Of a stretch of DNA of 40,707 nucleotides, positions 1-40,707 are shown one piece after another. Where the stretch lies: the IMG/VR virus record IMGVR_UViG_3300028653_000170, positions 1 to 40,707 of that record; one strand, given 5' to 3'. Position numbers and translations under genes: made by a program. Below the pieces are notes generated by a model, which saw only the letters and a list, made by a program, of their open reading frames with translations, made no database searches and had not been told where the DNA came from. The number at the start of each line of letters is the position of its first letter. Positions within the stretch are counted from its first letter, which is position 1. Origin of the DNA: a virus.

Positions 1-127
1 TAACTATAGAATTAAAGTAACAAATAAACTTCCTGATTCTAGTAATCATCACCAACTCCCCCATGTCTTATTAGGATCATTAAATGGTGTCTTGTAGTAC
101 AGCCCGGGCATTTGATTTACATCCCCG
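1..127. repeat. Terminal overlap, left copy
   Basis: Bases 2-127 are identical to 40582-40707; base 1 differs from 40581 (t versus g). The copy covers the 3' end of the GT2 gene and the first codons of the small gene that ends at 40369. The overlap joins the two ends with genes in register, as expected for an assembled circular or circularly permuted phage genome. Its length, close to a common assembly k-mer size, suggests an assembly overlap rather than a physical terminal repeat. Confidence 0.9.
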
Positions 128-828
128 ACAACAGGATGACCCCACTTTTTAAGGAAGTATTCTTGGTTCTTAGGAAATGTTATAGAGTTCTTATTCCATT
201 CTTCTCTATCAGACTTAATAGTTCTAGATCCATAATGAAAGAACTTAGCGCCACCGTATATAAGAGCTGTTCCTCCTGAAAGCTTAATTCTGTAATGATA
301 ATCTCCATCTTCACAATAAGCAGGCTTAAAGTTTTCGTCAAATAACCCTACTGTATCTAGAATCGAGGGTTTTACCATATAACAACTGAAATGTGGGTGT
401 TCGTTAAAGTTTTCATCCTCAGGACAAGTTTCAAGACTAGACAGGTCTGCCCACTCACTCATAGTCCACATGCAAGCCTCGGGATGATTCTCGGCAAATG
501 CTACAAGACGATCTATCGCGTTAGACTTTAAAACAATATCGTTATTAACTACTAAAACATAGTCCAAACCTAACTCTTTAGCTTTATTTATTCCTGTGTT
601 CCAGCCTTTAGCTACTGACTGTTCACCATCAGGGAATGTCAGAACCAATTTAACAGATTTATCCAAGACATACTGTATAGGAAAGAACTCTGGTGCAATA
701 TAATTCTCGCACGCTATATATGTTAGTTTGTTCTCACGTGATGCAAATGATTGGGTCGTTAGATTAAGATACTTTAAATGCTCGTCATTCTTAATATAAA
801 TAGGTGATGTTATTCCTACATTAACCAT
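49..828 (-). CDS. Family 2 (GT-A) glycosyltransferase
   Basis: This 259-residue protein looks like a GT-A fold glycosyltransferase that moves a sugar from a nucleotide donor to an acceptor glycan. The acidic donor/metal motif is the NND at residues 95-97, inside a strand reading YVLVVNNDIV. A second acidic stretch near residue 170 (AYCEDGDY) matches the usual catalytic base region (GLFDE...ED.D). The start is well supported by an AAGGAGAA Shine-Dalgarno 6 nt before ATG. It overlaps the dehydratase gene upstream by 13 bases, and its TGA shares one base with the ATG of the next gene across the circle junction (TGATG at 40627-40631). It belongs to the late sugar cassette. The family call is strong; donor and acceptor are unknown. 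Confidence 0.85.
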   Translation of the reverse strand: MVNVGITSPIYIKNDEHLKYLNLTTQSFASRENKLTYIACENYIAPEFFPIQYVLDKSVKLVLTFPDGEQSVAKGWNTGINKAKELGLDYVLVVNNDIVLKSNAIDRLVAFAENHPEACMWTMSEWADLSSLETCPEDENFNEHPHFSCYMVKPSILDTVGLFDENFKPAYCEDGDYHYRIKLSGGTALIYGGAKFFHYGSRTIKSDREEWNKNSITFPKNQEYFLKKWGHPVVGDVNQMPGLYYKTPFNDPNKTWGSW

Positions 829-1823
829 TTTTTATTCTCCTTCATCCATAAAACTGTCTTCTCTAAAGATTGGTTCAAGTCCATTGGGGGTACCCACCCC
901 ATACTCTTCATCTTTGCAGAGTCTAGACCATAATGCATATCATGACCCGGTCTAAATGAGTGAAAATCCTCCATTCTTATCTCTGGTGTCTTATGTAATA
1001 TTTCACCGATCCTTTGAACAATATCAGCACAGCTTGCCCACTCCCCGGCAATATTATATCTTTCGCCCGGTTTACCGTTTTTAAGTACAAACAACAGACC
1101 ATCAGCATGATTTCTAGCATGTAACCAACATCGCGATGATATATCAACTATTTCATTGTGAACTATTTTACAATGTACTGTTACCTCTTTACCTTCTAAA
1201 ATATTCTTAACGACCTTGGGTATAAACTTCTCACAATTCTGTCTCTCACCGAAATTATTCATAGTGTTTGTAATAACAATCGGCATGCCGTATGTATTCC
1301 AATAAGCATAACAAAAAGCTTCGGCTCCCGACTTAGATGCTGAATAAGGGTTAGATGGTCTATGTGGTTCGCCTTCAACATGCATGGTCAATTTACCTTT
1401 CTCATAATGAACCGGACCATAAACTTCGTCTGTTGAAACGTATATAAACCTTTCTAGATTGGGTAGGGACTTTGCATATTCAAGCATATTGACTGTGCCC
1501 AAGACATTACTTTCGGCAAAAGGAATAGGATCAGTTATAGATCTATCAACATGAGACTCAGCACCCATATGAATAATATAATCCACGTGACCTATTAAAT
1601 TCTTTGTAGTTTCAGAAATGGCTGCTCTAAAGTCATGATATACAAAACTTACCCTATGACCCTCGACTTTATAAATATCACTATCAGTTAGAAAGTTTAG
1701 ATTTCCAGCGTATGTAAGTCTGTCCAAAACAACTATATCCCAATCAGTTCTTTCAAGAATATGCTCTACTGTATGAGAACCTATAAATCCTGCTCCACCT
1801 GTAAGAAGTAATCTTTTAGTCAT
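816..1823 (-). CDS. Nucleotide-sugar 4,6-dehydratase (RmlB-like, extended SDR)
   Basis: This 335-residue extended short-chain dehydrogenase closely resembles dTDP-glucose 4,6-dehydratases, which turn an NDP-hexose into the NDP-4-keto-6-deoxy sugar. The N-terminus carries the Rossmann NAD motif TGGAGFIGSH (residues 8-17). The catalytic region has STDEVYG, with the Asp-Glu pair typical of 4,6-dehydratases, followed by YSASK, which gives the catalytic Tyr and Lys. Length is normal for the family (about 330-350). The gene starts within the end of the upstream methyltransferase gene (8-base overlap), and no clear Shine-Dalgarno is seen, so coupling is likely. No thymidylyltransferase, epimerase or reductase follows, so a host-made NDP-sugar is probably the substrate and other phage enzymes may use the product. 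Confidence 0.9.
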   Translation of the reverse strand: MTKRLLLTGGAGFIGSHTVEHILERTDWDIVVLDRLTYAGNLNFLTDSDIYKVEGHRVSFVYHDFRAAISETTKNLIGHVDYIIHMGAESHVDRSITDPIPFAESNVLGTVNMLEYAKSLPNLERFIYVSTDEVYGPVHYEKGKLTMHVEGEPHRPSNPYSASKSGAEAFCYAYWNTYGMPIVITNTMNNFGERQNCEKFIPKVVKNILEGKEVTVHCKIVHNEIVDISSRCWLHARNHADGLLFVLKNGKPGERYNIAGEWASCADIVQRIGEILHKTPEIRMEDFHSFRPGHDMHYGLDSAKMKSMGWVPPMDLNQSLEKTVLWMKENKKWLM

Positions 1824-2376
1824 ATTTTAATCTATAGTCACTTTCTGCGGATAAATTTTTTATAGCTTTAAGTTCTACCGTCATGTGATGAACTTCCACC
1901 TTAATACTAACTTTTTCAAATCTACTTATATGGCCGTAGTGATCATGAAATCCGTAATAATCTCCACAAAAATAGTTCACTTTCTCCTGACACCAAAAGT
2001 TTAAATGAGTAGGGTCTTGAAACACCGCCTCACTCGGGAGAACGGGAACAAAGAAGAAGAATCTCCCCCCATCCTTTAATACTCGATATATCTCGTTGAA
2101 TATATTTATAAGAGGTGTTTCTCTTCTATAATTCATCTGTTTTTTACCAGCATCGTATTCAGCCAAATACAAAGTTTCTGGTAGATGCTCTAAAAAGTCA
2201 TACGCCGTAACAAGCTCAAAAGAATTATCTTCAAAAGGAACTTTATCTAATACCAAATCCGCCTGTCTAAAATGTTCCTCGTCTATAACAGTAGGTTTTA
2301 CAATATCCGTACCGAAGTATTCATAGCCATCCCAAACTCTTTTAGCATTTCCCATACCGACATCAAGTTGCTTCAT
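1816..2376 (-). CDS. SAM-dependent methyltransferase (class I)
   Basis: This is a compact class I methyltransferase of 186 residues. The sequence has a glycine-containing SAM loop near the start (LDVGMGNAKRVW), the motif FELVTAYDFLEHLPE around the middle, and the typical IYRVLKDGGRFFFFVP strand-loop of Methyltransf_11-like enzymes. The ATG at 2376 was chosen because it forms an ATGA overlap with the stop of the upstream glycosyltransferase; an in-frame GTG 12 bases earlier is the alternative. Context points to sugar O- or N-methylation, but the acceptor cannot be read from sequence. Confidence 0.8.
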   Translation of the reverse strand: MKQLDVGMGNAKRVWDGYEYFGTDIVKPTVIDEEHFRQADLVLDKVPFEDNSFELVTAYDFLEHLPETLYLAEYDAGKKQMNYRRETPLINIFNEIYRVLKDGGRFFFFVPVLPSEAVFQDPTHLNFWCQEKVNYFCGDYYGFHDHYGHISRFEKVSIKVEVHHMTVELKAIKNLSAESDYRLKYD

Positions 2377-3161
2377 CGTATTATCCACGGCAGTTTACCC
2401 CTCCATTTTTCTATAAATCTTTTCTCTGATGCTTTATAAGATGCTAGATCCCCTGTATAACCCGTTGTTCCCATCTTCTCATCAATCCATTTGGCGTAGT
2501 CTGACCTATTAGCAGTCAAACCATTCAAGTGATGGCAGTACACCTCAATAAACCAGTTTTCATACCCCGCATTAAATGAAGACATGGATAAATCTTTATC
2601 GTAGAAATGGTGAAATGTATAATCTTGATCGAATCCACCGACCTTTTCCATCATCTCACGTCTACAAATAAGAGAAATGCCATCAAACCCTAGAACTCTC
2701 TTATTACCTGTATTTCTAGTGCCATGAACCTCGGCTTCTACAAAGTTAGAGTTACAATCCATGCGTCCGCCATCATAACCAAATCCACTACAACCAAAGA
2801 ACCCTGCAAGTCCGATATTTGAGTTGCTTTCAAACAAATCTAGCACTCTTTTATCCCAACCCTTTTCTAAGACAAGTAAATCGTTATGTAATATAGCAAT
2901 GACATCTCCCTTCGCTTCTTTCCATGCCTGTTGCATAGTCTTAACAACGCCTAGATTTTCTTCGTTTCGTATTAATCTATGATCAGGAAAATGTGGAAAG
3001 ACATACTTTGTGATCCATTCTCCACTGCCATCCGTTGAATTGTTATCAATAACTAGAAGTTCCACATCGTTCTTGTTCTCTATATTAGCAATATGAGCAC
3101 CCCAGACACCTTTCGTATCATCTATTTGATTCATAAAAGGGATGGCTATAGTAAGTTTCAC
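2373..3161 (-). CDS. Family 2 (GT-A) glycosyltransferase
   Basis: This 262-residue protein is a typical GT2 enzyme. It opens MKLTIAIPFMNQ, has the donor-binding IDNNSTDGSGEW segment, an HND variant of the DxD motif in IAILHNDLLVL, and the later GGFDQDY acidic region. The start codon is GTG, and the overlap GTGA with the upstream methyltransferase stop implies translational coupling. It differs clearly from the GT2 at 49-828, so the two probably make different linkages. Family is clear; specificity is unknown. Confidence 0.85.
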   Translation of the reverse strand: MKLTIAIPFMNQIDDTKGVWGAHIANIENKNDVELLVIDNNSTDGSGEWITKYVFPHFPDHRLIRNEENLGVVKTMQQAWKEAKGDVIAILHNDLLVLEKGWDKRVLDLFESNSNIGLAGFFGCSGFGYDGGRMDCNSNFVEAEVHGTRNTGNKRVLGFDGISLICRREMMEKVGGFDQDYTFHHFYDKDLSMSSFNAGYENWFIEVYCHHLNGLTANRSDYAKWIDEKMGTTGYTGDLASYKASEKRFIEKWRGKLPWIIR

Positions 3162-3676
3162 TTGATATCTTTCTTGATTTCAAAATAGTAATGAGTGGGC
3201 GTTATAAAACTCACACTAGAATTATATACCCTTTGTAAATATTCAGGAAATACTACAGATTTTACCCATTTAGTGCCGCCAATCTGACCCCAGACACTCT
3301 GGTCTGGCATCGGTGTAATACCTATTACACGGTCACTAGCGACCCGTAGCGCCTCTTCTAGAGTTTTTATAGGATTACTAGTCTGTTCAAGAATACAAGA
3401 TAGTACAACAACTGGAACTTCTCCATCTTTATAATCTAAACACTCAGATGCACCCCAATAAACATCTAAACCCTTAGCTCTAGCTTTATCAACCATTTGA
3501 CCTGATAAATCTACACCATGCCCATGTCCACACTTTTCAATTAAGTAGCCGCTATTACAACCAACATCTAAAAAGTCGTCCTCTCCTATTTGTTTTACCA
3601 AATAGTTAATAAACAGATCATTTAATGGGCTATGACCCTCTTCTATTTCAACGTCGTAGAGATTGTCCTGAGACAT
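3158..3676 (-). CDS. SAM-dependent methyltransferase (class I)
   Basis: This 172-residue methyltransferase has the canonical motif I FLDVGCNSGYLIEKC, followed by GVDLSGQMVDKA, where the acidic residue binds the SAM ribose. Two in-frame ATGs exist. The one at 3676 is favoured because GGGAGAA lies about 10 nt upstream; the ATG at 3694 is itself fused to that purine run and has none before it. The gene overlaps the upstream deacetylase by 34 bases. It is probably a sugar methyltransferase by context only. Confidence 0.78.
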   Translation of the reverse strand: MSQDNLYDVEIEEGHSPLNDLFINYLVKQIGEDDFLDVGCNSGYLIEKCGHGHGVDLSGQMVDKARAKGLDVYWGASECLDYKDGEVPVVVLSCILEQTSNPIKTLEEALRVASDRVIGITPMPDQSVWGQIGGTKWVKSVVFPEYLQRVYNSSVSFITPTHYYFEIKKDIK

Positions 3677-4224
3677 GCGTCTAGTTTCTCCCATGAATAA
3701 CCAAATTGATTACCGTCTTTAAATCTCCATGAATGACAATAGATAATAGGGTCAGTGGGTGTTTGACCGTACATAGACATGCCCTCAAGATAATCCTCAA
3801 GACGTTGGGACTTACCTAGTACTTTTAGACCACATACCCTATCGTCATATTCCTCCGATTGTTCATTAAAAGGCAATACAGCATAGGTCGGTGCAAAACC
3901 CCAAACATGCAAGATCTCACAACACGTCTGTTGATCCTTTTTAGTAGGTCTATGTGTATGACGAAAACCGTGTGTACCAATAAAATCGTCCCTGTTCAAT
4001 AAAAAGTCGAAAACCTCCGTATTATCTTTGAAAGTTTGACCAGTACAAGAGTAATCGAATATCTTGTCATTATCCCACCCACTATCAATGTCTATTGTAT
4101 GCCCAATTAAAGTTATGGCTTGGATAATTTTGAAACCATATTTGTCACATATCTCACAAAACTTATATATCTCGTTTATATCTGTAGAAAACCCAATGTC
4201 ATCATTCCTGATTATCGGTAACAT
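3643..4224 (-). CDS. NodB-type polysaccharide deacetylase-like protein
   Basis: The 193-residue protein resembles carbohydrate esterase family 4 (NodB homology) enzymes, which remove N- or O-acetyl groups from glycans. It has a paired Asp motif (RNDD, residues 6-9) for the catalytic base and metal ligand, the metal motif HGFRHTH (family pattern H-x3-H), and a late CHSWRF that may supply the catalytic His. Start at the ATG at 4224 is supported by a GGAGAG Shine-Dalgarno; the longer frame would need a TTG. It lacks a signal peptide, so it should act in the cytoplasm on a carrier-linked or nucleotide-linked sugar. The fold call is moderate because overall similarity is distant. Confidence 0.7.
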   Translation of the reverse strand: MLPIIRNDDIGFSTDINEIYKFCEICDKYGFKIIQAITLIGHTIDIDSGWDNDKIFDYSCTGQTFKDNTEVFDFLLNRDDFIGTHGFRHTHRPTKKDQQTCCEILHVWGFAPTYAVLPFNEQSEEYDDRVCGLKVLGKSQRLEDYLEGMSMYGQTPTDPIIYCHSWRFKDGNQFGYSWEKLDACLRTISTTLK

Positions 4225-4682
4225 ACAACTCTCCAATCTCTTATGGGCATATGCATTATGCCTTGCTGAGTAAATTGAATATCTTTAAATCCTACATCTT
4301 TTAATAACTGTTCCAGTTCAGACTTTTCGTAAACATAGTGGTGCAAAACAATAGGATCAATTGCAACGTCTTGATTTCCATGTAAACCCCATCTTCCATG
4401 AATATCGCCCTGTTGATACATCTTAATAGTTTCAGATAGGTCAGTAAACTCAATTGTCATCTTCCCACCGTCCTTTAAAACTCTATACCAATCACTCAGA
4501 ACATCAACAAACTCCCATTTATAGAACGATTCAATAACATGAACAGCCACTATCTCATCCACAGACTCATCCTGATAAGGCAATGGTAGTCTTAGGTCAT
4601 GCTTGACATCTGCACCCTCGCACAGATCTACATTAATAAACCCATCAATCCTAAGATCTCCTCCGCCGAGATTTAATTTCAT
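4212..4682 (-). CDS. SAM-dependent methyltransferase (class I, short)
   Basis: This 156-residue protein begins MKLNLGGGDLRIDGFINVDL, a predicted SAM-binding start seen in short methyltransferases of glycan clusters. It continues with ADVKHDLRLPLPYQDESVDEI and VHVIESF, and a WYRVLKDGGKMTIEF segment typical of Methyltransf_11-like proteins. A strong GAGGAGG Shine-Dalgarno precedes the ATG. It overlaps the upstream GT4 gene by 4 bases and the downstream deacetylase by 13. It is the third methyltransferase of the cassette. Confidence 0.8.
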   Translation of the reverse strand: MKLNLGGGDLRIDGFINVDLCEGADVKHDLRLPLPYQDESVDEIVAVHVIESFYKWEFVDVLSDWYRVLKDGGKMTIEFTDLSETIKMYQQGDIHGRWGLHGNQDVAIDPIVLHHYVYEKSELEQLLKDVGFKDIQFTQQGIMHMPIRDWRVVCYR

Positions 4683-5464
4683 AACATTACCTCCTCGTAC
4701 AATTTATTAAAACGCTCGCATAAATTAGGCCATGTAAGATGCGATACTTGTGGGGATGTATAAAACTTCTCTATCTCATGTTTAATGCTTTCAATGCTTC
4801 GATCACACTTATGACAATTTAACTGTGATGCATACCCAACATTTGTAGTTATAAATGGTTTGTTGATCGCTGAGCATTCTACTGCAATTGTGTTAAATCC
4901 CTCATTAACCGAGGCTATAACCATAAGATCAACGCTATTATAAAACCCCAACATATCCTCTGGTTTAATATTCTCATTTGCAACAATAAGATTGATACTA
5001 AGTTCATCACAAGCCTGTTTAACAAAATAAAATCCTTTATAATCTCGGCTATATTCTTGAAACGCCATACCTACAGTGAAAGGGTGACTTGGCCTAAAGT
5101 CCTCAGTTAAACCATCTGGAATATACACGGCATCCGGGAATTCTTCCAAAAGAGAAACATTTACGACGTGAGTTTTAAAACGCTTTGCTAAATCTTTTAC
5201 GTAATCTGCATATCTAAAGCTTCTTATGCTCAGAAGCAGTGGTTTGGTAAAACTTTTCACCGCATCTAGATGGCTACCAAAGTCCCAGTTAAGATAATGC
5301 GTCATGTCATGACTATTAACCTTATCTATCAGTTGCTGATTATCTAGTCTAGTGTAAAAATCGAGATCAATATCGTACTTATCTGAAAGGTTATCCATCA
5401 TTTTATGGGCTATCCTATCAACAATCCAACCCTGTCCATCAGATAGCATTAATACTTTTTTCAC
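4679..5464 (-). CDS. Family 4-like (GT-B) glycosyltransferase, short
   Basis: The 261-residue protein is a short GT-B type glycosyltransferase. The C-terminal half has the nucleotide-sugar region of GT4: a strand around IYIPDGLTEDF and then SVDLMVIASVNEGFNTIAVECSA, which matches the E-x7-E donor-binding motif. The usual N-terminal acceptor lobe is reduced; full-length GT4 enzymes have about 350-400 residues. It overlaps both neighbours by 4 bases (ATGA type). This could be a minimal active enzyme or one that pairs with another cassette protein. Confidence 0.75.
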   Translation of the reverse strand: MKKVLMLSDGQGWIVDRIAHKMMDNLSDKYDIDLDFYTRLDNQQLIDKVNSHDMTHYLNWDFGSHLDAVKSFTKPLLLSIRSFRYADYVKDLAKRFKTHVVNVSLLEEFPDAVYIPDGLTEDFRPSHPFTVGMAFQEYSRDYKGFYFVKQACDELSINLIVANENIKPEDMLGFYNSVDLMVIASVNEGFNTIAVECSAINKPFITTNVGYASQLNCHKCDRSIESIKHEIEKFYTSPQVSHLTWPNLCERFNKLYEEVML

Positions 5465-6108
5465 CAGTTGTGCCCTCCCATTTCGTAAATGTTGTTATTC
5501 TCTCTTTGTCCTTCACGATCAAAGAACTTTACTTTAACCCCAGACTTCCATACTGCATAAGGAAAGGATATCTGATCTCGCTTTGACCCCCTTGTTATTT
5601 CACTCCACCAAATATTATTAAACTCAGTTACTTTAGGAGTATTTCGTCTTAAAATCATGGCACAATCTGCTAGTCTAGAACCATCGAACCCTTCATCCTT
5701 ATAGCGCTGTACCTGCTTGCTTATTAAATCCTCGGTATCAAACTTACCGCCTATACATTCCTGTGCCTCCTCGTATACAGTTCCTCTTTGAAGATGTGGC
5801 ATTATAGCCATGTCGTACTCCCCATCACCAAGTTGCTTGTTAAACAAAGTCTCGGCATCTACTTTCATATGGATATTCCCATCTATCCACATTGTGTCTT
5901 TACTAAAAAACAAATGGGGACAAATCTTATAGATCTTTGCTCTTCGACAATTATTAGACTCAGCACTATCTATTTTATGGGTATACCAACCTTCATAAAA
6001 GTCGTCTCTTGGAATATCGAGATCGTCTGTAAAAAGGTGATTTTCGTGGTCAAGATTATATGGAACAATTCTATCCTTTTTAGCTGTTATGGCAGTATAT
6101 AAAATCAT
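5461..6108 (-). CDS. TOD1/MUCI70 (DUF616)-like glycosyltransferase
   Basis: This 215-residue protein resembles the DUF616 (TOD1/MUCI70) glycosyltransferase-like family: an opening ILYTAITAKKDRI, then a host-lattice segment with RRAKIYKICPHLFF, MWIDGNIHM (predicted Asp-containing sugar-binding strand) and a C-terminal half rich in conserved aromatic residues (WWSEITRGSKRDQISFPYAVW). The start has an AGGTG purine run 7 nt before ATG. It is the first gene of the sugar cassette downstream of the packaging genes and overlaps the GT4 by 4 bases. The family match is from memory of motif patterns; activity is inferred. Confidence 0.65.
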   Translation of the reverse strand: MILYTAITAKKDRIVPYNLDHENHLFTDDLDIPRDDFYEGWYTHKIDSAESNNCRRAKIYKICPHLFFSKDTMWIDGNIHMKVDAETLFNKQLGDGEYDMAIMPHLQRGTVYEEAQECIGGKFDTEDLISKQVQRYKDEGFDGSRLADCAMILRRNTPKVTEFNNIWWSEITRGSKRDQISFPYAVWKSGVKVKFFDREGQRENNNIYEMGGHNW

Positions 6109-6119
6109 TTAAAAACACC

Positions 6120-6239
6120 TCAAAAATACCTATAAACCAAACTTCCTAATCTTCTATTCACCTTGTAGAAGCAATTTGCACACAATGCGTATCTACCCAC
6201 ATACGAAACCTTTTTATCGCCGCACATTCTACAGCTCAT
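6120..6239 (-). CDS. Small zinc-ribbon protein (39 aa)
   Basis: A 39-residue frame encodes a basic protein with two Cys pairs, CRMC (residues 3-6) and CANC (residues 20-23), spaced as in a small treble-clef or zinc-ribbon domain. The ATG overlaps the stop of the upstream gene as ATGA, with GGAAG just before it, and the stop lies 11 bases before the next ATG. This fits the coupling used by all neighbours, so it is probably a real gene despite its size. Its function is unknown. Confidence 0.65.
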   Translation of the reverse strand: MSCRMCGDKKVSYVGRYALCANCFYKVNRRLGSLVYRYF

Positions 6240-6571
6240 ATCTTCCAGTCCGTCTTTCCCGGAGCAAGTGGTTTATATGGTGCATTAGCTATAACATCAC
6301 CTTTATTGTTTATAGTAATGTTTCTACCTTTATAAGTATACACCGCGGTAGGTCTTGCAACAGCATATGCATCATTAATACCTTTTACATTGTCATATAA
6401 TGCATCATCTTTCTTCTTCTTCTCTATATATTCTGGGGTTTCTCTACATTCAGGACAGGGTGTTTTGTGGCATAGGCCGTCGAACTTACAGGAATTGGGT
6501 TTATGGCATCTTGGACACTCAATGTACTCAGGTATTTCAGAACCGAATAATATAATCTTTGATTTAGCCAT
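6236..6571 (-). CDS. Zinc-ribbon protein of unknown function
   Basis: The 111-residue protein has two Cys pairs, CPRC and CPEC, near residues 20-45, separated by a further CHKTP segment, so it likely binds zinc. The C-terminal half has no recognised domain. The ATG at 6571 was chosen because ATGGCTAA overlaps the TerL stop; the longer frame would start at TTG. It sits directly behind TerL, where some phages carry HNH-like packaging helpers, but no HNH catalytic motif is visible here. Confidence 0.65.
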   Translation of the reverse strand: MAKSKIILFGSEIPEYIECPRCHKPNSCKFDGLCHKTPCPECRETPEYIEKKKKDDALYDNVKGINDAYAVARPTAVYTYKGRNITINNKGDVIANAPYKPLAPGKTDWKI

Positions 6572-7991
6572 TGTTTTTATTATACATCGAGGCAAATTGA
6601 AGAATTCCTGATTCTATTTTACCACTCATAAAAGCTAGTGCCAATGCGTCTGCTTTATCAGGTGATGGTAAACCACGTTTCTTCATGTCTTCTTTAGACT
6701 CCATCTCAACTTGACCCTTAATGGTATAAAAATACTTAATAGATGCTAATTGAGACTTTAACTCGTCATCATCTGGTATTGAGATGTCGCCGTTTATAAA
6801 TCGTTCTCTTAGATTCCAATATATTTCAGCACGTAAATTCTTGAACAATTCTGGCTTCTGCGATGCTTTACCCACGTTCACATCCTCATAGGTCTTGAAC
6901 CTAGCTAATCTCTTTATTGTATCAACAACACCAGCTCCAACACCAACACCGTCGATTCTAGTAAAAGCGTACGGACGACTGGACATATAATTAAATAGAT
7001 TATTTGCTGTCTGTACAGTATCTTGTAATGTATAAGTCTTAATATCCAAAACCGTTGCACCTTTACGATATAGAAAGACTGTCTTATCATCACCATATCG
7101 TGCTACATCACAACCTATATTCTCTGGATCACCACTTATAGATTCAATCAACTTATTAGTGGCCTCCTCAATCTTAAACAGTGGGATCAGTGTATCTGTG
7201 CCCTGTGTTGGAAATTCACCTAATACACGAGATTCCCACATCGGTGAACCCTCTCCCCATCTTAAATACTTATCATAAACCCATTCGGGTGTAACAAGGT
7301 AAGGACGTGGCAGTTTACCTATAATCTTCTCTTCCCATTTATTGGCTTTAATATCCTCAAGTGTGATACCAAACTCCGTAAAGTTAGGAGTATCAAATGC
7401 ACTTATATGAAATGTTTTATAATTAGGGAGTTCAAAAGATCGGTGAAATGTACCCGTTATATTGGTAGGGTTACCTATAAGCAACTCCCGAGAGTTACCG
7501 GACGACAATATTCCCTCTGACGCCGTGTATATTTCCTCCTTAATACCGCTTGCTTCATCGCACACCAGTAAAATGTTCTCAGCGTGAAAACCTTGAAATC
7601 TATCTGGCTCGTTTGTAGATAAACCCAGAGCAAACCATTCATCATCTATATTCAACTTTGTAGTTGATAGGCTACCTCCCAATACTTTGTAGTCGCCATT
7701 GGCCTTATTCCATGCGTTTGCAAGTTCTCTCCATAGTATATCTGTAACCTGTCTAAATGACGGGGCTGTTGTTATAACTTTTGAATTAGGATGAGAATAA
7801 AGAAACTGTAGAGCGATCCTTGCAGCAAGCCATGTCTTACCGCTACCGTGGCATGACTTTATAGATACACGTTTATAATCTTGTAACGACCGGGATATAT
7901 CTCTTTGCATTTCCCAAAGAGAGTCACCAAATATCTTCTCTATAAATCTATCAGGATTGTTCGATAGGTGTTGTATTGTCTTCGATATCAT
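6564..7991 (-). CDS. terL: Terminase large subunit (ATPase-nuclease)
   Basis: This 475-residue protein is the DNA packaging motor. The ATPase domain has a Walker A-like SCHGSGKT at residues 46-53 and a Walker B ILLVCDEA at about 140-147 with the catalytic Glu. The RNase H-like nuclease domain starts at GCDVARYGDD (Asp at residue 295), with further acidic positions in TRIDGVGVG and in SPDKADALALAF near the C-terminus. Length is standard. The gene overlaps the small subunit by 41 bases. It acts at the portal vertex, pumping and cutting concatemeric or circular DNA. Confidence 0.97.
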   Translation of the reverse strand: MISKTIQHLSNNPDRFIEKIFGDSLWEMQRDISRSLQDYKRVSIKSCHGSGKTWLAARIALQFLYSHPNSKVITTAPSFRQVTDILWRELANAWNKANGDYKVLGGSLSTTKLNIDDEWFALGLSTNEPDRFQGFHAENILLVCDEASGIKEEIYTASEGILSSGNSRELLIGNPTNITGTFHRSFELPNYKTFHISAFDTPNFTEFGITLEDIKANKWEEKIIGKLPRPYLVTPEWVYDKYLRWGEGSPMWESRVLGEFPTQGTDTLIPLFKIEEATNKLIESISGDPENIGCDVARYGDDKTVFLYRKGATVLDIKTYTLQDTVQTANNLFNYMSSRPYAFTRIDGVGVGAGVVDTIKRLARFKTYEDVNVGKASQKPELFKNLRAEIYWNLRERFINGDISIPDDDELKSQLASIKYFYTIKGQVEMESKEDMKKRGLPSPDKADALALAFMSGKIESGILQFASMYNKNNG

Positions 7992-8355
7992 CTATATTTT
8001 CACCCTCGGACAATTTCTTTACTAGTTGATCAAATGTTAATGTGCCGGTAAATTTCGTTTCTTGTTTAGGCATACCTTCTAAATAGTTCCATATTAATCT
8101 CAATGCTGTAGCATCTCCATCAAAAGCCATCTTTGCTACCTTGGCCACAAACTCTTCCTTCCTAACTACGCCAGTAGTTGTATTCTTGCTTTCTAAATAC
8201 TCACGCATACAATCTGTTAATGTTTGACCCTTCTTGGGTCTACCGTTAGGATTGGCTATATTACCTGCACCGAAAGTACCGTCTAATCTCCGATTTTCTA
8301 CCGATTTTATCGGCAATACATCACTTACAATATTACTGGCGTTATCGTATGCCAT
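7951..8355 (-). CDS. terS: Terminase small subunit-like protein (DUF5681-like)
   Basis: The 134-residue protein lies directly upstream of TerL and carries a GRPKKGQTL segment, the basic turn that marks DUF5681-type proteins often found as the small terminase subunit. The middle is predicted helical (TDCMREYLES, FVAKVAKMAFDGDATALRLIWNYLEG). An AGGAGG Shine-Dalgarno precedes the ATG. Expected role: recognise the packaging site and regulate TerL. The assignment rests on position, size and this motif. Confidence 0.8.
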   Translation of the reverse strand: MAYDNASNIVSDVLPIKSVENRRLDGTFGAGNIANPNGRPKKGQTLTDCMREYLESKNTTTGVVRKEEFVAKVAKMAFDGDATALRLIWNYLEGMPKQETKFTGTLTFDQLVKKLSEGENIDDIEDNTTPIEQS

Positions 8356-9464
8356 TCATCCTCCTTACCTATAAACTTTGCATATCGTTTTCGAATAACG
8401 TCGCAATATTTAGGGTCTATTTCCATCATGTAACAGGTTCTGTTTAGTTGTTCACAGGCTATTAGGGTTGAACCACTACCACCGAATAGGTCTAATACTG
8501 TACCCTCTTTTTTGCTACTGTTACCTATTGCTCTTGCTGATAACTCTACGGGTTTTTGTGTTGGGTGATTGTAGCTTGCTGTGCTATCACGCTTAAAGTT
8601 CCATACATTGCTCTCGGAGTTAGTATCTAAAGTTCCATAAAAGGCGATAAACTCGTGTTGTTGCCTGTAACCAGCACCAAGACCAATACTTCCCTTGTCC
8701 CATACAATAACATTGTTAGGTTTACCAAGTGCCAAAAAGAAATCGGGGTAACTTTGCCAATTACAACAAATGTATTTAGGCATCTGTAGCCAACCCAATG
8801 AGTCATAAATAAATTCCTTCAAATGCTCACCCTCCAAATTATCTCCAACAATGCCTCCCCACGGTTTTCGTCTATCCTTATCTACACGAGATACATAATC
8901 AACCCCATAAGGAGGGTCAGTAAACACCATGTCTGCCTTCTGTCCATTCATTAGCTTTTCTACATCTTCTATCTTTGTACTATCGCCACACATTAGTCTG
9001 TGTCTGCCTAACTGATAGACCTCACCTAACTTACTTATTGCGGGTTCGGTTGATACTTCTGGAGGTTCATCTTCTACTACTTCGTCTGACTTCCAGCCAC
9101 TCGTATCTATACCCCATTCGTCTAAGGGTAGGTCTGACCACTCATTTGCCAAAGCGTCATCATCCCATTCCCCAAAAGGCACGTTATCTTTAATTATAAA
9201 TTCACGTTTTTGATTCTCATTCCAGCCTTTGGCCTCAAGGAAACATTTATCACTAAATACAACACCCTCTTTAATAAGTTCCTGCATAGCACGAAGCAGC
9301 ATATTACCTCCAAGAACAATACCATCCTCATCATATACAATAGGTCGTTTCTCTAACATTTGTGGAAATTCTCGTAGGGACTTCTTCAGTTTTTCAAACA
9401 TTTCCTTATCAATTGTTCTTGGATTACTGGGGTTGTATTTTAGACGGATCAAGACATTGTCCAT
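8325..9464 (-). CDS. ParB-like domain fused to DNA (N4/N6) methyltransferase
   Basis: The 379-residue protein has an N-terminal ParB/Srx-like domain (residues about 1-100; RPIVYDEDGIVLGGNMLLRAM) and a C-terminal DNA methylase. The methylase shows the catalytic DPPY at residues 183-186, HPTQKP near 300 and the SAM-binding FGGSGST near 328, an order typical of beta-class adenine or cytosine-N4 enzymes. It likely methylates phage DNA against host restriction. The gene overlaps TerS by 31 bases. A TATAAT hexamer (9471-9476) lies exactly 6 nt before the ATG, with AAGGAT in between, so an internal promoter is possible, but no good -35 was seen. Confidence 0.93.
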   Translation of the reverse strand: MDNVLIRLKYNPSNPRTIDKEMFEKLKKSLREFPQMLEKRPIVYDEDGIVLGGNMLLRAMQELIKEGVVFSDKCFLEAKGWNENQKREFIIKDNVPFGEWDDDALANEWSDLPLDEWGIDTSGWKSDEVVEDEPPEVSTEPAISKLGEVYQLGRHRLMCGDSTKIEDVEKLMNGQKADMVFTDPPYGVDYVSRVDKDRRKPWGGIVGDNLEGEHLKEFIYDSLGWLQMPKYICCNWQSYPDFFLALGKPNNVIVWDKGSIGLGAGYRQQHEFIAFYGTLDTNSESNVWNFKRDSTASYNHPTQKPVELSARAIGNSSKKEGTVLDLFGGSGSTLIACEQLNRTCYMMEIDPKYCDVIRKRYAKFIGKEDEWHTITPVIL

Positions 9465-9476
9465 ATCCTTATTATA

Positions 9477-9644
9477 CTACTCTTTGATAACTATGGTGTG
9501 GTCTAAGAAATGCTTTATAACATACCTTAACCATAAGGGAGACAAAATACCACACGTTATTAAGGTTAAGACAAACCACATTAAATTACCTAACAAGAAG
9601 TTAAGCCAATTTCCACTGTATTCTAGTCTGTGTCGTTCGTTCAT
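9477..9644 (-). CDS. Small membrane protein (55 aa)
   Basis: This short frame encodes a 55-residue protein with a central hydrophobic stretch (about residues 14-40, including LLGNLMWFVLTLITCGIL) and polar ends, so one long or two short membrane helices. The ITCGILSPLW turn recalls DUF898-like small membrane proteins. Gene support is strong for its size: AAAGGAGG Shine-Dalgarno, ATGA overlap with the upstream gene and stop 12 bases before the methyltransferase ATG. Confidence 0.72.
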   Translation of the reverse strand: MNERHRLEYSGNWLNFLLGNLMWFVLTLITCGILSPLWLRYVIKHFLDHTIVIKE

Positions 9645-9841
9645 TTTTGAGCCTCCTTTTGGTGTGTTTTCTCAAATACCGCTAATACATCACTATTACA
9701 AGCATCTACTATCCTCTTAGCATACTTAGAGTAAAAAGCCTCTACCGTGTGCTTGTTGTCAAAAGGTGACCATTCCTCGGGGTCACTAGCCTTCTTTATA
9801 AACTCTTTTAATATTATTGCTATTTCATTTTCTTTTGTCAT
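9641..9841 (-). CDS. Hypothetical protein (66 aa), predicted leaderless
   Basis: The 66-residue, mostly charged and helical protein has no recognised domain. Its ATG lies at the position expected for the transcription start of the promoter at 9848-9876, and no Shine-Dalgarno is present in the 6 bases between -10 box and ATG, so the mRNA is predicted to be leaderless. It opens an operon that continues into the membrane protein and the methyltransferase. Confidence 0.7.
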   Translation of the reverse strand: MTKENEIAIILKEFIKKASDPEEWSPFDNKHTVEAFYSKYAKRIVDACNSDVLAVFEKTHQKEAQK

Positions 9842-9847
9842 ATCTAC

Positions 9848-9876
9848 ATATTACACCATTGAGGCGTGCTTGTCAA
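9848..9876 (-). promoter_or_regulatory. Sigma70-type promoter, leaderless architecture
   Basis: Minus strand: -35 TTGACA (9876-9871), 17-nt spacer, -10 TAATAT (9853-9848). The -10 box ends exactly 6 nt before the ATG at 9841, so the start of transcription should coincide with the ATG. The spacer end (AATGGTG) also occurs in the promoter at 16217-16245. Confidence 0.78.
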
Positions 9877-10292
9877 TACTCTAACTCCTTGATCTTCCGT
9901 TTATATATTTCCTTTAATTCTAACAGTTCCTCCCGCTTCCATACGATCTCTTTACGATTCAACTCTATTAGCTCATTAACTCTTTCCCTACCTATTTCAT
10001 CTTCCAGTTTCAAAGCGTATTCAGCCTCGCATCCATTAAGATAGAAATTGCATCTTTCACACTGACCATGAACATTATCTTCCATAAGATAAGTTACTTT
10101 ATTCTTGCCATGTTTAAAATGTCCCGCATGAGCATCACCCATAGGTATACTAGCTCCACATGTATAACAATTTAAATATCCTCTACCTTGGCAGTCTCTT
10201 AATCTTATAAAGCGAGAAAACAGTATCCAAACCTGGTCTCGAAGCTTGGATATTGTTAATGTTTTCTTTTTCTTTCCACCAATTGACGTCAT
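9873..10292 (-). CDS. ninG: NinG/Rap-like recombination protein
   Basis: The 139-residue protein matches the lambda NinG (Rap) family, zinc-binding recombination proteins that act on branched DNA. It has a CYTCG pair (Cys42, Cys45), the signature GDAHAGHF (His55, His58), and HGQCERCNFYLNG (Cys78, Cys81), followed by a charged helix. Length is close to the family norm for short members (lambda NinG about 204). Its stop lies just inside the -35 region of the next promoter. It overlaps the upstream zinc protein by 4 bases. Confidence 0.88.
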   Translation of the reverse strand: MTSIGGKKKKTLTISKLRDQVWILFSRFIRLRDCQGRGYLNCYTCGASIPMGDAHAGHFKHGKNKVTYLMEDNVHGQCERCNFYLNGCEAEYALKLEDEIGRERVNELIELNRKEIVWKREELLELKEIYKRKIKELEY

Positions 10293-10606
10293 GATTTTAA
10301 AATATTTAACTTTCTACCCTTTCGATATTTTCTAGCCCTGCTGGCATCCAGTTCAAGAGCGTGCTTTCTCTTTCTCCACATTGATCTGTAACATGATCTA
10401 CAAAGGCCACTCTTGTTTCTTGCGCTTACTATATTGTCACACTCCGATCGTTTACATTTCTTTGCCTCGTTTGTTTCAACGTATAAATCAATTGCTTTGG
10501 CTGCTATATCGGTCATGTCATACACCGTGTAGTAGTGTTGCACCGGGATAAACTTACGCATGGCGCGCATGGCTTTGTTTTTCTTTTCTAAGATACTTAA
10601 TCCCAT
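10289..10606 (-). CDS. Small zinc-finger protein
   Basis: The 105-residue basic protein has a CKRSEC ... CRSC arrangement in its middle (residues about 52-75) and a very basic C-terminal tail (RKHALELDASRARKYRKGRK), which suggests nucleic-acid binding. The start could also be an internal Met (residue 13 or 16). It directly follows a frameshifted small gene (TAA immediately before ATG) and overlaps NinG by 4 bases. No family was recognised. Confidence 0.6.
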   Translation of the reverse strand: MGLSILEKKNKAMRAMRKFIPVQHYYTVYDMTDIAAKAIDLYVETNEAKKCKRSECDNIVSARNKSGLCRSCYRSMWRKRKHALELDASRARKYRKGRKLNILKS

Positions 10607-10709
10607 TTATTTTGCTACGCCGAGTTTTAAAATCTCTTGCGCTGTTCCATCGTCTTTGAACTTAACTTTGTCCTTGTAACACTTTTATGAATTGTCTAAG
10701 ACGCTTCAT
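10607..10709 (-). pseudogene. Small gene broken by a one-base frameshift
   Basis: An ATG at 10709 overlaps the upstream stop (ATGA) and has a good GGGAAG Shine-Dalgarno. The first frame ends after 15 codons. A shift in the ATAAAAG run (around codon 8-9) opens a second frame that ends with TAA exactly one base before the next gene's ATG. Joined, the two frames give about 33 residues (MKRLRQFIK... ending in EILKLGVAK). The exact fit at both ends suggests one gene with an extra A, real or from sequencing. Confidence 0.55.
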
Positions 10710-11002
10710 ATCTTCCCTTTTGTAGAGTCTGTGGGTTCAGTGTGTTTGGTATCTGTAGGTTTAATAGTTAGATATTTCTTATAGAAGATGTATTCATTAC
10801 TTTTTAAAAGCTCTTTCACATAATAAGTAAATAAATCTATTGGGGCATCTTTTACAGAACAAAACAGCTCTTGGTGGTTTATAGTACTTTCACCTAACAA
10901 TGAAGCCAATCTAATAACACAACCGTATTCATCTGGGTATGCCGATACCTCCACTTTGCCTCTTTTATCCCAGTATAAATTGGTCTGCTTGGTTATTTTC
11001 AT
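10706..11002 (-). CDS. Hypothetical protein (98 aa)
   Basis: No family was recognised for this 98-residue protein. It has a beta-rich start (NLYWDKRGKVEVSAYPDEYGCVIRLASLLG) and a helical second half, with a Thr/Lys-rich tail. An AAGGAG Shine-Dalgarno lies before ATG. It overlaps the Mom-like gene by 4 bases and may share its expression. Confidence 0.6.
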   Translation of the reverse strand: MKITKQTNLYWDKRGKVEVSAYPDEYGCVIRLASLLGESTINHQELFCSVKDAPIDLFTYYVKELLKSNEYIFYKKYLTIKPTDTKHTEPTDSTKGKI

Positions 11003-11607
11003 ATTATCTCCTTAACCTCAGTGTGTGAGGAGTCTAAATTATAAATAAATGTACATTTTCCTGCCGTCTTAATATATGTAGCCCTTCCTTCTTCCAACGC
11101 TGTCTTTATCTTTTGTGCAAACGGTTTCAGCTCTCCTTTGTATTTGGTTCGTATTGTTTTGTCATGATACCTTCTATCATTAAACATAATTACTCTAGCT
11201 CCCTTTATATCTGCCAGCTGTTCAAAGTTACTTGCTTTATAAATTATTCCGCTATGCCCGTATTCCTTGTCGGCATAACTTACAACCGTTTTTCCGTTCC
11301 AAGACTTACCCAATAACTTCAACGCCCTGCCTATAAAATAGGATTCCGCATTTCTAGGTGTGCTGTCGTCACAACACAGCCTCCTTAGTTCAATCACATC
11401 TGTTTCTTTTCCCCCAAACCTTTTCCATTGGTTTGCCATGGCCATTCTTCCAAAGAATAGGGCTCCTCTCATTGCCGCATCCGTATCAAACAAGGCGTAA
11501 CAGTAATCGGAGATGCACCCATTTATGCTTCCTGAATAGTGCCACTTCTCTATAAACTTTGTTATATCCTTCCTACTTACTTGTTTTACTTTCCAACCAC
11601 TCAACAT
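10999..11607 (-). CDS. Mom-like DNA adenine modification protein (GNAT-like)
   Basis: This 202-residue protein resembles the Mu Mom family, which converts adenines in phage DNA to a carbamoylmethyl (acetamido-type) form and blocks many restriction enzymes. Visible family pattern: KWHYSGSINGC near the start, LFFGRMA, the ELRRLCCDD..PRNAESYFIGRALKLL block in the middle, then VVSYADKEYGHSGIIYKASNF. Length fits Mom-type proteins. It is coupled to the 98-residue gene by a 4-base overlap. No separate Com-like regulator was identified, though several small zinc-finger proteins lie nearby (Mu Com is a zinc protein that activates mom translation). The family call is from pattern, not from a search. 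Confidence 0.82.
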   Translation of the reverse strand: MLSGWKVKQVSRKDITKFIEKWHYSGSINGCISDYCYALFDTDAAMRGALFFGRMAMANQWKRFGGKETDVIELRRLCCDDSTPRNAESYFIGRALKLLGKSWNGKTVVSYADKEYGHSGIIYKASNFEQLADIKGARVIMFNDRRYHDKTIRTKYKGELKPFAQKIKTALEEGRATYIKTAGKCTFIYNLDSSHTEVKEII

Positions 11608-11873
11608 AGATGTTCTCTCTCAAACTGTTTCCAAGTGTTTTTAATGGCGTCACAATCAGGAGGAGATACTATTCTTTCAAGTAGCATGGTGATATAAGTT
11701 TCAACAGCCTCTTTCTTAGACTCTTGTATAAGGGTTAGGATTTCATTAGTTAAACTGCTAATAGGAAAGTATATTTCCTGAAAGACTACACGCTCTTTGT
11801 TGTCATCAAAGGCTAATGGAGAGCTTGTATATTTCTTTAAAATTTCTTCTATTTTCTGTTCCGTATTAGTCAT
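11601..11873 (-). CDS. Hypothetical protein (90 aa)
   Basis: This 90-residue, predicted helical protein has no recognised domain. It is acidic and ends close to a run of charged residues (WKQFEREHLC). It overlaps both neighbours (7 and 8 bases) and so belongs to the same mRNA as the Mom-like gene. Confidence 0.6.
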   Translation of the reverse strand: MTNTEQKIEEILKKYTSSPLAFDDNKERVVFQEIYFPISSLTNEILTLIQESKKEAVETYITMLLERIVSPPDCDAIKNTWKQFEREHLC

Positions 11874-12234
11874 GTTCCTCCTTTACACTACTTGATGGGG
11901 TGGGTTTGAGCCTCCATCTTTTAATCCTACAGTCTTCAGATATCACATCTTCATATTCTTCAAATGACCCCCAATCAACTAGATCGTCCACGTCAACATT
12001 TACAAACCCGTAATGTCTTTTGACCTCGTTATCAAGTATTTTCTTTTGTTCCACATTTAATGCATCCTGATAGCAGTGAAACAAATCGTAACAGTACACG
12101 TTTATCGCTACGTTTATACCAACATACGGCATACAGTCAGTATCTACCCAACGGTTCATCTGCTCCAAAGTATACTTGGGATATTTACCTTGCCCGGTCT
12201 TTTCATATAAGCGTTCCCCTAGGATTAGCGTCAT
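11866..12234 (-). CDS. Hypothetical protein (122 aa)
   Basis: The 122-residue protein has aromatic-rich stretches (GINVAINVYCYDLFHCY) and an acidic middle (VNVDVDDLVDWGSFEEYEDV), with a basic, Ser-rich tail. No domain was recognised. The ATG shares one base with the upstream stop (12234), consistent with coupling. Confidence 0.6.
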   Translation of the reverse strand: MTLILGERLYEKTGQGKYPKYTLEQMNRWVDTDCMPYVGINVAINVYCYDLFHCYQDALNVEQKKILDNEVKRHYGFVNVDVDDLVDWGSFEEYEDVISEDCRIKRWRLKPTPSSSVKEEHD

Positions 12235-12509
12235 TATTTCCCCTCCTTTACACTACTTGTACTGGTAGTTAGATAGGGTTTAAATATTGCCATAATCTTA
12301 TCAATCCTTGCAGGGTTTTTATCGGCGTGGCGACTAGTCATGTGTTTACCTAATGAATTGGATTTGGCGTCAAGATAATTGGGAACTATATAGTCGCAGT
12401 AAGGGCATCTGTCACCGTACTTACTGAACAATGTTTCCTTTGAATACAAGACTTTCGCTGTTTCAAGTCGTAGTTCTTCTATATCCACAGTTTGGTTGTT
12501 ATTGGTCAT
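12234..12509 (-). CDS. Small C2H2-like zinc-finger protein
   Basis: The 91-residue protein contains CPYCDYIVPNYLD followed by LGKHMTSRH, the spacing of a C2H2 finger (Cys-x2-Cys ... His-x4-His). A short conserved finger of this kind in phages is usually DNA- or RNA-binding. The start overlaps the stop of the repeat-protein gene by 4 bases. No further function can be assigned. Confidence 0.65.
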   Translation of the reverse strand: MTNNNQTVDIEELRLETAKVLYSKETLFSKYGDRCPYCDYIVPNYLDAKSNSLGKHMTSRHADKNPARIDKIMAIFKPYLTTSTSSVKEGK

Positions 12510-12772
12510 ACCTCTATTACCTTTCCTGACTTATCAACTAAACTAATAGAGCCATCGCCAGAGCCATAGCCATAGCCATCGCCAGAGCCAGAGCCAGAGC
12601 CATCGCCATAGCCAGAGCCATCGCCAGAGCCATCGCCAGAGCCATAGCCATAGCCATAGCCATCGCCAGAGCCAGAGCCATAGCCAGAGCCATCGCCAGA
12701 GCCATAGCCAGAGCCATCGCCAGAGCCATAGCCATCGCCTTTCATTGTAGTTTCATCAATTACTTTTTCCAT
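12506..12772 (-). CDS. Gly-Ser-Asp-Tyr repeat protein
   Basis: After a 10-residue charged start (MEKVIDETTM), this 88-residue protein is almost entirely G-Y/S/D dipeptides (GDGYGSGDGSGYGSG style) up to a short hydrophobic-charged end (ISLVDKSGKVIEV). The DNA is a tandem array of 6-base units (12551-12739). The ATG at 12772 lies 2 bases after the stop of the DUF6948-like gene, with GGAAGAAA upstream; the longer frame would need TTG. Such glycine repeats suggest a flexible or phase-separating protein. Real function is unknown, but the frame is kept open through all repeats. Confidence 0.7.
   Translation of the reverse strand: MEKVIDETTMKGDGYGSGDGSGYGSGDGSGYGSGSGDGYGYGYGSGDGSGDGSGYGDGSGSGSGDGYGYGSGDGSISLVDKSGKVIEV
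12551..12739 (-). repeat. Hexanucleotide (GGN-dipeptide) tandem repeat array
   Basis: Plus-strand units are GCCATC, GCCAGA and GCCATA, each 6 bases, repeated about 31 times without a frame break. They encode Gly-Asp, Gly-Ser and Gly-Tyr. Array length could vary by whole units through slippage or recombination without breaking the gene. Confidence 0.9.
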
Positions 12773-12774
12773 AT

Positions 12775-13143
12775 TTATTTCTTCCAAACTGGTACAGATT
12801 TAATACTTTCCTGAGACTTTTCGGTTGCGGGTATTATTTCTATTGCTTCCGTTAGTATAATTTCCTCTACTTCGGTTGGAAATTTACAGTTGGAAACATT
12901 CGCCACACCATCTACTGCTAACTGGGATAATGAACATGCTCCGTCCCAGTACCAAAGTCTTCTAGCGTCGTTTAAATACACCTCTTTGCCATCTCTTGAC
13001 TTCAAATATCCTGCAAATACACCTGCAGAATAGGTACGAACTATTACATAGGTTAAACCATCTCTTGTAGCAATAGTGTTTTTAATACTATCTGCTGGTA
13101 TATACTTAACCCCATCTACTACTATTTCTTTTGTTTTTGTCAT
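12775..13143 (-). CDS. DUF6948-like protein
   Basis: The 122-residue protein fits the pattern of DUF6948 proteins: ATRDGLTYVIVRTYSAGVFAGYL, then ARRLWYWDGACSLSQLAVDGV and KFPTEVEEIILTEAIEII, ending in basic residues. These proteins are found in phages and metagenomes and often sit beside Gly-Tyr-Ser repeat proteins, as here. Function is unknown. A short upstream frame (13140-13187) overlaps its start. Confidence 0.8.
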   Translation of the reverse strand: MTKTKEIVVDGVKYIPADSIKNTIATRDGLTYVIVRTYSAGVFAGYLKSRDGKEVYLNDARRLWYWDGACSLSQLAVDGVANVSNCKFPTEVEEIILTEAIEIIPATEKSQESIKSVPVWKK

Positions 13144-13187
13144 ATAGACCTTTCAAAATTTAATAAATTAATACCTCTTTTAGTCAT
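13140..13187 (-). CDS. Possible leader mini-ORF (15 codons)
   Basis: A 15-codon frame (MTKRGINLLNFERSI) has a strong AGGAGG 4 nt before its ATG and ends in TGA overlapping the ATG of the DUF6948-like gene (ATATGA). Its own ATG sits within an ATGACTAA overlap with the preceding gene. It could couple translation into the next gene rather than make a functional peptide. Confidence 0.35.
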   Translation of the reverse strand: MTKRGINLLNFERSI

Positions 13188-13353
13188 AAGTCCTCCTAAT
13201 AGTGCTTCTAATTTTTTTACAACCAAAGCATACTTGTGTTAATGCGTCATGGAATGTTGAGTAAATAGCTTGTTGTGTGTGCTTGCCCTCGCATTCTTGT
13301 ATATGTTTGCGTACCTCCTCTACAGTTGTTAAACATTCGTAGTCAAATGTCAT
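13180..13353 (-). CDS. Hypothetical protein (57 aa)
   Basis: This 57-residue protein has Cys residues at 7, 21, 43 and 46 (CFGC near the C-terminus), with a polar, helical character. GGAGG lies 7 nt before ATG, and the ATG overlaps the upstream stop (ATGA). It fills what would otherwise be a gap of about 200 bases. No family was recognised. Confidence 0.65.
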   Translation of the reverse strand: MTFDYECLTTVEEVRKHIQECEGKHTQQAIYSTFHDALTQVCFGCKKIRSTIRRTYD

Positions 13354-14183
13354 TTTATTTCCTCCAATTCAACTAAATGATTTAACATCCATTTATCTAA
13401 TTTCTTATAAGCTGCTGACTCTGCTGACCATACTGCTGACTCTGCTGACCGTGCTGCTGACCTTGCTGCTGACCATGCTGCTGACCATACTGCTGACTCT
13501 GCTGACCGTGCTGCTGACTCTGCTGACCATACTGCTGACTCTGCTGACCTTGCTGCTGACCGTGCTGCTGACCATGCTGCTGACCATGCTGCTGACTCTG
13601 CTGACCGTGCTGCTGACTCTGCTGCTGACCATGCTGCTGACTCTGCTGACCGTGCTGCTGACCTTGCTGCTGACCATGCTGCTGACCATACTGCTGACTC
13701 TGCTGACCGTGCTGCTGACCATGCTGCTGACCATGCTGCTGACTCTGCTGACCGTGCTGCTGACTCTGCTGCTGTTCTATTTTCTTCCGTTGGTTCTTTT
13801 ACATATCTCTCAGCTGCTTCGATTGCTTCACGGGGTCTTTTATCTTCCGGGTATAGCTTTTCAAAGTTATCTAAACATAGATACGCTACAAAGATACTAA
13901 AGAGTACGCTATCCTTTTTCTGCCATTTATATGTTTTAGTAACTCTCATCTCCTGCCAAACATCTTTCGTATCCTCACTTTCATGTTTTCCTTTGACTTC
14001 TACCTCGGCCAATATCTCACCTTGTACATATGAAAATGCTTGGTAAATACCCTTTGAACAGTGAAATCCTGATTCACAGAGTTCAATTTCACCGTCGTGT
14101 TTATACCACACACCTTTTTTCCACTTAAAGTCTCCGTGAGATGATTTATTGCCTTTTAATAGAAATTTATATCTTTTAGTCAT
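13350..14183 (-). CDS. DUF7666-like protein with Ala-Trp/Arg-Ser-Ala repeats
   Basis: The 277-residue protein has an N-terminal globular part (about residues 1-130) with the pattern of DUF7666 proteins: HDGEIELCESGFHCSKGIYQAFSYVQGEILAEVEV and VTKTYKWQKKDSVLF. Then come about 120 residues of tandem A[W/R]SA and ESA units, and a short end (YKKLDKWMLNHLVELEEIK). The repeats are predicted alpha-helical and could form a long helical or coiled structure. DNA repeat units are 9 and 12 bases. Start by ATGA overlap with the 58-residue gene. Function unknown. Confidence 0.78.
   Translation of the reverse strand: MTKRYKFLLKGNKSSHGDFKWKKGVWYKHDGEIELCESGFHCSKGIYQAFSYVQGEILAEVEVKGKHESEDTKDVWQEMRVTKTYKWQKKDSVLFSIFVAYLCLDNFEKLYPEDKRPREAIEAAERYVKEPTEENRTAAESAARSAESAAWSAAWSAARSAESAVWSAAWSAARSAARSAESAAWSAAESAARSAESAAWSAAWSAARSAARSAESAVWSAESAARSAESAVWSAAWSAARSAARSAESAVWSAESAAYKKLDKWMLNHLVELEEIK
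13411..13774 (-). repeat. 9/12-base tandem repeat array (A[W/R]SA, ESA units)
   Basis: Plus-strand units TGCTGACCATGC (A-W-S-A), TGCTGACCGTGC or CCTTGC (A-R-S-A) and the 9-base TCTGCTGAC (E-S-A) alternate over about 360 bases. Larger blocks (for example the run from ESA through VWSA) also recur, so copies have been spread by block duplication. All units keep the frame. Confidence 0.9.
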
Positions 14184-14356
14184 TGTCTTTCTCCATGAAG
14201 GTAGAATCCTTCTCGTTCTCTTTCTACCTCGGTAAAGCTTCCATCAGCATGTGCCATTAAAGTACCGTCTTGCAGCCCATCTATTTCGTTTAATAATCTC
14301 TGAGCTTTTATTAAGTAGTGATTTTTAAACTTTATTTTCTTCATTATTGTTTTCAT
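14180..14356 (-). CDS. Hypothetical basic protein (58 aa)
   Basis: A 58-residue frame: a basic N-terminus (MKTIMKKIKFKNHYLIKAQ) followed by a charged, Glu-rich end. GAAAGG lies 4 nt before the ATG and the stop overlaps the next ATG (ATGA), so it is probably a true gene. It is the first gene behind the promoter at 14391-14419. No family was recognised. Confidence 0.65.
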   Translation of the reverse strand: MKTIMKKIKFKNHYLIKAQRLLNEIDGLQDGTLMAHADGSFTEVEREREGFYLHGERQ

Positions 14357-14390
14357 TTTCGCCTTTCAAATTTAATAGTTTTCTATCTTA

Positions 14391-14419
14391 ATTATTACCT
14401 ATTTACTAACTCGTGTCAA
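14391..14419 (-). promoter_or_regulatory. Sigma70-type promoter for the repeat-protein operon
   Basis: Minus strand: -35 TTGACA (14419-14414), 17-nt spacer, -10 AATAAT (14396-14391; five of six matches). The context CTATTGACAC is shared with the promoter at 16217-16245. A leader of about 28 bases carries GAAAGG as Shine-Dalgarno. Confidence 0.75.
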
Positions 14420-14440
14420 TAGATAGTTTATACCTTAAAC

Positions 14441-14518
14441 ACCGTACCCCCGTTGAAAGGCGAGACTATTAAACTCGCAAAGACCGAGGTACGGTGGCCG
14501 AGGTACAAACCAAGGCCA
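14441..14518 (-). other. Structured intergenic element
   Basis: An 8-bp perfect stem (14441-14448 with 14488-14495) encloses a 5-bp hairpin (GCGAG 14460-14464 with CTCGC 14474-14478). Beside it lies a second hairpin (14495-14499 with 14514-14518). The 9-base direct repeat CCGAGGTAC (14484-14492, 14498-14506) offers two alternative pairings for the same partner. There is no U-run, so it is not a plain terminator. It lies between a gene stop (14531) and the promoter at 14391-14419; a 3' UTR element, switch or protein site are possible. Confidence 0.5.
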
Positions 14519-14530
14519 ACCTAATATGGT

Positions 14531-14920
14531 TTATTTAGTCGTATCCAAGTCTGACAGGTCAAGGTCGTCAATATTAACCTCATCTTTGACCTCTGTCATA
14601 GGTAGCTTTCTATGTTCTACCTTAAAATCATGATATGTCTTTCCTTTTCTTTTCTCACTGTCTTTCTGACCAAGATATGTGATTCTTACCTCTTCCCCAA
14701 TTTCAGTTTTTGATAATCTAATATCAAGTATTGTAGAACCCCAAACATCTGTTAAAACTCCATCAACACTTAATGTGTAGACTGTTGAATCGTTCTCACC
14801 GACATGTTCTTTCTTGCTCTTATAGATTCCCTGGATTGTTGCATCTTCACCTAGTTCCTTAAAGTCCCAAGTATTAAAGTCACTTGCATCTTGCCAAGGT
14901 AATTCATTTGTTTTTGTCAT
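14531..14920 (-). CDS. Hypothetical protein, predicted OB-like (129 aa)
   Basis: The 129-residue protein has a beta-rich middle (ATIQGIYKSKKEHVGENDSTVYTLSVDG, STILDIRL, EEVRITYLGQKDS) and an acidic C-terminal tail (VNIDDLDLSDLD). An OB-fold followed by an acidic tail is the architecture of many phage ssDNA-binding proteins, so this is a candidate SSB, but no family was recognised. The start at 14920 follows 1 base after the upstream stop; an in-frame GTG 12 bases earlier is possible. Confidence 0.6.
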   Translation of the reverse strand: MTKTNELPWQDASDFNTWDFKELGEDATIQGIYKSKKEHVGENDSTVYTLSVDGVLTDVWGSTILDIRLSKTEIGEEVRITYLGQKDSEKRKGKTYHDFKVEHRKLPMTEVKDEVNIDDLDLSDLDTTK

Positions 14921-14921
14921 T

Positions 14922-15278
14922 TTATTCTTCACCGCCCTTTCCGTAAGTTAAACAATTAGCTATAGTAACCTGAATCTTTACAACGTCACGCGCCAGGTAG
15001 AGTTCATTCTTGGCCTTCTCCTGGTCATACACGGCCTGCTGATAGTCCCTGAATATATCTTTGAATCTATCATCGTTATTAAGCATTTCCCCAATAGCAG
15101 CATCTCTCATGGCCTGATTTGGTAAACTCTTAACTCTATCCATTTCCATTAACTTGCCTTTTAACAGATTGTATTTATTTTCAATCATATAGAAGGCAGC
15201 GTTAGCATTGTTTAAGTCCTCTGTCCTTTCTTCGATATTCTTCTGAGCATCCATTAAGTTAGTTATTACTTTATTCAT
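14922..15278 (-). CDS. Hypothetical coiled-coil protein (118 aa)
   Basis: The protein is almost wholly helical and charged, with heptad-like spacing over residues 1-60 (NLMDAQKNIEERTEDLNNANAAFYMIENKYNLL) and 70-105. The ATG at 15278 shares one base with the upstream TAA and has a GGGGGA purine run before it; an earlier in-frame ATG is less likely. It could be a recombination or replication accessory protein given the neighbours, but that is only context. Confidence 0.6.
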   Translation of the reverse strand: MNKVITNLMDAQKNIEERTEDLNNANAAFYMIENKYNLLKGKLMEMDRVKSLPNQAMRDAAIGEMLNNDDRFKDIFRDYQQAVYDQEKAKNELYLARDVVKIQVTIANCLTYGKGGEE

Positions 15279-15889
15279 TATAGTTCCCCCATAAAGCAAG
15301 GAGTCGTTGTAGCAACCCAAGCTTTATAATTTCCCTTACCATTACCCTCTATTCCGTCTCCTCTATCCCAAATCCAAAGACCCACTTCAGCATTCTTTTT
15401 AGGATCAAACATATCCTTCAAAGTATAGCCAAATTTGTTCATGACGGGCTTTTCCCATATTGGCCAATTTATCTGCATCAAGCCAATATCCCGGGTATCC
15501 CAGTTAACAGCATTCTCATTAAATCCTGATTCACACTTAACAACAGCGTGTACAACTCGGTACTCGTCCGCACCGAATGTATCTAGTAATATTTGCTCAT
15601 TAGGAGTCAAGTTACTTACTGGTGTGTTTTCAACCATTATCTCTTTGACAATAGGGCTTAATACCTTTTCAGGTTCTCTATCTGTTACAACAGACATCGT
15701 GTTTACTTTAACTTCGATAGGAAATCTTATAATATGTTTTGCTGACCAATCGTTAGCAACAACAGCTAGCTCTGTGACGGTGAATACAAAAGCAGACAGT
15801 ACCACGAGTACTCCAAGAGCTTTTAATAGAAACTTACTACGAGATTCATATCTTCCGTGATTATCTCTTAAAGGTATAAATTTATTCAT
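15278..15889 (-). CDS. Membrane-anchored lysozyme/transglycosylase-like protein
   Basis: The 203-residue protein has a basic start, one membrane segment (about residues 21-46, FLLKALGVLVVLSAFVFTV), a linker, then a lysozyme-like domain from about residue 105. The catalytic Glu is likely E120 in VVKCESGFNENAVN; the following DIGLMQINWPIW matches the GLMQI motif of lytic transglycosylases, and NAEVGLWIWDRG... YKAWVATTTPC matches the family end. It should cut peptidoglycan from outside the membrane. It is set among early genes, far from the lysis module, so it may act in wall remodelling or entry. The start is backed by GGGGTGAA. Confidence 0.82.
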   Translation of the reverse strand: MNKFIPLRDNHGRYESRSKFLLKALGVLVVLSAFVFTVTELAVVANDWSAKHIIRFPIEVKVNTMSVVTDREPEKVLSPIVKEIMVENTPVSNLTPNEQILLDTFGADEYRVVHAVVKCESGFNENAVNWDTRDIGLMQINWPIWEKPVMNKFGYTLKDMFDPKKNAEVGLWIWDRGDGIEGNGKGNYKAWVATTTPCFMGEL

Positions 15890-16181
15890 TTATTTCACCC
15901 CGCTCTCCATAGTCTTCTGATGTTCTGTCACAATCACTCATTGCATGATCACAAGATAAGCAGTATCCGTTATCTAGGAAAAACTCTAACTCACCGAAGT
16001 CGGTGACTTTATGTCCGCACTTACATACATGTTCGTGAGTGAGAATGTCCTTGTATAGTCTCTTCTCGGCCTTAACTTGTATTCCTGCAAATTCCCAAGC
16101 TAGATCCGGAAGACCTAAAGTTAATAAACTGTAATAAAATTCTGAACCAAACTTAGTTAGTTCGTATGTTCGTTCTTTCAT
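15882..16181 (-). CDS. Small zinc-ribbon protein (99 aa)
   Basis: The 99-residue protein has HEHVCKCGHKV and CLSCDH, giving a likely zinc site (Cys-x-Cys...Cys-x2-Cys). The N-terminal half is helical (YELTKFGSEFYYSLLTLGLPDLAWEF). It is the first gene after the promoter at 16217-16245, with GAAAGG upstream. No known family was recognised. Confidence 0.62.
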   Translation of the reverse strand: MKERTYELTKFGSEFYYSLLTLGLPDLAWEFAGIQVKAEKRLYKDILTHEHVCKCGHKVTDFGELEFFLDNGYCLSCDHAMSDCDRTSEDYGERGEINE

Positions 16182-16216
16182 AGTTTTGTGCCTTTCACTA
16201 AATATCTACTATCAAT

Positions 16217-16245
16217 AGAGTACACCATTAAGTAATGTGTGTCAA
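16217..16245 (-). promoter_or_regulatory. Sigma70-type promoter with a conventional leader
   Basis: Minus strand: -35 TTGACA (16245-16240), 17-nt spacer ending AATGGTG, -10 TACTCT (16222-16217; matches at the key T1, A2 and T6). The spacer end and the CTATTGACAC context match other promoters in this genome. The transcript would have a leader of about 30 nt to the ATG at 16181. Confidence 0.65.
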
Positions 16246-16264
16246 TAGATTATATGTTGTCAAA

Positions 16265-16456
16265 TCAACCTAATATTTTCTGCCTATATTTATCAGCTGT
16301 TTCTTTACTTAAGATAACTTTGCCGTTTTTAACCTTAGAAAGCAAAGACAAAGCAATACCAGTACGACGATGGAGAGCATTTAAACTCTCTCCTGTTTGC
16401 CATACGCTATTGTCTTCAAATATTTCAGTCGATTTCGTAACGATTTTCCACTTCAT
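16265..16456 (-). CDS. Small HTH (Cro/CI-like) regulator
   Basis: This 63-residue protein contains a helix-turn-helix pattern (ESLNALHRRTGIALSLLSKVKNGKVILSKETADKYRQ), like single-domain Cro-type phage regulators. The gene starts within an ATGA overlap with the upstream gene. It could repress the promoters at 16217-16245 or at the control region. Its small size fits a minimal DNA-binding domain without a dimerisation domain. Confidence 0.7.
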   Translation of the reverse strand: MKWKIVTKSTEIFEDNSVWQTGESLNALHRRTGIALSLLSKVKNGKVILSKETADKYRQKILG

Positions 16457-16755
16457 TTATCTTTTTTATTCCTTATAAGAAAGTTCAATATATCGGCTAT
16501 ACCTTCGCTCTCTATATCTATACGCAAGCCCTGAGAAAAGAAACTTTCATCTGGGGTTATATTATCCAGTAATTTATCTATACCTAACTGCATATGATCC
16601 AAAGAACAGAAAGATAAATCGCCACTTTCGTCAGTACAATCATCAAAGGGACAGTGATAGTTCCAAGAAAATCTAATATTAATATCCTTCGACTCGCAAA
16701 TATCACACACTTCGACCTCTATATTCTTCATAACTCTCTCAGTGACTCTTCTCAT
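16453..16755 (-). CDS. Hypothetical Cys-rich protein (100 aa)
   Basis: Near the start this 100-residue protein has CDICESKDINIRF and then HCPFDDC, a likely zinc-binding segment; the rest is acidic and helical. It overlaps both neighbours by 4 bases. No family was recognised. Confidence 0.6.
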   Translation of the reverse strand: MRRVTERVMKNIEVEVCDICESKDINIRFSWNYHCPFDDCTDESGDLSFCSLDHMQLGIDKLLDNITPDESFFSQGLRIDIESEGIADILNFLIRNKKDK

Positions 16756-17231
16756 TTTAATTCCTCGGACTCATATAATATTTTATCCAAAGGCAAAAAT
16801 AGGTTAATACCCTTTTTATTCTGTGTTAAATTGTTAATCATCCAAGGCAGATAATCTGATATAATTCTCAAAAGTTTATCGTTATCGGGAAGTGCCGGCA
16901 AAACTTCTTCAGGTTTACCAACTACATCCTTAACAATCTTTGCCCAGGTGACGTTTTTTCCGTAATGACTTAAAAGTACATCTAAATCAGGCTCTTTACG
17001 AGCAACTGCTACCATGTTGTAGATAGATGATTTTCCTTTACCTAAAGACTTTCCAATCATTGGAATAAGTTTCTGTCCATACGTTGCTTCACGATCTGAT
17101 ACCCTAAAATCCTGCAATATACGTTCCCCTATTTGATAAGAGCCTTTAATAAGTTCTTCTGTTGAATTAAAAATAGTCTCTGTGGCTATTGCATTACAAT
17201 CTTCTATGCAGCTATCTATCCAGTCGTTCAT
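16752..17231 (-). CDS. Predicted DNA-binding protein (159 aa), leaderless
   Basis: The 159-residue protein holds a helical block (SYQIGERILQDF, TYGQKLIPMIGKSLGKGKSSIYNMVAVAR) that recalls the N-terminal DNA-associated domain of DUF1016-type proteins; the nuclease domain of that family is absent. Its ATG is exactly 6 nt downstream of the -10 box at 17238-17243, with no Shine-Dalgarno, so a leaderless mRNA is expected. It heads an operon with the Cys-rich and HTH genes. Confidence 0.65.
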   Translation of the reverse strand: MNDWIDSCIEDCNAIATETIFNSTEELIKGSYQIGERILQDFRVSDREATYGQKLIPMIGKSLGKGKSSIYNMVAVARKEPDLDVLLSHYGKNVTWAKIVKDVVGKPEEVLPALPDNDKLLRIISDYLPWMINNLTQNKKGINLFLPLDKILYESEELK

Positions 17232-17237
17232 ATTAGT

Positions 17238-17266
17238 ATATTACACTATAGACTAATGTATGTAAA
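17238..17266 (-). promoter_or_regulatory. Sigma70-type promoter, leaderless architecture
   Basis: Minus strand: -35 TTTACA (17266-17261), 17-nt spacer, -10 TAATAT (17243-17238), identical in -10, spacing and GTG-TAATAT context to the promoter at 9848-9876. The -10 ends 6 nt before the ATG at 17231. Confidence 0.78.
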
Positions 17267-17268
17267 TA

Positions 17269-17556
17269 CTAAATCTTTATCTGATTAAACAGCTCGTATT
17301 TGCTCAAAACTGGGGCAAAAGGCATATAAAAAGTGCCGTTTTTTCTTTCTTGTCTTATTTCCTCGGCCTTCTTTTTACATCTATCCTGAATATCCGATAT
17401 ACCGTGGTACTTACGACCTTTATATTCAACTTTTAGAGCAAAGGTATTATGTTCTTCACAACAAAATACAGAATCTTCTCTTGAGTCCGCAGTACACCCT
17501 TCAAAATAACATTCTATTACTTTACCAGTTAAATCTTTCATAGTTAAAACTTTCAA
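17269..17556 (-). CDS. Small zinc-binding protein (95 aa)
   Basis: The 95-residue protein has Cys/His residues in CYFEGCTADSREDSVFCCEEH, probably a zinc site, followed by basic helices (RCKKKAEEIRQERKNG). Start at an ATG with TTTGAAAG upstream, a sequence also seen before the starts at 13143 and 14356. Its stop lies just before the promoter of the next gene. Function unknown. Confidence 0.6.
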   Translation of the reverse strand: MKVLTMKDLTGKVIECYFEGCTADSREDSVFCCEEHNTFALKVEYKGRKYHGISDIQDRCKKKAEEIRQERKNGTFYMPFAPVLSKYELFNQIKI

Positions 17557-17572
17557 ATTTTATACTGTACGA

Positions 17573-18145
17573 TCAAGAATCTAAATCTTGTTTCTCCGAA
17601 AACGCTTCAAAGTCTCTGACTAGTTTATCCGTCTTTTCATCTTCTTCATATTTCTTGTATCTCGAAGCTACCCCCTCTGATTTCTTATTTATAAGTTCTG
17701 TATTCTGATTTCTGTATTCTGTATTCTGTATTCTATCTAGTCTACCCATCAGTGTGACGGCAGTGTATAGACTAGTGTATAGACTAGTGTCCCACTGCTC
17801 CATAGCATTCCAGAAACACTGCGGTATTAAAGCAATTTCCCTGTTGTACGCTTTAATTTGATCTCCTCCGCCATATTGTTGATACTTTCTATGGTTTATA
17901 AGACATACCCAAGAACCTTGAGAGAATATTTTCTTATCCTGTTGTAATTTTTTGGCAATTTCTCTTATTTCTACTACGGGAAGTCCTGTTCGATAATTTA
18001 TCTCGGCCGGGCTACACTCATAAACTCCACACATATTGGCCTTTTCATTGGTCATCAGGAAAAGAAATATTAACTTTTGTTCGGGTGTCAAACTTTCAAT
18101 GTAAGTATCGCTCCAAAAGCGTGTATTAACGATTCTAGTTTTCAT
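17573..18145 (-). CDS. Replication initiator-like protein (winged-helix N-terminus)
   Basis: The 190-residue protein starts with a winged-helix-like domain typical of phage replisome organisers: RFWSDTYIESLTPEQKLIFLFLMTNEKAN, GVYECSPAEINYRTGLPVVEI and a turn SQGSWVCLINHRKY. The middle holds low-complexity repeats (SLYTSLYT; RIQNTEYRNQNTE), and the C-terminus is charged. It lacks a DnaC-like ATPase. DNA for the middle part carries iteron-like repeats, as in lambda O, where the origin lies inside the gene. It should melt or mark the origin and recruit the host helicase. Overlap of 11 bases with the upstream gene. Confidence 0.72.
   Translation of the reverse strand: MKTRIVNTRFWSDTYIESLTPEQKLIFLFLMTNEKANMCGVYECSPAEINYRTGLPVVEIREIAKKLQQDKKIFSQGSWVCLINHRKYQQYGGGDQIKAYNREIALIPQCFWNAMEQWDTSLYTSLYTAVTLMGRLDRIQNTEYRNQNTELINKKSEGVASRYKKYEEDEKTDKLVRDFEAFSEKQDLDS
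17696..17735 (-). repeat. 7-base iteron-like repeats, candidate origin
   Basis: The plus-strand unit TATTCTG occurs at 17701, 17715 and 17722, with a TATTCT partial copy at 17729. The period of 7 is not a multiple of three, so it is not simply a codon repeat. It lies inside the initiator gene, next to the 12-base repeats at 17762-17790. Confidence 0.6.
17762..17790 (-). repeat. 12-base tandem repeat, candidate origin part
   Basis: AGTGTATAGACT occurs twice head to tail (17762-17773, 17774-17785) plus a third partial AGTGT. It encodes a repeated S/T-L-Y-T peptide. With the 7-base repeats 30 bases away it may form initiator-binding sites. Confidence 0.55.
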
Positions 18146-18446
18146 GGATTAATTCCTCCGCTTCTCTTAATATGCTATTGTTAGGGTCGAAGCTAGTTCT
18201 TCTTATTAAATCCCCAACATATCTTAATACGGTGACTTTGTCGTCTCGCACACCTCTCAAACACATAACCTCCCACTGAAGTTTTTTCTGATTTATTGGA
18301 GATCCTCTTTTTAAGGCCTCTAATTTACCAGATACAATTTTCTTTTTTCTTTCGACATAACTGTCGTAGAAACTTTGAGCCGAAGCTCTGTCGCAGTTTT
18401 TGGAGACGTTGAACGCATCCAAAGACGCTTTTAGGTAGTTATTCAT
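18135..18446 (-). CDS. Hypothetical protein (103 aa)
   Basis: The protein is helical and basic (KNCDRASAQSFYDSYVERKKKIVSGKLEALKRG); no family was recognised. The ATG at 18446 was chosen over an in-frame upstream ATG at 18500 because it has AAAGGAT 7 nt upstream and an early stop of the 34-residue frame just before it. It is the first larger gene of the early operon, upstream of the initiator gene, with which it overlaps by 11 bases. Confidence 0.62.
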   Translation of the reverse strand: MNNYLKASLDAFNVSKNCDRASAQSFYDSYVERKKKIVSGKLEALKRGSPINQKKLQWEVMCLRGVRDDKVTVLRYVGDLIRRTSFDPNNSILREAEELIHEN

Positions 18447-18450
18447 GCTT

Positions 18451-18555
18451 CTATCCTTTAAACCCAATAGTCCCCCCTGCACAGAGTAGTAATGACACAA
18501 CGAGTGCGAGGGAGGCTATCAGGTTCAAGTTTTTAAATGTATACCGTTGTGTCAT
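18451..18555 (-). CDS. Predicted small membrane peptide (34 aa)
   Basis: A 34-codon frame gives a basic start (MTQRYTFKN) then a hydrophobic segment (LNLIASLALVVSLLLCAGGTIGF), a plausible single-pass membrane peptide. The stop lies 5 bases before the next ATG. No Shine-Dalgarno is present, but the weak promoter at 18564-18592 predicts a start only about 2 bases before the ATG, matching the leaderless design seen elsewhere. Its codons include both arms of the 12-base inverted repeat. It could be real or only chance. Confidence 0.45.
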   Translation of the reverse strand: MTQRYTFKNLNLIASLALVVSLLLCAGGTIGFKG

Positions 18556-18556
18556 T
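18491..18556. repeat. 12-bp perfect inverted repeat in the control region
   Basis: AATGACACAACG (18491-18502) pairs perfectly with CGTTGTGTCATT (18545-18556), separated by 42 bases. It spans the coding frame of the 34-residue peptide. It could be paired operator sites (looping) or an mRNA hairpin that hides the peptide's start. Confidence 0.6.
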
Positions 18557-18563
18557 GAATATA

Positions 18564-18592
18564 AAGCTAAACCTTCTTTTATGCTCTGTCAA
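18564..18592 (-). promoter_or_regulatory. Weak leftward promoter candidate (early operon)
   Basis: Minus strand: perfect -35 TTGACA (18592-18587), 17-nt spacer, -10 TAGCTT (18569-18564; matches at T1, A2 and T6). It is the best leftward promoter in the divergent region and would drive the early genes. Confidence 0.5.
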
Positions 18593-18597
18593 GCATG

Positions 18598-18623
18598 TTA
18601 CAATTACTGGAAAATCATTGTAA
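18598..18623. promoter_or_regulatory. Operator-like inverted repeat
   Basis: TTACAAT (18598-18604) and ATTGTAA (18617-18623) form a perfect 7-bp inverted repeat with a 12-base spacer. It overlaps the -35 region of the rightward promoter, so a repressor bound here would block the plus-strand gene. Confidence 0.5.
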
Positions 18624-18635
18624 TAGCGCTATAAT
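18608..18635 (+). promoter_or_regulatory. Rightward promoter, leaderless architecture
   Basis: -10 TATAAT (18630-18635) is perfect and lies 6 nt before the ATG at 18642. The -35 candidate is TGGAAA (18608-18613; four of six), with a 16-nt spacer. No Shine-Dalgarno lies before the ATG. Confidence 0.65.
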
Positions 18636-18641
18636 ATAGCC

Positions 18642-18842
18642 ATGAATATCAATAAGATACTAAAGAATATGGCCACTGAACGCTATGATTATTTTAGGTG
18701 TGAAGCATGTAAAAAGAAACATCGAAAACTAAAAGGAAGACATAATACTGTGTGTCAATGGTGTGCGATGATGGAACCTGCAAAGTATAAAGAGAAATAT
18801 TTTACAAAATACACAGAAGAAAATACCCCACTAGTTAGGTAG
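18642..18842 (+). CDS. Small zinc-ribbon protein, the only plus-strand gene
   Basis: The 66-residue basic protein has CEACKKKHRKL and CQWCAMM, two Cys pairs of a treble-clef or ribbon finger. It faces away from the early genes and meets the lysis operon head-on at a shared terminator, with both stop codons inside the hairpin loop. Its promoter predicts a leaderless mRNA; an alternative start is the ATG at 18669. A divergent zinc protein beside an operator-like repeat suggests a regulator, perhaps of the early promoter. Function is unproven. Confidence 0.7.
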   Translation: MNINKILKNMATERYDYFRCEACKKKHRKLKGRHNTVCQWCAMMEPAKYKEKYFTKYTEENTPLVR

Positions 18843-18852
18843 GGTATTTTTT
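18820..18852. terminator. Bidirectional Rho-independent terminator
   Basis: AAAATACCC (18820-18828) pairs with GGGTATTTT (18842-18850), a 9-bp stem with a 13-base loop, and a T-run follows on the plus strand (to 18852); on the minus strand a TTTTCTT run follows. It ends the plus-strand gene and the leftward lysis operon. Both stop codons lie in or next to the loop. Confidence 0.85.
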
Positions 18853-19022
18853 GTACACATCTCTCGGCTAATTTCCCGAATAAATGTGTGACCGGAACAT
18901 TTCATGTAGTGAATAAAGTCTTTAATGGCTTTTTCTACATTACTGTTCGGATCAATTAGCTCTTGAACAGATTGTCCTTCTCCATCGTGTTCAAAGTAGC
19001 CTATCCATCTGATCTTAGCCAA
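18831..19022 (-). CDS. Hypothetical protein (63 aa)
   Basis: The 63-residue protein has no recognised domain; it opens MAKIRWIGYFEHDGEGQSV. It is the last gene of the late operon and overlaps the convergent zinc-ribbon gene by 12 bases. Confidence 0.6.
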   Translation of the reverse strand: MAKIRWIGYFEHDGEGQSVQELIDPNSNVEKAIKDFIHYMKCSGHTFIREISREMCTKNTLPN

Positions 19023-19200
19023 TTCGGCCTCCTATAATATCCACTTTGTTTATTTTAAAGCCAAATCGTTTCAACTCATCCGATTTTAATTCGATGGCGA
19101 TGCCAAGTTCTGTTTGACATTCAACGTCAAAATTACTTGTGACCTTTCCGCCTTCGTCGATCGATGGATCGTACACGTGAAATATCACTGTCTTAGTCAT
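19015..19200 (-). CDS. Hypothetical protein (61 aa)
   Basis: The 61-residue protein opens MTKTVIFHVYDPSIDEGG and is predicted beta/alpha. The ATG at 19200 has an AAGGAG Shine-Dalgarno, so the longer frame starting at 19239 is rejected. No family was recognised. Confidence 0.6.
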   Translation of the reverse strand: MTKTVIFHVYDPSIDEGGKVTSNFDVECQTELGIAIELKSDELKRFGFKINKVDIIGGRIG

Positions 19201-19262
19201 GTCTGGTCTCCTTTCTAAGCCCCAAAACGAACCCTTCACTGCATTTTTATTCCAAAGTTGAG

Positions 19263-19469
19263 TTATTTACCAGCTAGATACTTTTTAAGCAAGTCAGTAG
19301 CTACATTAATTACGAATAAGGCGACAACTGCGTACTGTGAATCAGTAGGAACTATTTTAGCCGCACTAGCTAATAAAACTAATAGCGCTGGTCCTGCAAA
19401 TATTAAAGTGTTAGTTAACCATCTTTGTATATCAGCTTTATTCAATGTAAATTTTTTAGAATCTTTCAC
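19263..19469 (-). CDS. Holin-like membrane protein
   Basis: The 68-residue protein has two hydrophobic segments (about residues 21-40, LIFAGPALLVLLASAAKIV; and 45-60, YAVVALFVINVATDLL), with charged ends, the usual shape of a small class II-like holin. It sits directly downstream of the endolysin gene (overlap of 4 bases). Expected role: form membrane holes that time lysis. Confidence 0.75.
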   Translation of the reverse strand: MKDSKKFTLNKADIQRWLTNTLIFAGPALLVLLASAAKIVPTDSQYAVVALFVINVATDLLKKYLAGK

Positions 19470-20146
19470 GATTTAACACCACCCCTCAAATCATTCCAAA
19501 TAGATAAAAGTCTATCAGTAATAGTATAGTTTGATAATGGCGTTTTATTTGTATTGATAGAATTTTCCATAACGGCTATTTTTGCATTTAAATCCATTAT
19601 CTGATTAGAAAGTATGACATTCTGTGACGCATTGTCTTGTGCTTGTTGTTTCCACGCATCTCGGCTGCTACGCATGTCATTTAATTGCTGTTGCAATATA
19701 TTATCGTCGCTGGCAGGTGCGGGGGTCTGAGTGCTAACTTGATCCAAAACATAGGGATGTAACCAACCGATAACACCACCCCAAGATGTAAAAGTATGTA
19801 TTCTAGGAGGATTACCTGTTGGATTGTTCTGTTCAAAAACTGTACACGTGTTTGCAACTTTATCTACTGAATCAATTATTGCTAAATGACCAAAGCCACC
19901 GCCCCAGTTCTTATCCCATGTAATAACATCTCCCGTAACGGGAAATACACCTTTTTTGTATACTGTCTTTTTAAAATCTGTAGCTGGTGCGTTGTTGAAA
20001 ATATCTTTAGCGTTACCCCAGACATGTCCTAAACCTAAGTTATCAAGCCAAACCGCAAACAAGCCCACACATTGGCCCATATTATCATCTGTATTACCGC
20101 AAGTTTTGCCCAACCATTTAGCCTTAAAGTCCGCATAATTAAGCAT
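19466..20146 (-). CDS. CHAP-domain endolysin
   Basis: The 226-residue protein starts with a CHAP amidase/peptidase domain (residues about 15-130): Cys26 in MGQCVGLFAVW, His87 in GFGHLAIIDS and an acidic/Asn position in FEQNN (about 105-107) form the catalytic set. A linker rich in Pro/Ala/Gln leads to a helical coiled-coil tail (QQQLNDMRSSRDAWKQQAQDNAS), perhaps a wall-binding or multimerisation region. It should cleave peptide bonds of peptidoglycan from inside the cell. Confidence 0.92.
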   Translation of the reverse strand: MLNYADFKAKWLGKTCGNTDDNMGQCVGLFAVWLDNLGLGHVWGNAKDIFNNAPATDFKKTVYKKGVFPVTGDVITWDKNWGGGFGHLAIIDSVDKVANTCTVFEQNNPTGNPPRIHTFTSWGGVIGWLHPYVLDQVSTQTPAPASDDNILQQQLNDMRSSRDAWKQQAQDNASQNVILSNQIMDLNAKIAVMENSINTNKTPLSNYTITDRLLSIWNDLRGGVKS

Positions 20147-20158
20147 AAAAATATTCTC

Positions 20159-20566
20159 CTACTTTCCAATTAAATGATAAATCAGCAATGACGATAAAAG
20201 TCCAAGTAAGCCGATGCCAATGCTTAGTAAAACTGCTGTTCTAGTCTTTTCCACTTCTAAAGAATTTATGCGTATTTCGTGGTCGCTAATTTGTTTTGAT
20301 GTGCCATCCGATAAGCCTTTAATATCGTCTTTCAATCCGTCCATTTTAGTCTCTAGTTTTATAAGTAAATCGTGGTCGGCAGAACTTGCCATATTTGCAC
20401 TCCGGATAGCGTCAACCGCCGATGATGCAGCTGTTGCTAGTGTTTTTGTAGCCTCCATTGCCGCCTCAGCTACAACTTTCAATGCCTCTTGAGCTGCACG
20501 TTCAATTTTGGTTTGTTCAACTTCTTTCATAGTTATTTCAGTTTTTGGATAAACACCTTTTGGCAT
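20159..20566 (-). CDS. XhlA-like coiled-coil membrane protein (lysis accessory)
   Basis: This 135-residue protein has a helical Ala-rich middle (KIERAAQEALKVVAEAAMEATKTLA), a coiled coil (LETKMDGLKDDIKGLSDGTSKQISDHEIRINSLEVEKTR) and one C-terminal membrane helix (VLLSIGIGLLGLLSSLLIYHLI). The order coiled coil then tail anchor matches haemolysin XhlA-type lysis proteins of Gram-positive phages. Position just before the endolysin supports that. Confidence 0.75.
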   Translation of the reverse strand: MPKGVYPKTEITMKEVEQTKIERAAQEALKVVAEAAMEATKTLATAASSAVDAIRSANMASSADHDLLIKLETKMDGLKDDIKGLSDGTSKQISDHEIRINSLEVEKTRTAVLLSIGIGLLGLLSSLLIYHLIGK

Positions 20567-20577
20567 AATAAAATCTC

Positions 20578-21213
20578 CTATAACATGTTGAGCAGAAATG
20601 CTCCTCCAGATATTGCGGGATTGAAAGACGCACCTATATAACCATGTGAGTCGCTAACAGTCCAAGATAGCGTGGTACTACCAGATCCAGTTGGTATTAA
20701 ATAGCTCGATGCTGATTTCGTATTATTACCTGTTAAAGCAATATTGTGAATAGAATTTTGGCCAGCCTGTCCTACCGCTACGGCACTAGATGTCTGAGAA
20801 TATAACGCATCTACTACCACACCACCTGCTAGACAATCAACAGTGAGAGTTGGCAAACCTGACGTATTGCCTATTACATTAGCATGCCATGGATTTGCAG
20901 TATCAACACCAAAAAAGGTAGCAGCTCCGCATGCGCCTTCACCCGGATTTTGAGTCCAATTTACTGTTATAGTTTGTGCTCCTGATGGAGGATTAACACC
21001 AAACCATATTTCTACCTGACTTTGATTATCGGTCGCACCTTGTACTAGTGACAGCGAGCCACATGTACACGAGGATACATTACGACCACTGCCTCCTGAG
21101 TGAATAGCAGTTGTGACAACAATAAGGCTAGCATTAACACCTACGGTATGACTCCATGTATAAGGACTAGATATTTTTCTAGCTGATGTCGAGATAGAAT
21201 CTATGGAGATCAT
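20578..21213 (-). CDS. Tail fibre/receptor-binding-like protein
   Basis: The 211-residue protein is beta-rich with many Ser/Thr/Gly residues (GSGSTTLSWTVSDSHGYIGASFNPA) and looks like a jelly-roll or lectin-type tail tip domain. It lies at the end of the tail module and shares a base with the upstream gene (21213). A receptor-binding role is inferred from place and composition; no catalytic motif is seen. Confidence 0.55.
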   Translation of the reverse strand: MISIDSISTSARKISSPYTWSHTVGVNASLIVVTTAIHSGGSGRNVSSCTCGSLSLVQGATDNQSQVEIWFGVNPPSGAQTITVNWTQNPGEGACGAATFFGVDTANPWHANVIGNTSGLPTLTVDCLAGGVVVDALYSQTSSAVAVGQAGQNSIHNIALTGNNTKSASSYLIPTGSGSTTLSWTVSDSHGYIGASFNPAISGGAFLLNML

Positions 21214-21635
21214 TAAAGATTCTGGCCTACGATATACCCATCGTATGTACCAGCTCCTGTGACCACAAAACCAAACGTGTCTCTCCTAGAACCCACGGTA
21301 GAAAGTGTTGGAACAGTATTATTAGATGTCCAGCGTATTGTTCCAAACCACGTAACAGTTCTAGAACCACCACCGTCTTGTGTAATCTCCACTATAAATC
21401 TATCTCCGACTATGGTATTTGATACAGCTAGTGTGATGTTTCCTGCGGGCATAGTAATAAAGTGATTAAGAGCTGCTGATAAATCCATTGTGACAGTTGC
21501 TGAGGCTATAGGTGTGTAGGTAGTCATAGCACCACGTCTGTTAATTTCGTTGGCTATTGCTGTAAAGTTACTATTAACATCAGCTGATCTTGCAACTGAA
21601 TTAGGAACAAATGACGCTGGTAAAATTGTGCTCAT
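21213..21635 (-). CDS. Tail fibre-like protein
   Basis: The 140-residue protein has an N-terminal LPASFVPNSVARSADVNSNFTAIANEIN, which resembles a common N-terminal module of phage tail fibres, followed by beta-sandwich-like strands (ITLAVSNTIVGDRFIVEITQD, TVTWFGTIRWTSNN). It is probably a trimeric tail appendage. Confidence 0.65.
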   Translation of the reverse strand: MSTILPASFVPNSVARSADVNSNFTAIANEINRRGAMTTYTPIASATVTMDLSAALNHFITMPAGNITLAVSNTIVGDRFIVEITQDGGGSRTVTWFGTIRWTSNNTVPTLSTVGSRRDTFGFVVTGAGTYDGYIVGQNL

Positions 21636-21671
21636 AGTTAAATGATATCCTTTTTTAAATCAAATCTTGCA

Positions 21672-22973
21672 CTATACAGTTCTAACAGATGGAGACACAG
21701 GTAAACCTTCTTGTATAAGAGTATTTACACTTCTGGTTATCTCGTTAACTGTTTTTTCAAGTTCTGGAAATCTAGATGTGGCCTCGAGTTCTATTGAGGT
21801 ACCATCATATTGTTTAGATACTATTGTCATAATATCAGCAGCTGTATCTGATATGGAGTTGTCCCACAAGTTAATATCCCACTTAAATACATCCCATAAA
21901 GGATCAACTGTTACTCCGTATTTAAGGTTTTTGATTTGTATACTGTCTCCTACTGAATATAAATCTATCTTATCGGACATATATGGGTCGTAAGCACTAT
22001 CCCAGACATTTACATCCCATACCATGATATCCCAGAAGCTCCCTGAATTCACTGCATCAGTTACTTGTCCTGTATTATCCAGTATTGTTATAAGCGATCT
22101 TGACTCCGGTATAGAATTCTGATCAAGATATCTTTTCGCCACTAAATCCGATGTGGTATTGTCCGTCACATTGCCGTCCTCGATAGTATGCTCAAATAAA
22201 CCATAAGAAGATTGCGAACCTGTTCTATCGTAACGATTGTATAAAGGAGTAACTCCCCCACCTACTATAAAAACCCTATTAGCCATGTTTTCTAGTCTTT
22301 TATAGACCTCCATTTTAGTTATATTTCTACCAATAGAAACTACATGATCAGGGTAAGCCTTGTTTACCTGTTTAAGCCAAACCACTCCCGATGCATCTAT
22401 AAAATAAAACCAACCATCGGGGCATAGAATTATTATTTTATCAAGACATTCTTTAATTGTATTATTTGTAAAAGTATATGTGGCACTAACCCCCGTAGAA
22501 CGTATAGAACCCTTATAGAAGACATTAACACCGCCATCAGCTCTATATTTATCAATTACATCCTGCATAATGACGGCTGGGTCTTTATTTGTATATGTTA
22601 TAGTTGTGTTTCCCGATGCATCCTTTAAAACTCTATTCGAGAGTTCGGTAACATATCCTAGACACGTTATCTGAATATTCTGGGTACTGCCGTCAATGAC
22701 AGGAGAATACTGTGAAATATATCCAGAGTATAACAAGATACCACTTGGAGACATTTTATCTCCACTGTAAAGTTGTACCTTGTTTCCTAATGCTACGTCT
22801 ACATTTTCCCCAAAAGAGTTATACATTCTACCCAGAGTTATATTGAGTTCCCCACTTCCGCCATTTAAAACATCTCTAAAAGACGGCGTAGAAATTACGT
22901 CAGTTCGCCACGTTGTAATATAGTTTCCAGCCGAGTTGAAAACCTTGTAATAGAACTTCTTTTTAAACGCCAT
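21672..22973 (-). CDS. Tail-tip (Tal/gp37-like) protein
   Basis: The 433-residue protein lies immediately after the distal tail protein, where the tail-associated protein of siphoviruses is encoded. Its start (KVFNSAGNYITTWRTDVI..FRDVLNGGSGELNITLGR) and the SPSGILLYSGYISQYSPVI segment fit gp37-like minor tail proteins. No peptidase or lysozyme domain is visible. It probably plugs the tail tip and anchors the fibres. Confidence 0.75.
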   Translation of the reverse strand: MAFKKKFYYKVFNSAGNYITTWRTDVISTPSFRDVLNGGSGELNITLGRMYNSFGENVDVALGNKVQLYSGDKMSPSGILLYSGYISQYSPVIDGSTQNIQITCLGYVTELSNRVLKDASGNTTITYTNKDPAVIMQDVIDKYRADGGVNVFYKGSIRSTGVSATYTFTNNTIKECLDKIIILCPDGWFYFIDASGVVWLKQVNKAYPDHVVSIGRNITKMEVYKRLENMANRVFIVGGGVTPLYNRYDRTGSQSSYGLFEHTIEDGNVTDNTTSDLVAKRYLDQNSIPESRSLITILDNTGQVTDAVNSGSFWDIMVWDVNVWDSAYDPYMSDKIDLYSVGDSIQIKNLKYGVTVDPLWDVFKWDINLWDNSISDTAADIMTIVSKQYDGTSIELEATSRFPELEKTVNEITRSVNTLIQEGLPVSPSVRTV

Positions 22974-22976
22974 ATA

Positions 22977-23723
22977 TTAGGCAAAATATCGCGGTTGATA
23001 GTCCAATTTCCAAGAATATCCCGCGTTTATTCCACCAGAGAAATTAATAGTAAAACTATTCGATCCCGGTTCCCATCTAGAAAACACTCCAGTGAAGTCT
23101 GATGCAATACCACTATTGGTTACTCTAAAGCTCCTATAGTCTAGAATAACTGGATTATTTGGACTAAAAGTGCCTGATAATGTCACAAGTTCCCCTGTGC
23201 TAGCCGTAACAGTAAATAATCCATTTTGTATATATCTCGGAGTGATTGTTATAGAGGGCTCGGCGTAAACTGTACCTGATATGGTTACAGTACCCGAATA
23301 GGTTAAAGTGCCACTAATAGTATTACCAGATACTGCTGTATAAGAACTGTATGCAAAAGGATCAGGGCAATAGAATTTAGCGTCATATGTAACCATTGTA
23401 GCGTTATAAAATTGCGTAGGAATATCAATACTTTCAAGTACTGCGGTATAGTAACGATCAGTATCAATAAAAAGCGATATGTTTTCTATGGATAAAGCTT
23501 GCTGGAAATCATCAATATTCTGTCTAAGCTCTATAGACGTGTTGCCAAATATTCTTCCTTTAATCTCAATTTCTTTTGAGCGCCACTCCGAGGTAATGTA
23601 ACGATCACCAGCACGAGTTGCCACAGGGCCAGAGATAATATCTCTTTGAGGCATTGATCTGAAAGTTACTTCCTCAATCAAGTAGTTAATGTTATCTGAT
23701 AAATTCAAAGCATTGAAAAGCAT
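22977..23723 (-). CDS. Distal tail protein (Dit)
   Basis: The 248-residue protein fits the Dit family: an N-terminal part with SMPQRDIISGPVATRAGDRYITSEWRSKEIEIKGRIFG followed by an added C-terminal beta domain of about 110 residues. It forms the hexameric ring that joins the tail tube to the tip. Directly after the tape measure gene (1-base gap), as usual. Confidence 0.85.
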   Translation of the reverse strand: MLFNALNLSDNINYLIEEVTFRSMPQRDIISGPVATRAGDRYITSEWRSKEIEIKGRIFGNTSIELRQNIDDFQQALSIENISLFIDTDRYYTAVLESIDIPTQFYNATMVTYDAKFYCPDPFAYSSYTAVSGNTISGTLTYSGTVTISGTVYAEPSITITPRYIQNGLFTVTASTGELVTLSGTFSPNNPVILDYRSFRVTNSGIASDFTGVFSRWEPGSNSFTINFSGGINAGYSWKLDYQPRYFA

Positions 23724-25244
23724 TTAAAAAGCCCCCATGTTCGCAAGAGCAGACTGTCTTCCTAGAGCAGTCCTGACTTGCTTAACTATCTCATTAATAT
23801 CATTGTCTGATCTAACAGATGGGTTATTAATATTTATAGAAATATTCCCGCCCATCATATTTTGTGTCTGCTGTGTATTAAATACCTTAGCTCCGGCAGG
23901 AAGTGAAACAAGTTCCGGGCCGTTTTCTCCAACCAGAGATAGACCTCCAGATGTTACTGTTCCACCAGTAGCGTAAGAACCACCACCCGAAGTAGACATT
24001 TTAATCCCGATCTTTGATGGTATTTTACTAATCCAGTCTATAAGTTCCTTAACTTTATCTATAAAACCAGTAATTCGATTTTCAACGGTCTGTATCTCGT
24101 CTAGCCATGCCTTGAATTTATCAATACACGCTGTCACAATTAACATTAAGGCTGTGATAATAAGAATTAATAAATCCAATGCTACGCCAATAAGAACAGC
24201 AACAACATCCATAATTCCTCGCATAATATCCCCAAGGGACTTCATCTGGCCTGAATTTAAATTAAGTTTCGTAAGTAAAAGTTCAAAGGAGGCCGTAAGT
24301 GTTCCTATTAAAGGTGTAACCATAGTGTCTATAATCATTCCCATCTCTTTAAATCTTGGAATAACATTATCACCTATCCATTTCCATAAGGTCTTCAAAG
24401 GCCCATTATAAAGCTCCATGACCTTAGCTTTCATCTTATCAAAAGCGGCTACCATATCGTTGGCAAATTTATTCCAGTCTATAGCCTCCATCTTCTTTAA
24501 GATGTAATCCAAACCTACCTCTAAAGCCCCTAGAACTTTAGCACCGACTGTTTCCATTATCTTTTCTTTTAAAGCTTGAAATCTATCCTTTTCCCCCTGT
24601 AGAGTTTTAGAAAAAGCATCCGCACTATTCTTAACTTTGTCCTGCACAAGTTGTAAAGTGTTAAGCATTGACGACACCTTGGGCAGAACTATTCCTAGAT
24701 CCTTTAATGAACGACCCTGGCCCTCAAAAGCTAAAGACAGGGCGTGTGTGGCACTTGTTAAGTCCATACCTTTAGCACGGGCTAAATCCTCGGCAGCTGT
24801 AACCCCCTGTTGGGCGAGTGAGGCGCTTCCGGTTACAAGTACAAGTTTCGCATAAGCACTAGCAGCATCCTCGTTGTCAAAACCTAATCGAACTGCTGCA
24901 TCCCCTGCCGCTTCCGCTCCTTTAGTGAGTTCCTCATATGATAATTTGAACTGAGCCGATGCATTCCTTAGAGTATTAGACCATATGGCGGTCTTGGCCT
25001 CAGCTTCGGTGGCTGCCTTGACAGCTTCCACCCCCATCGCTATAGCAAATCCACCTATGGCTATACCTGCCGTGAGCGCAACTTTTCCAACGGTTTCTAG
25101 TATTCCGCCGATGTTAGATAACATACCACCACTTTTACCGGCGGATTCACCTAGACCGTTAACTTCATTCTTTATTTGACCCAGTTCGCTAATAGCGGCT
25201 GCGCCTTCTACTGTGAAAATGATTTTTAGTGCGTCTTCAAACAT
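23724..25244 (-). CDS. Tail tape measure protein
   Basis: The 506-residue protein is largely helical with an N-terminal Gly/Ala-rich part (GGILETVGKVALTAGIAIGG), coiled segments and hydrophobic stretches (LIGVALDLLILIITALMLIV), then a C-terminal GGGSYATGGTVTSGG..LVGENGPELVSLPAGAKVF, a typical tape-measure end. At 506 residues, a short tail of roughly 75 nm would be expected by the usual residue-to-length ratio. An AGGAGAA Shine-Dalgarno precedes ATG. Confidence 0.93.
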   Translation of the reverse strand: MFEDALKIIFTVEGAAAISELGQIKNEVNGLGESAGKSGGMLSNIGGILETVGKVALTAGIAIGGFAIAMGVEAVKAATEAEAKTAIWSNTLRNASAQFKLSYEELTKGAEAAGDAAVRLGFDNEDAASAYAKLVLVTGSASLAQQGVTAAEDLARAKGMDLTSATHALSLAFEGQGRSLKDLGIVLPKVSSMLNTLQLVQDKVKNSADAFSKTLQGEKDRFQALKEKIMETVGAKVLGALEVGLDYILKKMEAIDWNKFANDMVAAFDKMKAKVMELYNGPLKTLWKWIGDNVIPRFKEMGMIIDTMVTPLIGTLTASFELLLTKLNLNSGQMKSLGDIMRGIMDVVAVLIGVALDLLILIITALMLIVTACIDKFKAWLDEIQTVENRITGFIDKVKELIDWISKIPSKIGIKMSTSGGGSYATGGTVTSGGLSLVGENGPELVSLPAGAKVFNTQQTQNMMGGNISININNPSVRSDNDINEIVKQVRTALGRQSALANMGAF

Positions 25245-25265
25245 ATAGTTCTCCTACTTTTAATT

Positions 25266-25792
25266 CTACTTGGATTCACCCTCTTTATTGTCTAGTGAAG
25301 CTACACTTCTCTCTATAGAAAGCATCTGAGACCATGAATTGATTAAACGAATTGGAAGGTTTCTATATTCAAAGGGGGTCATGTGAAATTCACGACAGAA
25401 TTGCATCTCTGCGTATTCGTGCGGAACAGATGAGCCTTTATTTTGTAATGCGCTTATAAGATTTCTGGAGAGTCGCTTTTTTTTTCAGCTTCCTCTTTAG
25501 GGTTGGCAATAGAGATATACTCATTTATAAGCCATGTAACAACTTTAATAGGGAGTGATTTAAATGACCCAACACTTATAGGTAGCTTTTCTTCGGCAGT
25601 CTTATAGAAGTTCCAATCCACAATCTGCTCACATAATATGGAAAGGTTAGCATCGACATTAGCTTTGTTCTCAATAGACTTCGCTTTATCAACTGTTGCT
25701 AGAGTTAAATCATCGAAGAAGTCGACCCAACCACCCTCGATAAAGGGGACATCCCTGCGCACTGTTCCTCTAAGTTCTGTTAGTAAAGGCAT
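25266..25792 (-). CDS. Tail assembly chaperone, frameshift product (gpGT-like)
   Basis: A -1 slip at the A9 run (25477-25485) fuses the gpG-like frame to a second frame that continues to a TAG at 25266-25268. The extension is about 70 residues (start KRLSRNLISALQNKG, then EYAEMQFCREFHMTPFEYRNLP, end NKEGESK). It has no good start codon of its own. Its position between the major tail protein and tape measure gene and its size match the conserved G/GT tail chaperone frameshift. Confidence 0.85.
25454..25792 (-). CDS. Tail assembly chaperone gpG-like (unshifted product)
   Basis: The 112-residue protein (MPLLTELRGTVRRDVPFIEGG...) ends soon after the slippery A9 run. Size and position are typical of phage G proteins, which bind tail tube and tape measure proteins during assembly. 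It is expected to be the major product, with GT a minor one. Confidence 0.85.
   Translation of the reverse strand: MPLLTELRGTVRRDVPFIEGGWVDFFDDLTLATVDKAKSIENKANVDANLSILCEQIVDWNFYKTAEEKLPISVGSFKSLPIKVVTWLINEYISIANPKEEAEKKSDSPEIL
25477..25485 (-). promoter_or_regulatory. Slippery A9 site for -1 ribosomal frameshift
   Basis: Nine consecutive A residues on the minus strand (codons GAA-AAA-AAA-AGC) allow a -1 slip. After the slip the frame stays open for about 70 codons, ending just before the tape measure gene. Confidence 0.85.
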
Positions 25793-25795
25793 TTA

Positions 25796-26767
25796 TTATG
25801 CGTAAACTGTTGATCTATAATTTCTTAATACTGTATCAAATTGTTTAGCTTGTAAAGGATCAACCTCAGCTACGAATGAAGTCTTTATAGCAAAGAAGTT
25901 ATCGATTCCAGTATCTATTGTATTATCAGTATATGCTAATTTGGCAAAGTTAAATGTTAAGCTTTCGTTGTTACCACCTGCTAAAGCGATTCCAGAAGCA
26001 GTTAAAATGGCTGACTCTTTAGTGAAAGCTAGATAGGAATCCCTGTCGCTTGCAGTTTCAAAATATTGTGTCCATGTACCTGTTATCTGTAGTTGTTTCC
26101 AGAACACTCTTGATGCATTTGGCTGACCAGATTCAAATACTACATCGGCATTGTTATTGATGGATAATGAGAAATCGGTTACTGGTTGTGCGGCTGCACT
26201 TGCGGCGGCAATAAGACTTGAACCAAATTTCAAGTTGTATGATCCAAACGAGAACACTGTTCCCGATACTGTAGTTGGTGCTGTAGTTGAAGCACTTGTG
26301 GGGAAGAATCCTTTAAGTGAAGCCTTGGCCGTCATCAAGGCGTCTTTAATAGAGAAATCAATCTTATCAACACATACGGATGCAAACTTTTGATAATCCA
26401 CACCCTGATAAACGTACATAGTAGCTGTTAAAGGAGTGTTTCCTGATGTTGTCGTATAGAAAAGATGATCGTAAACACCTGTTTGAATAGTATTTAAATT
26501 TTCATTACCTGTAGCTAGTTTTAAAAAGAATCCGACATTTAAAGAATCTATATTAAATTCCACTTCACCCTCAGACCATTTCTGACCCATAACAGAACTG
26601 AAATTCTGTGCTCGGGATGCTCTTACAGATATATCCTCTATTGGTTTGTGTTTTCCTTGAAATGAATTAGTAATAAAAGGAATAGATGTTGTAGCAGAAA
26701 CTGGTGTTCCCGGTGCACTTTCTATGCCCAAACTTATTGATCCTAATCTTCCGAGTTGTAATGTCAT
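25796..26767 (-). CDS. Major tail tube protein
   Basis: The 323-residue protein fits the siphovirus tube protein family: LGRLGSISLGIESAPGTPVSATTSIPFITNSF at the start, then EDISVRASRAQNF and SEGEVEFNIDSLNVGFFLKLATG. It lies directly before the chaperone pair. The C-terminal half is beta-rich. Confidence 0.88.
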   Translation of the reverse strand: MTLQLGRLGSISLGIESAPGTPVSATTSIPFITNSFQGKHKPIEDISVRASRAQNFSSVMGQKWSEGEVEFNIDSLNVGFFLKLATGNENLNTIQTGVYDHLFYTTTSGNTPLTATMYVYQGVDYQKFASVCVDKIDFSIKDALMTAKASLKGFFPTSASTTAPTTVSGTVFSFGSYNLKFGSSLIAAASAAAQPVTDFSLSINNNADVVFESGQPNASRVFWKQLQITGTWTQYFETASDRDSYLAFTKESAILTASGIALAGGNNESLTFNFAKLAYTDNTIDTGIDNFFAIKTSFVAEVDPLQAKQFDTVLRNYRSTVYA

Positions 26768-26803
26768 AATTTAATCATATCCTTTTTTAATTTAGTAATT
26801 GCA

Positions 26804-27244
26804 TTATCTCCATTTGTTAGCGTCTACGCATTTAAGAGATACTTCGATAAATCTAATATTCTGATTTTCCCTGTCTACATAAGCTGGAGAACCAATGAAA
26901 GGCTCACAATATATACAGTTTCCCCCGAGATTATAGTCCGCATCTATAGCTGAAATTAACTCCCCAGCCATCTGTCTTAAAATATCCTCTGATGTTGACA
27001 CGCCAAAGTTCTGCTTATTCCTATCGATAAATATCTTAATTGAAACATCAAATACATGTTTATTACGGGTATTATCTAAAAATGAACTATCTAAACCCTT
27101 TAAGGTTATTGTGACAGCCGGGTAGCCACCCAAATCCGTAACTTCCGAATCAAATATATTGGCAGTTCTTATTGAGGCCACCGATGGTATCAAAGTGATT
27201 TTCAAATATGAAGATATAGCCTGAAATCCTGTACCCTGAAGCAT
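26804..27244 (-). CDS. Tail terminator-like protein
   Basis: The 146-residue protein lies between the gp10-like connector and the tail tube gene, the usual place for a tail terminator. It has a mixed alpha/beta pattern (AISSYLKITLIPSVASIRTANIF, NFGVSTSEDILRQMAGELISAID). The call is based mainly on gene order. Confidence 0.65.
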   Translation of the reverse strand: MLQGTGFQAISSYLKITLIPSVASIRTANIFDSEVTDLGGYPAVTITLKGLDSSFLDNTRNKHVFDVSIKIFIDRNKQNFGVSTSEDILRQMAGELISAIDADYNLGGNCIYCEPFIGSPAYVDRENQNIRFIEVSLKCVDANKWR

Positions 27245-27690
27245 TACCTTCCTCCTAATAAATTTTTAATGGCATCATTGAATGTCTGTAATACCCAATC
27301 CTTTTTACCTTCGTAAGCAGGTTGCATATACGGCTGTGGTTTAGTACCGGGATGTTGTACCGATTTCATAGGATGATCTGCACCCGGCCAGAATAAGGCC
27401 CTCTTATTAATAGGAGTGATCTCGTGTGCCCGTGTTCCCATCTCTACATAACCTCCATAAGAGGCGATATTGGCATCCTGATACACGATCCCCTGCAATC
27501 CGTTGTTTAATACCTGAAACTGTATAGAACGTCGTAGCGTGCCCGTTTTGTACGGTGCAATGGATTGTGCGTATTCCTTCACGCCTTTAACGGCTAAAGT
27601 CATGGTAGTTCTTATAGCCTTATCATATTTACTGGGATCAATCTTATTATTAAGTTGTTCTGTACCTTTTATTTGAATGTTCCAAGTCAT
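27244..27690 (-). CDS. HK97 gp10-like head-tail connector/tail component
   Basis: The 148-residue protein fits the gp10 family: YDKAIRTTMTLAVKGVKEYAQSIAPYKTGTLRRSIQFQVL near the middle and the EMGTRAHEI ... PQPYMQPA end. These proteins join the head and tail. It overlaps its upstream gene by 4 bases and meets its downstream gene at 1 base. Confidence 0.9.
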   Translation of the reverse strand: MTWNIQIKGTEQLNNKIDPSKYDKAIRTTMTLAVKGVKEYAQSIAPYKTGTLRRSIQFQVLNNGLQGIVYQDANIASYGGYVEMGTRAHEITPINKRALFWPGADHPMKSVQHPGTKPQPYMQPAYEGKKDWVLQTFNDAIKNLLGGR

Positions 27691-28001
27691 AAAATCTCCT
27701 CCGCTATATATTCTCCGTGCTGTCCTGCGCCGTAATTATAATATTGTTTACCCTTAATAATAAATTGTTGTGTCGTTCCTGACACCGTAACACGATCCGT
27801 TTCTAAAATACCCGATACCGTTGTATAAATTGTATAGACTTTTCCATAAGCACCACCATATAACGCAGTAGTTTCAGGTGATGAAGGTTGTATGTTAGCT
27901 CTTATCGCAGATAAAGATAAATCACTTATATATCCTTCTTTGCGAGAAGTTCCAATATCTAGACCTAAATGTTCAATTGATATGTTTTTATCCAATAACA
28001 T
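27687..28001 (-). CDS. Head closure-like protein (104 aa)
   Basis: The 104-residue protein sits between the adaptor and gp10-like genes, as head-closure (stopper) proteins do. It opens MLLDKNISIEHLG and is beta-rich (YGKVYTIYTTVSGILETDRVTVSG). The ATG at 28001 shares one base with the upstream TAA. Call by order and size. Confidence 0.65.
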   Translation of the reverse strand: MLLDKNISIEHLGLDIGTSRKEGYISDLSLSAIRANIQPSSPETTALYGGAYGKVYTIYTTVSGILETDRVTVSGTTQQFIIKGKQYYNYGAGQHGEYIAEEIL

Positions 28002-28714
28002 TACCAAGTTACACGACAATACGGCTGTAACAAGGCCTGTGCCATTTGCATACCCTTGCCGACTTTAAAGCCCTTAGTGTCAGAAGTCCTTCCTCCAAAA
28101 CTTTGTGATAAAGAACCTTGAGAAAAAGATTGCAGAAAGTTAGGATTATCGCGAAATAGCAATATATCAGATACAACATAGGCTGCAGCCAGTTTTACAT
28201 CATCGGGCAAAGTATCATAACCACCTGTGTATGATATTTCCATCCAAAATTTAACTGACGCCAAAGAGAATAGATTCATTTTGGCAGTAGGTGTGACCGT
28301 TGATATCGCAGGTAGAAAATAGAGAGATGGATAAACCACAGTTCTTCTATTTTCTGCTACCTCCAGTACTGATAGATTGTTATTCAATGGATTAAGATTA
28401 AGATCGACTTTTACAGCGCCAATCCCAAACCTCAACTGTGTAACAATAGGATTATTATAAACATCAAAATGAAGTGGTGGTTTTCTAAGGTTAACTACCA
28501 CGTTGTTAAATGCATCTACCTTACCCTCAGACTTCTCTAGTACAATATTTTCAGACATCATTCCAGATAAAGTAGTTTGAGAGTTATAACCTAAATAGTT
28601 ATTGATGTATGTCTCAGCCGCGGAAATATAGCCAGCAAAAACCGCATCGGAAATCTCCGGAAAAGTCCGGTTCATGAAACCCTCTACATATGTGCGATCA
28701 AGATATCCAATCAT
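28001..28714 (-). CDS. Head-tail adaptor-like protein
   Basis: This 237-residue protein follows the major capsid gene and resembles gp6/gp15-type adaptors in its mostly helical start (MNRTFPEISDAVFAGYISAAETYINNYLG) and late helix (LPDDVKLAAAYVVSDILL). It probably forms the ring below the portal. The ATG at 28714 is used; the longer frame would need TTG. Confidence 0.7.
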   Translation of the reverse strand: MIGYLDRTYVEGFMNRTFPEISDAVFAGYISAAETYINNYLGYNSQTTLSGMMSENIVLEKSEGKVDAFNNVVVNLRKPPLHFDVYNNPIVTQLRFGIGAVKVDLNLNPLNNNLSVLEVAENRRTVVYPSLYFLPAISTVTPTAKMNLFSLASVKFWMEISYTGGYDTLPDDVKLAAAYVVSDILLFRDNPNFLQSFSQGSLSQSFGGRTSDTKGFKVGKGMQMAQALLQPYCRVTW

Positions 28715-28749
28715 ATAATTCAATTATGCATTAAAAAGGGTTTTTAGTT

Positions 28750-28809
28750 GCCGGTGAGGTTCTTAATACCTTATTATTTTCGTGTATTAATCCCTCTCAA
28801 GCGTCCGGC
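28750..28809 (-). other. Structured region downstream of the capsid gene
   Basis: Nested imperfect hairpin on either strand: GCCGG/CCGGC (28750-28754, 28805-28809), TGAG/CTCA (28755-28758, 28796-28799) and TTAATAC/GTATTAA (28763-28769, 28784-28790). There is no long T-run on the transcribed strand. It lies in the 126-base gap after the major capsid gene and could protect capsid mRNA 3' ends or act as a partial terminator. Confidence 0.5.
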
Positions 28810-28840
28810 CAGCATCTTGTCTTTATGTGACAATTAAGGC

Positions 28841-29854
28841 TTATTGATAAGCAAGTCCGCCAATTTTCTTCTGATGAACCTCGTAAATCACTTTCAAAAC
28901 CGAAGTCTCATACACACGAGAGATCACTGAGTGATTTGCAGTTGCAGGTTCGTAAACTGATAATGGATCCAAATCTTCTACTTCTATAGCATTTTCACCA
29001 TTTGGTTCAGTTATTGTCAAAAGATATCCCCACGAACCACTGTACCTTGACGAAATGACATCGATCAAAGAACCATCAACAGAATTGACGATCTTTGACA
29101 AATGTATTCCACCAACGCCAGCTCCTTGGTTATCAACTACGATTCTTTGAATCGAACCACTACCTTGTAAATCGTCTGCCAAAGCTTTGATTTGGTATGG
29201 ATTTGCAACAAGTTTCTGGAATACTGCACCATAGCTCCAGTAAGGAGATAAGATTTGTGCGGCAATGCCGGAAGCTGTTAATAGTGATAAGGTTCCTGAG
29301 TTAGTCGTTAAGGTCTTACCTAAACCATCGAACTCTGTTGAGTCAATAGAACTATCTCCGTTTAGGATCATGTTCTCTTCACCTAACATAACTTCGTAAG
29401 TTTTAAAACGAACTAATTCATCTCTAATCGCTTGATATCCTCGGCTCGAGGCAATTGCTTGTCGACCTACTTCAACATCTGCTCCTAAATTCTTATAAGC
29501 GGCAGTCGTAACTGACATTGTATAAGTTGTAGAAGTGTTTGGTTGACCAGCGTCGGCAAAACCCGCTTTATATCCCGTACCTGCGGTGGAACCCGAAATA
29601 GTTCCTGTTCCTTTGTTGCCCGGTGCTAACTGTGAAGTTAACATTTTCCAAGCAGCAGCTTGACCAAAACCTTTAGTTCTTGGCAATACCGATCTTAACG
29701 GAGTTGCTGTTGGAACCATCAGCTTTACAACTGGATCAAGGTTTTCAGGTGCAAAAATAGAACGAGCAGCAGGACTGAATGCATAAGTCGAGTTTGTGGT
29801 CGCCTTCTGCATCATATCTTTAAGCTCACCTAATGTTTTTTCTATATCTGTCAT
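28841..29854 (-). CDS. Major capsid protein (HK97 fold)
   Basis: The 337-residue protein is of normal length for an HK97-fold capsid protein without a long delta domain. It has the pattern of a phage major head protein: LDPVVKLMVPTATPLRSVLPR near the start, a repeated glycine/threonine-rich loop (GNKGTGTISGSTAGTGYKAGFADAG, probably the E-loop) and a C-terminal STLKVIYEVHQKKIG region. It follows the protease gene directly, as expected. Confidence 0.9.
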   Translation of the reverse strand: MTDIEKTLGELKDMMQKATTNSTYAFSPAARSIFAPENLDPVVKLMVPTATPLRSVLPRTKGFGQAAAWKMLTSQLAPGNKGTGTISGSTAGTGYKAGFADAGQPNTSTTYTMSVTTAAYKNLGADVEVGRQAIASSRGYQAIRDELVRFKTYEVMLGEENMILNGDSSIDSTEFDGLGKTLTTNSGTLSLLTASGIAAQILSPYWSYGAVFQKLVANPYQIKALADDLQGSGSIQRIVVDNQGAGVGGIHLSKIVNSVDGSLIDVISSRYSGSWGYLLTITEPNGENAIEVEDLDPLSVYEPATANHSVISRVYETSVLKVIYEVHQKKIGGLAYQ

Positions 29855-29933
29855 AATTTCTAATCACCTACTTTCAAACAATAATAAATACACTTACAAA
29901 AAGGCTAGAAAATATATATTGAAAATGGGATTA

Positions 29934-31496
29934 TTAGGCTTGTCGACGTAATCTCATGATCTCAATAGATAAGTCACTAGCCTCTTTTTCTATAGCTGAG
30001 TCATGTGGTTTAGCGAGAAGTTTTTGTAACTCATCGCCCCTAGCCTCTGCTTTGGCTAATCTTTCCGATACATCCCCTGAGGTGGTACCGAACTTTTCTA
30101 CTGCGACATAAGACGCTTTTGCCTTTATGGGTAAAGGTGTATTAACAAACTTAGCAATCTGATCCTTTAAAGAAGCTAGTTCAGCTTCAATCTTGATCAT
30201 ATCGCCAGTTACTACACCTACTTCCATCTTTGCTTTCGCATCAGATGTTTGGTCTTCAACCTTCTTTAAAAGGCTGGTTAATTCATCTACTTTCTCTAGC
30301 ACTATACTGGTGTTCGATTTAACACTATCAGTATTGTTCTTCTTTATTTGCTCATCGACAACTTCCATTATTCGATCGGCAAATTTAAGTCTTAAAGCAT
30401 CAATGTTACTTTGTGTTTTGTCCATCGACATTTTCTCTAAAACTTCATTTATAGTGCCTTCATCTGGCATCGTTCCTGTTTTTAAAATATCCTCAACTTT
30501 TTCAAATACTGACTTCTCAGACATTGTAACTTCCTGAGATTCAGCAGTAGGTTCAGCATTTTCTTCGTCGTCTTCTTCGGCATTTAGTTCTTCGGTTTCT
30601 CTTTGTGCTCTGGCAACTAGAAGTTCCCCTAATGTTTTAATTTCAGCAGCTAATTTGTCGGCAAACTCTTCATCCATTGGGTCATTGCCTTCCATTTGTC
30701 CATCCATCTCGATATATTCTTCAAGATCGGCTAATTCTTGTAGAATACTGGCGAATCTAGCAACATCGTAAAGGGATTTCTTGATCTCTGGTTTATCAAC
30801 CTTCTCTTCAACCACAGCCTCTTCTTTTGGAGCCTCCGTAGTGACGTCAGGTGCATTTTCTATAACCGCAGCAACTATCCCCGTGCTATCTCCCTCAGTT
30901 GCAACAACAGTCGTTTCAGGCTCTTTAACGACCTCTGCAACAACTGGATCAGCATCGGCCAATTGCTCGACTGGTTCTTTGACTTCTTCTTTTGGCTCAT
31001 CAACTTTAACCTCCTCTTTAACTTCTGGTTTTTCAACATCCATATTTATATTATCCGCCTTATAAACGTCAAACTTGCATTCTGGATTTGCTGGTCTATC
31101 AACAAGGGAAATTTCAGACAAAGTAAGTTCGGTGATTTCGTTTGCGATCATCTGTTTAACACGTCCACCAATAGAAAACCCGTTATAAACGCCTTCCTCT
31201 ACCTTCTCCCATTCATCCTTATCGACAACTTTAATTCCTACATACATGCCTTTTTCATCAATTGAAGCTTCTTTGGTTTTACCAATTGCTTTTGGCTGGT
31301 GCATAACACGAACATTAGCCCATTTCATGTAATCGGCCATTGCATTTTTAATAGCATCTTTGCTAACTATCTCTCCCTGAGAGTCTAGAGCCTCAGTAGT
31401 AGCGTATCCATAAACCATATGTAACTTGTCGTCTTTTTTAGTTATTGGTGTATATAGTGTTATCTCATGCATAGTTCTATTATTCCATTTTGCCAT
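29934..31496 (-). CDS. XkdF-like prohead protease fused to scaffold-like region
   Basis: The 520-residue protein has an N-terminal serine protease domain of the XkdF type (residues about 1-150): VYGYATTEALDSQGEIV, VMHQPKAIGKT with a possible catalytic His, and LSEISLVDRPANPEC with the family's Ser. A long Glu/Val-rich, coiled-coil-prone region follows (residues 150-520), typical of a scaffold. It precedes the major capsid gene, so protease and scaffold are made as one polypeptide. Confidence 0.88.
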   Translation of the reverse strand: MAKWNNRTMHEITLYTPITKKDDKLHMVYGYATTEALDSQGEIVSKDAIKNAMADYMKWANVRVMHQPKAIGKTKEASIDEKGMYVGIKVVDKDEWEKVEEGVYNGFSIGGRVKQMIANEITELTLSEISLVDRPANPECKFDVYKADNINMDVEKPEVKEEVKVDEPKEEVKEPVEQLADADPVVAEVVKEPETTVVATEGDSTGIVAAVIENAPDVTTEAPKEEAVVEEKVDKPEIKKSLYDVARFASILQELADLEEYIEMDGQMEGNDPMDEEFADKLAAEIKTLGELLVARAQRETEELNAEEDDEENAEPTAESQEVTMSEKSVFEKVEDILKTGTMPDEGTINEVLEKMSMDKTQSNIDALRLKFADRIMEVVDEQIKKNNTDSVKSNTSIVLEKVDELTSLLKKVEDQTSDAKAKMEVGVVTGDMIKIEAELASLKDQIAKFVNTPLPIKAKASYVAVEKFGTTSGDVSERLAKAEARGDELQKLLAKPHDSAIEKEASDLSIEIMRLRRQA

Positions 31497-31641
31497 CTAC
31501 TTGTTGCACATCTTTTGGAACACCCTTGAGCATTTGATAAATCGGTCTAATTATTTCTTCCCACTCTTTTGGAGAATATTTTAATGTATCAATAATTTGA
31601 ATAAGGATTTGGATTTGACTACTAGTTAGTTTAATATTCAT
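31480..31641 (-). CDS. Hypothetical small protein (53 aa)
   Basis: A 53-residue frame (IQILIQIIDTLKYSPKEWEEIIRPIYQML) is predicted helical. Its ATG lies 1 base after the stop of the upstream gene, and its stop overlaps the protease start by 17 bases. There is no clear Shine-Dalgarno. Coupling and fit make it likely real. No family was recognised. Confidence 0.55.
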   Translation of the reverse strand: MNIKLTSSQIQILIQIIDTLKYSPKEWEEIIRPIYQMLKGVPKDVQQVDGKME

Positions 31642-31642
31642 A

Positions 31643-32359
31643 TTAATTTAAAACCGCCAGTCTATACGAAACACCTGCCACAGTAACATTTAGATATGAC
31701 GTAGTATTTAAGGTGTATCCGGAACCACTTGTAACTCCTCCCAATGCCCATTTATTAGTTCCACCATCACTTGACAAAGATACTGAGTCAAAATTTCCTG
31801 TGTGATCTAACGTAGCCTTAATATAAGAAGTACTATCAGTTCCTCCAAAGAAGAAATGTATATCATGATCTAGTCCGTCTACAGCACCTACACCTAAATA
31901 AAAATCACTATCGGCTGTCCAGAGGTAAGATGAATTAGCTCCATAAACCGCATAATTGGGATCACTGAATGTTGAACTGGTAATTCCCAAGTCTAAATAC
32001 CCTAAACCGTTATCTACCGTTGCAAAATTGTTTAAGCAGCCAATGTCACATGATGCTAAACTTCCGGAATTAGGATTTTGAACATTAACCGCATGATATC
32101 CGTTCACACTTCTTGTGACATATAAACTAACTTGTGGGTCTAAATTACCAACAGGCTGATCGGGTCCAACTTTAACCCACTGATGAGACGTATCTATTTC
32201 AAAGCATTGAGTTCCATTTGTAGATTGAACTTGGAATATATTAGATGAATCTACTGCTGGTTTAATAACCATCATTCCAGTAAAGACATTATTCCCATTT
32301 AACGTGGGAACATAAGACGGCTGTTGTCCAGCCTGATTAAATACTATATACTCTAACAT
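31643..32359 (-). CDS. Fibre/head-decoration-like protein
   Basis: The 238-residue protein is Ser/Gly/Asn-rich and beta-prone (GNNVFTGMMVIKPAVDSSNIFQV; YLGVGAVDGLDHDIHFFFGG), resembling the shaft and head of tail-fibre modules. It sits between the large spike-like gene and the protease, an unusual place for a tail fibre, and could instead decorate the head or neck. No enzyme motif is seen. GATAAT lies 6 nt before its ATG, but no -35 was found. Confidence 0.55.
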   Translation of the reverse strand: MLEYIVFNQAGQQPSYVPTLNGNNVFTGMMVIKPAVDSSNIFQVQSTNGTQCFEIDTSHQWVKVGPDQPVGNLDPQVSLYVTRSVNGYHAVNVQNPNSGSLASCDIGCLNNFATVDNGLGYLDLGITSSTFSDPNYAVYGANSSYLWTADSDFYLGVGAVDGLDHDIHFFFGGTDSTSYIKATLDHTGNFDSVSLSSDGGTNKWALGGVTSGSGYTLNTTSYLNVTVAGVSYRLAVLN

Positions 32360-32420
32360 AGTATTATTATCCTATTTTAAAGAGTTTTAATTGCCTACGT
32401 GATTGTCTCTCTACAGATCT

Positions 32421-32486
32421 TTACTTTGCCGCCTCTTGATTGGTATAACTAGATGCTGCTATTAGTGCGTCTTGTAATGTTGCCAT
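32421..32486 (-). CDS. Possible 21-codon frame in intergenic stretch
   Basis: Frame MATLQDALIAASSYTNQEAAK sits in the 162-base gap between spike-like and fibre-like genes. No Shine-Dalgarno is seen. It may be a remnant or chance. Confidence 0.2.
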   Translation of the reverse strand: MATLQDALIAASSYTNQEAAK

Positions 32487-32521
32487 TACTAATAACTAAA
32501 ATAATGAGGGATTTTATTCAA

Positions 32522-35500
32522 CTAGACAATAATCTCACCATCTATAAGCAGTGATGGCTTTGCCTTTGACACTTTCATATCAAGGTTCGTATCAATTGTT
32601 GCTTTTTGATCTAAAAGTGCGTTATGTTCTTCTGGAGACAACCCCGAACCTGACGAGTATGAAAATCCCTCAACTCTATTAAAGTTTAAACACACAGAAG
32701 CCCCGTTTGTTAGGTCGAAAATATTTGTTGCAGCCCCGCTGACTGGCGTGATGTTAGCCCCCGTTAAATTTAAGGGATTTGAGGTGTCTTGGTTTATTAT
32801 CTTCATCGTATTGGCAAAGATGTAGTGTGTGGCATCTGTCGCAGTGATATAAGTCCCATCCTGATCGCGAATTCCAGCTGCCGTAAAAAGGTAATATTGA
32901 TACCAGTTGTAGATTCTTTGTCCTGTCGTTGTGTTATCAGGGTCATCAACGTATATACGAATTGTTGCCTCAGAAATTGAACACTCGGTTACAGTTGAAC
33001 CGTCAACATTAGCCGTTTCATAAATTGTATTTTCAACCTGTGTGGCTACAAAACTTAATCCTGTATTCGTCACCGTCCCTGTTTGGGTGTGCCAATAGTA
33101 GGCAGGAGTAGTACCTGAAACATACATTAAACGAATACGAATAGAATGGTCTGCCCCTGTGTGGATAAAGACTAAACTTGATGTTGTACCTGCAACAGTG
33201 TTGTTAAACAACTCCGAACTGGATGTTAAATCGTAAATTTGTAGTCTTGAACCTGCGACTATTGCTGATAGATTGATTTTGACTCTGGTAGTAGAAGCAT
33301 CGGCTAGAATACCTGTGAAGTCACCTGTTCCTGTCATTGTGTAAGTTCCAGTGCCTGACATAACTAACTTCTTACCAGTAGCAGTAACGGTTATCCCTGT
33401 ATTAACTATGAATCCCCAATTTGTTGGCAAGGAGAAAGTATTACCATCAGCAGTTGTCATTGGCACTGTCTTGGCTAGATTTGCAGCCGTGGAAGCCATT
33501 GCCTGGCAATAATCATAAATCTCTTGCATTGTGTGATTAGAACTTAGAGTTATTGTTTTAGCTGTCCAGTCTATTGCTATTCCTGTATAAGCCGAAGCGG
33601 TAGCAAAAGAGGCTGAAACATAAGGATTAACGGTTCTTAAGGGATTAGTTTCATCAAAGGTATAACCATAAAAACGAGCATTAGTGATAAATGGAGGTAG
33701 AACTAACCCATCAAGATATACTAAACCTGACGCATTATTAGACTGACCTGAAATAGTAACTGTTAAATTTCCTGCTGCTCCACTTGTTTGAGTGGCCGTC
33801 AAAGAATAAGGTTGCCAAGTTGCATCGTGTCCCACATCAACCGTTGCAGTAAATACCACAGGGGTTATTCCTAAACCTGTTATGGTTACTGTGGGGGCAG
33901 TATATCCTGAACCGCTATTCCTATAGGAAGCGTTGTATTGGAGATTTCCCATAATAGTAACAGGGACTCCGCTAACAGTTGGGATAGTAATTGAATAAGT
34001 TGTAGTTCCTGGATTGACTGTCTGTAACTTTACGGAGGAAGTGGAATTTAGGTAAGTAAAATTATCCCTTATCCAGTTACCATTTGGTAAATAGAGTTCT
34101 TGTTGGGTAACATCAGCATTTTTATTTACATTCTGAACTTGAAAAGCTCCCACTAAACCATATATTTGATTATTAAAATTTGCACCAGTAATACTACCGA
34201 AATTACAATTAGTCGTGGTGACATTGGTAATTCCTGGATTATTAGAACTAAAATTATTTTGATTATTACAAGAATTATTACCAACAGCAGGATAATTTAT
34301 TCCAAAGTCACAATTAACAAAATTTATAAAAGAACTACTGGCAACAGCAAATACATAATAACTTGAGGTTATCTTACAATTAGTTAGGGTTATTCCGAAA
34401 CTTGTTCCCGCATATACAGTGTATCCTTGACAACAAATAAAATGACAGTTAGTAAATTGAATATTCAAACCCCCTGATGAATAATTACTATATATCGAAT
34501 AAGAAGAAGTGAAGTACGAAACTGAATTAGTTACTTGTAAATAACAATTTTGTTGCGCACAAAAAGCATAACCGTGGTTGACATAAACAGCTATATTATT
34601 AACAGTTATGGGTGTGCATTCCCCAAAATTGGCATAACCGTAACAAATTCCCCCAGAAGTACTCCTATATATAGCTAAATCAGAAACATTGGCGTACACG
34701 GCTGTGGCAGTAGGACTGTTATTTGAGTAAAGGTTTAAACCACCCTCTTTTACAGCAACTATAGTGACCAAAGTATCAGTACCTGTAGCTGATCCTAGAT
34801 TCCAAAAAGAAGCGTAGCGAAGATAACGAGTATTAGTTGAACCTAAATTAGCATGATATAAAGTTACAAAACCAGGGTAAGTATCACTATAATTTTTGAA
34901 GGTAACATTGCTTGTGAAATTACCAACATCGACTCCATTTAGATGAGTATAGGTAAAGTTACTCGTAACTGTAACATTATTTCCCGAAATTCCTCCAGTG
35001 GCTATAACTCTAACTTCAGAGCGAATAGTTCCATTGTAAACATCAGTTGAAGCTACCACGATAGTATCTCCGTCTGCCCAACCTGTAGTATCGGCAACTG
35101 TTACAACTGCCTGACCTGAATTAACTTGTGCCGTAGCCGTAGTATTAATAGTTTTAGTCTTACCATAAACATAGAAGTTCCCGCCATCAGCGCACCATAA
35201 ACCATATTTTCCATCTACAGGAGTAGCAGAATAGTTGAGAAGTATAGTGTGTGTATAGCTCGTAGGAATAGCATCACCGCTTTTTCCATAGTCAAAAGTA
35301 CCGCCATTAAGAATCACCAAATGACCTTTACAGGTTAAGGAGGATGAAGCAGAACGTGAAGCCTTTAATGTTCCTGACACCTGAATAGCTGAAACGGTGT
35401 CATCTCCCCAAATATAAGTGTTTTCAATCGTAACAACGTGACCTGCAGCAATAACAACACTATCTCCCTCCACAGGTACAGCTCCACCACTCCAAACGGT

Positions 35501-35545
35501 AGTATCAGAAGCCAAACCTGTTTTCTGTGATGTTCTTACTGCCAT
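32522..35545 (-). CDS. Large beta-helix/G8-like spike protein (about 1007 aa)
   Basis: The largest gene of the window. The N-terminus (VWSGGAVPVEGDSVVIAAGHVVTIENT) resembles the G8 domain, then a parallel beta-helix-like array (ITVNNIAVYVNHG, FTNCHFICCQGYTVYAG, TLTNCKITSS) of short beta rungs with Asn and Cys ladders, and a beta-rich C-terminus with several Ig-like parts. Beta helices of this kind often act as polysaccharide-binding or -cleaving spikes. No catalytic residues can be named. The ATG at 35545 has GGGAGG 5 nt upstream; the in-frame ATG at 35557 is part of that purine run. Confidence 0.68.
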   Translation of the reverse strand: MAVRTSQKTGLASDTTVWSGGAVPVEGDSVVIAAGHVVTIENTYIWGDDTVSAIQVSGTLKASRSASSSLTCKGHLVILNGGTFDYGKSGDAIPTSYTHTILLNYSATPVDGKYGLWCADGGNFYVYGKTKTINTTATAQVNSGQAVVTVADTTGWADGDTIVVASTDVYNGTIRSEVRVIATGGISGNNVTVTSNFTYTHLNGVDVGNFTSNVTFKNYSDTYPGFVTLYHANLGSTNTRYLRYASFWNLGSATGTDTLVTIVAVKEGGLNLYSNNSPTATAVYANVSDLAIYRSTSGGICYGYANFGECTPITVNNIAVYVNHGYAFCAQQNCYLQVTNSVSYFTSSYSIYSNYSSGGLNIQFTNCHFICCQGYTVYAGTSFGITLTNCKITSSYYVFAVASSSFINFVNCDFGINYPAVGNNSCNNQNNFSSNNPGITNVTTTNCNFGSITGANFNNQIYGLVGAFQVQNVNKNADVTQQELYLPNGNWIRDNFTYLNSTSSVKLQTVNPGTTTYSITIPTVSGVPVTIMGNLQYNASYRNSGSGYTAPTVTITGLGITPVVFTATVDVGHDATWQPYSLTATQTSGAAGNLTVTISGQSNNASGLVYLDGLVLPPFITNARFYGYTFDETNPLRTVNPYVSASFATASAYTGIAIDWTAKTITLSSNHTMQEIYDYCQAMASTAANLAKTVPMTTADGNTFSLPTNWGFIVNTGITVTATGKKLVMSGTGTYTMTGTGDFTGILADASTTRVKINLSAIVAGSRLQIYDLTSSSELFNNTVAGTTSSLVFIHTGADHSIRIRLMYVSGTTPAYYWHTQTGTVTNTGLSFVATQVENTIYETANVDGSTVTECSISEATIRIYVDDPDNTTTGQRIYNWYQYYLFTAAGIRDQDGTYITATDATHYIFANTMKIINQDTSNPLNLTGANITPVSGAATNIFDLTNGASVCLNFNRVEGFSYSSGSGLSPEEHNALLDQKATIDTNLDMKVSKAKPSLLIDGEIIV

Positions 35546-35691
35546 AGTCCCTCCCATTCCTTCAAACTGTTAATCTCAGTTATCTTCTCTCCTTCAACTA
35601 CAATTAGTTTAGCAGGGTCATCATCACACCGCCAAAGTTGTTTGGTATCTTTTTCTGTAACCCATGAGTATTCTTTATTTCTATAAATCAT
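35536..35691 (-). CDS. Hypothetical small protein (51 aa)
   Basis: The 51-residue protein (MIYRNKEYSWVTEKDTKQLWRCDDDP) is charged with aromatic residues and ends inside the start of the spike gene (overlap of 10 bases); it overlaps its upstream gene by 4. It carries no recognised domain but fits the operon tightly. Confidence 0.55.
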   Translation of the reverse strand: MIYRNKEYSWVTEKDTKQLWRCDDDPAKLIVVEGEKITEINSLKEWEGLWQ

Positions 35692-36383
35692 GCCCAGCTC
35701 GAAACTGTCACGGAATTTGTTACATTGTTTTTAGCTACTGTTTTAGTATATGAGGTACTACCGATTGTCTTTACGACTGTGGTTGTTGTAACATCGCCTA
35801 CTGTGGCCTCGGTGGTTGTTATTGAAGCATTACTCTTGGAAGGGTCAGTGGGAATAGTTTCTAGTATCTTTGTTTTACTCTGACCACTAGATGAAGCCGC
35901 TACATAAGCGTCAGCCAATGCGTTATAGAAATGCTTCCCATCAGTCAAACGAACGGGAACATATTTAGAGGGATTAGCCTTACCCGGAGTATCCCCCTCA
36001 CCTGTTGGAAGATCTATAGTCGTAGGATTTGTAACCTCTACCTTCATTTTACCCGGGAATACAGCATCTTTTTGATTTGTTATCTCCACTTTCTGCACAT
36101 CAGGAACCGCAACAGGATTAACAACTTCAACTCTTTGAACGTCGGGAAATTTAGCCTCCTGTTGATTTGTTACTTCAACCTTTTGTACTTCCGGAAAAGA
36201 AATATCTTTTGCATTAGTTATTTCAACTTTATGCATATCAACTTGAATTTCTTCTATCTTTTTCGAAAACTGTCCGATGATCTTATCGAAACCTTCTTTT
36301 AAGACTTGTCTAATAGAGCCGGCAGATACATCCTGCTCCTTCTTGGCCTTATTTATCTTTACGTTTTTATAAATATCGTTCAT
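35688..36383 (-). CDS. Repeat-containing structural protein
   Basis: The 231-residue protein follows the portal gene (ATGA overlap; GAGGAA Shine-Dalgarno; ATG at 36383). It has a coiled start (EGFDKIIGQFSKKIEEIQVDM), then about five copies of a VE[IV]TN...FP[DE]VQ[KR] unit of 15-18 residues (residues 50-125), then a Gly-rich hinge and a Thr/Val-rich beta end. Such repeats suggest an extended shaft. A role in a head or neck fibre with the next gene is inferred only from order. Confidence 0.6.
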   Translation of the reverse strand: MNDIYKNVKINKAKKEQDVSAGSIRQVLKEGFDKIIGQFSKKIEEIQVDMHKVEITNAKDISFPEVQKVEVTNQQEAKFPDVQRVEVVNPVAVPDVQKVEITNQKDAVFPGKMKVEVTNPTTIDLPTGEGDTPGKANPSKYVPVRLTDGKHFYNALADAYVAASSSGQSKTKILETIPTDPSKSNASITTTEATVGDVTTTTVVKTIGSTSYTKTVAKNNVTNSVTVSSWA

Positions 36384-38671
36384 TGTTCCTCGGGTAATAG
36401 TCCATTTAAATAGCAACGACAGTTTGGATGCAGTGGTGGGGCATCATCTCCACTTGAAAAATTTTCATCTGCATTGACTATTTCACCATCCATATCAGCA
36501 CAATCTGGACATGTCATTTCGTCTTCTGATGTAACCCAAACCTTCTGAGTAATACCATTCTCATCATAAGTCTGCAGTTCCCCCTGCATTGATGCATTAG
36601 CAACCTCCGTATTAACAATTGTATTTGCCCTTTCATCTGATATTGCATCGTATTCGTCTGATATTTGTGAAGCAATTTCAGCATTTGTAAGTAGTTGATC
36701 CTTGCCGTTTATTATTGTGTTAATTAGCCAGTCCTTTGTTGTATTATCCAGAGAATCAATTATATATGCTTCTCTGTCTCCTAATATATCCATAAACTTC
36801 TGGTTTGTCATTTGAAAAGAAGCAAGACCCAACTTTCTTGCTGCATTTGAAGCACCGTAGCCGAAAGACCATTTAAGATATCCTACAAGATCGGGTATGT
36901 CTACTTGAGGCATCTCCGAATCAACATCGTCGCCAATTGCTTTCTCCATCTTAGTAAATGAGGCAATCTTGTCCTCTAACGTAAATGGTTTTATCTGTTT
37001 TAATAGGGCTTTCTTAACTGCAACCTTAAACTTATCAAATTTAGGGTCTTGAATAAGTCCATCAATAGGATTTTGTCTTATAAGTTTGGCTCTTTTGAAT
37101 ACATCTTTAACATCCTCCAAGCTTTTAACATGTCTTAGGCCGTTCTCGATAATTATCTTTGCTGATTTAGTCAACGAATCGTCCTCAAAAGAACGATATA
37201 CTTTACCTCGTAACTTAAAATCTTTTGTGGATTTCTTTTCCCATAGAGATAACACATTGTCCAGACCATTCATTTTTCCTGTTTGAGTTGTTGTAGGCAT
37301 ATCATTTGGTTGCTCTTTTACAGGTTGATTGGTGCCACTAACTGTATTTGATTGAGGAGCTGCATTTTGTGCCGAAAAAGTAGCATTAATCTCTGTTAAA
37401 GGCACTATTGTGTTTCCGACAATAACAAAAGGATCAACTCCAAGTCTTGGTTCACCACGATCTTCACGAACATCGTCAGGACTAATAACACCTAAAGGGA
37501 TAAGCTCTTTAGCGTCTTCATTAGTATATTTAGATTCTAAACCCATAAATTGAAATCTTAATTCAGGATAACCCATATCAACTTCAAGTATTTCGGTAAA
37601 TATATCCTCAATAAAGTGAGCCAACGGCCTTAAACCTTTTCTCATCTGAATATCTTCTTGGCTACTGGCATTCTCCTTGTATTGTTGCAACGCTAGACCT
37701 AGTTCTTGAGCGGTAACATCAAATAACATAGCAACCTTACGATCTAAGTAGTCATAAAATTCTTTAAATTGAAAATCGGTTGGTTTTGTTACAGGTTTCC
37801 AATCTGAACCGCTCGGTAAAGGTACACCTTTTGCTTGTTCACGAGGATTACTCATCAAAGCATCAAAGAACGTCTTATATTCCTGTATTTGCTGTGGTGT
37901 CCAATTCTCGGGAACTGTATAAAATCCCATAGGCAAATTGCCGTCCGATAAATAGGCTGTATTAAACATGGCTGCCTTAATAGACGCATCAACAGTAACA
38001 ACTAACGATTCTAATGGCGATAAACCATAAGGAGTTGCAGTGCGAGGGTTCATTCTCTCGTATATAAGCTCGTCAGTGGTCATTTCCGCGGTCTTTTTAC
38101 CAGCAATCCATTGTTCAAACCCAATATCGGGTGCTCTTGCAATTAGTCCCGAATCATCAACTACCAACTTAATAGTGGCACCATCAATAGGCACAAGTCT
38201 TAAAAGCTTACCGCCTACAGTTTTTTGCTTATAAAGACATGCGGCGTCGAGAACTAATGTATCCTCAATGATTTTGTCTAGTATTTCTCTAAATCTAATA
38301 CCGGGGCCACCAATCCTGCTTAACACTTGTCTTATAGTGTATATAGCTTCGTCAGAATATGACTTTCCGTGATCTGGTTCAGAATCTACAACATCCCATT
38401 GAAGTTGAGTGATTTGTCTTTTCCTTAGATTAATAGCAGCACGAGTAGTCTCGTGATTTACTGACATTGATCTTAAAGTAGAGAATGTAATACCCGGACC
38501 AGCTACTCGTCTTGCAGCGTCATTAGATTGTGTTTGATATTGATAAGCCATTGCAAATGTTTGTGGTAATTGACTTTGAGATTTAGACATTTTCTCATAT
38601 AGCTTGTCAGTGACCTTATCTACAAGGGCTTTGCTTGCATAAACAGACTTTGATTTTGCTGCGGTCTTCAT
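36380..38671 (-). CDS. Portal protein fused to MuF-type minor head protein
   Basis: The 763-residue protein carries an N-terminal portal domain (about residues 1-430; ELIYERMNPRTATPYGLSPLESL, DRKVAMLFDVTAQELGL) and a C-terminal MuF-like domain (about 590-763; ANTIVNTEVANASMQGELQTYDENG, then TCPDCADMDGEIV...LHPNCRCYL with conserved Cys/His). In most phages portal and MuF are separate genes. The MuF end may be ejected into the host or form part of the head interior. Gene begins in a 4-base overlap with the HTH gene. Confidence 0.92.
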   Translation of the reverse strand: MKTAAKSKSVYASKALVDKVTDKLYEKMSKSQSQLPQTFAMAYQYQTQSNDAARRVAGPGITFSTLRSMSVNHETTRAAINLRKRQITQLQWDVVDSEPDHGKSYSDEAIYTIRQVLSRIGGPGIRFREILDKIIEDTLVLDAACLYKQKTVGGKLLRLVPIDGATIKLVVDDSGLIARAPDIGFEQWIAGKKTAEMTTDELIYERMNPRTATPYGLSPLESLVVTVDASIKAAMFNTAYLSDGNLPMGFYTVPENWTPQQIQEYKTFFDALMSNPREQAKGVPLPSGSDWKPVTKPTDFQFKEFYDYLDRKVAMLFDVTAQELGLALQQYKENASSQEDIQMRKGLRPLAHFIEDIFTEILEVDMGYPELRFQFMGLESKYTNEDAKELIPLGVISPDDVREDRGEPRLGVDPFVIVGNTIVPLTEINATFSAQNAAPQSNTVSGTNQPVKEQPNDMPTTTQTGKMNGLDNVLSLWEKKSTKDFKLRGKVYRSFEDDSLTKSAKIIIENGLRHVKSLEDVKDVFKRAKLIRQNPIDGLIQDPKFDKFKVAVKKALLKQIKPFTLEDKIASFTKMEKAIGDDVDSEMPQVDIPDLVGYLKWSFGYGASNAARKLGLASFQMTNQKFMDILGDREAYIIDSLDNTTKDWLINTIINGKDQLLTNAEIASQISDEYDAISDERANTIVNTEVANASMQGELQTYDENGITQKVWVTSEDEMTCPDCADMDGEIVNADENFSSGDDAPPLHPNCRCYLNGLLPEEQ

Positions 38672-38994
38672 AATTCCATTTTCCTATTTTTATCTCTTTT
38701 TATTGCGTCTATAACCATAAGTCCTTCTAGCCTAGCAAAACATTTCTGTCTAATACGTGTGATTGTAGAAGGATGTACGCCCTTCATCCAAGCTATTTCA
38801 AACGGTGAAAATCCATGTTCGAGAGATAAAACTATAAACCTTTCGGTATCATTAAGCATTTCCCTCATAATGCTTTGGAATCTAACGTCACTATCGTCGA
38901 AGTCTCTACATCCATCACTTGAAATCAATGACAAAGTATCAGGAGAATTCTGGTATCTTACCTCGAGTTCGTCCTCGTCGTACGACTTTTTCAT
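38668..38994 (-). CDS. Sigma region 4-like HTH protein (108 aa)
   Basis: The 108-residue protein ends with an HTH-like segment (FSPFEIAWMKGVHPSTITRIRQKCFARLEGL), which resembles sigma-70 region 4 or a LuxR-type HTH. The N-terminus is acidic. It lies between the sugar cassette and the portal, where it could be a late regulator or a packaging-linked protein. The ATG at 38994 is preferred because it overlaps the glycosyltransferase stop (ATGA). Confidence 0.65.
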   Translation of the reverse strand: MKKSYDEDELEVRYQNSPDTLSLISSDGCRDFDDSDVRFQSIMREMLNDTERFIVLSLEHGFSPFEIAWMKGVHPSTITRIRQKCFARLEGLMVIDAIKRDKNRKMEL

Positions 38995-40322
38995 CTTGCA
39001 CCGTGACAATTCTTAAATTTCTTACCACTTTCACACCAACACGGGTCATTGCGCCGTAATTTCTTATCGGGGATAGCTAATGCTTCCTCAAATATATTCC
39101 TCCATCTCTCACCCACACTATCCCAAGTCCAGTTATTAATCAAAAACTCATAGGCTTTATCCGCTTTATCCTTATATTCCTTGTAGTTCTGCGCTATTGT
39201 AACAATCTTATAAACCGCGTCAGCAACATTTGTAAGTGGTCTTAGTCTTTCGTTATCACTAGACATAACAAACCATTCTGATATACCTGTGCCACAACCC
39301 ATTAGAGTACCGCGATTTTCTAATATCTCGGTCAGAGAGGTATTATTTGGAGCTACAACAGGCACCTTACAAGCCATAGCCTCAGTAACAGATAATCCCC
39401 AACCTTCTCCCAGTGTGGTTGTCATAACTAAATCCGAGGCATTGTATATATAGTTCATTGTTTCCAGTGGTAAACCATCATGCTCATCAAAGTTTTGTGG
39501 AAATAGAAAGTCGTCCTGTGTAAGACCAAAGTTTCGCCCCATCTCGATAATATTCCCCCCTACATCTTGTGCTTTCATATGTAAATAAAGCATTGCATTA
39601 GGAACTTGCTGCTTAACAAGGGCATAAATCTGTAAAGTTCGAGCAATATCCTTTCTTGGCTGATTCCTATTAACATTAGTGATTAGAAACTTTCCGTCTG
39701 CTTTACCAACAAAGTAAGAGTGTCTAAATCTAGCTACATCCTCTTTATCCATCGGTTTAAATACCCCCGTATCGGTTCCATGAGGCATTACCTTAAGTCT
39801 TTTAGCAATATTCGGGTCTTGTTTAACACACTCGTCATAGCCATAATTTGTGTAAACCACTGGAATATCTGCTAAAGAAACTGACTTTGTAATCCAATTC
39901 TCTTTGGGTGTAGCGTCAATAGGGAAATAAAATATCCATTTAAATGGTTTCTTACCTTCTGAAATAAGCTTATTTTTGATGTCGACTAATGTTTGACCAA
40001 TAGGTTCAATGTTAAACGTATCTTGTAATATAAAAACTAAATCATATTGACCCGATGTTAAGAGATTTAAAAGCGCCTGTCTTCCGAATACGTCGCCTTT
40101 TGACAATAAAGATGCTGGAAATATCCTAACTGAGGGATAGGCATAGTTCCATTCTGTAGGCATACCAAAATAGTTAATACCTATGATATCTATTTGATAT
40201 TTCTTAGTCTTTAGTATCTGAGCCGCTATGTTCTGTGCCACATTAGCAAAGCCTGTAGAGCAGGCAAAGTCAGATAACCAAAGGACACGTTTTAATTCTA
40301 TTTTTTCTTCTTGATTTTCCAT
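38991..40322 (-). CDS. GT4 glycosyltransferase with C-terminal SEC-C zinc motif
   Basis: The roughly 443-residue protein is a GT-B family 4 glycosyltransferase: N-terminal acceptor lobe, a donor lobe with KVMPHGTDTGVFKP, NVNRNQPRKD, then the E-x7-E signature in EGWGLSVTEAMACKVP. Its last 21 residues contain NDPCWCESGKKFKNCHG, the SEC-C zinc motif (Cys-x-Cys...Cys-His), known from SecA and from many metal-binding tails. Such a fusion is unusual for a glycosyltransferase. The start is taken as the ATG at 40322; an in-frame GTG lies at 40337. A hairpin covers this start. Confidence 0.85.
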   Translation of the reverse strand: MENQEEKIELKRVLWLSDFACSTGFANVAQNIAAQILKTKKYQIDIIGINYFGMPTEWNYAYPSVRIFPASLLSKGDVFGRQALLNLLTSGQYDLVFILQDTFNIEPIGQTLVDIKNKLISEGKKPFKWIFYFPIDATPKENWITKSVSLADIPVVYTNYGYDECVKQDPNIAKRLKVMPHGTDTGVFKPMDKEDVARFRHSYFVGKADGKFLITNVNRNQPRKDIARTLQIYALVKQQVPNAMLYLHMKAQDVGGNIIEMGRNFGLTQDDFLFPQNFDEHDGLPLETMNYIYNASDLVMTTTLGEGWGLSVTEAMACKVPVVAPNNTSLTEILENRGTLMGCGTGISEWFVMSSDNERLRPLTNVADAVYKIVTIAQNYKEYKDKADKAYEFLINNWTWDSVGERWRNIFEEALAIPDKKLRRNDPCWCESGKKFKNCHGAR

Positions 40323-40359
40323 AGCCCACTCACGCACGCAAGGTGAGTAGGCGAGCTAT
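40320..40359 (-). promoter_or_regulatory. Hairpin covering the glycosyltransferase start codon
   Basis: Stems ACTCAC/GTGAGT (40328-40333, 40343-40348) and ATAGC/GCTAT (40321-40325, 40355-40359), with extra C-G pairs between, fold the 5' region of the gene. The A and U of the ATG (40322-40321) lie in the outer stem. No clear Shine-Dalgarno is present, so the start may be hidden unless ribosomes from the upstream gene unfold it. Confidence 0.55.
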
Positions 40360-40368
40360 AGATGCGTA

Positions 40369-40629
40369 CTAACCTAAATTCTTCTGTCTTTCCTTATAGT
40401 ATTCAACTGCCAGTTTCTGCTTGACTTTAGAAATATAAGCGTCGGCCTTCCTAGCAGATACTTCTTTGGCTTTATTGGTCTCCTTAACCACGATTTCCAA
40501 GTGCTTTTGATCTATACAGGGAATTATTAGCCAATGTATAGTATTTGCCCACGATACTCCCGACATAGTCCAAATATGAGGAACTATAGAATTAAAGTAA
40601 CAAATAAACTTCCTGATTCTAGTAATCAT
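40369..40629 (-). CDS. Hypothetical protein across the circle junction (86 aa)
   Basis: The 86-residue protein starts with aromatic and hydrophobic residues (MITRIRKFICYFNSIVPHIW) and ends in a charged helix (KADAYISKVKQKLAVEYYKERQKNL). The ATG at 40629 shares a base with the stop of the GT2 gene (TGATG); the longer frame from 40644 would overlap it more. The gene joins the GT2 gene at the window start to the GT4-SEC-C gene, so the sugar cassette is continuous through the circle junction. Function unknown. Confidence 0.6.
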   Translation of the reverse strand: MITRIRKFICYFNSIVPHIWTMSGVSWANTIHWLIIPCIDQKHLEIVVKETNKAKEVSARKADAYISKVKQKLAVEYYKERQKNLG

Positions 40630-40707
40630 CACCAACTCCCCCATGTCTTATTAGGATCATTAAATGGTGTCTTGTAGTACAGCCCGGGCATTTGATTTAC
40701 ATCCCCG
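40581..40707. repeat. Terminal overlap, right copy
   Basis: Bases 40582-40707 repeat 2-127 exactly. The copy holds the 3' end of the GT2 gene again, not a second gene. It should be counted once when the sequence is treated as a circle of about 40,580 bp. Confidence 0.9.

Follow-up and report, generated by a model that had tools for sequence, protein, structure and literature searches.

A conserved glycosyltransferase pair and exchangeable sugar genes beside the head genes of a small uncultured phage: a probable virion-glycosylation module

In a small uncultured phage, ten genes for handling sugars sit amid the head-building genes. Two of them encode the glycosyltransferases (GT) GT2a and GT4-SEC-C. 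Their order beside the portal, protease and major capsid protein (MCP) genes recurs in IMG/VR phages. This points to a phage that coats its own particle with sugars of a custom and changeable kind. We consider it probable (about 0.68) that the cassette is a virion-glycosylation module, combining a conserved transferase pair with exchangeable deoxysugar and methylation enzymes.

Results

Genome and cassette layout

The window, that is, the whole stretch of DNA analysed, is a contig of 40,707 nt. Its exact end repeat of 126 bp indicates a circular phage genome. Because the contig is circular, a single same-strand run leads from the terminase large subunit (TerL) through the cassette, a 91-aa ORF, GT4-SEC-C and a 113-aa ORF to the portal-MuF gene (Table 1). 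The first-pass annotation had described nine tandem sugar genes at 49-6108 and GT4-SEC-C across the junction, all between TerL and portal. Every one of these ORFs is present and on the minus strand, and the run is as described. The overlaps, put at 1-50 bases, measure 4, 4, 4, 8, 13, 16, 25 and 52 bases, which is near enough.

The nearest record to TerL is a Methanosarcinales-associated virus (42.6% identity), and no near DNA match of the whole window was found in phage records. Nor does the GC content (0.374 vs 0.384) point to a recent acquisition of the cassette. The terms "operon" and "late" are putative and follow from gene order alone. A promoter and terminator scan of positions 1-9500 gave signals at or below chance. 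A family search with the 91-aa ORF returned no match, and the 113-aa ORF has a relative in the closest locus (L096) only.

Table 1. Coordinates of the cassette, its borders and the candidate acceptors in the window.
Feature	Coordinates	Strand	Evidence
Terminase large subunit (TerL), upstream cassette border	6564..7991	-	PHROG_2 134 bits
TOD1/MUCI70-like glycosyltransferase, 215 aa	5461..6108	-	Pfam PF04765 (TOD1_MUCI70) 71.3 bits, E 1e-19
Short GT4-type glycosyltransferase, 261 aa, marginal	4679..5464	-	Pfam Glycos_transf_1 25.8 bits (cut-off 26.4); PHROG_2170 E 2e-7
Class-I SAM methyltransferase MT3, 156 aa	4212..4682	-	Pfam Methyltransf_11 30 bits
Possible NodB/DUF2334-type carbohydrate deacetylase, 197 aa, weak assignment	3643..4236	-	PF10096 22.4 bits, cut-off 26
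Class-I SAM methyltransferase MT2, 178 aa	3158..3694	-	Pfam MetW/Methyltransf_11 35/32 bits
GT2 glycosyltransferase GT2b, 262 aa	2373..3161	-	Pfam PF00535 61.6 bits
Class-I SAM methyltransferase MT1, 190 aa	1816..2388	-	Pfam Methyltransf_11 36.8 bits
RmlB-like NDP-hexose 4,6-dehydratase, 335 aa	816..1823	-	Pfam RmlB-type SDR 182 bits
Core GT2 glycosyltransferase GT2a, 259 aa	49..828	-	PHROG_29879 70 bits
91-aa ORF between GT2a and GT4-SEC-C, across circle junction	40369..40644	-	ORF call
Core GT4 glycosyltransferase with C-terminal SEC-C zinc motif, 448 aa	38991..40337	-	Pfam Glycos_transf_1 44 bits, SEC-C 39 bits
113-aa ORF between GT4-SEC-C and portal	38668..39009	-	ORF call
Portal fused to MuF-type head protein, 763 aa, downstream cassette border	36380..38671	-	PF04860 87 bits, PF04233 71 bits
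Candidate glycan acceptor, head-module protein with Ser/Thr-rich tail	35688..36416	-	40% S/T in last 60 residues; inference
Candidate glycan acceptor, 1011-aa fibre-like protein (G8, beta-helix), between portal and protease	32522..35557	-	inference
Major capsid protein (MCP), anchor of second locus sample	28841..29854	-	family of 68 IMG/VR loci

Core glycosyltransferases

GT2a scores 16.8 bits in Pfam, below the cut-off of 23.3. Its AlphaFold model, built with 28 relatives, presents a confident GT-A fold (pLDDT 90.5). The top PDB match of the model is Listeria RmlT, a rhamnosyltransferase with a TDP-rhamnose donor, and TarP is also among the top matches. The residues D97, E173 and D174 are invariant over 29-31 relatives. 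GT4-SEC-C matches PHROG_2170 with 166 bits and shows an E-x7-E motif at 311-319; its best PDB match is the chlorovirus NY-2A protein B736L (E 2e-18). Both proteins are thus predicted to be phage-encoded glycosyltransferases with intact catalytic motifs.

None of the ten cassette proteins (GT4-SEC-C included) has a membrane helix. Their top 19-residue hydropathy is 1.13, compared with 2.4-2.9 in the membrane-type proteins of the same phage. The Gtr serotype-conversion cassettes of temperate phages likewise consist of phage-borne glycosyltransferases. In these systems, a flippase in the membrane (GtrA), a GtrB that has membrane helices and a polytopic Gtr are all needed. A flippase and membrane-anchored GTs are missing from the cassette.

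Sugar-modifying genes

Pfam agrees with the first identities of GT2b, the TOD1-like GT, the RmlB-type SDR and the three methyltransferases (30-37 bits, Methyltransf_11 above its cut-off), while the short GT4 is marginal and the deacetylase weak. The TOD1-like GT has distant relatives in 13 phage records and no match in the PDB. The putative deacetylase (3643-4236) presents a D-D and HxxxH metal-type motif. It is an orphan, with no homologue in the PDB, phage or viral searches, and its single-sequence fold (pLDDT 42) is too low for use. The proposed deacetylation of the sugars depends on a weak match to DUF2334 (22.4 bits, 26 needed).

The RmlB-like dehydratase aligns with PDB dTDP-glucose 4,6-dehydratases across 330 residues (E 7e-61) and contains the GxxGFIG, STDEVYG (TDE) and YxxxK motifs. 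With TIGR01181 it reaches 270 bits, under the equivalog cut-off of 365; we therefore name it "RmlB-like", and its substrate nucleotide is uncertain. Its closest relative (68%) comes from L003, a phage whose terminase is unrelated. RmlA, RmlC and RmlD were absent among the window proteins scanned. The idea of a complete phage-borne route had to be given up, because the dehydratase step alone is encoded, with no nucleotidylyltransferase, epimerase or reductase. So, the host must supply these activities, or the keto-sugar is used unaltered.

Comparison with related phages

Profiles were needed to find relatives, as none emerged when TerL, portal and GT4 were each used as single-sequence queries. 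A search for the same gene order in other phages, proposed at the outset, then recovered GT2-GT4-portal in dozens of independent contigs, a recurrence that excludes chance. The GT genes of these related phages belong to the structural module. The portal is 217-4642 bp downstream of GT4 on the same strand in 32 non-redundant loci, and 26 of the 32 have a GT2a-family ORF ending at most 2.7 kb upstream of GT4.

In a second sample, anchored on the MCP, GT4 is present in 20/20 loci that include a portal and extend 3.5 kb or more upstream, although this sample is not fully independent because the MCP seeds were taken from GT-anchored loci. Nineteen were found by stretch scan and the twentieth (L219) by whole-record search, and 8 of the contigs had been missed by the GT searches. 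Four MCP-family loci, examined over 9 kb upstream, show neither a window-type portal nor GT4 in the fetched stretch. Likewise, 35 other viral GT4 loci lack a window-like portal in the 5 kb or more examined downstream; the GT4 family is thus not tied everywhere to such heads.

Correlation of the GT4 and GT2 distances with those of portal, MCP and protease gives r 0.89-0.92, and that of MCP with protease 0.91. The RmlB distances give lower values against the head genes, about 0.6-0.8 (0.60-0.72 in the full set). In 11 matched loci, the core GTs reach 0.97 vs 0.76 for RmlB (bootstrap interval of the difference, 0.01-0.39). GT2/GT4 co-vary with the head genes as tightly as the head genes do mutually. 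Physical linkage alone could suffice for this co-inheritance.

The upstream genes of the relatives are sugar genes again and again, although the cargo differs from phage to phage. Among 19 long loci, RmlB is present in 14, FkbM in 9, DegT aminotransferase in 7, GNAT in 6 and C-methyltransferase in 3. As to hosts, the MCP family is present in two genomes of 0.7-0.8 Mb, one titled Patescibacteria, and in 2/380 genomes of the Patescibacteria phylum, one match being weak. One GT4 relative (L174) is in Propionispora.

Comparison with known systems

The first-pass annotation had called a complete route of this kind unusual. This needs qualifying, as sugar cassettes within phage structural modules had been known from Corndog, phiPsal1, S-CBS4 and TJE1. 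In the literature found, virion glycosylation of tailed phages is demonstrated for a few mycobacteriophages only. According to the account in PMC12363180, citing Freeman 2023, these phages glycosylate capsid and tail tube using their own GTs. Examples given there and in PMC4351075 are Che8 gp110, Corndog gp35-gp38 and Myrna. In Corndog, the genes between portal and protease include those for an O-methyltransferase, two GTs and a GlcNAc-transferase. Our cassette shares with them GTs and a methyltransferase within the structural module; for the mycobacteriophage genes, capsid or tail tube glycosylation was proposed and later shown. Our cassette is larger, at ten genes against four, and includes a nucleotide-sugar dehydratase. 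No mycobacteriophage appeared among the tblastn matches of GT2a and GT4-SEC-C.

Comparable cassettes are also present in phiPsal1, S-CBS4 and the Tetrasphaera phage TJE1. These phages have GT4-SEC-C relatives (22-40% identity) in the head/packaging region with methyltransferases. In phiPsal1 and S-CBS4, a GT2a relative adjoins the GT4-SEC-C relative, and TJE1 has an epimerase and a nucleotidyltransferase in addition. Their cassettes are shorter than ours, and we found no report of a functional test.

Chloroviruses encode their own capsid-glycosylation enzymes. Chloroviruses (PBCV-1/NY-2A) and mimivirus resemble our phage in the virus-encoded dehydratase, GTs and methyltransferase, with unusual deoxysugar glycans on capsid or fibrils (PMC4691112). 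However, the chlorovirus enzyme is a GDP-mannose dehydratase and the hosts are algae, whereas here an RmlB-type enzyme is found in a 40-kb tailed phage. The homology of B736L with GT4-SEC-C is confined to the broad GT4 family.

Discussion

The first-pass annotation left two targets, the phage particle or the cell surface. The comparative data favour the particle, since GT2/GT4 are co-inherited with the head genes, near-universal in the head lineage and without a membrane-embedded partner. What the sequences show is that two conserved soluble enzymes, GT2a and GT4-SEC-C, are encoded just upstream of the portal. This pair would build the inner glycan on a head protein, in the cytoplasm, during assembly. 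The acceptor would most probably be the capsid protein or else a fibre or decoration protein from the genes that separate portal and protease; the candidates in Table 1 were picked by position and Ser/Thr content alone. The RmlB-like dehydratase would convert host NDP-glucose to NDP-4-keto-6-deoxyhexose. Host enzymes may complete the donor, or the keto-sugar may be transferred directly. GT2b, the short GT4 and the TOD1-like GT would extend the chain, and the three methyltransferases, perhaps with the deacetylase, would cap and edit it.

The cassette might instead alter a surface polymer of the host (wall teichoic acid, S-layer or lipopolysaccharide), blocking superinfection or aiding progeny release, with its late-operon site serving timing only. 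The closest folds of GT2a are RmlT and TarP. Both are soluble enzymes of the cytoplasm that attach sugars to teichoic acid, and the TarP gene is carried by a prophage. The lack of a membrane helix is thus compatible with a surface target too. Deoxysugar, aminotransferase and C-methyltransferase genes are also usual in surface polysaccharide clusters. Nevertheless, the window cassette has no flippase, polyprenol-phosphate transferase or membrane GT, and a membrane helix is present in just 12/230 upstream ORFs of the relatives, mostly very short ones. Moreover, GT2/GT4 track the head genes without independent movement. A surface change would bring a short-lived benefit only, because neither an integrase nor lysogeny genes were seen. 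We regard a surface target as unlikely.

It is still less probable that the cassette grew passively, as exchangeable "moron" genes collected at a site tolerant of insertion, and that its genes yield no one coordinated product. The cargo is strongly different between relatives, and several actinophage clusters have insertions between terminase and portal (PMC7302621). Against it stand the repeated sugar genes of the relatives, the GT4 kept at 20/20 sites of the MCP-anchored sample, the tight coding overlaps and the intact catalytic motifs. Modification of the phage DNA bases against restriction seems very improbable. Phage GTs that hypermodify DNA exist (PMC12619734), and the genome studied here also encodes a Mom-like DNA-modification protein at 10999-11607 (PF25680, 111 bits) and an N6/N4 DNA methylase. 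But no hydroxymethylase, thymidylate-synthase-like or 5hmU-kinase gene was found among 30 proteins scanned against Pfam, and the GT matches are to protein and polysaccharide families. A dehydratase, three methyltransferases and five GTs also far exceed the needs of base glucosylation.

What is new here is the comparative result: the GT2/GT4 pair is held beside the head genes and the other sugar genes are swapped. As the outer, sugar-specific genes change and the pair stays, each phage would bear a different glycan. A wider reading, to which we give somewhat less than even odds, extends this to a whole lineage of small uncultured tailed phages. The head glycan would be core to the virion and GT2/GT4 inherited with the capsid genes. 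The sugar cargo (4-keto-6-deoxy, amino, C-methyl, O-methyl, acetyl) would be swapped like a serotype locus, giving antigenically or adhesively different coats. If virion glycosylation is true, glycan-coated heads would be normal in a widespread uncultured phage lineage, with a modular coat. The cassette would also supply soluble enzymes for rare methylated deoxysugars. Likewise, the reasons for capsid glycosylation (stability, adhesion, evasion of predation or antibodies) would become directly testable.

Organization of the cassette

The record is circular, its final 126 bases repeating bases 2-127. On the circle, the (-) strand reads TerL, a 119-aa ORF, the TOD1-like GT, the short GT4, MT3, the putative deacetylase, MT2, GT2b, MT1, the RmlB-like dehydratase, GT2a, a 91-aa ORF, GT4-SEC-C (hereafter GT4), a 113-aa ORF and portal-MuF. 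This order bears out the first-pass annotation, which had placed the sugar genes in tandem between TerL and portal. Neighbouring genes of the nine-gene run overlap by 4-52 bases, and a 127-base gap precedes the TOD1-like GT gene.

The domain assignments in that annotation hold in general, except for the deacetylase (weak) and the short GT4 (marginal family assignment). The putative deacetylase scored under the Pfam cut-off, its single-sequence fold prediction was unusable, and a search for relatives found none. The Pfam score of GT2a was also sub-threshold; an AlphaFold model (pLDDT 90.5) confirmed that it has a GT-A fold. The RmlB-like dehydratase aligns over its length with solved dTDP-glucose 4,6-dehydratases (E 7e-61) and retains the active-site motifs. 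The window proteins that were scanned include no RmlA, RmlC or RmlD and no aminotransferase or reductase, so the complete sugar route proposed earlier is unsupported. Either the phage needs host enzymes before and after the dehydratase step, or the keto-sugar is used.

Conservation beside the head genes

GT4 has relatives in 12 of 50,697 phage records. GT2a has them in three, all within those 12. In S-CBS4 and phiPsal1, both relatives lie close to each other, with a methyltransferase, inside the head module. In TJE1, GT4 stands shortly ahead of terL and portal, together with an epimerase, a nucleotidyltransferase and a methyltransferase. In IMG/VR, the GT2a profile matched at least 542 stretches. 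The GT4 profile matched at least 516, but among 84,980 prokaryote species it matched just 27 loci, most of them weakly; GT4 is therefore largely a phage family.

Synteny loci were counted after removal of near-duplicates. In 32 loci, namely the window, 29 viral loci and two genome contigs, the portal lies 217-4642 bp downstream of GT4 on the same strand. For 26 of them, the end of a GT2a-family ORF falls no more than 2.7 kb upstream of GT4; the GT2a-GT4-portal order recurs in other phages. In 35 further viral loci with GT4, a window-like portal was absent from the at least 5 kb seen, and 13 more were too short for a portal call. We also scanned with the major capsid protein (MCP), chosen to avoid sampling on sugar genes. 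In this sample, with the caveat that its profile was seeded from GT-anchored loci, GT4 lay within the fetched stretch in 19 of the 20 loci counted (those with a portal and 3.5 kb or more of upstream sequence), and just beyond it in the remaining one. Eight of the 20 were contigs that the GT searches had missed.

In another group of viral contigs, GT4 is accompanied by a further GT4 copy, adjacent or nearby, away from a window-like portal (L137, L138, L140, L141, L144, L145, L146, L151, L154, L156, L159, L160, L162, L166, L173). In G037 (the record of L262), the reading frame of the GT4 homologue contains three TAA codons and one TAG, which would mean a pseudogene, a sequencing error or recoding.

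Candidate acceptors of the proposed glycan and other features

The AlphaFold model of GT2a was compared with the PDB. Its top fold matches (TM about 0.5) include RmlT and TarP, soluble wall-teichoic-acid transferases, which makes a cell-surface target possible. Membrane-based serotype conversion is ruled out, because none of the ten window cassette proteins has a membrane helix. For glycosylation of the virion, candidate acceptors in the head module would be the capsid protein, the Ser/Thr-rich-tail protein and the 1011-aa fibre-like protein. In relatives, other fibre-like proteins occupy the portal-protease position.

Mom-type modification of adenine is probable for the DNA of this phage. Two genomes 0.7-0.8 Mb in size (G041 and G042; L268, L269), one of which bears the title Patescibacteria, also contain the capsid family, a hint that the host may be a bacterium with a small genome. 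Within the Patescibacteria phylum, the family is in 2 of 380 genomes, one match being weak.

Coordinates of features in the window and in related records
Record	Feature	Position	Strand	Details
Window	N6/N4 DNA methylase	8325-9464		ParB-like domain
Window	Mom-family protein	10999-11607	-	PF25680, 111 bits
Window	Low-complexity repeat protein	12506-12787	-	almost only Gly/Ser/Asp/Tyr (GSGDGYGYG)
Window	Low-complexity protein	13350-14183	-	DUF7666 domain, then SAAWSAARSAES-type repeats
Window	Fibre-like proteins between portal and protease, head module	32522-36416	-	G8 and beta-helix; VTN repeats with Ser/Thr-rich tail
Window	1011-aa fibre-like protein	32522-35557
Window	Ser/Thr-rich-tail protein	35688-36416
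L003	Orphan RmlB	978-1964		68% identical to the window's
G037	GT4 homologue	C1:11890-13260		in-frame stops

Comparison with known systems

In Corndog, a methyltransferase/GT block lies between portal and protease (PMC4351075); the window arrangement would work alike. It would also resemble the capsid and tail-tube glycosylation of mycobacteriophages (PMC12363180) and the autonomous glycosylation of chlorovirus and mimivirus (PMC4691112). The best PDB match of the GT4 profile is chlorovirus B736L. The cassette is a candidate member of the Che8/Corndog kind, a variant within a known type.

Sugar-making cargo and co-inheritance

The cargo differs among relatives. Locus L106 has a cpn60 chaperonin, DegT aminotransferase, GT2, GNAT acetyltransferase, FkbM methyltransferase, GT2a, RmlB and GT4, among them the enzymes that one would expect to make an N-acetylated amino-deoxysugar. 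L107 combines RmlB and GT2 with a C-methyltransferase (Methyltransf_13/14), FkbM and other methyltransferases; L020 carries RmlB, GT2, a methyltransferase and a HAD phosphatase. Among the 19 loci whose upstream sequence spans 5 kb or more, we counted RmlB in 14, cpn60 in 10, FkbM in nine, DegT in seven, GNAT in six and the C-methyltransferase in three. The phage-encoded cpn60-type chaperonin (515-552 aa) lies in the cassette region, 4.7-10 kb upstream of GT4 (L100, L102, L106, L109, L113, L122, L134, L028, L107, L123). The window has no such gene.

GT4 pairwise distances correlate with those of portal (0.90), MCP (0.92) and protease (0.91), and GT2 distances likewise (0.89-0.91). The head genes correlate with each other at 0.89-0.91. 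RmlB correlates lower (0.60-0.72). When the comparison was confined to the eleven loci that carry all four genes, the values were 0.97 for GT4-portal and 0.76 for RmlB-portal, with a bootstrap interval of 0.01-0.39 for their difference. Of the RmlB relatives found, the nearest to the window's gene is the orphan one of L003, a different phage, shortly upstream of an unrelated terminase and portal. Our reading is that a conserved pair of transferases is tied to the head and that the sugar-making cargo can be exchanged.

Follow-up and report, generated by a model that had tools for sequence, protein, structure and literature searches.

The window, i.e. the whole stretch of DNA analysed here, is a virus record of 40,707 bases. 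Both ends carry an exact direct repeat of 126 nt (2-127 and 40582-40707), and the record is therefore probably complete. All called genes are oriented leftward except for one at 18642, which lies on the plus strand. Encoded proteins include portal/MuF, maturation protease, terminase and tail tape measure, together with a CHAP lysin, a NinG protein and a DnaD-like helicase loader. A Mom-like DNA modification protein is encoded at 10999-11607 (Pfam Mom, E 8e-32), and two genes (12506-12787 and 13350-14183) consist for the most part of short in-frame repeats with units of 9-12 nt, one of the two being rich in Gly, Ser, Asp and Tyr. Rfam and tRNA scans found nothing. Megablast of positions 16000-24000 against phages gave no match, and terminase and portal retrieved no relatives when searched as single sequences. 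Terminase relatives were found once an alignment of four terminase sequences was used as query. The best of these matches include Firmicutes, Chloroflexota and unassigned genomes (39-48% identity) and, along with the DnaD-like loader, they may offer a hint of the host lineage.

Three genes are preceded by promoter-like sequences that directly abut their start codons. On the minus strand, P9841 (9848-9876) consists of TTGACA (9876-9871), a 17-nt spacer and TAATAT (9853-9848), followed after 6 nt by ATG; the NinG-like gene upstream has its stop codon in the TGA of this TTGACA. P17231 (17238-17266, minus strand) has the same layout with TTTACA (17266-17261), 17 nt, TAATAT (17243-17238) and 6 nt to ATG. 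On the plus strand, P18642 (18608-18635) is composed of TGGAAA (18608-18613), a weak -35, then 16 nt and TATAAT (18630-18635), again 6 nt before ATG, and its -10 is set within a GCTATA-A-TATAGC palindrome. The first-pass annotation had described TAATAT at this distance, with a -35 17 nt upstream, for 9841 and 17231, and a perfect TATAAT at the equal distance for 18642; all these positions and spacings proved exact.

The candidate leaderless start at 9841 opens a 66-aa orphan ORF (9641-9841, minus strand) without recognizable family or relative, in which this ATG is the sole in-frame start codon. The start at 17231, likewise a leaderless candidate, opens a 159-aa ORF (16752-17231, minus strand) with only a weak DUF1016_N-like match (E 0.022, below cut-off) and no alternative start codon before codon 38. 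The third candidate, 18642, opens a 66-aa ORF with four cysteines (18642-18842, plus strand); its gene is monocistronic, with a terminator-like hairpin at 18820-18850, and a second ATG occurs at codon 9 (counted from 0). Codon scores amount to 0.255, 0.167 and 0.018 bits/codon for 9841, 17231 and 18642, the last being weak; 29 training genes have a mean of 0.171, and 36 spurious ORFs give -0.21. In Pfam and PHROGs, none of the three proteins matched a repressor, although a CI or Cro repressor would be expected in a lambdoid cI/cro switch. No relatives of these proteins were found in viral contigs or in the fetched loci, and the genes are absent from all terminase relatives recovered by the four-sequence alignment. 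PDB sequence searches returned nothing usable and two predicted structures were of poor quality (pLDDT 62.7 and 44.1). The intergenic region before the plus-strand gene (18440-18650) is rich in inverted repeats, among them AATGACACAACG/CGTTGTGTCATT (12/12, 42 nt apart) and TTACAAT/ATTGTAA (12 nt apart). Including the palindrome at the -10 of 18642, this region could be an operator or a replication origin.

P9841 and P17231 are parts of a longer element. A 38-nt direct repeat (D5) is present in three copies (9841-9878, 16210-16247 and 17231-17268) and spans the -35, spacer, -10 and 6-nt discriminator; the other copies are 74% and 66% identical to that at 9841-9878. The 17-nt spacers of the three copies are alike as well (11, 9 and 12 of 17 positions identical; shuffle p 0.0001-0.006). 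The copy at 16210-16247 (minus strand) has TACTCT as its -10 and no ATG in register, and it is not leaderless: the gene behind it starts at 16181 with GAAAGG upstream, as expected of a Shine-Dalgarno (SD)-led gene. Thus the repeated design pointed out by the first-pass annotation does exist, but as a 38-nt repeat that includes an SD-led copy, and three more starts with a -10 at 6 nt have to be added (see below).

The best sigma70 match within the 20 kb scanned, P14419 (14391-14419, minus strand; TTGACA-17-AATAAT, 11/12), precedes an SD-led ORF at 14356. Its likeness to the cassette is weak (spacer p 0.02-0.2; fifth rank in a scan with the three copies); it is a probable diverged member. One promoter family would accordingly appear to supply both leaderless-type and SD-led starts. 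The unit of P17231 ends with a 63-aa ORF (16265-16456, minus strand) showing a weak Cro/C1-type HTH (E about 0.02; 0.021, below cut-off, and also 0.016). This ORF is a candidate regulator, and binding of its protein to the cassette spacer is a guess.

Search of the full window for promoters joined to an ATG, as proposed with the first-pass annotation, was performed with a sigma70-type rule that yields 94 promoter-like matches. A promoter ends at distance 6 from 3 of the 60 gene starts and at distances 4, 5, 7 or 8 from none, versus 1 of 1,416 ATGs that are not starts. Expectation for 60 starts is 0.04-0.08 (Poisson P(>=3) = 1e-5 to 8e-5). Since P9841 and P17231 are copies of one repeat, they are not independent; counting them once gives P(>=2) = 9e-4. 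The -10 plus ATG motif by itself is not rare (18 in the window versus 12.75 expected). What is unusual is that it falls on gene starts, not its frequency.

No SD was detected at the three sites, where anti-SD pairing reaches at best -2.8, 0 and 0 kcal/mol for 9841, 17231 and 18642, in agreement with the earlier annotation. Its statement that most other genes do have one is roughly right, the proportion being closer to half: 32/60 start calls reach -4.5 kcal/mol or better versus 21% of random positions, a figure that may be diluted by several wrong TTG/GTG starts among the 60. All three sites thus combine a -10 whose end lies about 6-7 nt from the start codon with lack of SD, the features by which leaderless genes were recognized here. 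Structure over the initial 45 nt of these genes is not unusually low (MFE 0.0, -3.1 and -3.6; median -3.1 over all starts).

Further, we examined the -10 element alone. With a narrow pattern (TATNAT or TAATAT, narrowed after inspection of the data), 6/60 starts have a -10 at exactly 6 nt, versus 7 matches in total for the other 40 distances between 0 and 40; the looser TANNAT gives 6 at distance 6 versus a mean of 0.6. If the three sites described above are left out, 3/57 starts remain at distance 6 (P = 0.02 for TANNAT, 0.0008 for the narrow pattern). One of these is the methyltransferase start at 9464 (TATAAT-AAGGAT-ATG, 9464-9476, minus strand), which has no -35 and in which AAGGA adjoins ATG. 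Its -10 follows directly the stop codon of a 55-aa ORF (about 9477-9644), so that coupling is possible for this start. The other two belong to a pair of gap repeats (D8, minus strand), one at 21632-21675 with TATCAT 6 nt before the ATG (21635) of a tail-fibre-like gene and one at 26764-26807 with TATGAT 6 nt before the ATG (26767) of a minor tail gene. Both D8 gaps measure 36 nt, are 77% identical and contain TTAAAAAAGGATATNAT; both also have AAAAAAGGA 12 nt before ATG, hence SD-led initiation is possible there. The pair might represent a late promoter or an RNA element.

Whether these additional sites are meaningful is an even question to us. They may be coincidental: the small ORF that ends 12 nt upstream would provide coupling for 9464, and AAAAAAGGA would act as SD for both D8 genes. 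None of the three has a sigma70 -35, AAGGA occurs in all of them, so that lack of SD is not clear-cut as it is at the first three sites, and the D8 pair, being one repeat, counts once. On the other hand, about 1 and 12 nt are poor distances for an SD, and the exact 6-nt register recurs among the remaining starts even at P = 0.02.

For the three start-abutting promoters themselves, we favour, with a probability of about 0.7, the explanation that they are genuine: host-type sigma70 transcription would start at ATG, the messages would be translated without leader, and the cassette would act as a regulatory unit. Host-type sigma70 RNA polymerase would bind the -35 and -10, and RNA would begin with the A of ATG, 7 nt after the -10, which is the usual distance. 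The start codon would thus probably form the very 5' end of each message, and host-type RNA polymerase most likely makes truly leaderless mRNAs here. Their 5'-terminal AUG would be taken by 70S or 30S ribosomes without SD. Copies of the cassette with its conserved 17-nt spacer are distributed across the leftward gene cluster, two of the three promoters being among them, and the cassette may serve as a regulatory unit, perhaps through a phage regulator bound in the spacer. The position of ATG relative to the cassette would then decide between a leaderless and an SD-led message. The leaderless layout is well supported at the three sites by exact spacing, lack of SD, the sole start codon at 9841 and the coding potential of 9841 and 17231. 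The weak codon score and weak -35 of 18642 count against this explanation, as does the failure to find homologues of the three genes in which conservation of the layout could be seen. Another point against it is that the genes at 9841 and 17231 each follow a gene of like orientation, after 31 and 37 nt, and transcripts coming from upstream could cover them too.

Polycistronic transcripts from upstream, with coupling or re-initiation, might indeed be what mainly serves these genes, the promoter-like sequences being minor or accidental. Close packing of the leftward genes, with the two short gaps just mentioned, and the many starts in the window that lack SD are consistent with this. We nevertheless regard it as unlikely, because non-start ATGs give a chance rate of just 1/1,416, because the promoter is repeated together with its spacer, and because such transcripts are inapplicable to 18642, a divergent single gene. 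Less probable still, and by a good measure, is a timing layer in which early genes are leaderless and late ones SD-led, the phage shifting the pool of ribosomes or initiation factors. The three sites do lie in the non-structural half, near the gene for the DnaD-like helicase loader, and for its leaderless mRNAs phage phiYS40 reportedly increases IF2 and decreases IF3 (PMC3594737). A led/leaderless timing switch is thus possible, but local evidence points against it. The cassette also drives the SD-led gene at 16181, P14419 is SD-led, the 9841 unit continues into methyltransferase and terminase genes, and two of the sites with a -10 at 6 nt precede tail genes. Moreover, the leaderless genes of phiYS40 are described as middle and late (PMC3594737). 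The division into leaderless early and led late genes put forward by the first-pass annotation is therefore not supported. Nor does it follow, as was also suggested there, that the host reads leaderless mRNA well, since lambda cI is reported to be leaderless in E. coli (PMC3160421, PMC4488713).

We wondered how frequent such starts are in other phages and hosts. With a common, crude gene caller for all loci (first ATG, at least 80 aa), starts at distance 6 number 4/54 in the window, 1/953 in viral loci selected by methyltransferase, 2/963 in viral loci selected by terminase and 3/1,449 in host-genome loci. Compared with the pooled phage and host loci (6/3,365), the window therefore stands out (Fisher 1e-5). 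In loci chosen regardless of promoters, a peak at 6-7 nt is slight or absent for promoters matching 9 or 10 of 12 positions, and a -10-only profile has no 6-nt peak; this speaks against a general trend in phages and also counts against the favoured reading.

The pattern TTGACA-N17-TATAAT-N(1-13)-ATG, a perfect 12-of-12 promoter, was then searched in IMG/VR and matched at least 120 loci (L084-L203). Among the matches listed, 54/148 ATGs are at distance 6 or 7. Restricted to ATGs that open an ORF (at least 40 aa, or 25 if the contig end cuts the ORF), the matches listed give 37/67 at 6-7 nt, or 34/63 after merging of similar proteins, versus 2/13 expected (p about 1e-12). This peak in other viral contigs counts in favour of the leaderless explanation preferred above. 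When ten proteins were chosen for length among the 37 ORFs listed, eight matched PHROGs, with clamp loader, DNA polymerase, primase, exonuclease, helicase and a late sigma factor among them; proteins of these kinds are typical of T4-like phages. As control served Bacillota, presumably the phylum of Heliobacterium chlorum: counted without ORF filter, 15 ATGs at 6 or 7 occur among the 150 matches listed from 149 genomes, and no such peak is seen.

Leaderless phage mRNAs are already known, so that this kind of expression is not new. In phage PY54, a strong promoter directly precedes the start codons of cI and cro, as here, and RACE is reported to have given for each a single mRNA species starting at AUG (PMC4488713). 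These are lysogeny-switch repressors with mapped ends, whereas our genes are orphans behind a repeated cassette, known from their sequence. Lambda cI is likewise a leaderless phage mRNA (PMC3160421, PMC9031893); a homologue of its product is absent here, the nearest being the weak Cro/C1-like HTH at 16265-16456. Thermus phage phiYS40 combines led and leaderless transcripts, as proposed for the window, but there leaderless transcripts are described as middle or late with changing levels of initiation factors, while no temporal class is assigned here (PMC3594737). In the -10 motif adjoining ORFs in Deinococcus-Thermus (PMC12340547) and in bacterial leaderless genes with TANNNT (PMC3160421), the hexamer is reported to end about 6-7 nt before the start, as in our case; those are host genes, often without -35, in contrast to a phage with -35 and conserved spacer. 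A paper on phage AR9 describes phage transcripts as "often leaderless" (PMC5312081). Our literature search, mostly of freely accessible papers, found known cases in phages at large and, among the papers listed, no survey of viral contigs. Distinctive here would be the unusual density of start-abutting promoters and the mixed-mode cassette yielding led and leaderless messages.

A broader proposal can be made tentatively, and we hold it to be rather doubtful: start-abutting consensus promoters may be in wide use among viruses, most often ahead of replication genes in uncultivated phages. In the window, this design would take the form of a mobile or duplicating cassette whose spacer contains an operator. 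Position of ATG would alone set a led or leaderless message, and one regulon would yield mRNAs with different ribosome requirements. Gene callers relying on SD would misplace or miss such genes, and models of phage expression that assume a 5' leader would not apply to them. Should the peak in IMG/VR be borne out by an unbiased sample, viral genomes would offer an ample and little-used resource for work on leaderless translation, and the mixed cassette a natural paired test of two start modes behind one promoter. A TANNNT-like hexamer is also found 6 nt before three gene starts (2608-6993) in L235, a distant terminase relative with 34% GC.
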